NCBI GenBank assembly: GCA_028870665.1 | Contig: JAGWPB010000028.1 | Location: forward strand, 1-35,695 | Direction of reading: 5' to 3' | DNA: 35,695 nucleotides | Source of the DNA: Lysobacteraceae bacterium | GTDB lineage: Bacteria; Pseudomonadota; Gammaproteobacteria; Xanthomonadales; Rhodanobacteraceae | In this document: positions 1 through 35,695 of the stretch, one piece after another | How positions within the stretch are numbered: the first letter of the stretch is position 1 | How the letters are laid out: every line of letters starts with the position of its first letter | Notes under the pieces: model-generated | What the model was told of the DNA's origin: nothing | What the model saw: the letters and a program-made list of their open reading frames with translations, nothing else | Databases searched by the model: none | Program-made: the position numbers and the translations under genes

Positions 1-1
1 C

Positions 2-181
<180 letters not shown>

Positions 182-299
182 TCCTGCATCGCGAACCGCA
201 TGGCATCGCCGCCGCCGGCCCCGCGGGCGCCGCCGGCGCGAGCGGTCCGGTCGAACCGCGGTGCCGCACGCGGCGTCTGATCGCCGCCGCGGTCTGAGC

Positions 300-2885
<2,586 letters not shown>

Positions 2886-2987
2886 GGCGTCCGGATCCGG
2901 TTCGCCGGCCGGCCCTTGCCAAGCCGCGCGCGCCGATCCACTGTCGGCGGCGCCGGTCGGTCGGGCGGTGTCCGCGGCCGGGCCTGC

Positions 2988-5831
2988 CTACGCCGGACGC
3001 GGCGCCGAACGCAGTGCCGCCGGCCAGGAGGCGAACGGAACCCAGTCGCGCACCCACGCCGCGATGTCGGCCGCCGCCATCGGCCGCGCGATCGCGTAGC
3101 CCTGCAGATGCCGGCAGCCGTGGGTGAGCAGCGCGATACCCTGGGCTTCCGTCTCGACGCCTTCGGCGACCAGGGTCACGCCGAGCATGTGCGCGGTGGT
3201 GATGATGCCGGCGGCGATCGCCAGGTTGCGCGAGCCCGCCAGCAGATCGCGCACGAAGCTCTGGTCCATCTTCAGGGTGGCCACGTCCAGCTGCTGGATG
3301 TGGCTCAGCGACGAGTTGCCGGTGCCGAAGTCATCGAGGCTGACGAGCACGCCGCGCGCGCGGCATTCCTCGATGACCCGGCGCGCCAGCGCGCGATCGA
3401 GCGAGGGTCCGGTTTCGGTGATCTCGAGACCGAGCAGGCCGGCATCGACCGCGGGGTGCGCCGCCAGGGCGTCACTCACATCGCGGATGAACTCGGGGTG
3501 CAGCAGGTGCCGCGAGCTGATGTTGACGGAAATCGGCAGCGTCAGGCCTTGCGCCAGCAGCCGCTCGCCGGTCTGCAGGGCGCGCTCGAGGACGCGCCGT
3601 CCGATCGGCCGCGCCAGCGCCGCATCATCGAGCATCGCGTGGAATGCCGAAGGCGGCAGCAGCCCGCGGGCATCGTCGTGCAGCCGCAGCAGCGCCTCGA
3701 ACGCGGTGACCCGGCATGTCCGCGGATCCGCGTCGATGGCGACGACCGGCTGGAACAGCAGCAGCAGGCGGTCCTCCGCCAGCGCCGCGACCATCTGCTC
3801 GTGCAGGGCCCGCTGTTCGGAACCCGCCGTCTCGAGCACCTCCGAATAGAACTGATCGCGGTCGCGGCCCGCCTGCTTGGCCGCGTACATCGCCAGGTCC
3901 GCATGCCGCAGCAGGACGTCCGTGGGCGCGTCGTCGCGCGGATAGAGCGTCCAGCCGATGCTCGCCGAGCAGAGCAGGCGCTCGTCCCGCCAGGGGACGG
4001 GCGCGCGCAGCGCCTCCAGCATGCGCCGGCTGACGCCGCGGGCCTGTTCCTCGCTCTCGATGTCGATCAGCAGCAGCGCGAATTCGTCGCCGCCGAGTCG
4101 GGCCGCGATATCGCCTTCGCGCAAGGCGGTCTGCATGCGCCGAGCCGATTCGCGCAGCACCGCGTCGCCGGCCGCATGGCCATGCCGGTCGTTGATGACC
4201 TTGAAACCGTCGAGATCGAGCACCCCGATCGCGATGGCGTCCTGGTGGCGCCGCGACAGGCTGCGCGCGCGGCCCAGCCATTCGAAGAACAGGCGGCGGT
4301 TGGGCAGCTCGGTCAGCGTGTCGTAATAGGCAAGGCGCTCGATCTGGGCCGCCTGGACCTTGCGGTCGGTGATGTCGATGTGCTGCCACATGCGTCCCAG
4401 CGGCTGGCCGTCGATCACGATGGGCACGAAATCACGCAGGTAGGTTCGGCCGCCGCGGATCGCCATCTCCTCGCCCTGCACGCACTCGCCGCGCGCGAGG
4501 ATCTCGCGGATGCGGCGCACCTCGCGGTCGGGATCGGCGTAGACCGGTCGAACCCGCTCGATGATGTCGGCCGCGTGCATGCCCAGCAGCTGTTCCGGAC
4601 TTCCGTCGATGCCGAACATGCGGCAAAACGCGGCGTTGGCGAACAGGACCTGACCCGCGGCGGTCACCACCAGCGTGGCGGCGTATTGATTCGACACGAT
4701 GGCCTGGAACTGCCGCAGGCTGGTCTGCAAGGCCTTTTCGGCGGCTTCGCGCGCGCTGCTCGAACGCAGGCGTTCCCAGCCGAGGCCGAGCTCCAGCGCG
4801 ATCTCGCCGAACACGCGGACCTCGGCGTCGGTGAAAGCGTTCTCGTCCTCGGCGCCGATCACGAGCACGCCTTCGATCTGCCGCGCGACGCGCAGCGGAA
4901 GTCCCAGAATGGAACCGAGGCCGAGCCGGCGGGCGTCGCGTGCCCAGGATGCGTCGCCGCCGCGCCCGGGCCAGCGCAGCTGGGGCGTGCCGCTGGTGAT
5001 GGCACTCGCCGACACGCTGCTCGCGAACACGGGGTCGGCCAGGCGGATCCGGAGCGCGCGGTAAAAGGCCTCGGCACGCCCGGCGTGGGCGATCAATTGC
5101 ACGCTGCGCCCGGCATCGTCTTGCAGGACACCTGACCAGCACACCGCATAGCTGCCGGCTTGCACGATGACATCGCAGGCCCTGGCAAAGAGGCGTTCCT
5201 GCGTCTCGGCGTGAATCGCGATCTTGAGCGTCTCGCTCAGCAGCCGTTCGGCGCGTTGCAGGCGTCCGGCTTCCCGGGTGGCCCGCTGCAGCTCGGCGCG
5301 CTGGGCCTCGCCCTCGAGCGCCCGCCCGAGCGTGGCGGCGGCGCGGCCGAGCAGCTTGAGCAGCGGCGGCGAGAAGAACGACGGATCGCGCGAGCGCAGG
5401 ATCAGGGCCGCGTGCACCTGGCCGGAACGCAGGATCGGCACGGCGGCGGCGGCGCGGATGCCGTATTTCGCATAGGCGGGCCGCAGCGCTTCGCGGCCGG
5501 GGGCATCGACGAGGTTGGGCTCGACATCGATCCGGCCCTGCCAGAAGGCCGGGCGCGCGATGCGGAGCGGCACCGTCGCGGGATAGATGTCCTCCTGGCC
5601 CGGCGGCGGCGGGTCCGGCGCCCGCCGATGCATGACCCCCGCGGCATGGTCGAGCTCGCCGACGATCACCAGCCACGCGCCGACGTGGCGCTCCAGGATC
5701 CGCACCACCCCCGCATAGAGCTCCGGCAGCGGCGGCATCGCGGCCACCAGATCGCCGATGTCGGCGAGCGCCGCATACAGGCGCTCGGCGCCGTCGGGCG
5801 GGGCTTCGGGCAGGGGCGGGTCGGTGGACAT
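2988..5831 (-). CDS. GAF-GAF-PAS-GGDEF-EAL cyclic-di-GMP turnover protein
   Basis: A soluble-looking sensor/effector of 947 residues. Domains in order, with approximate limits: GAF (15-170), second GAF (190-340), PAS (350-480), GGDEF (495-655), EAL (675-930). The cyclase motif GGDEF is intact at 580-584, with an RxxD inhibitory site (R571-D574) five residues upstream. The phosphodiesterase domain has EAL at 712-714, the Asn of SVNISS, LEITE, LDDFGTG, the Lys of LKMDQ, and EGVET, so the usual metal and catalytic residues seem present. Both activities are therefore possible; the signal read by the GAF/PAS part is unknown. No membrane segment is seen. The start at 5831 puts the first GAF near the N-terminus; the open frame extends 140 codons upstream, but that part is compositionally unlike coding sequence. 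It converges on the P-type ATPase gene, leaving 102 bases between stops. Confidence 0.92.
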   Translation of the reverse strand: MSTDPPLPEAPPDGAERLYAALADIGDLVAAMPPLPELYAGVVRILERHVGAWLVIVGELDHAAGVMHRRAPDPPPPGQEDIYPATVPLRIARPAFWQGRIDVEPNLVDAPGREALRPAYAKYGIRAAAAVPILRSGQVHAALILRSRDPSFFSPPLLKLLGRAAATLGRALEGEAQRAELQRATREAGRLQRAERLLSETLKIAIHAETQERLFARACDVIVQAGSYAVCWSGVLQDDAGRSVQLIAHAGRAEAFYRALRIRLADPVFASSVSASAITSGTPQLRWPGRGGDASWARDARRLGLGSILGLPLRVARQIEGVLVIGAEDENAFTDAEVRVFGEIALELGLGWERLRSSSAREAAEKALQTSLRQFQAIVSNQYAATLVVTAAGQVLFANAAFCRMFGIDGSPEQLLGMHAADIIERVRPVYADPDREVRRIREILARGECVQGEEMAIRGGRTYLRDFVPIVIDGQPLGRMWQHIDITDRKVQAAQIERLAYYDTLTELPNRRLFFEWLGRARSLSRRHQDAIAIGVLDLDGFKVINDRHGHAAGDAVLRESARRMQTALREGDIAARLGGDEFALLLIDIESEEQARGVSRRMLEALRAPVPWRDERLLCSASIGWTLYPRDDAPTDVLLRHADLAMYAAKQAGRDRDQFYSEVLETAGSEQRALHEQMVAALAEDRLLLLFQPVVAIDADPRTCRVTAFEALLRLHDDARGLLPPSAFHAMLDDAALARPIGRRVLERALQTGERLLAQGLTLPISVNISSRHLLHPEFIRDVSDALAAHPAVDAGLLGLEITETGPSLDRALARRVIEECRARGVLVSLDDFGTGNSSLSHIQQLDVATLKMDQSFVRDLLAGSRNLAIAAGIITTAHMLGVTLVAEGVETEAQGIALLTHGCRHLQGYAIARPMAAADIAAWVRDWVPFASWPAALRSAPRPA

Positions 5832-6137
5832 CCGGACTCTCGTCTGAGCGGCATTCGATCTCGGCGGCGAAACGGAGACATCGCAGGCAGCGCGCCGCGC
5901 CGGGCGGCCCCTGCGCGGCCGCGCGTGCGCCGCGACCTCGAGCGGCCTGCCGGCGCCGGGTGCGGAGACGATGATGACGCACGACGGGCCGCTTGTGTTC
6001 CAATCGCAGGCGCCGCAGGCGGGCCGTCGAGACCCGCCGCGGCGGCGAATGGCTTGGCGGCGCGGCGGGCGTGCTCTACATTGCGCCTGCTGGGGGAATG
6101 CCCAGGCGATACACCCATCGAAACGACGAGGATAGTC
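5832..6137. other. Divergent intergenic region (306 bp) between the c-di-GMP gene and the HU-like gene
   Basis: This is the only stretch above 300 bases without a gene. It must hold the promoters for both flanking genes. I can point to a candidate promoter for the plus-strand HU-like gene (listed separately). On the minus-strand side I see no convincing -35/-10 pair. No small ORF with a plausible start and codon pattern was found. Confidence 0.6.
6054..6082 (+). promoter_or_regulatory. Candidate sigma-70 promoter of the HU-like gene
   Basis: A -35-like TTGGCG (6054-6059) and a -10-like TACATT (6077-6082) are separated by exactly 17 bases. Each matches the consensus at four of six positions. 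The expected transcription start near 6089 would leave a leader of about 49 bases, with GAGGAT at 6128-6133 as ribosome binding site. The position is sensible for a highly expressed nucleoid protein; the call rests on motif match only. Confidence 0.42.
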
Positions 6138-6521
6138 ATGGCCAAGACGATGAACGCGAGCAAGAGCAAGACCCCGGCGAAGGCCACTGCCAAGCCGGCT
6201 GCCCCGAAGCCGATCAAGGAAACCCTGAGCAAGTCCGGTCTGGTGGCGCATCTCGCCGACGCGAGCGGCGTGGCCGCCCGGGACGTGCGCGCCGTGCTGG
6301 CGGCACTGGAAGGCGCCGTGGCGGGTTCGGTCAGCAAGAAGGGCGCCGGCTCGTTCACCCTGCCGGGGCTGCTGAAGATCACCGCCGTCAACGTGCCGGC
6401 CAAGCCCAAGCGCATGGGCATCAACCCGTTCACCAAGGTCGAGCAGTGGTTTGCCGCCAAGCCGGCTTCGGTCAAGGTCAAGGTGCGTCCGCTGAAGAAG
6501 CTCAAGGACGCCGCGGCCTGA
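6138..6521 (+). CDS. HU-family histone-like DNA-binding protein with basic N-terminal tail
   Basis: A protein of 127 residues. Residues 1-27 form a Lys/Ala/Pro-rich tail (KTPAKATAKPAAPK). Residues 28-100 resemble the HU/IHF fold: an N-terminal helical pair, then GSFTLPGLLKI and the arm region KRMGINPFTK, where canonical HU has R-x-G-R-N-P. The C-terminus KVKVRPLKKLKDAAA is also basic. HU proteins are about 90 residues, so the tail is the extra part; similar tailed HU-like proteins occur in Xanthomonadaceae. The likely role is nucleoid compaction or DNA bending. The ATG at 6138 has GAGGAT upstream and fits the tail. The gene stands alone, divergent from the GGDEF/EAL gene and convergent with the ABC permease gene. 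Confidence 0.85.
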   Translation: MAKTMNASKSKTPAKATAKPAAPKPIKETLSKSGLVAHLADASGVAARDVRAVLAALEGAVAGSVSKKGAGSFTLPGLLKITAVNVPAKPKRMGINPFTKVEQWFAAKPASVKVKVRPLKKLKDAAA

Positions 6522-6536
6522 TCGGTACCTTCGATG

Positions 6537-6557
6537 CGGTGCCCTGTCCGGGCACCG
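6537..6557 (+). terminator. Hairpin after the HU-like gene, possible terminator
   Basis: An 8-bp perfect stem (6537-6544 pairing with 6550-6557) with a 5-base loop starts 15 bases after the HU-like stop. No T-run follows, so as a rho-independent terminator it is weak. It sits between convergent genes. Confidence 0.3.
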
Positions 6558-6603
6558 TATCGGATCGGGCGGCTGCGCCGCTCCCTGTCCCGGTCCGCCG
6601 GGC

Positions 6604-7343
6604 TCAGGTGTCCTCGCCCGCCGCGAACACGCGGGTCGCCAGCCAGGTCAGCACGACGATGAAGCCGGTGAGCACCGCGATCGACAGCAGCGGCGGATAG
6701 ACCGTGCGGCCGAGCACCGCGCCGCGCATCAGGTCCACCGCGTAGGCGACCGGATCGACGTGCGCCAGCAGCCGCAGCCAGGTCGGCGCGCGGTCCAGCG
6801 GGTAGAGCGCGCCGGACAGAAAGAACATCGGCAGCAGCACGGCGTTGGAGATGATCGGGAACACCGTCGTCGAGCGGAAGCGCGCCGCGGTCGCCACGCC
6901 CAGCGCCGAGAACGTGATCGCCGCCAGCAGCATCGCGCCGACCAGTTCGACCAAGGCCGCCGGCGACAGGTCGAGGCCCAGCAGCGGCAGCAGCACCAGC
7001 AGCACGGTGGCCGGTACCAGTGCCTGCAGCGCGCCCGAGAGGATCTTGCCGAGCGCGATGGCGAGGCGCGATACCGGCGCGACCAGCACCGCCTTGAGAA
7101 AGCCGATCTGGCGATCGAACACGATCAGCATCGCCGCGAACACCGACGAGAACAGCAGCGACAGGCCCAGCACGCCGGGATAGATGTAGTGCAGGTAGCC
7201 CTTGCCGCCCAGCGTCGAGCTGGCGCCGAGGCCCGAGCCCAGCACGAACAGGTACAGCAGCGGCTGGATCAGGCTCGACACCAGCCGCACGCGATCGACC
7301 CACAGCCGTTTGAGGTCGAGCATCACCACCGCGAACAGGCCCC

Positions 7344-7347
<4 letters not shown>
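6604..7347 (-). CDS. ABC-2 type transporter permease (DrrB-like)
   Basis: An inner-membrane protein of 247 residues with about six hydrophobic segments: residues 20-40, 55-75, 100-130, 135-160, 165-185 and 220-240. It has the typical ABC-2 opening (LDLKRLWVDRVRLVSSLIQP) and a loop with GALYPLDRAPTWLR before the last segment, as in DrrB/NodJ-type permeases. It would form the membrane half of an efflux pump with the ATPase encoded just upstream. Its ATG overlaps the ATPase stop by four bases (ATGA at 7344-7347), so the two are translationally coupled. The substrate cannot be read from sequence; family members export drugs, lipids or polysaccharides. Confidence 0.9.
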
Positions 7348-8321
<974 letters not shown>

Positions 8322-8343
8322 GAGGACCGTCCGATGGCGCGCG

Positions 8344-10467
8344 TCAGCGGCCAGCCGGCGCGTCGCCGCGTGCCGGCAGGTACCGGGCGAACCAGCCCAG
8401 CGCGCGCACCAGCACGTCGCGGCGGTGAGCCGGATCGACGAAGCCGTGGCCCTCGTCGGGATAGACCACCAGTTCGGTCGGCACGCCCATCGCCTTCAGG
8501 CCATGCCAGAACTCGAACGATTGCGGCGCCGGGCACTCGGCGTCGTACTGGCCGACCACCAGCAGCGTCGGCGTCTTGTCGTTCTTGATGAAGTTGATCG
8601 CCGAGCTTTTGGCGTAGACCGCCGGATCGTCGTAGACCGAGGCGCCGAAGAACGGCGTCATCCACTGGTCGATGGAGTTTTCGCCGGTGTAGCTCAGCCA
8701 GTCGGAGAGTCCGGCGCCGGCGACCGCGGCGCGGAAGCGCCGGGTCTGCGTCGGCGCGAACATGGTCATGAAGCCGCCGTAGCTCCAGCCGGTGAGGCCG
8801 AGACGGTGATCGTCGACCGGGACGCGCTTTTCCACCGCGTCGACGCCGGCGAGGATGTCGCGCAGGTCGCCGTAGCCGAAGTCCCTGCGGTTGGCCCGGG
8901 TGAACGCCTCGCCCTGGCCGAAGCTGCCGCGCGGATTGGGGAACAGCACGAAATAGCCCAGCGCCGACAGCGGCGCGCCGCCGTAGCCGACGCCGGGCCA
9001 GCGCGGTTGCACCGCGTAGCTGGGTCCGCCGTGCACCGAGACGATCAGCGGGTAGCTTTTGTGCGGGTCGTAGCCGGCCGGATACAGCAGCCAGCCCTGC
9101 ACGTGGAAGCCCTGGTTGATCCAGTGCACCGACTCGGCCCGGCCCCACAGCGGACGGATGCCGGCATTGATGCGGGTCACCGCATGCAGGGCATCGATGC
9201 GCGTCGGCGTGCCGGCGGCATCGGTGGCGAGCGCGGCGGTCCAGATCTCGGGCGGCGCGCTGAACGTGCTGCGCACGAAGGCGATCGCCTGGTGATTGGC
9301 GGTCACGGCCAGCGACGACATCGCGGTGCCGGCGGTGATGGTCGCGGGCAGGGTGGCGAGGGCGTGCTCGCGTGCCTGCGGCCGGCCCTGTGCATCGCGG
9401 GAGATCACGAAACCCGACAGCCGCGTCGAGCCGCCCGCGAACGACGACACCAGCAGGCGGTCGGTGCCGGTCCAGGTCAGCCACGACGGCGTGATGCCGA
9501 TGCCGGGTGTGAGGTTCACCGGCGCGCCGCCGCTCGCCGGCGCGAGGTAGAGGTCGCCGCCGGTCACGCCCTGGTCGCTCATCAGGCCGCCGATGAAGGC
9601 GATGGAGCGGCCGTCGGGAGCGAACCGCGGCAACGCCACCTGCAGTCCGTGCAGCGGGCCGGTGACCGTGCCGGGATCGACGACGACGACCGGCTTGGCG
9701 TCGGGCAGCGCCTCCTGCACGTAGAGCCGCGCGACCCACCAGTTGTCGTCGCCCGGCGGCGGCGCGGCGACGTAGCTGATGCGACGCGCGTGCGGCGACC
9801 AGCTGAACTCGTAGGGGAACAGCGCCGCCGGCGTCAGCAGACGGACCCGGCCGCTGCGCACGTCGACCGCGGCGACGCGCTGATGCGCCACATCCGCGAC
9901 GCCGATCACGCCCACCTGCGGCCCGGTCGCCGCCAGCGCATCGACCCGACGCGCAGCGCCCGGCACGTAGAGAAAGCCGATGCGGGTGCCGTCCGGCGCC
10001 CAGGCCAGGGCGCGCACATGGCCCTGCAGGTCGGTCAGGCGGCGCGGCTGCGCGTGCGCATCCGCGGTGTCGAGCAGATCGATGTTGCTCTGCCGCGCCC
10101 CGGGCGCGCCGCAGTCGGACAGGAACGCCAGGGTGCGTCCATCGGGCGACCAGGCGGCATCCCCGTCGTTGCAGCGGCCGGTCGTCAGGCCCGGCACCGC
10201 GATCGTGCGCGGCTGCGCGCCGTCGCGGGTGGCGATCGTGATCCGCGTGCCGTGCGCGGTCTTGGCCACCCAGGCCAGCTGGCGGCCGTCCGGCGCGATT
10301 GCCACGCCCTCGAGCGGCTGCGCTTGCTGCAGTCGCTGCAGCACGGCATCGATGCCCGCCCCGGCGGCGCCGGCAGGGGGCGCGGGCGCGGCCAGCAGCC
10401 GACCGCAGGTCGTGGCCGTCACCAGCACGACGGCCAGGGTCGGGAGACGCGACGGACGCAGGGCCAT
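8344..10467 (-). CDS. Secreted S9-family prolyl oligopeptidase-like serine peptidase
   Basis: A protein of 707 residues. An N-terminal hydrophobic stretch (SRLPTLAVVLVTATT) followed by Ala residues looks like a Sec signal peptide, so the site of action is probably the periplasm. Residues 40-450 carry repeated WD40-like/beta-propeller strands (AWSPDG, RFAPDGRSIAF), as in TolB-like propellers of S9 enzymes. The C-terminal alpha/beta hydrolase domain has the nucleophile Ser562 in GWSYGGF, Asp642 in GQYDAECP and His674 in DEGHGF, a complete triad. The family includes dipeptidyl and acylaminoacyl peptidases. The ATG at 10467 was chosen because it gives the signal peptide directly; the upstream frame is not coding-like. 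It leads a peptidase-ABC transporter cluster with 22 bases to the ATPase gene. Confidence 0.92.
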   Translation of the reverse strand: MALRPSRLPTLAVVLVTATTCGRLLAAPAPPAGAAGAGIDAVLQRLQQAQPLEGVAIAPDGRQLAWVAKTAHGTRITIATRDGAQPRTIAVPGLTTGRCNDGDAAWSPDGRTLAFLSDCGAPGARQSNIDLLDTADAHAQPRRLTDLQGHVRALAWAPDGTRIGFLYVPGAARRVDALAATGPQVGVIGVADVAHQRVAAVDVRSGRVRLLTPAALFPYEFSWSPHARRISYVAAPPPGDDNWWVARLYVQEALPDAKPVVVVDPGTVTGPLHGLQVALPRFAPDGRSIAFIGGLMSDQGVTGGDLYLAPASGGAPVNLTPGIGITPSWLTWTGTDRLLVSSFAGGSTRLSGFVISRDAQGRPQAREHALATLPATITAGTAMSSLAVTANHQAIAFVRSTFSAPPEIWTAALATDAAGTPTRIDALHAVTRINAGIRPLWGRAESVHWINQGFHVQGWLLYPAGYDPHKSYPLIVSVHGGPSYAVQPRWPGVGYGGAPLSALGYFVLFPNPRGSFGQGEAFTRANRRDFGYGDLRDILAGVDAVEKRVPVDDHRLGLTGWSYGGFMTMFAPTQTRRFRAAVAGAGLSDWLSYTGENSIDQWMTPFFGASVYDDPAVYAKSSAINFIKNDKTPTLLVVGQYDAECPAPQSFEFWHGLKAMGVPTELVVYPDEGHGFVDPAHRRDVLVRALGWFARYLPARGDAPAGR

Positions 10468-10497
10468 GCAGGGATCTCGACACTGGAGCGGAAAGGC

Positions 10498-10503
10498 ATT
10501 GTA
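10498..10503 (-). promoter_or_regulatory. Candidate -10 element upstream of the S9 peptidase gene
   Basis: On the minus strand TACAAT (five of six matches to TATAAT) lies 30 bases before the peptidase ATG. I find no convincing -35 hexamer at 16-18 bases. It could give the peptidase and exporter genes their own promoter, separate from the flavin oxidoreductase operon upstream. Confidence 0.33.
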
Positions 10504-10565
10504 GTCATGACCGTGCGCGTGCCGGCGCCGCGGGCGGATCTCGACGGCGTGCCGCGGCGGTCGCG

Positions 10566-11633
10566 TCAGGATGCGCGCAACTGCTGCCAGGCCTGGTCCG
10601 CCGCGGCAAGCGCGCCTTCCAGGTAACCGGCGAACACCGGGCTGCATTCGGAGCCGGCCAGTGCCAGGCGTCCGGTCCAGCCGCCCGCGGCGGGGAGCAC
10701 GTGCTCCGCCGGGTGCGCCGTCGCGTCGCCATCGCCGGCTCCGGCGGTGGCGGATTCGCGCGCCCAGTCGACCAGGTGGATCGATTGCGGCTGCGCGGCC
10801 TCCGAGCCGAACAGGGCGGCGAGTTGCTCACGCACCGCCAAGGCCAGGTCCGGATGCCGCGCGCGGCGTGCGGCGGGCCAAGTGAAGAAGCCCATCAGGG
10901 CTCCAGCAGGGGCCGCGGGCAGCGAGGCATCATGGATCTCGCCCAGCGGACCGCGCTCGCTCCACGCGCTGCCGGAGAGTCCGGCTTCGCGCCAGAACGG
11001 CCTCGCGTAGCACGCCAGGGCCTTGGCGTGCGCGGCCATCCAGGTCGGCATGGCGGTGAGCTGCTGCAGCAGGGCGGTCGGCAGGGCCGGGCTGAAATGC
11101 AGCGCGGCCGCCAGTCGTGGCGGCAGCGCCAGCACCACCTGTCCGGCCCGCCAGCGTTGCGTCCGGCCATGGGCGTCGTCGGCGCGGATCTCGATGCCGT
11201 CGGCCTCCAGATGCAGCGCGCTGACGCGCAGGCCAAGACGCAGCGCGCCGGCGGGAAGTGCGGCGCGCAGCGGCTCCAGCAAGGCGGCGGCACCGCCATG
11301 CAGGCGCAGGCTGGGGGGATCCTGGGCGTAGCCCCACGCGCGTCGCTGCAGACGGCCCTGGCCGTCCTCGGCCAGGAAGGCGCCGGCGCCATGCTGGGCA
11401 TACGTGCGCAGCCCGGCGTCATGGATCAGCCGTGCGAGCCGTGGTTGCAGCGAGGGCCAGACCCATGCCGCGCCGAGGTCATGCGCCCCGCCGGCGGCCG
11501 GCAGCGACAGGACGCGGCCACCGATGCGCGGGCGTGCCTCCAGCAGCATCACGCCGACACCGGCGCGCGCAGCCTGTGCGGCCAGCGCCAGACCGCTCAG
11601 TCCGGCACCGACGACCAGCAGCGGCACACGCAT
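10566..11633 (-). CDS. FAD-dependent amine oxidase-like oxidoreductase
   Basis: A protein of 355 residues. The N-terminal dinucleotide-binding motif VVGAGLSGLALA (residues 7-18), the acidic end of the second strand (LLEARPRIGGRV) and the LGAAWVWP segment are typical of the monoamine oxidase/phytoene desaturase-like flavoproteins. The C-terminal FAD motif is seen in LALAGSECSPVFAGYLEGAL. It is shorter than the usual 430-500 residues but has both ends of the FAD site, so it looks compact rather than broken. No signal peptide is seen. Its ATG shares one base with the SDR stop (TGATG at 11631-11635), so it is translationally coupled to that gene. The substrate is unknown. Confidence 0.85.
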   Translation of the reverse strand: MRVPLLVVGAGLSGLALAAQAARAGVGVMLLEARPRIGGRVLSLPAAGGAHDLGAAWVWPSLQPRLARLIHDAGLRTYAQHGAGAFLAEDGQGRLQRRAWGYAQDPPSLRLHGGAAALLEPLRAALPAGALRLGLRVSALHLEADGIEIRADDAHGRTQRWRAGQVVLALPPRLAAALHFSPALPTALLQQLTAMPTWMAAHAKALACYARPFWREAGLSGSAWSERGPLGEIHDASLPAAPAGALMGFFTWPAARRARHPDLALAVREQLAALFGSEAAQPQSIHLVDWARESATAGAGDGDATAHPAEHVLPAAGGWTGRLALAGSECSPVFAGYLEGALAAADQAWQQLRAS

Positions 11634-12337
11634 CAGAACGGTTCGCCGGCGGCGCGCAGATCGAGTTCGTGGGTCCAGGCGCCCGGGCCTTGCGCGGCGA
11701 GATCGAACAGCACCGCGGCGACCGCGTGCGGCTGCAGGCGCGGCGCGTCAGGCGCGGCCGCGATGCGTTCGCTGCCGGCCAGGATGCCGTCCAGGATCAC
11801 GTGCGCGACATGCACGCCCTGCGGCTGGTAGGCGCGCGCCAGCGCCTGGGTCAGACCGCGCAGGGCGAACTTGGCCGAGGCGAAGGCGGCGAATTCGGCG
11901 CCGCCGCGCAGGCTGGCGGTGGCGCCGGCGACGAGCAGGCTGCCGCCGCCGGCGCGCACCATGGCCGGCAGGCAGACAGCGGCCAGACGCTGCGCGCTGA
12001 GCGCCATGCTGCGCCAGCAGTCGACGAAATCGGCCTCGCTGAGCGCTTCGGGGCGGCCGCGTCGAAACAGGCCCGGCTGATGCAGCACGACGCGCGGCGT
12101 CCCGTGCCGCGCCAGCAGGGCGTGCAGCTGTGCCGGGGCATCGTCGGCGAGCAGATCGAGGACGCGATGCAGGCCGCCGGGGATTTCCGTGTCCGGCGCA
12201 TGGCGCGACAGCGCCAGCACGCGGTAGCCGGCGGCGGCGAAGCGCGCGGCCGTCGCGGCACCCAGGCCGGTTGCATAGCCGGCGATCAGCAGCAGCGGCA
12301 GTTCGGTGGACTCGGCGGCGGTGGCGGTGGCGCTCAC
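11633..12337 (-). CDS. Atypical short-chain dehydrogenase/reductase lacking the catalytic Tyr
   Basis: A protein of 234 residues with an SDR-like Rossmann fold: a glycine-rich loop IAGYATGLGAA (residues 18-28), which departs from TGxxxGIG, and the C-terminal pattern of classical SDRs. The active site is altered. Where YxxxK is expected the sequence has F152-A-S-A-K156, the Ser thirteen residues earlier is replaced by Ala139, and the NNAG motif reads HQPG. The protein matches my recollection of an SDR subgroup (SDR_c10 type) in which Phe replaces Tyr, so this is a family trait rather than a fresh mutation. Normal hydride-transfer catalysis is doubtful. The start is GTG at 12337, 19 bases after the methyltransferase stop, and its stop is coupled to the flavin oxidoreductase start. 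Confidence 0.85.
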   Translation of the reverse strand: MSATATAAESTELPLLLIAGYATGLGAATAARFAAAGYRVLALSRHAPDTEIPGGLHRVLDLLADDAPAQLHALLARHGTPRVVLHQPGLFRRGRPEALSEADFVDCWRSMALSAQRLAAVCLPAMVRAGGGSLLVAGATASLRGGAEFAAFASAKFALRGLTQALARAYQPQGVHVAHVILDGILAGSERIAAAPDAPRLQPHAVAAVLFDLAAQGPGAWTHELDLRAAGEPF

Positions 12338-12356
12338 GGCGGGATGGCCTGCGATG

Positions 12357-13004
12357 TCAGGGGCGGGCGGTGATCAGGAACACCGGGTAGCGGCGCTCGC
12401 GGCCGTCGGCGGCGGTCTTGCTCACGGTATGCGCCGTGCGCGCGCGGACATCGGTGTAGCCGGCGTTGCGCAGATCAGCCTGCAGTGCGGCGCGATCGAA
12501 GCCGTGGTGCATCACGCCGGGCACGTCGGGGCGATGGAAGCTGCCGTCCTCGGCGTCGAGATCGGCCAGCGCCAGCCAGCCGTCCGGCTTGAGCAGGCCG
12601 TGCAGGACGCGCAGCAGCGCCGCGACGTCGGGAATGTGATGCAAGGTCATGCTGCTGAAGACCAGGTCGAAGCGCTCCGCCGGCGCCGGTTCGCGGGTCA
12701 GGTCGAGGACGCGCGTCTGCAGGTGATCGAGGCCGGCCGCGCGGGCCTTCGCCGCCAGCACCGCCAGCATCCCCGGCGAGACGTCGCAGGCCAGCAGCCG
12801 CGCCACGCGCGGCGCCAGCGCGGCGCCGACCAGGCCGGTACCGCAGCCGTACTCGAGCGCGTGCCAGTGCGCCTGCAGCGGCACGGCGGCAGTGATCGCC
12901 GCCGCGACGCCGGCCGCCAGCGCGCGGCGAGTGGGGCTGTCATCCCAGTCGGCGGCGATGGCATCGAAACGCTGGCGGTTCTGATCCTGCACCGGCGCGG
13001 ACAT
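12357..13004 (-). CDS. Class I SAM-dependent methyltransferase
   Basis: A protein of 215 residues. Motif I is LEYGCGTGLVGAAL, the acidic residue after strand 2 is in LACDVSPGML, and FDLVFSSMTLHHIPD and LKPDGWLALADLD give motifs post-I to III. This is the Methyltransf_11/25 type fold. The N-terminus (NRQRFDAIAADWDDSPTR) resembles small-molecule or quinone-type methyltransferases. The ATG at 13004 has GGAAT upstream; a start at 13037 would add eleven residues. It is the first gene of a minus-strand run with the SDR and flavin oxidoreductase. The substrate is unknown. A link to the pigment locus is not supported, as unrelated genes intervene over about 9 kb. Confidence 0.88.
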   Translation of the reverse strand: MSAPVQDQNRQRFDAIAADWDDSPTRRALAAGVAAAITAAVPLQAHWHALEYGCGTGLVGAALAPRVARLLACDVSPGMLAVLAAKARAAGLDHLQTRVLDLTREPAPAERFDLVFSSMTLHHIPDVAALLRVLHGLLKPDGWLALADLDAEDGSFHRPDVPGVMHHGFDRAALQADLRNAGYTDVRARTAHTVSKTAADGRERRYPVFLITARP

Positions 13005-13032
13005 GGCGGATTCCGACAGGGCGTGAATGCCC

Positions 13033-13060
13033 AGCATAGGCGCCGCCGCCGCGAATTCAA
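13033..13060 (-). promoter_or_regulatory. Candidate sigma-70 promoter of the methyltransferase operon
   Basis: On the minus strand TTGAAT (13060-13055) and TATGCT (13038-13033) are separated by 16 bases, each matching consensus at four positions. The expected start near 13026 leaves a leader of about 22 bases before the ATG at 13004. The rest of the 145-bp divergent region holds a short 6-bp hairpin (13106-13121) and no other clear site. Confidence 0.4.
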
Positions 13061-13149
13061 GCCGCCGCCGGTACCGTGCGAGGCCGCCGATCGTTTAGTC
13101 TGTAGGCTCGCATCCGCGAGCGCCAGGCCGCGGATCGGGAGGTGCGCCG

Positions 13150-16100
13150 GTGAGCCAGCGCGGTGTCGACGATCCTGCGTCCGGAGCGGCGTCCGGCGGC
13201 GCATTGCGTGAACGCTTTTACCGCAGTGTCGCCGAGACGCTGACCCTGCTGCACGTGGCCCCCGGGCGCGATCGACGCACCGCACTGCGCGAGGTGGCGC
13301 AGCGGCTGGCCGACGTGATGGCGCTGCCGCTGGTCTGGATCGGTCGCCTGGAGCCGGGCGTCAGCGCAGTGTGCGTGGTCGGCGTCGCCGGTCCGGCGCA
13401 GGCTTACGGCGAAACCCTCCAGCTCGACATCGCCAGCGACCTTCCCGGGGGTCGCGGACCGCTGGCGCTGGCCTTGCGCGAAGGTCGCCCGCGGCTGACG
13501 CCGTGCGAGGCGGCGGAATTCGCGCCCTGGCGCAGCATCGCGGCCGCGCACGGGCTCAGCGACAGCCTGATCGCCGCGGCCACCACCGCCGATGGCGGCC
13601 ACCTCACGCTGTCGGTCTACGGCGATCGCGAGCGCGCCGTGCTCACGGCCGATCTGCTCGACTGGGCGCAGCGGCTGGCGGCGGAGCTCGCCCGCTTCTG
13701 GGATGCCCAGGGCCTGTTCGAGCGCGAGCAGCGGCTGCGCCGTTATCGCGATGCGCAGCGCGCGATCCAGCATGCGCTGCTGCGGCAGCCCGACCCGCCG
13801 GCCATCTATCGCAGTCTGGCCGAGGCGCTGGTCGAGGTCGCCGGCGCCGCGGCCGTGGATGTCCTCGTCGCCGATGCCGCGGGTCCGCTGCTGCGCCGGG
13901 TGGCCCTGGCCGGACCGCTGGCGGCGGCGATCCGCGACCTGCCGCGCCCGCCGCGCGCGCCGGACGGGCCGATGGTGCCGACCCCGACGCTGGCCTTCAG
14001 CCGCGGTCTGCCGGTGATCCGCGTGCAGCCCGGCGCCGACCCGACGATGCCGGAGGGCTGGCGGCAGGCACCGCTGGCCGCGATGGGCGCGGTGGCCTGC
14101 TGGCCGATCTTCGGCGCCGGTGACGAACCGCCGCCGGCGGCCGCCGGCGCCAGCGGCGTGTTCGCGGTGGTGACGCGCGAGTCCGATGCGTTCACCGCCG
14201 AGATGCGCGCGTTGCTGGACGAGATCGCCGAAGCGGCCGGCCTGGCGCTGCAGCAGCATGCGCAGCGCCAGGCGCTGGCCTACGAGCGCGAGCGCCAGGC
14301 GCATCTGGCCCTGCACGATGCGCTGACCGGCTTGCCCAACCGGCGCGCGCTGGAGCACCAGCTCGAGGGCGCGCTGGCGCGATCGCGACGGCATCGGCTG
14401 CTGGTGGCCGTCGGCCTGCTCGATCTCGACGACTTCAAGCCGGTCAATGACCGTCATGGCCATGCCGGCGGCGACCAGCTGCTGAAGGAGGTGGCGCAGC
14501 GCCTGCGCCACGGCGTGCGCGCCGACGATTACGTGGCGCGTCTGGGCGGCGACGAGTTCGTGCTGGTGTTCGAGGACATCGAGCGCAGCGAGGACCTCGG
14601 GCTGCTGCTCGATCGCGTGCAGACGGTGCTCGCGCAGCCATTCGCGATCGATGGCGAAGCGCTGCCGCTGCGCGTCAGCCTGGGCGTGGCGCTGTTTCCG
14701 TTGCACGCGCAGGCCAGCGGCGAGCAGTTGCTGCGGCGTGCCGATCAGGCGATGTACCAGGTCAAGCTGCACAAGCACGAGCCCCATGCCTGGTGGAGCC
14801 TGCCGCCGGACGGCGAGACGCCGGTCACGACGCCCAGCGAGCGCGCGATCGGCGAGCTGCAACCCTATGGCGCGCTGGCTGCCGAACTGCTGTCCGCGGG
14901 GGTCACCCTCAGTGCCGCGCAGCGCGAGAAGCTGGTCGAGGATTTCTATGCCGAACTGGCCGGCAAGGCGGAGCCGGCGCGGCTGCTGGCGGCGCTGCCG
15001 CCGGAGGACTGGTCCGCGCTCAAGCGCAAGCAGCTCGAGCATGTCGGCCTGCTGCTGCAGCCGCGGCTCGATGCCGGCACGCACAGCGCGCTGGCGCGGC
15101 GCGCCGGCCGCAGTCATGCCGCCTGCGGCATCGAGAGCGTATGGGTCTCCGACAGCGCCGAGCATCTGCGCGAGATGCTCGATACCCTGCTGGCGCGGCA
15201 GCTGCGCCGCGATCGCCGCGCCCTGCTGGTCATGCACCGCCGGCTCGGTCTCGATCGCCAGTGGCAGCTGGAGGGCATGCGCGCGCTGCAGCAGGAGCGC
15301 GATCAGCTGCTCGGCCGCATCAGCGCCGTCGCCTGGGCGGCGACCGGCTACCTCGACCTGATCCAGAGCGTGGTCGACGCGCTGGGGACCCATGAGGAAA
15401 TCACCGCCTGCGCGATCGGCCGTCCCGACGCCGGCGGCCGCTTCATCTTCGAGGCGGTCGCCGGCGCCTCGTTCGCCGACTTCCTGCGCGCGGTCGAACG
15501 CGACGAGGTGCCGCCGATCCGCGCCGAGGCCGATCGTCGCGAAGGCGGCGGGCCGAGCGGGCGCGCCTGGCGCAGCGGCAGCATCGAGCGCTGCTCCCAT
15601 TACGCGACCGACCCGGCGATGCTGACGTGGCGGGCCGTCGCCCTGCGTCTGGGCATCCGTTCCAGCGTGACGATCCCGCTGACGCCGACGCCGCAGGTGC
15701 CGGTCGCGGTGCTGTCGATCTACAGCCGTTATCCCGGCGGTTTCGTCAGCGACAGCCAGCAGGCTTTCGCGGCCCAGCTCAAGACCCTGCTCGATCTGGC
15801 ACTGGCGCGACTGGCGCCCGCGGGCCGCGGTGGCGCGGTGCTGCCGTTCACCGTGCGCGAGCGCTGGCGCGGACTGATCGGCACCGCGGCGCTGGAGATG
15901 CATTACCAGCCGGTGGTCGACCTGGCGCGTGGCCGGCTGGTCGAACTGGAGGCGCTGGCGCGGTTGCGCGACGAGGGCGAGCTGCTGCTGCCGGGGCGGT
16001 TCCTGCCGGCACTGCGCGAGGACGACCTGCTGCTGCTGTTCCGCGGCGGCCTGGGCCAGGCGCTGCGTGCGCGCCGGACGCTGGCCGCGGGCGGCCTGGC

Positions 16101-16923
16101 GCTGGGCATCGCGATCAACCTGCCGGCCACGGCCTTGCATGACGCGCGCTACCTCGAGACGGCCGGCGCCGAACTGGCCGCGATCGACGTGCCGCCGTCC
16201 GCCGTGTGCTTCGAGCTGCTGGAATCGGCCGCCGGCAGCGACAGCGAACCCGATGCGATGCTCGGGGTCGCCGGCGTGCTGGCGTTCAAGGCCCTCGGTG
16301 TGCGCGTGGTCGAGGACGACCTCGGCGCCGGCTACAGCTCGCTGAGCCGGCTGCGGCAATGGCCGTTCGATCGCGTCAAGATCGACCAGACCCTGGTGCG
16401 CGAGGTCGGCGACGATCCCTTGCGGACCCTGCGCTTCATGCGCCAGCTGACCCGGCTCGGTCACGACCTCGATCTCGAGGTCGTGATCGAGGGCCTGGAG
16501 ACGCCGGGACTGGTCGAGGCGGCGCTGGTGCTGGGGGCCGATTTCGGCCAGGGCTATGCGCTGGCGCGACCGATGCCGCTGGCCGCGGTCGCGGCCTGGC
16601 AGGCGACGTTCCGCTGCGATTGCGCGCCCGAACGCCCGCGCACCGCGCTCGGCGCGCTGGCCGGTTTCATCCTCTGGGAAGAGCAGCTCGGCGGATTCCA
16701 CGGCGATGCGGCCCTGCAGGCGAAGGCGGCCGCGCAGTCGTGCCGGGTCCAGGCCTATCTCGACCAGCTCGCGACGCTGCCGGACGCGCTCGACCGGGCC
16801 CATCGCGCGATGCACGCGGCGGCCCGTCGCGGTGTCCATGACGCCGGCTACCGCGCGGCGCGCGACGGCTTTGTCGATCTGCTGACGCGCCACGTGCAGG
16901 CCGAGGAGCGCGCCGCGAGCTGA
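13150..16923 (+). CDS. Multi-sensor c-di-GMP protein: GAF-GAF-GGDEF-globin-like-GAF-EAL-CZB-like
   Basis: A protein of 1257 residues with no membrane segment. Approximate order: GAF (25-195), GAF (220-385), GGDEF (400-550), globin-like sensor (570-720), GAF (735-885), EAL (900-1145), C-terminal helical domain (1160-1250). GGDEF is intact at 466-470 with an RxxD site (R457-D460). The EAL domain has EAL at 934-936, an Asn in AINLP, VEDDLGAG, VKIDQ and EGLET, so phosphodiesterase residues are kept. The middle part has VEDFYAEL (Tyr600, candidate distal Tyr) and GRSHAACGIESVWV (His656, candidate proximal haem ligand), the pattern of globin-coupled sensors. The tail has W1176, C1198 and H1218-x3-H1222, as in CZB zinc domains, but Phe1173 sits where I expect the first His. 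The GTG at 13150 has a strong GGGAGG eight bases upstream. A flavoprotein gene follows after 66 bases. Confidence 0.9.
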   Translation: MSQRGVDDPASGAASGGALRERFYRSVAETLTLLHVAPGRDRRTALREVAQRLADVMALPLVWIGRLEPGVSAVCVVGVAGPAQAYGETLQLDIASDLPGGRGPLALALREGRPRLTPCEAAEFAPWRSIAAAHGLSDSLIAAATTADGGHLTLSVYGDRERAVLTADLLDWAQRLAAELARFWDAQGLFEREQRLRRYRDAQRAIQHALLRQPDPPAIYRSLAEALVEVAGAAAVDVLVADAAGPLLRRVALAGPLAAAIRDLPRPPRAPDGPMVPTPTLAFSRGLPVIRVQPGADPTMPEGWRQAPLAAMGAVACWPIFGAGDEPPPAAAGASGVFAVVTRESDAFTAEMRALLDEIAEAAGLALQQHAQRQALAYERERQAHLALHDALTGLPNRRALEHQLEGALARSRRHRLLVAVGLLDLDDFKPVNDRHGHAGGDQLLKEVAQRLRHGVRADDYVARLGGDEFVLVFEDIERSEDLGLLLDRVQTVLAQPFAIDGEALPLRVSLGVALFPLHAQASGEQLLRRADQAMYQVKLHKHEPHAWWSLPPDGETPVTTPSERAIGELQPYGALAAELLSAGVTLSAAQREKLVEDFYAELAGKAEPARLLAALPPEDWSALKRKQLEHVGLLLQPRLDAGTHSALARRAGRSHAACGIESVWVSDSAEHLREMLDTLLARQLRRDRRALLVMHRRLGLDRQWQLEGMRALQQERDQLLGRISAVAWAATGYLDLIQSVVDALGTHEEITACAIGRPDAGGRFIFEAVAGASFADFLRAVERDEVPPIRAEADRREGGGPSGRAWRSGSIERCSHYATDPAMLTWRAVALRLGIRSSVTIPLTPTPQVPVAVLSIYSRYPGGFVSDSQQAFAAQLKTLLDLALARLAPAGRGGAVLPFTVRERWRGLIGTAALEMHYQPVVDLARGRLVELEALARLRDEGELLLPGRFLPALREDDLLLLFRGGLGQALRARRTLAAGGLALGIAINLPATALHDARYLETAGAELAAIDVPPSAVCFELLESAAGSDSEPDAMLGVAGVLAFKALGVRVVEDDLGAGYSSLSRLRQWPFDRVKIDQTLVREVGDDPLRTLRFMRQLTRLGHDLDLEVVIEGLETPGLVEAALVLGADFGQGYALARPMPLAAVAAWQATFRCDCAPERPRTALGALAGFILWEEQLGGFHGDAALQAKAAAQSCRVQAYLDQLATLPDALDRAHRAMHAAARRGVHDAGYRAARDGFVDLLTRHVQAEERAAS

Positions 16924-16989
16924 TGCCGGCGCCGGGCCGGAGGCCATGATCTATGATTCAGAAAGCTCTGATGCAGGGAGGATCGGGTC

Positions 16990-18114
16990 ATGGCCCGGAT
17001 CGTGATCGTCGGCTGCGGCTTCGGCGCCCTGACCGCGGTGCGCGCGTTGCGGCGCCGGCAGCCGGATGCCGAACTGGTGCTGGTCGCGCCGCGGCCCGAG
17101 CTGGTCTATTACGCAAGCCTGATCTGGGTGCCCACCGGGCTGCGCCGCGGCGCGGCGCTGGCCGTCGACGTCACGCGCTTTCTCGCACGCCAGCGCGTCG
17201 AGTACCGCGCCACGCGTGCCAGCGGTCTGGCCGACGCCGGCCGCAGCCTGCTGACCGACGCGGGGCCGATCGCCAATGACGGGCTGATCATCGCCAGTGG
17301 CCCGCGGTTCCTGAAGCAGCTTCCGGGCATCGAGCACAGCCTCAGCCCCTGCGCCGGCATCGCGGCGGCCGAGGCGATCCGCGCGCGCCTGGCGGCGATG
17401 GACGGCGGTCACATTGCCGTCGGCTTCGGCGCCAATCCGGCCGAGCCGACCGCGGTGCGCGGCGGGCCGATGTTCGAACTGCTGTTGGGCATCGACACCT
17501 GGCTGCGCCGGCAGCATCGCCGCGAACGCTTCACGCTGACGTTCTTCAATGCCTCCAGCCAGCCCGGGCAGCGGTTGGGCGAACGCGCGGTGGCGCGGCT
17601 GCTGAGCGAGATGCACCGGCGCGGCATCGTCACCCGTCTCGGCCACAAGATCCTCGGCTTCGAGGCCGACCGCGTGCGCACCGAGGGCGGCGACATCGCC
17701 GCCGATCTGATCCTGTTCATGCCGGGACTGACCGGCTCGGACTGGCTGGGCGCCAGCGGCCTGCCGCTCAGCGCCGGCGGCTTCGTGCAGGGGGATGCGC
17801 ACTGCCGGGTGCCCGGCCACGAGCGCGTGTACGTCGTCGGCGATGCCGGCAGCTATCCCGGTCCCGACTGGCTGCCCAAGCAAGGCCACCAGGCCGACCT
17901 GCAGGCGCGGGCCGCCGCCGCCAATCTCGTCGCCGAATTGCACGGCAAGCCGGCGCGCACGCCGTTCAAGGCGGAGCTGGTCTGCATCGTCGACACGCTC
18001 GACGGCGGCGTGCTGGTGCAGCGCACGCCCACGCGCATGCGCGTGCACGCCTCGCCGCTGTGGCACTGGGCCAAGCGCGGCTTCGAGTGGCAGTACCTGC
18101 GCGCGTATCGCTGA
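16990..18114 (+). CDS. SQR-like FAD-dependent oxidoreductase
   Basis: A protein of 374 residues of the pyridine nucleotide-disulfide/sulfide:quinone reductase superfamily. The N-terminal FAD motif is IVIVGCGFGALTAVRAL; the second FAD segment is VYVVGDAGSYPGP followed by LPKQGHQADLQARAAAAN, which is typical of SQR and FCSD-type enzymes. Cysteines are at 9, 121, 272 and 332. C121 and C332 lie near positions where SQRs carry functional cysteines, but the segment that usually holds the central Cys (before GPMFELLLG) has none. Classical sulfide oxidation with a three-Cys mechanism is therefore uncertain. A strong GGGAGG precedes the ATG. It lies 66 bases after the globin-containing c-di-GMP gene on the same strand and is probably cotranscribed. 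An NDH-2-like or other quinone-reducing role is possible. Confidence 0.8.
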   Translation: MARIVIVGCGFGALTAVRALRRRQPDAELVLVAPRPELVYYASLIWVPTGLRRGAALAVDVTRFLARQRVEYRATRASGLADAGRSLLTDAGPIANDGLIIASGPRFLKQLPGIEHSLSPCAGIAAAEAIRARLAAMDGGHIAVGFGANPAEPTAVRGGPMFELLLGIDTWLRRQHRRERFTLTFFNASSQPGQRLGERAVARLLSEMHRRGIVTRLGHKILGFEADRVRTEGGDIAADLILFMPGLTGSDWLGASGLPLSAGGFVQGDAHCRVPGHERVYVVGDAGSYPGPDWLPKQGHQADLQARAAAANLVAELHGKPARTPFKAELVCIVDTLDGGVLVQRTPTRMRVHASPLWHWAKRGFEWQYLRAYR

Positions 18115-18159
18115 GGCGGGCGCCGGCGCCTGGCCGGTGTCGACGGCGGCGGGTTCGCC

Positions 18160-18200
18160 TGCCGGCACGGCGCCGGTGTTGCGCGGGCACCGTGCCGGCA
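18160..18200. terminator. 11-bp inverted repeat between convergent genes, possible bidirectional terminator
   Basis: A perfect 11-bp stem (18160-18170 pairing with 18190-18200) with a 19-base loop sits in the 90-bp gap between the SQR-like gene and the BNR-repeat gene, whose stops face each other. No T-run follows on either strand, so the terminator role is inferred from position and stem strength. Confidence 0.4.
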
Positions 18201-18204
18201 TCGC

Positions 18205-21200
18205 TCAGGCGCCGGTGGTGCCCCCGGCCGCGAGCGGCGGCAGCGGCGCGGTCGGCCGGATCGCCACCGGCGCGCCGGTGGGCAGGGTCGCGACGCCGGC
18301 GGCGTAGGCCGCCTGGTTCCAGGCCTTGACGCGGCCGGTCAGCGCGCCGTTGTAGTGCGCCAGCATCTGCTCGATCAGCGCGTGGTCCGCCGCGGCCAGC
18401 GCGCGCACCTGTGCCCGCGGTGCCTCGCCCCAGGCGAACGCGGTCATGCCGTACAGCGTGGCCACGTGCTGGTGCAGGCGCGTGTAGTGGCGCAGGAAAT
18501 CCTCCTCGACCGCGTGCTGGGTGTGCGGATTCCACAGTGCATCCTCGAAATCGCCCAACTGCTTGTCGAGTGTCCTCGCCTGCGCGACCAGCGCGGCGTC
18601 ATGGCGCGCGAAATCGGCGTCGCTGCGGCTGCGCGCCAGCACGGCGCCGAGACCCTTGCGCATGGCGGCCACGCGGTTGAGCACCCGGTTGACCGCCGAA
18701 AGCTCGGCGCGCATCGCCAGGCCCTGCGCGGTGTTGGCGCGATCGACGGCGAGGTCGTCGTGATAGCGCGGGTCCGGTCGCACCGCGAGCGCGATGCTCT
18801 GCGTGCGGCCGGCGGCGGTCACCCGGGCGGTGTAGTCGCCCGGCGGCACCGCCGGTCCGACCTTGGCGCCGAACAGCGCGCCGCTCTTGCCCAGCAGCGG
18901 GCTGAGCTTGGCCGGGCCCTTGTAGTGCAGGCTCCACGCGGTCGCGTTGACGCCGGCCCGGGCCGGGCCGTAGAGGGTGTCGATCCGGTGCCCCGCCGCG
19001 TCGAGAATCTCGATCTTCACCGGGGTGTGGTGCGCGGCCTTCTCGGCCGCGGTCGGCTTGAGCGTCCGGGCCAGGGTGTAACTGATCAGCACGCCGTCGG
19101 ACGCGTTCGGCGCGCGATAGGCGCTGGGGCCGACGCCGTTGCTGCGGCTGGCGTGGAGCAGCGTGCCGGGGGCGGCGGGGAACACGTGCAGCGGCGCTTT
19201 CGCGATCGTCGCGTCGTACTGCGCGACCGGAATCAGGTTGTCCAGCACCCACAGGCCGCGGCCGTGGGTGGCCAGTACCAGGCTGTCGCTGGCGCGCACG
19301 AAGTTGAGATCGAACACCGCGAGGCCGCGCGGCAGGTTGGCGTGCAACGGCTGCCAGTGCGCGCCGTCGTCGCGCGAGAAATACAGCCCGTCCGAAAGCG
19401 TGCCGGCGAACAGCAGGCCGGCCTGGTCGGGGTCCTCGCGCACCACCATCACCGAGGACTCGGGCAGGCCGGCGCGGATGCGCTGCCACGACCGGCCGTA
19501 GTCGGTGGTGCGGTAGGCATAGGGCCGGTCATTGCCCAGCAGATGCCCGTCGAACGCCGCGTAGGCGGTGCCGGCGTGGAAGGGCGATGCGGTCACGTGA
19601 TAGACGCGCGCCCACTGCGGCGCGCCTCCGGGCGTGACCTGGCTCCAGTGCGCGCCGCCATCGCGGGTGACCCAGACCAGGCCGTCGTCGCTGCCGGCCC
19701 AGAGCACCTGCGGATTGCGTCGCGACAGCGCCAGCGACTGCAGCGTGTCGTAGGTCTCGGCGCCCGACAGGTCCTTGTTCACCGGGCCGCCGCTGGCGCC
19801 CTGCTTGCTCTTGTCGTTGCGCGTGAGATCCGGGCTGATCACCTGCCAGTGGCGGCCGCCGTCGGTGCTGTGGAAGACCACATTGCCGCCGAGGTAGATG
19901 TCGTTGGCGCTGGCGGACGACACCGCGATCGGCGTGGTCCAGTTGAAGCGGTACTTCTGCTCGGCCATCGTCTTGCCCGACAGCAGCGAGCCGACCAGGA
20001 TGTCCTTGAGGTAGGGATTGATCGAACGCGAGCGCCGGGTGGCGCGGTCATAGCGCGTGGCGTTGCCGTCGTCGGTGGTGGCGTAGATGATGTTGGCGTC
20101 GCCGGGCGCGGGCACCACGTACTGGCCGTCGCCGCCGGCGACGTCGAACCAGTCCTGGTAACCGACCACGCCGCCGCGGCGGTAGTCGCTGGAGGCGCCG
20201 CACCAGGCGTCGTTGTCCTGCAGGCCGCCGCACAGCAGGTAGGGTGTCTGCGTGGTGCCCGCGGCCACCTGGTAGAACTGCTCGATCGGCAGGTTGTCCA
20301 GGTAGCGCCAGTGCTTGCCGGTGTCCAGCGACAGGTACACGCCGCCGTCGTTGCCCTGGATGATGCGGCGCGGATTCGTCGGGTCGATCCAGATCGCGTG
20401 GTGGTCGACGTGCACGCCCTTGTCGGCGTAGAACACGGTCTTGCCGCCGTCCTTGCTTTCCATCATCTTCATCGACAGCAGGAACAGCCGGTCGGGATCG
20501 TTGGGCATCACCGCCAGCTGGGTAAAGTAGAACGGGCGCACGTCGTTGTCGTGGTCGTTGCTGACCTTGGCCCAGTGGCTGCCGAGGTCGTGCGAGACCC
20601 ACAGCACGCCGCCCCTGGCCTGGATCACGGCGTAGACGGTCTCGGGCGCGCTGGGCGCGAAGGCGATCGCGCTGCGGCCGATCGCGCCCTCGGGCAGGCC
20701 GTGATGCAGTCGCGTCCAGGTCAGGCCGCCGTCGGTGGAGCGGTACAGCCCGCCGGACTTGCCGCCGCTGACGAGATTCCAGGGATGCCGTTGCAGCGGC
20801 CACATCCCGGCGATCAGCACCTTCGGGTTGCCCGGCTCGAAGGCGATGTCGGCGCAGCCGGTGTGGTCGTTCAGATACAGCACCTTGCGCCAGTGCGCGC
20901 CGCCGTCGCTGCTCATGAACACGCCGCGTTCGGGGCCGGGCTTCCACACGTCACCGGCCGCGCACACGAACACGTCGTCGGGATGCTGCGGATCGACCGC
21001 GATGGCGCCGATCTGGCCGGCGTCGTGCAGACCCTTGTCCTGCCAGGTCTTGCCGCCGTCGGGCGAGAAATACACGCCGTCGCCGTCGAGGATGTCGTTG
21101 CGCGGATTGGCCTCGCCGGTGCCGACCCACAGCCAGTCGGGGTTGCCGGCCGCCAGCGCCAGCGCGCCGATCGACTGCGTCGGCTCGTGGTTGAAGATCG

Positions 21201-21456
21201 GCGTCCAGCTGTCGCCGCCGTCGATCGTCTTCCAGACGCCGCCGCCGGCGGCACCGACGTAGTACAGATCGGGATCGCCGGCCACGCCGACCACGCTGGT
21301 CACGCGCCCGCCGGCCACGGCGGGGCCGATATTGCGGAACACCAGATGATGGAACGGACCGTGCGGCGATGCCGCAGGCGCGGAGGCAGCCATGGCCGCA
21401 GGGGCCAGTACCGCGACGGACAGGAACAGTGCGACCGACCGGATCAAGGGGTTCAC
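18205..21456 (-). CDS. Secreted BNR/Asp-box (sortilin-like) beta-propeller repeat protein
   Basis: A protein of 1083 residues. Residues 1-23 form a Sec signal peptide ending in AAMA. The body is a large propeller with many Asp-box repeats of form S-x-D-x-G-x-x-W: TIDGGDSW, SPDGGKTW, SSDGGAHW, STDGGLTW, STDGGRHW, TRDGGAHW and SRDDGAHW. The protein resembles the VPS10/sortilin and 'WD40/YVTN/BNR-like repeat-containing' family common in Xanthomonadales and Bacteroidetes. The C-terminal 300 residues contain an immunoglobulin-like stretch (GDYTARVTAAGRTQSIALAV) and a helical tail. Often auto-annotated as a glycosyl hydrolase, but no catalytic centre can be identified. The start is GTG at 21456 with GGAG about ten bases upstream. 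It is monocistronic; its role is unknown, perhaps binding of peptide or glycan at the cell surface or periplasm. Confidence 0.87.
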   Translation of the reverse strand: MNPLIRSVALFLSVAVLAPAAMAASAPAASPHGPFHHLVFRNIGPAVAGGRVTSVVGVAGDPDLYYVGAAGGGVWKTIDGGDSWTPIFNHEPTQSIGALALAAGNPDWLWVGTGEANPRNDILDGDGVYFSPDGGKTWQDKGLHDAGQIGAIAVDPQHPDDVFVCAAGDVWKPGPERGVFMSSDGGAHWRKVLYLNDHTGCADIAFEPGNPKVLIAGMWPLQRHPWNLVSGGKSGGLYRSTDGGLTWTRLHHGLPEGAIGRSAIAFAPSAPETVYAVIQARGGVLWVSHDLGSHWAKVSNDHDNDVRPFYFTQLAVMPNDPDRLFLLSMKMMESKDGGKTVFYADKGVHVDHHAIWIDPTNPRRIIQGNDGGVYLSLDTGKHWRYLDNLPIEQFYQVAAGTTQTPYLLCGGLQDNDAWCGASSDYRRGGVVGYQDWFDVAGGDGQYVVPAPGDANIIYATTDDGNATRYDRATRRSRSINPYLKDILVGSLLSGKTMAEQKYRFNWTTPIAVSSASANDIYLGGNVVFHSTDGGRHWQVISPDLTRNDKSKQGASGGPVNKDLSGAETYDTLQSLALSRRNPQVLWAGSDDGLVWVTRDGGAHWSQVTPGGAPQWARVYHVTASPFHAGTAYAAFDGHLLGNDRPYAYRTTDYGRSWQRIRAGLPESSVMVVREDPDQAGLLFAGTLSDGLYFSRDDGAHWQPLHANLPRGLAVFDLNFVRASDSLVLATHGRGLWVLDNLIPVAQYDATIAKAPLHVFPAAPGTLLHASRSNGVGPSAYRAPNASDGVLISYTLARTLKPTAAEKAAHHTPVKIEILDAAGHRIDTLYGPARAGVNATAWSLHYKGPAKLSPLLGKSGALFGAKVGPAVPPGDYTARVTAAGRTQSIALAVRPDPRYHDDLAVDRANTAQGLAMRAELSAVNRVLNRVAAMRKGLGAVLARSRSDADFARHDAALVAQARTLDKQLGDFEDALWNPHTQHAVEEDFLRHYTRLHQHVATLYGMTAFAWGEAPRAQVRALAAADHALIEQMLAHYNGALTGRVKAWNQAAYAAGVATLPTGAPVAIRPTAPLPPLAAGGTTGA

Positions 21457-21466
21457 TTCGAGGCTC

Positions 21467-21489
21467 CGCAGGCACGGGGATTGCCTGCG
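21467..21489. repeat. 8-bp inverted repeat upstream of the BNR-repeat gene
   Basis: CGCAGGCA (21467-21474) pairs with TGCCTGCG (21482-21489) across a 7-base loop, 11 bases before the GTG start of the BNR-repeat gene on the minus strand. It could be a leader hairpin, an operator half-site pair, or the end of the hemF transcript; the sequence alone does not decide. Confidence 0.3.
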
Positions 21490-21616
21490 CGTACCGCGCG
21501 GGCATCAGACTGCGACCCGCGAAATCGTGATCGGTTCCGCGCCGGCCGCGATCGGGCGCCGCGATCACGATGGTCCGGGTGTCGCCGCCGCGTGCCGGGG
21601 GCGGCGCGGCGCGGCC

Positions 21617-22561
<945 letters not shown>

Positions 22562-22611
22562 TTAGCAATCGTTCCGGCCGGTCGGCGCGGGCGGTGGCGC
22601 GGGTCGCCGCC

Positions 22612-22617
22612 TATACT
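22612..22617 (+). promoter_or_regulatory. Candidate -10 element of the ketosynthase operon
   Basis: TATACT (five of six consensus matches) lies 28 bases before the ATG of the ketosynthase gene. No clear -35 hexamer is found 16-18 bases upstream in this GC-rich divergent region. The leader would be about 20 bases. Confidence 0.38.
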
Positions 22618-22644
22618 GCGAGGCGAACCCTCGTCTCCGACCGC

Positions 22645-23844
22645 ATGCCGCGCGCCGATCACGCCCCCGCCATCACGGCTTGTACCGTCACCTCCGCGCT
22701 GGGCGTCGGGTGCGCGGCGCATCGCGAGGCACTGGCCGCGGGCCGCGGCGGCCTGCGACCCAACGACTTCACCCGCACCCCGTTGGCGTGCTGGATCGGA
22801 CGCGTGGCGGGCCTCGAGGACGTATCGCTGCCGCCGCCGCTGGCGCGTTTCGACAGCCGCACCCACCGGCTCGCCTGGCGCGCCCTGCACGCGGACGGTT
22901 TCGATGCGGCGGTCGCCGCCGCGCGCGCGCGCCACGGCCCGGCGCGGATCGCCTGCGTGCTGGGCACCTCGACCTCCAGCATCGGCGCCACCGAGGAAGC
23001 CTACACGCGCCTGCGGCAGGGGCGCATGCCCGACGACCTGCGTCGCCGCGAGATCCATCATCCGCATGCGCTGGCCGCGTTCGTCAGCGCCGCGCTGCAG
23101 CTGGACGGCCCGGCGCTGACGGTCTCGACCGCCTGCTCGTCGAGCGCCAAGGTGTTCGCGGCCGGCGCGCGGCTGCTGCGCCACGGTCTGGCCGACGCGG
23201 TGCTGGTCGGCGGCGCGGATTCGCTTTGCGGCAGCACGCTGTTCGGGTTCAACGCGCTCGAACTGATCGCGCCGGAACCCTGCCGGCCGTTCGATCGCGC
23301 ACGTCGCGGCCTGTCGATCGGCGAGGGCGCCGGCTTCGCGCTGCTGGAGCGTGCCGCGGCGGCATCGCACGCGCCGCGCCTGCTCGGCTGCGGCGAGTCG
23401 TCCGATGCCCATCACCTGTCGGCGCCGCATCCGCAAGGGCTCGGCGCGCGCCTGGCGATCACGGCGGCATTGACGGCCGCGGGCCTGACCCCGCGCGACG
23501 TGGATTACCTCAACCTGCACGGCACCGCCAGCCCGCAGAACGACGCCGTCGAGGCCACGCTGGTCGGCGCACTGTTTCCGCGCGCGCTGCGCGCCAGTTC
23601 CAGCAAGGGCGCCACCGGACACACCCTCGGCGCGGCGGGCATCATCGAGGCGGTGATCACCCTGCTGGCGCTGGAACACGGCCTGGTGCCGGGCACGCAT
23701 GGTTGCCGCGATCCGGAGCCGGCGATCGCCGCGCAACTGGCGCTGGCGCCCGAATCGCGTCCGCTGCGCGTCGCGCTCAGTGCCTCGTTCGGCTTCGGCG
23801 GCAGCAATGCCTGCCTTGCCTTTGCCCGCGCGGAGGCGGCGTGA
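22645..23844 (+). CDS. Beta-ketoacyl-ACP synthase of the aryl-polyene/xanthomonadin locus (ApeO/FabF-like)
   Basis: A ketosynthase of 399 residues with the thiolase fold. The catalytic Cys164 is in STACSSSAK, the first His292 in LHGTASPQND, Lys321 in KGATGHT and the second His326 in GHTLGAAG, so the C-H-H set is complete. It should carry out decarboxylative condensation of malonyl-ACP with the growing aryl-primed chain. The ATG at 22645 was chosen because the fold begins directly after it (ITACTVTSALG); the upstream frame is not coding-like. Its stop overlaps the GTG of the chain-length-factor gene by four bases, as is usual for KS/partner pairs. In characterised aryl polyene systems an active KS pairs with a KS-like partner (ApeO-ApeC), which fits this arrangement. 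Confidence 0.93.
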   Translation: MPRADHAPAITACTVTSALGVGCAAHREALAAGRGGLRPNDFTRTPLACWIGRVAGLEDVSLPPPLARFDSRTHRLAWRALHADGFDAAVAAARARHGPARIACVLGTSTSSIGATEEAYTRLRQGRMPDDLRRREIHHPHALAAFVSAALQLDGPALTVSTACSSSAKVFAAGARLLRHGLADAVLVGGADSLCGSTLFGFNALELIAPEPCRPFDRARRGLSIGEGAGFALLERAAAASHAPRLLGCGESSDAHHLSAPHPQGLGARLAITAALTAAGLTPRDVDYLNLHGTASPQNDAVEATLVGALFPRALRASSSKGATGHTLGAAGIIEAVITLLALEHGLVPGTHGCRDPEPAIAAQLALAPESRPLRVALSASFGFGGSNACLAFARAEAA

Positions 23845-24629
23845 GCGCGGTGCCCGCGGTCGGCGTCCGTGGCATCGGCGTGTGGACGCCCGCGGCGCCG
23901 TCGTGGCCGGCCCTGCAGGCGCTGCTGGCGGGGATCGCGCCGGAGCCGGAAATGGCGCCGTCCGCGCGCATCCTCGCGGCCGGCGAGCGCCGCCGCGCGC
24001 CCTTGTCGGTCCGCCTGGCGGTCGAGGTGGCGGCGCAGGCGGTCCAGGCCAGCGGGCTGGCTGCGGCGACCCTGCCGACGGTCTTCGCCAGCGCCTACGG
24101 CGACAGCACGATCACCGACGAGCTGGCGCGCACGCTGGCCAGCGCGCCGACGCAGGTGTCGCCGACGCGCTTCACCCACTCGGTGCTCAACGCCGCCGCC
24201 GGTCACTGGAGCATGGCCGTCGGCTGCCATGCCGCCAGCAGCGCCGTTTGCGCCGGCGAATCCACCTTTGCGGCCGGGCTGCTGGAGGCCACGCTGCAGG
24301 TGGTCGACAGCGGCCATCCGCTGCTGTTCGTCGCCAGCGACATCGCCACGATCGGAGCGCTGGTCGACGTCGCCCCGGCGGCCCTGAGTTTCGCCTGCGC
24401 GCTGGTGCTGGCACCGGCATCGGACCCGGCGCCCCGGTTGCGGCTGCGCACGCGTTCGGCCATCGCCCGCGAGAGCCTGCCGCGGCAGCTGCAGGCGGCG
24501 GCGTGGTACAAGCAAAATCCCTGTGCCCGCAGCCTGACGCTGCTGGAAGCGCTGGCGCGCGGCACGCCTTCGCGCCTGCGACTGGCGCTGGCGCCGGCAC
24601 TGACCCTGGACATCGAGATCGAGGCATGA
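23841..24629 (+). CDS. KS-like chain-length factor (ApeC-type, PF13723-like)
   Basis: A protein of 262 residues resembling the N-terminal half of a ketosynthase, matching the 'beta-ketoacyl synthase chain length factor' family. In the segment where a KS has TACSS it reads GCHAASSAVC (residues 128-137), so the nucleophilic Cys is displaced or absent, and there is no HGT or GHT motif. It is therefore expected to be non-condensing and to act as heterodimer partner of the upstream KS, shaping the chain length. The start is GTG at 23841, overlapping the KS stop (GTGA), and its stop overlaps the glycosyltransferase start (ATGA at 24626). Tight coupling on both sides supports stoichiometric expression. 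Confidence 0.85.
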   Translation: MSAVPAVGVRGIGVWTPAAPSWPALQALLAGIAPEPEMAPSARILAAGERRRAPLSVRLAVEVAAQAVQASGLAAATLPTVFASAYGDSTITDELARTLASAPTQVSPTRFTHSVLNAAAGHWSMAVGCHAASSAVCAGESTFAAGLLEATLQVVDSGHPLLFVASDIATIGALVDVAPAALSFACALVLAPASDPAPRLRLRTRSAIARESLPRQLQAAAWYKQNPCARSLTLLEALARGTPSRLRLALAPALTLDIEIEA

Positions 24630-25420
24630 GCGACCGCACGCCCCCGCGCTGCTGCATCCTGATTCCCGCGCTCAACGAGGAACGCGCCATCCGCGGCGTG
24701 ATCGAGTCCGCGCTGGCGGTCTGCGCCGACGTGATCGTGGTCGACGACGGCTCCGATGACGCCACGCCCGCGATCGTCGGCACGTTGCCGGTGACGTTGA
24801 TCCGCCACGCGCAGCGCATGGGCAAGGGCGAGGCCCTGCGCGACGGCTTTCGCGCCGCGCTGCGGCTGGGTTTCGACGCGGTGGTGACGATGGATGGCGA
24901 CGGCCAGCACCTGGCCAGCGACGTGCCGCGCCTGCTGGCGGCGGCGCGCGCCTTCCCCGACCACATCGTGATCGGCGCGCGCCTGCGCGAGCGCGAGCAC
25001 CAGCCGAAGGCGCGCCAGCGCGCCAATGCGGTCGCCGACTGGGGCATTTCAGTGGCCTGCGCGCAGCCGATCGCCGACACCCAGAGCGGCCAGCGCTACT
25101 ACCCGCGCGCGGCGCTGGAACTGGTCGACCTGCCGGCCGAGAACTTCGTGTTCGAGGCGGCGATCCTGATCGCGGCCTCGCGCGAGCGCGGTCTCGGCGT
25201 GGTCTCGGTGCCGATCGCCTCGCGCTACCAGGGCGAGTTCCGGCTCAGCCATTTCCGTCCGGTCCGGGACGTCACCCGCATCACCGTCTACACCGTCGGC
25301 CGCGCCCTGCATTACGGCCATCTGTGGCGCAGCATCCGCCGCGCGCGGGCGACGCCGCCCAAGGTGATCGATCCGCCGCAGGAGTCCGCGGGTCCCGCCG
25401 GCGCACCGCGATTGGCCTGA
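24626..25420 (+). CDS. Family 2 glycosyltransferase of the pigment locus
   Basis: A protein of 264 residues with the GT-A fold: CCILIPALNEERAIRG at the start, DDGSDD at 40-45, the metal-binding TMDGDGQH (D-x-D type) at 89-95, and a later DTQSGQRYY with FVFEAAILI as in dolichol-phosphate-mannose-synthase-like enzymes. No transmembrane helix is obvious, so it is likely a cytoplasmic or membrane-associated enzyme that adds a sugar to a lipid or to the polyene head. In enterobacterial aryl polyene clusters glycosyl and acyl transfer are, as I recall, fused in one protein (ApeJ); here they are separate genes. Its start overlaps the chain-length-factor stop. It converges on the FabG-like gene with 3 bases between stops. 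Confidence 0.9.
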   Translation: MSDRTPPRCCILIPALNEERAIRGVIESALAVCADVIVVDDGSDDATPAIVGTLPVTLIRHAQRMGKGEALRDGFRAALRLGFDAVVTMDGDGQHLASDVPRLLAAARAFPDHIVIGARLREREHQPKARQRANAVADWGISVACAQPIADTQSGQRYYPRAALELVDLPAENFVFEAAILIAASRERGLGVVSVPIASRYQGEFRLSHFRPVRDVTRITVYTVGRALHYGHLWRSIRRARATPPKVIDPPQESAGPAGAPRLA

Positions 25421-25423
25421 GGC

Positions 25424-26155
25424 CTAGGCCATGCCGCCATTGACGCCGATCACCTGGCCGTTGATGTAGCCGGCGGCGTCCGAGCACAGAAAGCCGACCA
25501 GCGCCGCGACCTCGTCCGCGCGGCCGGCGCGACCCGCCGGCACCAGCGCGCGCAGCTGTTCGTCGTCGAAGTGGCCGTCGCTCATGCGCCCGGCGATCAC
25601 GCCCGGCGCGACCACGTTGACGGTCACGCCGCGGCTGGCCATCTCGCGCGCCAGCGAGCGCGCCGCGCCGTGCAGCGCGGACTTCGCGGCCGCGTAGTTG
25701 ACCTGGCCGCGGTTGCCGAGCTGCGCGGCAACCGACGAGATCGCCACGATGCGACCGAAGCGCGCGCGGCCCATCGGCAGCAGCAGCGGCTGCACGACGT
25801 GGAAGAAGCCGTGCAGGGAGACATCGATCACGCGATGCCACTGCTCCTCGCGCATGCCGGCCAGCGGCGCGTCGTCATGGATGCCCGCCGCATGTACCAG
25901 GGCGTGCAGCGGACCGGCGGCGAGCAGGCGCTCCAGCTCGGCGCGGGTGGCGGCGCCGTCGGTGAGATCGAAATTCACCGCTTCGGCGCCGCCGCCCGCG
26001 GCGCGGATCGCCGCGGCCACGGCCTCGGCGCGCGCGTGTCCGCGCACCGCCTGCACGGCGACGGCGTAGCCTTGCGCGGCGAGCGTGCGGCAGACGGCGC
26101 TGCCGATGTCGCCGCTGCCGCCGGTGACCAGGGCGCGGCGCGGGAATTGCTGCAT
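25424..26155 (-). CDS. 3-ketoacyl-ACP reductase, FabG-like (ApeQ-type)
   Basis: A classical SDR of 243 residues. The cofactor loop TGGSGDIGSAV is at 11-21, and the catalytic residues are Ser141 (AISSVAA), Tyr154 and Lys158 (NYAAAKSAL). HAAG (88-91) takes the place of NNAG. The C-terminus GYINGQVIGVNGGMA is typical of FabG, so NADPH-dependent reduction of the 3-keto group on the ACP-bound polyene intermediate is expected. The ATG at 26155 is the first good start; the frame runs further upstream without coding character. It is the last gene of the minus-strand pigment operon, 44 bases after the ApeP-like dehydratase, the only non-overlapping junction in that operon. Confidence 0.93.
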   Translation of the reverse strand: MQQFPRRALVTGGSGDIGSAVCRTLAAQGYAVAVQAVRGHARAEAVAAAIRAAGGGAEAVNFDLTDGAATRAELERLLAAGPLHALVHAAGIHDDAPLAGMREEQWHRVIDVSLHGFFHVVQPLLLPMGRARFGRIVAISSVAAQLGNRGQVNYAAAKSALHGAARSLAREMASRGVTVNVVAPGVIAGRMSDGHFDDEQLRALVPAGRAGRADEVAALVGFLCSDAAGYINGQVIGVNGGMA

Positions 26156-26199
26156 GTCGACCTCGCATGCGGTGGCGGATGCGGGCGGCCGCGCGCGGC

Positions 26200-26649
26200 T
26201 CAGCAGCTGGCGGCGGCGCCGTAGGCGATGGTCGCACGCCCCGTGGCCTGCAGGCATCCGCCCTGGGTGATGCGGAAGGCGTACTGCGCGCCATGATCGT
26301 CACCGAGCAGGCATTCGGCTTCGATGTCCAGTGCACCGCCGGCCGGATCCACGACGTCGACGTGCAGGCGGACCTCGCGCAGCGCGGCGAGCAGGCCGGC
26401 GCGCGGCGCGCCGCCGGCGGCGCGGGCAGCCAGCGCACCATGCACGGCCGCCGCCTGTGCGCCGTATTCGCACAGATGCACGGCATGCAGCGCGCCGTCG
26501 CGGCGCAGCGGATGATCGACGCGCGTGTGCGACGTGCCGCGCGCGCGGATGCGCGTGGCGTCCCAGTCCAGCACGGCATCCAGCAGGCACATCGCGCCGG
26601 CGTGCGGAATCAGCATCGCGATCGCGGCGTGATCGAGCGCGCGGCTCAC
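26200..26649 (-). CDS. Hotdog-fold 3-hydroxyacyl-ACP dehydratase, ApeP-like
   Basis: A protein of 149 residues. The N-terminus has LIPHAGAMCLLDAVLDWD with candidate catalytic His16, then HPLRRDGALHAVHLCEYGAQAAAVHGAL, the signature layout of ApeP-like hotdog dehydratases, distinct from FabA/FabZ. In aryl polyene synthesis ApeP works alongside the second dehydratase ApeI to introduce trans double bonds. The start is GTG at 26649, which overlaps the MMPL exporter stop by four bases. This protein is easily missed, because a very long shadow frame covers it. Confidence 0.87.
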   Translation of the reverse strand: MSRALDHAAIAMLIPHAGAMCLLDAVLDWDATRIRARGTSHTRVDHPLRRDGALHAVHLCEYGAQAAAVHGALAARAAGGAPRAGLLAALREVRLHVDVVDPAGGALDIEAECLLGDDHGAQYAFRITQGGCLQATGRATIAYGAAASC

Positions 26650-28979
26650 CGGTCCGGCTCCGGCAGGCGACGGTGCGGCGCCATCAGCAGCGACAGCGCG
26701 AAGTGGTAGCCGACGCCCAGCGCCACGGTCAGGCCGATCGCGCGCAGCACCGGGATGCCGGAGACGGCCAGGCTGCCGAACACCAGCAGCGCGGCGGCCA
26801 CGCAGACCAGCGTGGCGTGCAGGGTGCGCCGGCGCTCGGCGCGATCGTCGCTGTCGCGCTCGAAGAACAGCGCGTAATGCAGACCCAGTCCGGCGGCGAG
26901 GATCAGCGCCACCAGATGGAACAGGGTCAGCCCGATGCCGGCCACGCGCAGCGTCGCCAGCGCCAGCAGCGTCGCCAGCGTCATCGGCGCCAGCACGTGC
27001 CAGGCCCGGCGCGGGCCGTGCAGCGCCAGCGTCACCGCCAGCGCCAGCAGCAGCGCGGAGCCCGCCAGCGCCTCGAGGATGCGCGTCCGGTAGGCGGCCA
27101 GCCACTGCTCCGAGGTGGCCTTGAGATCGAGCAGCCGGACACGACCGCCCTGCGCAGCGGCCCAGTGCGCCAGCGCCTGCGGATCGCGCACGTCCACCAG
27201 CGCGCCGAGGCCGTACCACCGGCCGTCCTGGTGAACCAGCATCGACGCCAGCCGCGCGCCCGGCGGCGTGCGTTCGAAGACGGCGGGCGTCAGCGGCGGC
27301 AGCGCGCGCGCGCGTTCGACGTCGCGGATGAAGGGCGCGAACAGCCCGGGCCGGAACGGCAGCCCGTGTTCGGCGACGGCGAGATCCGCCGTCAGCGCGG
27401 CGCGATCGGGCAGCCGCGCCTGGCGCGCGCGCTGCACGCCGCGGCTGGGCAGATAGCGCGAGGGCAGCTCGGCCGCGCCCAGCACGCCGCGCCGTTCGAG
27501 GTCGCGCAGCGCCGGGGTCACCTGCTCGGACAGGGCCAGCACGGCGTCGGCCGTCGGCGCCTGCAGCAGCAGCTGATAGCGCACGTCGGGCGCGCCCAGC
27601 GCCCGGCGCAGCGCGGCATCGCGCGCCAGCAGCGCCGGCGGCACCGGGGTCAGCGCGCCGAGATCGTTCTGCCAGAACGGACCGGGCGCCAGCGCGATCG
27701 CCGTCAGCGCCGCCAGCAGCAGCAGGGCCGGCAGCGCACGCGGGCGCGGCAGGGCGTCGAACCGCGCCGCCAGCCACGCCAGCCCCGGCGTGTCGGCCGC
27801 GTCGCGCACGCGCGCCGGCAGCAGCGGCGGCAGCAGCCAGCGCGTGGCCAGTCCGGCCGCCAGCACGCCGGCGACGGCGAACACGGCCAGCTGCTGCAGG
27901 CCGGGCACCCCGGACGCATAGAACGCGGCGTAGGCGATCGCGGTCGAGGCGATCGCGGTGCGCAGCAGCGGCCACAGTGCACGGACGCTGGCCGTCGCCG
28001 TCTCGGTCGCCGAGCGGTGGCTGAGCACGCGGATCGGATATTCCTGCGCCACGCCGAGCAGGGTGAAGCCGAACGCCAGGGTGATGCCGTGCGCGCCGCC
28101 GTCGATCAGCACCAGCGCGGCCAGTCCGGCCAGTGCCCCGGTGGCGACCGGCAGCGCGCCGAGCAGCAGGCTGGGCACGCTGCGATAGGCGGCCAGCAGC
28201 AGCAGCACGAAGCCCAGCGTGGTCAGTGCGCCGATCCGGTCGGCACTGCGGCGCACGGCACGATCGACGACCACGCTGAAGTAGCCCGGGCCGCTGACTT
28301 CGAGTCGCGCCGCGCCGCGCTGCGGCAGCGCCGCGAAGTGCGCCCGCAGCGCCGCCAGCGCGATGGCCTGGGCGGCGGGATCGAAACCGGGTGCGCGCGT
28401 CTGTGCCACCAGCAGCGCGCCGTGTCGCGGCGAAAGCCATACGCCGTCGTGCAGCGCGGGCGCCCGCGGCGGCGCCCAGCGTCGCGCCAGCGCCAGCGTC
28501 TCCAGGGTGGGGTCGCCGGGCAGCAGCGGCTCCAGCAGCGACGCCGCGGGTGAGCCCAGGTCGGCCAGCCGCTGCTCCAGTGCGGCGCGCAGGGTGATGG
28601 CATCGAGCGGCTGCGTGTCGAAGCCCGGCGTCAGCAGATAGCGGTAGGGCAGCAGGGCCGGATCGAGCGTGGCCAGCGCATTGGCGTCGCCGTCGGCGAC
28701 CAGCACGAAGCGCGGATCGCGCGCCAGCGCCGCGGCCAGGCCGCGGCTGAGGCGCGTCAGATCCGTCGCCGGCGCGCCGCGGATCGCCAGCAGCAGCAGG
28801 CGCGAGCCCGGGCCCTTGCCGATCTGGTCGAGCAGCAGGCGCTGCACCGGCGTGCGCGGCGGCGGCAGGAAGGCGCGCAGGTCGGTTTCGACCCGCAGGC
28901 CGGTGACCACGAACACGCCCAGCGCGGCCAGCGCGGCGAGCCACAGGACCAGCAGCAGGCCGCGCGTGCGCGGCCTCAC
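26646..28979 (-). CDS. MMPL/RND-type inner-membrane exporter of the pigment locus
   Basis: A protein of 777 residues with the MMPL two-fold plan: one N-terminal membrane helix (residues 5-27), a periplasmic domain of about 200 residues, five closely spaced helices (about 230-400), a second periplasmic domain, and a final five-helix bundle ending with FALSLLMAPHRR. Membrane segments include LLLVLWLAALAALGVFVV, GALTTLGFVLLLLAAYRS and ALLLALAVTLALHG. Such proteins flip or extract lipids toward the periplasm; ApeM-type homologues occur in all aryl polyene loci I know of. The start is GTG at 28979, overlapping the LolA-like gene stop (GTGA), which gives the first helix directly; longer upstream starts are not coding-like. 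It is likely to work with the LolA-like carrier encoded just before it. Confidence 0.9.
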   Translation of the reverse strand: MRPRTRGLLLVLWLAALAALGVFVVTGLRVETDLRAFLPPPRTPVQRLLLDQIGKGPGSRLLLLAIRGAPATDLTRLSRGLAAALARDPRFVLVADGDANALATLDPALLPYRYLLTPGFDTQPLDAITLRAALEQRLADLGSPAASLLEPLLPGDPTLETLALARRWAPPRAPALHDGVWLSPRHGALLVAQTRAPGFDPAAQAIALAALRAHFAALPQRGAARLEVSGPGYFSVVVDRAVRRSADRIGALTTLGFVLLLLAAYRSVPSLLLGALPVATGALAGLAALVLIDGGAHGITLAFGFTLLGVAQEYPIRVLSHRSATETATASVRALWPLLRTAIASTAIAYAAFYASGVPGLQQLAVFAVAGVLAAGLATRWLLPPLLPARVRDAADTPGLAWLAARFDALPRPRALPALLLLAALTAIALAPGPFWQNDLGALTPVPPALLARDAALRRALGAPDVRYQLLLQAPTADAVLALSEQVTPALRDLERRGVLGAAELPSRYLPSRGVQRARQARLPDRAALTADLAVAEHGLPFRPGLFAPFIRDVERARALPPLTPAVFERTPPGARLASMLVHQDGRWYGLGALVDVRDPQALAHWAAAQGGRVRLLDLKATSEQWLAAYRTRILEALAGSALLLALAVTLALHGPRRAWHVLAPMTLATLLALATLRVAGIGLTLFHLVALILAAGLGLHYALFFERDSDDRAERRRTLHATLVCVAAALLVFGSLAVSGIPVLRAIGLTVALGVGYHFALSLLMAPHRRLPEPDR

Positions 28980-29641
28980 GGCAGCGGGCCGCCCGCGCAC
29001 AGCGTCGCCAGCGCCGCCGGCGTCGGCGTGGCCGGCAACGCGCTCGTCGCCAGCGCGCCGAGCAGGGTGAAGCTGGTGTCGCCGTTGCCCTGATCCATGC
29101 GCAGGCAGCGCAGGGCATGCCCGCTGCCGTCGACGCTGATGCCGGCCAGCCGCCGCGCCAGCGCGGCATCGCGTGGTGCGAGTTGCAGCGTCCACGCGCG
29201 GACGTCGCCGGAGGCACGGACGGTGAACGTGCCGCGCAGCAGCGCGGCGTCGCCGGACAGCAGCGCGCGAAAGCCGGTCAGCAGGCCCTTGAGCTCCGGC
29301 GCGCGGCCGAGATCGAAGTCCTGCGGCGGCTGTCCCGGACGCACGACCCGTACCCGGTCGCCATCGATGCGGGTGGTCTCGCGGTAGGGCGTGGCGACGT
29401 CGCGCTCGAGTCGCGCGCCCCCCAGCCAGACCAGTTCGCCGCGCAGGATCAGCGGGCGCGTCAGCACGCCGACGTAGCGCACCTCGGTGAACGCGGTGCG
29501 CGCCGGGGCGGGCTGCGCCAGGCCCGCGATCAGCCGCTCAGGAGCCAGCGTGGCCGCGGGGGTCGGCGCCGGCACCAGCGTCGCCAGCAGCAGCGCCGGC
29601 ACCGGTCCCAGTCGCATCCGCAGTCGCTTGCCAGAAGTCAT
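28976..29641 (-). CDS. LolA-like periplasmic lipid/lipoprotein carrier
   Basis: A protein of 221 residues. A Sec signal peptide (KRLRMRLGPVPALLLATLV, cut after PTPA) is followed by a LolA-type beta-barrel pattern: FTEVRYVGVLTRPLILRGEL, RLERDVATPYRETTRIDGD and VVRPGQPPQDFDL. In aryl polyene and other glycolipid loci an outer membrane lipoprotein carrier-like protein accompanies the MMPL exporter and probably moves the pigment lipid across the periplasm. The start at 29641 lies within the acyltransferase gene; an alternative ATG at 29617 would still leave a signal peptide. Neither has a clear ribosome binding site, so translation probably depends on coupling to the upstream gene. Its stop overlaps the exporter GTG. 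Confidence 0.82.
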   Translation of the reverse strand: MTSGKRLRMRLGPVPALLLATLVPAPTPAATLAPERLIAGLAQPAPARTAFTEVRYVGVLTRPLILRGELVWLGGARLERDVATPYRETTRIDGDRVRVVRPGQPPQDFDLGRAPELKGLLTGFRALLSGDAALLRGTFTVRASGDVRAWTLQLAPRDAALARRLAGISVDGSGHALRCLRMDQGNGDTSFTLLGALATSALPATPTPAALATLCAGGPLP

Positions 29642-30518
29642 AGAAGTTGAACCAGTTGCGGGGATAGGTGCGGGCGATCGCTTCGAGGCGCGCGGCAAAC
29701 CGTGTCAACGCCGCATCCAGCGCCGCGGCACGCTGCGCGCGCGGCATCGTGACGCGATCGGCGAAGGGTTCGAACAGCAGCCGGTAGCGGTTGCCGCCAA
29801 GATACAGGCCGAAGCACAGCAGTACCGGCACATCGAGCGCGGCCGCCAGCAGCCACGGCGAGGTCGGCAGCGGCGCCGGCACACCCAGGAACGGCGTCAT
29901 GCGGGTGGCTTCGCCACGGCGCGCACGGTCGGCCAGCAGCGCCACCAGCGCGCCCTCGCGGGTGGCTTCCGCCAGCGCCAGCACGATCGCGGTCGGATCG
30001 CGCGAGGCGTCGATCACGGCGGCGCCGACCTCCGGGGCCAGCGATTCCAGCAGCGCGGTCAATGCCGGCGTCTGGGCCTTGTCCAGCAGCACCCGCAGGC
30101 GGCCCTGCGGGAAGCGGCCGGCCAACGCGCGCAGTGCCTCGAAGCTGCCGACGTGCGCGCCCAGCAGCAGCACGCCGCGGCCTTCGGCGTGCAGCGCCTC
30201 GAGCGTCTCCAGGCCCTCGACTTCGATGGCGAAGCCGTGCGTGCCGCGCGCCAGCAGGAACACGCGATCAAGGGTGGTCGCGGCGTAGCAGTGGAACTGG
30301 CGCATGACCTGCCAGGCGCTGGCCGGGCGGCCCTGCAGGCGCGCGTAGAACTGGCGCGTGGCGCGCCGCTCGGCGCCGCGGCGGAAGAAGAAATACAGCG
30401 TCACCGGATACAGGATCAGCCGTGCCAGCGGCCGTCCGAGGTGCAGGCCGATGCCGCGGATCAGCCACAGCGCGAAGCGTCCGCCCCCCTCGCGACGCCC
30501 CTGCCAATGGGCGTTCAC
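29538..30518 (-). CDS. LpxL/HtrB-like acyltransferase of the pigment locus
   Basis: A protein of 326 residues. It opens with GRFALWLIRGIGLHLGRPLARLIL, a membrane-anchoring region with RFYAR-like segments, and has the HX4E motif AHVGSFEALR (His122, Glu127) typical of Kdo2-lipid A/lysophospholipid acyltransferases. The conserved NWFNFYDFW near the end is usually the family's C-terminus; here about 30 Ala/Gly-rich residues follow, encoded in the overlap with the LolA-like gene. The expected role is acylation of the pigment-lipid. The start is GTG at 30518, overlapping the dehydratase stop (GTGA). Separate acyltransferase and glycosyltransferase genes contrast with the fused enterobacterial form. 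Confidence 0.9.
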   Translation of the reverse strand: MNAHWQGRREGGGRFALWLIRGIGLHLGRPLARLILYPVTLYFFFRRGAERRATRQFYARLQGRPASAWQVMRQFHCYAATTLDRVFLLARGTHGFAIEVEGLETLEALHAEGRGVLLLGAHVGSFEALRALAGRFPQGRLRVLLDKAQTPALTALLESLAPEVGAAVIDASRDPTAIVLALAEATREGALVALLADRARRGEATRMTPFLGVPAPLPTSPWLLAAALDVPVLLCFGLYLGGNRYRLLFEPFADRVTMPRAQRAAALDAALTRFAARLEAIARTYPRNWFNFYDFWQATADATGTGAGAAAGDAGAGADPRGHAGS

Positions 30519-30811
30519 GCGCCCGGATCCAGCAGGCCGCGTGCGATCAGGACGGTGCCCTGGCGGATCGCGAAGCGCACCCGCGCGCCGTCCGCGTGCA
30601 GTTCGATGGTGGCCATCAGTCCGGGCTGCAGCGCTGCCAGGAACTTGGCCTCGATCACGCCGGCCATGGCGACGCCGCGCCACGCGCGCAGCGCCAGGGC
30701 GGCCTGCTCCAGCAGCAGCACGCCCGGTATCCGCGGCTGACCGGGGAAGTGCCCGGGCAGTGCCGGGTGCCCGTGCGGCAGCGAAAAATCCGAGCACCAG
30801 AATTCGCTCAT
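30515..30811 (-). CDS. FabZ/FabA-like 3-hydroxyacyl-ACP dehydratase, ApeI-like
   Basis: A small hotdog protein of 98 residues. GHFPGQPRIPGVLLLEQ (residues 20-36) matches the FabZ signature GHFPxxPxxPGV, with His21 the candidate catalytic residue; AKFLAALQPG and IELHADGARVRFAI follow as the later strands. It lacks the more variable N-terminal part of FabZ (about 140 residues), as expected for the ApeI type. It would dehydrate the 3-hydroxyacyl-ACP in polyene chain growth. The ATG at 30811 overlaps the membrane protein stop (ATGA), and its own stop overlaps the acyltransferase GTG. It is covered by a longer, spurious open frame. Confidence 0.85.
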   Translation of the reverse strand: MSEFWCSDFSLPHGHPALPGHFPGQPRIPGVLLLEQAALALRAWRGVAMAGVIEAKFLAALQPGLMATIELHADGARVRFAIRQGTVLIARGLLDPGA

Positions 30812-31500
30812 GCGCGCTTCTTCAATTCGGGCCAGTGCACGGCCAGCGCACGCGCGAAGGCGACGAAGCCGCCGCGCGGCGCCTGTGGCAACAGCCATCG
30901 GCGCAGGGCGTATTCCAGCACGAAAGCGCTGCCCAGCACGGCGTAGGCGATGACACTGCTCCACAGGCCCCACCAGGCACGCGGCAGCGGCCACGGCGAC
31001 GCCAGACCAGCCATGGCCAGCAGACCGCCCGGCACCGCGAACGCGATCAGCAGCAGCGCGATCAGCGCCATCGCTGCCAGCAGCAGGGTCCAGGCCGCGG
31101 TCACCGCGCGCGTGTAGCGCAGCGTGGCCGCATCGGTCAGCGCGGCGGCGCCTTCGCTGATGCGCACGAAGCGCGTCACCAGCGGTTCGCGGCCACGGCG
31201 CAGGCTGACGCCGAACACCGTGGCGGCGAGTGCCGGCAGCAGCGCCGGCAGCAACGCCATCGGCAGCACTGCCAGATGCAGCGGCAGCAGGGCCAGCAAC
31301 GCCGATGCCAGCACCAGCCACAGCAGCCAGCTGCGCGCGTGACCACGGCACAGTCCCGGCAGCAACAGCAGACTGATCAGCGCCAGCGGCGGCAGCAAGG
31401 CCGGCCGCGGGTCGCTGCTGGCGGCGGCCCAGTGCGTTCCAAGCAGCCAGACCAGGATCAGCACGCCCGCGAGCACGGCACGCGCGCGCGCGGCATTCAC
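30808..31500 (-). CDS. Integral membrane protein, COG4648-like, of the pigment locus
   Basis: A protein of 230 residues with roughly five to six hydrophobic stretches: residues 8-26, 35-50, 58-95, 133-165 and 180-200. Two soluble motifs stand out, VTRFVRISEGAAALTDAATLRYTR and, near the end, WSSVIAYAVLGSAFVLEYALRR. This matches the membrane protein family (COG4648) found in aryl polyene and xanthomonadin loci; it is sometimes annotated as ketosynthase without any KS motif. The function is not known. The start is GTG at 31500, overlapping the ACP stop (GTGA), and its stop overlaps the dehydratase start. Confidence 0.8.
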   Translation of the reverse strand: MNAARARAVLAGVLILVWLLGTHWAAASSDPRPALLPPLALISLLLLPGLCRGHARSWLLWLVLASALLALLPLHLAVLPMALLPALLPALAATVFGVSLRRGREPLVTRFVRISEGAAALTDAATLRYTRAVTAAWTLLLAAMALIALLLIAFAVPGGLLAMAGLASPWPLPRAWWGLWSSVIAYAVLGSAFVLEYALRRWLLPQAPRGGFVAFARALAVHWPELKKRA

Positions 31501-31775
31501 GCCGTGGAGACGCTGCGCTGCTGCTCGATATGCGCTGCCAGCGCGCCCAGGCTGCCGAAGATGCGGCGGTTGTCGGGGTGGTCGGAGCGCAGCTGGAAGC
31601 CGTAACGCCTGGAGACGGCGAGCGCGATCTCGAGCGCGTCGATCGAGTCCAGCCCCAGCGTACCGCCGAACAGGGGGGCGTCGGGCGCGATCGCGGTCGC
31701 GCTGACGCCTTCGAGATTGAGGCTGGTGACGATCAGTTCGGCTAGCTCGCGTTCGGCGGGTGTCTGGGCATTCAT
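31497..31775 (-). CDS. Acyl carrier protein of the pigment locus
   Basis: A protein of 92 residues of the PP-binding family. The phosphopantetheine attachment motif GLDSIDALEIAL has Ser44 at the start of helix 2, and the N-terminal helix ELAELIVTSLNLEG is typical. It should carry the aryl starter and growing polyene as a thioester. It opens the minus-strand operon. The ATG at 31775 has GGAG about ten bases upstream and a TACAAT box 58 bases upstream. Characterised enterobacterial clusters have two ACP genes (ApeE, ApeF); only this one is in the window. Confidence 0.92.
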   Translation of the reverse strand: MNAQTPAERELAELIVTSLNLEGVSATAIAPDAPLFGGTLGLDSIDALEIALAVSRRYGFQLRSDHPDNRRIFGSLGALAAHIEQQRSVSTA

Positions 31776-31832
31776 CGCAGGGCTACTCCATTGGCCTTGC
31801 GGGCCGCCTTGCCGCGGCCTGCATCGTCGACC

Positions 31833-31838
31833 ATTGTA
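31833..31838 (-). promoter_or_regulatory. Candidate -10 element of the minus-strand pigment operon
   Basis: On the minus strand TACAAT (five of six matches) lies in a short AT-richer island of the 114-bp divergent region between the ACP and chorismatase genes. The expected start near 31826 leaves a leader of about 50 bases before the ACP ATG. No good -35 hexamer is found at 16-18 bases. The chorismatase promoter must also lie in this region but I cannot pick it out. Confidence 0.38.
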
Positions 31839-31889
31839 ACATTGTCATTTGCGCGGCCCGTGTCGCCAGTGATCGAAGTCCCCTTTGCC

Positions 31890-32873
31890 ATGCCACTTTC
31901 TGTCGATGCGGCTTGCGTGCCGCTGCGAGTGCATTACGTCGCCGCGGAGCCGGCGAACCTGCTGGCGACGCCCGGCACGCTGGCTGCAATCGGCTTTGGC
32001 GCGGCGGCGGCCCTGACGGATGATCCGCGCTGGTTGCGGCTGCCGTTGCGGCCGCTGGGCGCCGAGGCCATGGTCGAGGTCTGGCGGATCGACGCCACGG
32101 TGGAGCATGGACGGACCGGTGCCGTCCGTTACGCCGCCGGCGGCGGCTGGCTGTTCGGCGCGATCGAGCTCGACGAGGCCGCGCAGGGCGGCCTGGAACA
32201 GGCCGCCGAGGCGGCCTATCGCGCGCTGGCCGCTTTCCAGGTGTCGCGCGCGGAGCAGCACGTGCTGCGCGTCTGGAACTATTTCGGTGCGATCAATCGC
32301 GGCGCCGGCGACGACGAACGCTACAAGCGCTTCTGCGCCGGCCGTGCGCGCGGCATGGGCGCGGGCTTCGCTGGCGGATATCCGGCCGCGACCGCGATCG
32401 GCGTGCAGGACGCGCCGCAGCGGCTGCAGATCTACTGGCTGGCCGCGGCGGCGGCGGGCACGCGGGTGGAGAACCCGCGCCAGACCAGCGCCTGGCGTTA
32501 TCCGCGCCACTATGGCCCGTCGCCGCCCACCTTCGCCCGCGGCATGCGCCTGCCCGGCGGCGCCGGGCTGGCCATCTCGGGCACCGCCGCCATCGTCGGC
32601 CATGCCTCGCAGTCGGCCGGCGATCTCGATGCGCAGCTGGCCGAGACCTTCGCCAATCTCGGCGCCCTGCTGGACGCCGCCGGTGTAGCCGGCGGTTTCG
32701 ACGCACGCTCGCCGCTGAAGGTGTATCTGCGCGATCCGGCGCAAGCCGCGCGCGTCGCGGCCTTTCTCGACGCGCGCCTGCCGGCGGCCGTGCCGCGCCT
32801 GCTGCTCGCGGGCGACGTTTGTCGCGCCGAGCTGGCGGTCGAGATCGACGGCTGGCGGCTGATGTCCGGCTAG
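31890..32873 (+). CDS. xanB2: Chorismatase / hydroxybenzoate synthase, XanB2-like (FkbO/Hyg5 family)
   Basis: A protein of 327 residues. Diagnostic blocks of the chorismatase family are seen in order: VWNYFGAINRGAGDDERYK, FCAGRARGM, a QTSAWRYPRHYGPSPPTFAR stretch, ISGTAAIVGHASQSAGDL and GDVCRAELAVEIDG. In Xanthomonas, XanB2 converts chorismate to 3- and 4-hydroxybenzoate, feeding xanthomonadin and coenzyme Q respectively. Cys311 in GDVCR is a candidate for the cysteine associated with 3-hydroxybenzoate-forming (Hyg5-type) members; this assignment is from memory. The ATG at 31890 gives the family length; the upstream 33 in-frame codons lie in the promoter region. It is divergent from the ACP operon, and its stop overlaps the convergent lipoprotein stop. 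Confidence 0.92.
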   Translation: MPLSVDAACVPLRVHYVAAEPANLLATPGTLAAIGFGAAAALTDDPRWLRLPLRPLGAEAMVEVWRIDATVEHGRTGAVRYAAGGGWLFGAIELDEAAQGGLEQAAEAAYRALAAFQVSRAEQHVLRVWNYFGAINRGAGDDERYKRFCAGRARGMGAGFAGGYPAATAIGVQDAPQRLQIYWLAAAAAGTRVENPRQTSAWRYPRHYGPSPPTFARGMRLPGGAGLAISGTAAIVGHASQSAGDLDAQLAETFANLGALLDAAGVAGGFDARSPLKVYLRDPAQAARVAAFLDARLPAAVPRLLLAGDVCRAELAVEIDGWRLMSG

Positions 32874-33652
32874 AACATGCCGCGCGCGCAGCCGTGGAAG
32901 GTCGCGCCGGTGATCTCGAGCATGGCGCGCCAGGGAAACCGGTAGGCGCCCTGCCTGCAGTTTCCGGGCGTCAGGATCAGGCTGACCCAGCCGTGGTTGG
33001 CGGTGAAGATCAAGACGCCATGGGCCAGCTGCTTGCGGGTGACCCCGTGGTACAGCCGCGCATCTGCCTTGGCATCCAGATCGGCGCGCAATTGCCGCTG
33101 CGCGCCGTCACCCAGGATCGCCGCGCGCCAATGACTGGGGCGATCGCCCTGGGCGACGAACATCTCCGTCAGATCGCTGCGGGCCGCGGCGGGCGCAGGC
33201 TTGCCGGCAACGGTGGTCAGCGGGCGCTGCAGGGACAGAGCCAGCGGCAGTGTCGCGTCGGCGGCAGCCAGCGACAGCGGCGCGGGCATCGCCCAGAGCA
33301 CGTGTCCGGCGCCATCCACGATGCGGGCCTGCAACAGATAATGCTGCCCGGGCTGCAGGGTGCCCGGCTGCAGCCACAGTCCGAACGCATGGGGGGACTT
33401 ACCTGCGGGTGCATCCGACTGCGCCAGCAGACGCTGGCCGGCGGGACCGGTCGCCAGCAGGGTGACTTCGGCATGGGCGTCCGGCGGCAGGGGTGGAGCA
33501 TCGGGCCAGAGCAGGCTGCCGACGATGATCTGGCCTCGGCTTTCAGCGGCCGGCCGGACCACGACCCTGGGCGCGGGTGTCGTGCACGCGGCCAGGCCGA
33601 GTGCGGCCACGACGATTGCCCAGCGACAAACGGCGATCCGTCTCGTGCGCAT
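32870..33652 (-). CDS. Outer-membrane lipoprotein with YbaY/YscW-type domain
   Basis: A protein of 260 residues. Residues 1-23 form a lipoprotein signal peptide with lipobox LAAC and lipidated Cys23; Thr at +2 favours the outer membrane. After the Cys, IIVGSLLWPDAPPLPPDAHAEVTLL and a later QHYLLQARIVDGAGHVLW match the YbaY/YscW 'type III secretion pilotin-like' beta-sandwich. The C-terminal half (about residues 165-260) ends with LILTPGNCRQGAYRFPW, reminiscent of META/HslJ-type or NlpE-like stress lipoproteins. The role is unknown. The ATG at 33652 was chosen because it directly gives the signal peptide. Its TAG overlaps the chorismatase TAG in a shared CTAG (32870-32873). Confidence 0.82.
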   Translation of the reverse strand: MRTRRIAVCRWAIVVAALGLAACTTPAPRVVVRPAAESRGQIIVGSLLWPDAPPLPPDAHAEVTLLATGPAGQRLLAQSDAPAGKSPHAFGLWLQPGTLQPGQHYLLQARIVDGAGHVLWAMPAPLSLAAADATLPLALSLQRPLTTVAGKPAPAAARSDLTEMFVAQGDRPSHWRAAILGDGAQRQLRADLDAKADARLYHGVTRKQLAHGVLIFTANHGWVSLILTPGNCRQGAYRFPWRAMLEITGATFHGCARGMF

Positions 33653-33707
33653 GTCGGACCCCCTGCGGTCTGCGATGCCGACACCGGCGGCCATCATCGG
33701 CTCAAAA

Positions 33708-33734
33708 CGAAGGCCGGCACAAGGCCGGCCTTCG
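33708..33734 (-). terminator. Rho-independent terminator of the M16 peptidase gene
   Basis: A perfect 11-bp GC-rich stem (33708-33718 with 33724-33734) has a 5-base loop and, read on the minus strand, is followed by TTTT. It starts 26 bases after the M16 stop. This is the clearest intrinsic terminator in the window. Confidence 0.82.
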
Positions 33735-33760
33735 TCGCTGCCATCACGCGGCGTCGACGA

Positions 33761-35695
33761 CTACTGCGGCGCCGGACCCTTGACGACGGTGGCCAGATGG
33801 GCGGGCCGCAGCCAGGCCTTGAACGCCGCCTGGACCTCGGGCGCGGTCAGCGCCAGATAGTGCTGCGCGGCCCGCGTCGGCTCGTCCAGCGGCAGACCCA
33901 TCTGCGCGTAGTACAGCAGACGGCCGGCGATGCTGGCGGTGCTCGATTCGCCGAGCGGGATGCTGCGGATCAGCAGCGCCTTGGCGCGCGTGAGTTCGGT
34001 CGGCGTGACCGGCTGCTCCTGCATCTGCCTGAGATCGCGCACCACCAGCGCGCGCGCCTGGCTGACCTTGTCGGGATCGCAGCCATAGCTGACCGAATAG
34101 CGGCTGCGCGTCAGGCCCCAGTCGAAGGCGGTGCCGACGGTGTAGACCAGCCCCGATTTCTCGCGCAGGTCGCGGTACAGGCGCGAGGCGTAGAAGCCGC
34201 CGCCCAGCACCTGATTGCCGAGGTTGAGCGCGTAGCGGTCCGGGCTCTTGAGGTTCAGCCCGAGGTTCTGCACCAGCGCGACGCTGTCTTGCAACGAGGT
34301 GCGGTCCGGAACCACCGCCTGCGAGGGCGCGTTGAGCGGGATCGGCGCCAGCTCGACATCGGGCTTCGGGCCGTGCGCCTTCCAGGCGCCGAAGGTCTGC
34401 GCCACCACGCGTTCGGCCTCGGCCGGGGTGACCTTGCCGATCACCACGATGGTGGTCATGTCGGGGCGGAACACCGCGGCGTGGTAGGCCTTGACGTCGG
34501 CGAGGCTGAGCTTCATCACGCCCTGCGGCGTGGCCTCGCGCAGGGTGGGATCGTTGGCCGGGACCAGCGCCCTGGTGATCGCGCGACCGTAGAGATACCC
34601 CGGCGACTCGAGCTCGCCGGCCAGCGCGCGCGCGGTCTGCATCTGCACCACCGCGAACGCCTGCGGCGGCAGCGCCGGATGCAGTTCGTCGTCGGCCAGC
34701 AGGGCCATGCCGCGCTCGAAGTGCACGGCCGGCACTGCCAGCGAAAACGAGGTGCCGGCATCAACGCTGGCGCTGATATCGTCCAGCGCCTTCAGGTAAG
34801 CCAGCCGGTCGAGCGTCTGCGTGCCGTACTCGAACAGGCCGCCCAGCACGCTGCCGACGCCGTCCTGGCCCGGCGGCGTCTGCAGGCTGGCGTTGCTGCG
34901 GATGGCGCCGTACACCTGCACGGTGTCGCTGACATTCTCCGGCTGCACGATCAGCCGGATGCCGTTGGCCAGGGTGGTGACCGTCGGCCGCACGGTCGAG
35001 GTCGGCACTTCCAGCCGCGCCAGCGCCCGCTCGGCCCAGGGTGGCAGCTTGACCGCGCCTTCGGGCGCGCCACCGAACGACTCGGCGCCGCCGAAACCCC
35101 TGCCGGCGATCGGCTTGCCGGAACTCTGCGGCGTCAGGATCGCGGTGATCGCGTGCTGCGGGTCCAGTGCCGCGCGCGCGACGCGATCGACGTCGGCCAC
35201 CGTCACCGCTTCGATCGCGCCCTTGATCGCGTCCGGCGAATCCAGACCCTCGAAGGCCAGCGCCGAGGACCAGGCGTTGGCCAGCCCGCTGATCGAGTTT
35301 TTCCGGAACTCGAGGCGGGCGATGGCGTTGCGCTTGGCGGCCTCGACCAGATCGGCCGGCACGCCGTGTTTCAGCGTCGCCGCCAGCGTGGCGTTGATCT
35401 CGGCGAGCAGCGCCTGCGCATCGCCGCCCTTGGGGAAGGCGCCGACCGCGAAGCCCAGCCCGGCGCCGGGAAACGCCGCGTACTGGAAGCCGGCGAACAG
35501 CGCCTTGCCCTGCGGCACCAGCGCGTAGAGGTTGCCGCGCTGGCTGCCCAGCACGTCGGACAGGATCAGGCTGGCGGCGTAATCCTTGGCGGTCATGCCG
35601 GGCATGCGGTAGGACACCGCGACCAGGCCCACCGGCAGGTCGGTCGGCAGCTTCAGCGTCTGCGCCGGCACCGGTTGCAGATCCACCGCCGGGCG
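33761..35695 (-). CDS. M16-family zinc peptidase-like protein, C-terminal part (N-terminus beyond right edge)
   Basis: About 644 residues are visible and the frame stays open to the window edge, so the start and, if present, the zinc-binding HxxEH of the first domain are outside. The visible part begins in the second subdomain of the first M16 unit (GLVAVSYRMPG, then LSDVLGSQRGNLYALV). A second M16 unit follows (VTTLANGIRLIVQPE). At the position of HxxEH it reads GVGSVLGGLFEYGT, so this half cannot bind zinc and is the inactive partner half. RLYRDLREKSGLVYTV is the conserved substrate-binding segment. Such two-unit proteins are usually secreted or periplasmic in Xanthomonadales; the signal peptide is not visible. 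It ends at a strong terminator. Confidence 0.9.
   Translation of the reverse strand, partial: RPAVDLQPVPAQTLKLPTDLPVGLVAVSYRMPGMTAKDYAASLILSDVLGSQRGNLYALVPQGKALFAGFQYAAFPGAGLGFAVGAFPKGGDAQALLAEINATLAATLKHGVPADLVEAAKRNAIARLEFRKNSISGLANAWSSALAFEGLDSPDAIKGAIEAVTVADVDRVARAALDPQHAITAILTPQSSGKPIAGRGFGGAESFGGAPEGAVKLPPWAERALARLEVPTSTVRPTVTTLANGIRLIVQPENVSDTVQVYGAIRSNASLQTPPGQDGVGSVLGGLFEYGTQTLDRLAYLKALDDISASVDAGTSFSLAVPAVHFERGMALLADDELHPALPPQAFAVVQMQTARALAGELESPGYLYGRAITRALVPANDPTLREATPQGVMKLSLADVKAYHAAVFRPDMTTIVVIGKVTPAEAERVVAQTFGAWKAHGPKPDVELAPIPLNAPSQAVVPDRTSLQDSVALVQNLGLNLKSPDRYALNLGNQVLGGGFYASRLYRDLREKSGLVYTVGTAFDWGLTRSRYSVSYGCDPDKVSQARALVVRDLRQMQEQPVTPTELTRAKALLIRSIPLGESSTASIAGRLLYYAQMGLPLDEPTRAAQHYLALTAPEVQAAFKAWLRPAHLATVVKGPAPQ

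Follow-up and report, generated by a model that had tools for sequence, protein, structure and literature searches.

The 35,695-base stretch of DNA analyzed here (the window), which is the whole of contig C16, carries a compact aryl-polyene cluster and raises the question of how the hydroxybenzoate released by its XanB2-type chorismatase could reach an acyl carrier protein (ACP). The initial annotation saw no AMP-dependent ligase, thioesterase or second ACP in the cluster, and concluded that the ligase must lie elsewhere in the genome or that ACP loading follows a different route. Very probably, the locus belongs to a XanB2-type (xanthomonadin-like) aryl-polyene pathway that is split over two loci, with a ligase encoded beside topA on contig C17 loading the ACP encoded in the window. 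The pathway, predicted to make a xanthomonadin-like yellow membrane pigment, is of a known and ordinary type, apart from the relocation of one gene.

The presence of a XanB2-type pigment cluster is well founded, all genes originally named in it being backed by Pfam, NCBIfam and tblastn (Table 1). The chorismatase lies beside a type II polyketide synthase that includes a ketosynthase (KS) with a half-length chain-length factor (CLF), one ApeE-like ACP, a pair of dehydratases and a ketoreductase (KR), and an aryl-ACP ligase homologue is present in the genome.

Table 1 Genes of the pigment cluster and its flank in the window
Feature	Coordinates	Strand	Evidence
Ketosynthase, ApeO/xanthomonadin-type, PRK09185 family	22540..23844	+	NF006618 482 bits, above cut-off
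Chain-length factor, N-terminal KS-like, Ketoacyl-synt_2	23835..24629	+	PF13723 8.8e-24 within ORF 22680-24629
Glycosyltransferase family 2 (GT2)	24614..25420	+	PF00535 1.6e-20
3-Ketoacyl-ACP reductase, FabG/ApeQ-like	about 25424..26143	-	NF004200 313 bits; 41% to ApeQ
ApeP-like dehydratase	26224..26646	-	52% to G265 homologue; E. coli ApeP E 4e-4
MMPL/RND-type exporter, ApeM-like	about 26646..28940	-	52% over 750 aa to G265 protein; ApeM 27%, E 2e-39
LolA-like outer-membrane lipoprotein carrier	about 28976..29602	-	PF19574 LolA_3 2.3e-41
LpxL-type acyltransferase, like ApeJ acyltransferase half	29538..30518	-	PF03279 8.1e-10
Small FabA/ApeI-like dehydratase, about 90 aa	30527..30796	-	41% to G265 FabA-like protein; ApeI E 1.3e-4
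ApeG-like membrane protein with several hydrophobic stretches, 230 aa	30808..31500	-	E. coli ApeG 29% over 199 aa, E 4e-12; hydropathy
Acyl carrier protein, ApeE-like	31497..31775	-	NF006617 130 bits, above cut-off; PF00550
XanB2-type chorismatase, FkbO/Hyg5 family, hydroxybenzoate from chorismate	31791..32873	+	PF21168 3.8e-36
Flank: YscW-like lipoprotein and M16 peptidase, then contig end	32870..35686	-	Pfam

The KS is 45% identical to E. coli ApeO and 60% identical to the KS of genome G265. The CLF is recognized by Pfam only, E. coli ApeC not matching it at E<0.01, and a homologue lies next to the KS in 11 other regions compared. Neither dehydratase has a Pfam match of its own, and both are assigned from their G265 homologues and from weak similarity to ApeP and ApeI; the G265 homologue of the ApeP-like enzyme itself gives a weak PF22817 match, under the cut-off. 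The G265 homologue of the exporter matches PF03176 (MMPL), and the acyltransferase is 53% identical to its G265 counterpart and 30% identical to residues 247-550 of ApeJ. The ApeG-like membrane protein, which has no Pfam match, did not appear in the original gene list. For the chorismatase, TIGR04444 gives 168 bits, under its cut-off of 325, and solved chains matched by the family profile are 4bps (FkbO) as well as 5ag3 and 5a3k, both deposited under the name putative pteridine-dependent dioxygenase. Judged by its sequence, the ACP, 46% identical to ApeE (E 2e-19, versus E 0.005 for ApeF), is expected to be the starter carrier.

The window indeed lacks an AMP ligase, a thioesterase and a second ACP, but the latter two are not missing parts of this subtype, given that their absence is normal for xanthomonadin clusters as far as the accounts in PMC8253772 and PMC3691225 go. 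The yellow-pigment cluster of Lysobacter enzymogenes, as described in PMC3691225, shares with the window a XanB2 homologue, an ACP, the pairing of KS with half-length CLF, a KR, two dehydratases and an acyltransferase, and no thioesterase was recognized in it; likewise, the Xanthomonas xanthomonadin (pig/xan) clusters contain no second ACP in the description of PMC8253772. ApeK has no match anywhere in the assembly, and ACPs are found at three places, one of them on the window contig. The ACP on C34, whose partner is a FabF-like KS and whose best models are those of general ACPs, was rejected as a second pigment ACP. Unlike the Xanthomonadaceae-type cluster of G265, the window cluster shows neither a halogenase nor a PlsC-type acyltransferase in the regions compared, where the halogenase adjoining XanB2 in G265 was also sought. 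In G265, the glycosyltransferase homologue carries a fused halogenase-like domain, which the window protein lacks and for which the assembly has no homologue; the absence of this domain predicts a non-halogenated aryl polyene. The three PF04820 genes of the genome were dismissed as pigment halogenases, each scoring >600 bits (summed from two pieces for C108) versus 94 and 51 bits for the halogenases of the G265 pigment cluster.

None of the six places in the assembly that match PF00501 is on the window contig. One of them, C17:3905-5296 on the minus strand, beside topA, is an ApeH-like gene, so that the prediction of a ligase elsewhere in the genome holds, and we found nothing in support of the other option, loading of the ACP in another way. 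The encoded protein is a stand-alone enzyme with matches to AMP-binding and AMP-binding_C and the only AMP-binding enzyme of the genome matched by E. coli ApeH (29% over 420 aa, E 1e-29; no match at E<0.01 to frames at the other five places). With the family ligase profile, ApeH scores 137 bits and these other five places at most 32 bits. The YTSGSTG loop is kept and the C-terminal lysine K452 is invariant in the 14 sequences aligned; on the opposing side, the A3-loop lysine is replaced, by R in the C17 protein and by H in that of G139, though at a site that varies in other family members too. We infer that the C17 enzyme adenylates hydroxybenzoate and loads the ACP. The AMP-binding fragments on C11 and C21 were discarded as candidates: the C11 part is a propionate-CoA ligase by NCBIfam, and the two partial matches look like halves of one such gene, the join being suggested by their location at contig ends. 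The genome search that the initial annotation proposed thus yields the ApeH-like ligase on C17, but no match to ApeK.

In the fragmented assembly (112 contigs, completeness 91.5%), ligase and XanB2 are on different contigs, C17 and C16, and not within 3 kb of each other. The initial annotation took the non-pigment flanking genes to show that no ligase lies just beyond the edge; with the contig stopping only 2.8 kb past the chorismatase, the flanks alone do not establish this. The possibility of a ligase just past the contig end is instead dismissed by the distances in related genomes (at least 13.7 kb, see below). A binning error is conceivable in principle for C17. The composition of C17 and C16 is similar (G+C 72.1% vs 72.9%, tetranucleotide r 0.995), but this is a weak discriminator, other genomes giving r of 0.967 and 0.985; stronger support comes from the near relative G139, in which a ligase 90-91% identical to the C17 copy lies beside a topA that is 95% identical.

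Across Rhodanobacteraceae, the family to which this genome belongs, the ligase (E<1e-50) is present in 142 of the 147 genomes, XanB2 (E<=0.001, a threshold that admits one contig-end fragment, in G043) also in 142, and both in 138. In the 71 genomes with both on one contig, the distance between them, taken for the best match per genome as a linear coordinate difference unwrapped on circular chromosomes, is invariably at least 13,754 bases (median 38 kb). All eight family regions read, our own included, have topA next to the ligase. The ligase match of G028 is split over two overlapping frames. Five genomes (G004, G020, G023, G097 and G099) show no ligase. In G020, which has no topA match at all, and G097, in which topA is cut by a contig end, the absence probably reflects assembly gaps at topA. 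The other three also lack a pigment ACP at the cut-off used (E<=1e-28); G004 and G099 (E 1.3e-19), which keep XanB2, were placed in this group because the second, unlinked ACPs of other genomes score about 1e-21 to 1e-23. The case that the initial annotation named as refuting its reading, a ligase in a second linked cluster standard for the clade, is essentially what these genomes show, except that the second place holds a single gene and no second pigment cluster. Thus, the apparent gap in the pigment pathway is removed, and the accepted view of aryl polyene synthesis is unchanged. In Rhodanobacteraceae, annotation of the cluster alone makes the pathway seem devoid of starter activation, and the topA neighbor is a simple landmark for the ligase. 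We found no description of this relocated ligase among titles and abstract openings in the literature, subscription journals being outside the scope of the search.

Elsewhere in the order, the ligase is usually found beside XanB2, whereas in Rhodanobacteraceae it is beside topA and away from XanB2. A clear ligase orthologue (E<1e-90; 21 weaker rows, 20 of them outside the family, were set aside as general AMP-binding enzymes) was detected in 30 genomes of the other families; all 30 have XanB2, within 3 kb of the ligase in 21. No orthologue at this threshold was detected in 63 of the 93 XanB2-positive genomes outside Rhodanobacteraceae, including 9 of 17 in the G265 family, f2. The search models (A1 and A2) were built from Rhodanobacteraceae, and more distant orthologues may escape them. 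The orthologue lies beside XanB2 in G265, G233, G200, G195 and G160 and between the ACP and acyltransferase genes in G163 and G156. In G195, XanB2, ligase and topA stand in a row, an arrangement that may represent the older gene order. In a tree of 19 rows, relocated and XanB2-linked ligases are intermixed in one group, apart from three other AMP-binding enzymes of our genome; the relocated copies are not monophyletic, that of G016 grouping with those of G195 and G160.

A cluster devoid of a ligase, in a genome with other AMP-binding enzymes, could suggest that no dedicated ligase is involved and that the ACP is charged directly or from hydroxybenzoyl-CoA made by a general acyl-CoA ligase. Given the conservation of the ApeH-like ligase throughout the family, its absence being confined to two probable assembly gaps and three genomes that also lack the pigment ACP, and given that, as described in PMC8253772, ApeH-type ligases charge the ACP without a CoA intermediate, we find this scarcely credible. 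It also appears very unlikely that the pathway is dead, with XanB2 retained solely as a source of 4-hydroxybenzoate for ubiquinone and the remaining genes a relic: no stop interrupts any of the 12 reading frames of the cluster, and the pigment ACP and the ligase occur together in 139 of the 147 family genomes. In favor of this reading, G004 and G099 retain XanB2 but lack the ligase and, at the cut-off used, a pigment ACP, and UbiC (PF04345) gave no match in our own genome or in any of 12 searched for it, so that XanB2 may have this housekeeping role.

The C17 enzyme could, alternatively, be a general aryl-CoA ligase of another pathway whose likeness to pigment ligases is incidental. It sits beside topA; in G016, uvrD, polA and other non-pigment genes separate the ligase from XanB2; and the ligase is retained in G006, G015 and G021 (the first and last being single-contig genomes), where XanB2 is absent. 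However, all three of these genomes have the pigment ACP, the orthologues in the seven genomes of other families named above lie inside the pigment cluster, and the order search (E<=1e-20, at most 11 candidates scored per genome) listed one match per genome; we accordingly judge this explanation highly improbable. The split pathway with a dedicated ligase remains the preferred reading. A more tentative extension of it, which we consider doubtful, is that the ligase left the pigment locus family-wide for the topA context and may be independent of XanB2, such that in G006, G015 and G021, which show neither XanB2 nor UbiC, it supplies the polyene synthase with hydroxybenzoate that is scavenged or made by another route.

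In the split pathway, the chorismatase would produce 3-hydroxybenzoate (and 4-hydroxybenzoate), which the AMP-forming C17 ligase, the putative counterpart of Xcc4015, ArcT and ApeH, would activate with ATP and place on the single ApeE-like ACP. A 3-HBA:ACP ligase of Xanthomonas was reportedly described in 2018, with the gene name XanA2. The polyene would then be built by the KS-CLF pair, the KR and the two dehydratases, with the glycosyltransferase, acyltransferase, LolA and MMPL proteins probably involved in its attachment and export to yield the predicted pigment. Of the apeA-R products of E. coli CFT073, named here after the gene order tabulated in PMC8253772, ApeE, G, H (on C17), I, J, L, M, O, P and Q have matches at E<0.01, whereas ApeB, C, D, K and N have none among the proteins compared (the CLF, as noted, was found by Pfam), and the window contains no separate ApeF or ApeR; furthermore, the starter there comes from UbiC rather than from a chorismatase, and the ligase here is unlinked. 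In Xanthomonas, unlike the present case with its two contigs, the ligase gene Xcc4015 is numbered next to the XanB2 gene Xcc4014 (PMC3949708). A split between chorismatase and ligase is already known from Azoarcus sp. BH72, where, according to PMC3949708, the XanB2-type chorismatase ArcB and the ligase ArcT, which adenylates 3-HBA in vitro, are encoded in two unlinked arcuflavin loci, arcA-L and arcM-X, and insertion in either abolishes the pigment; because of this precedent, linkage of the ligase to XanB2 was not counted as a defining feature of the pathway. In Azoarcus, as described there, the ligase is accompanied by the ACP, LolA, the exporter and a dehydratase, whereas here the ligase alone stands apart.

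The source assembly, G000, comprises 2.6 Mb in 112 contigs, with contig C16 (35,695 bases) being the entire window. The pigment genes listed in the initial annotation are indeed present at 22.5–32.9 kb of C16, together with an additional gene for an ApeG-like membrane protein. The reported lack of an AMP-dependent ligase, a thioesterase and a second ACP is borne out as well: a PF00501 profile search of the assembly detected no AMP-binding enzyme on C16, this contig encodes one ACP, and ApeK has no match anywhere in the assembly. Loci matched via the window chorismatase, XanB2, belong mostly to Rhodanobacteraceae and metagenome-assembled genomes, with Dyella, Rhodanobacter, Frateuria, Luteibacter, Fulvimonas, Oleiagrimonas and Mizugakiibacter represented among the 80 of 143 loci listed. 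The window contig also encompasses two genes for large GAF-GGDEF-EAL proteins and a row of genes for an amine-oxidase-type flavoprotein, an SDR and a methyltransferase. The pigment cluster itself has no gene for tailoring by an O-methyltransferase, and any link between that step and this row would be hypothetical.

Coordinates of the features discussed in the source assembly
Feature	Location	Strand	Remarks
Candidate starter ligase	C17:3905-5296	minus	464 aa; both AMP-binding domains matched
XanB2 chorismatase	window 31791-32873	plus	
ApeE-like ACP	window 31497-31775	minus	
GT	window 24614-25420		stand-alone
Flavoprotein, SDR and methyltransferase row	window 10569-13037		
GAF-GGDEF-EAL proteins	window 2991-6251 and 13150-16920		
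Antitoxin-toxin pair	L011:2705-3843 (C17)		Xre/MbcA/ParS antitoxin, RES-domain toxin
FabF-like KS and ACP	C34:24682-26190 (L012:8683-10191)		

The PF00501 search yielded six places in the assembly, one of which, on contig C17, is an ApeH-like gene, in agreement with the proposal that the ligase lies elsewhere in the genome. E. coli ApeH matches the product of this gene with E 1e-29, and the remaining five places yielded no frame that it matches at E<0.01. Two partial PF00501 matches at contig ends were rejected as ligase candidates; they resemble halves of one propionate-CoA ligase (the C11 part was identified, and the two are presumably joined). The C17 ligase is located within 30 bases of topA; also beside it is the antitoxin-toxin pair, preceded by a Y-family polymerase-like gene.

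At the sequence level, synteny, copy number and tree, and the phylogenetic profile agree in pointing to the C17 gene as the putative pigment ligase. Among the genomes of the order outside Rhodanobacteraceae, 30 contain a clear ligase orthologue, and all 30 contain XanB2; the two genes are at most 3 kb apart in 21 of these (37 to 2,965 bases), farther apart on the same contig in three (15.5, 18.5 and 515 kb), and on different contigs in six. In G163 and G156, from other families, the orthologue sits amid pigment genes, flanked by ACP and acyltransferase, and in G195, also from outside the family, the order is XanB2, ligase, topA. Within Rhodanobacteraceae, topA, but not XanB2, adjoins the ligase in all eight regions read, own included. 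At E<=1e-20, the search of the order gave a single ligase match per genome among the matches listed (up to 11 candidates scored in each). A 19-row tree mixes relocated and XanB2-linked ligases in one group, with three other AMP-binding enzymes of G000 outside; the placement of ApeH is not firm. Because the relocated ligases are not a single clade (that of the family member G016 groups with those of G195 and G160, from other families) and the deep branches are long, the tree does not establish a single relocation.

XanB2 and the ligase are both present in 138 of the 147 Rhodanobacteraceae genomes. They share a contig in 71, with gaps from 13.8 kb upward (median 38 kb) and none within 5 kb, and are on different contigs in the remaining 67, including G000 (C16 and C17). 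The closest pair is that of G016; a Pfam scan of eight predicted genes from the interval gave a protein kinase, uvrD, a RidA-type protein, an SDR, polA and a DUF2782 protein, two being without a match. The ligase place in G016 is thus not a second pigment cluster. The XanB2-side cluster is smaller still in G045 (L153) and G033 (L155), with no FabG, MMPL, LolA or ApeG-like gene detected between GT and ACP.

In the phylogenetic profile of the family (147 genomes), 139 contain the ligase together with the pigment ACP, three lack both, three have the ligase only and two the ACP only (Fisher p 4e-4, with relatedness ignored; of the three genomes lacking both, two belong to one genus). The ACP-only genomes, G020 and G097, are probably assembly gaps, because topA has no match anywhere in the former assembly and is cut by a contig end on the ligase's expected side in the latter. 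Among the ligase-only genomes, the XanB2 match of G043 stops at a contig edge, and the assemblies of G121 and G132 are broken into about 320 and 420 contigs. In the single-contig family genome G023, topA is present while XanB2, the ligase, the pigment ACP and UbiC all gave no match at the cut-offs used, so that the pigment pathway seems to have been lost.

Several observations count against the location of the pathway at two loci. Outside the family, a ligase orthologue at E<1e-90 is missing from 63 of 93 XanB2-positive genomes, among them 9 of the 17 in the family of G265; these may employ XanB2 for ubiquinone alone, or a different ligase. Three family genomes (G006, G015, G021) have ACP and ligase, and neither XanB2 nor UbiC was matched; the ligase match of G028 is split over two overlapping frames; and in the A3 loop of the G000 ligase, R replaces K (H in the near relative G139). 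None of these points revives the idea of a pathway in G000 that operates without any ligase. The initial observation is accurate, the answer to the puzzle is ordinary, and the sole novelty is one gene displaced across a family, an analogous split being already known in Azoarcus.

By analogy with ArcB and ArcT (PMC3949708) and ApeH (PMC8253772), XanB2 most likely converts chorismate to 3-HBA (and 4-HBA), and the C17 ligase would load 3-HBA onto the ACP in an ATP-dependent manner. KS-CLF, KR and the dehydratases most likely elongate the chain, with GT, acyltransferase, LolA and MMPL being the likely agents of attachment and export. Given that UbiC has no match in any of the 12 genomes searched, own included (among 14 control genomes, E. 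coli alone matched), the 4-HBA needed for ubiquinone may come from XanB2 as well, as described for Xanthomonas in PMC3949708.

G265 and G233, from other families, and the family member G045 carry the GT as a fusion with a halogenase-like domain; the GT is stand-alone in G000, G097 and G049. No homologue of this domain was found in G000, G139, G097, G025, G084, G049 or G195, so that a non-halogenated pigment is predicted for G000.

The thioesterase and the second ACP do not stand as missing parts. A search of 32 fetched stretches with ApeE, ApeF and ApeK detected ACP in 18, each at one place only, and ApeK in one (G156). In eight genomes searched whole, close ApeK homologues (46–47%) were confined to G045 and G049 and lie far away from XanB2, with matches of 23–31% in four others; in G049, the homologue is in the vicinity of a second ACP that resembles the window ACP at 47%, and the two seem to belong to an E. 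coli-type cluster of their own. PMC8253772 describes Xanthomonas xanthomonadin clusters without a second ACP and partial pigmentation of E. coli after deletion of apeK or apeF, and PMC3691225 a Lysobacter cluster without a recognised thioesterase; hence, these absences need no explanation. A second small KS-ACP pair is encoded beside a class-III aminotransferase on contig C34 of G000; its KS is FabF-like, and its ACP is a separate protein.
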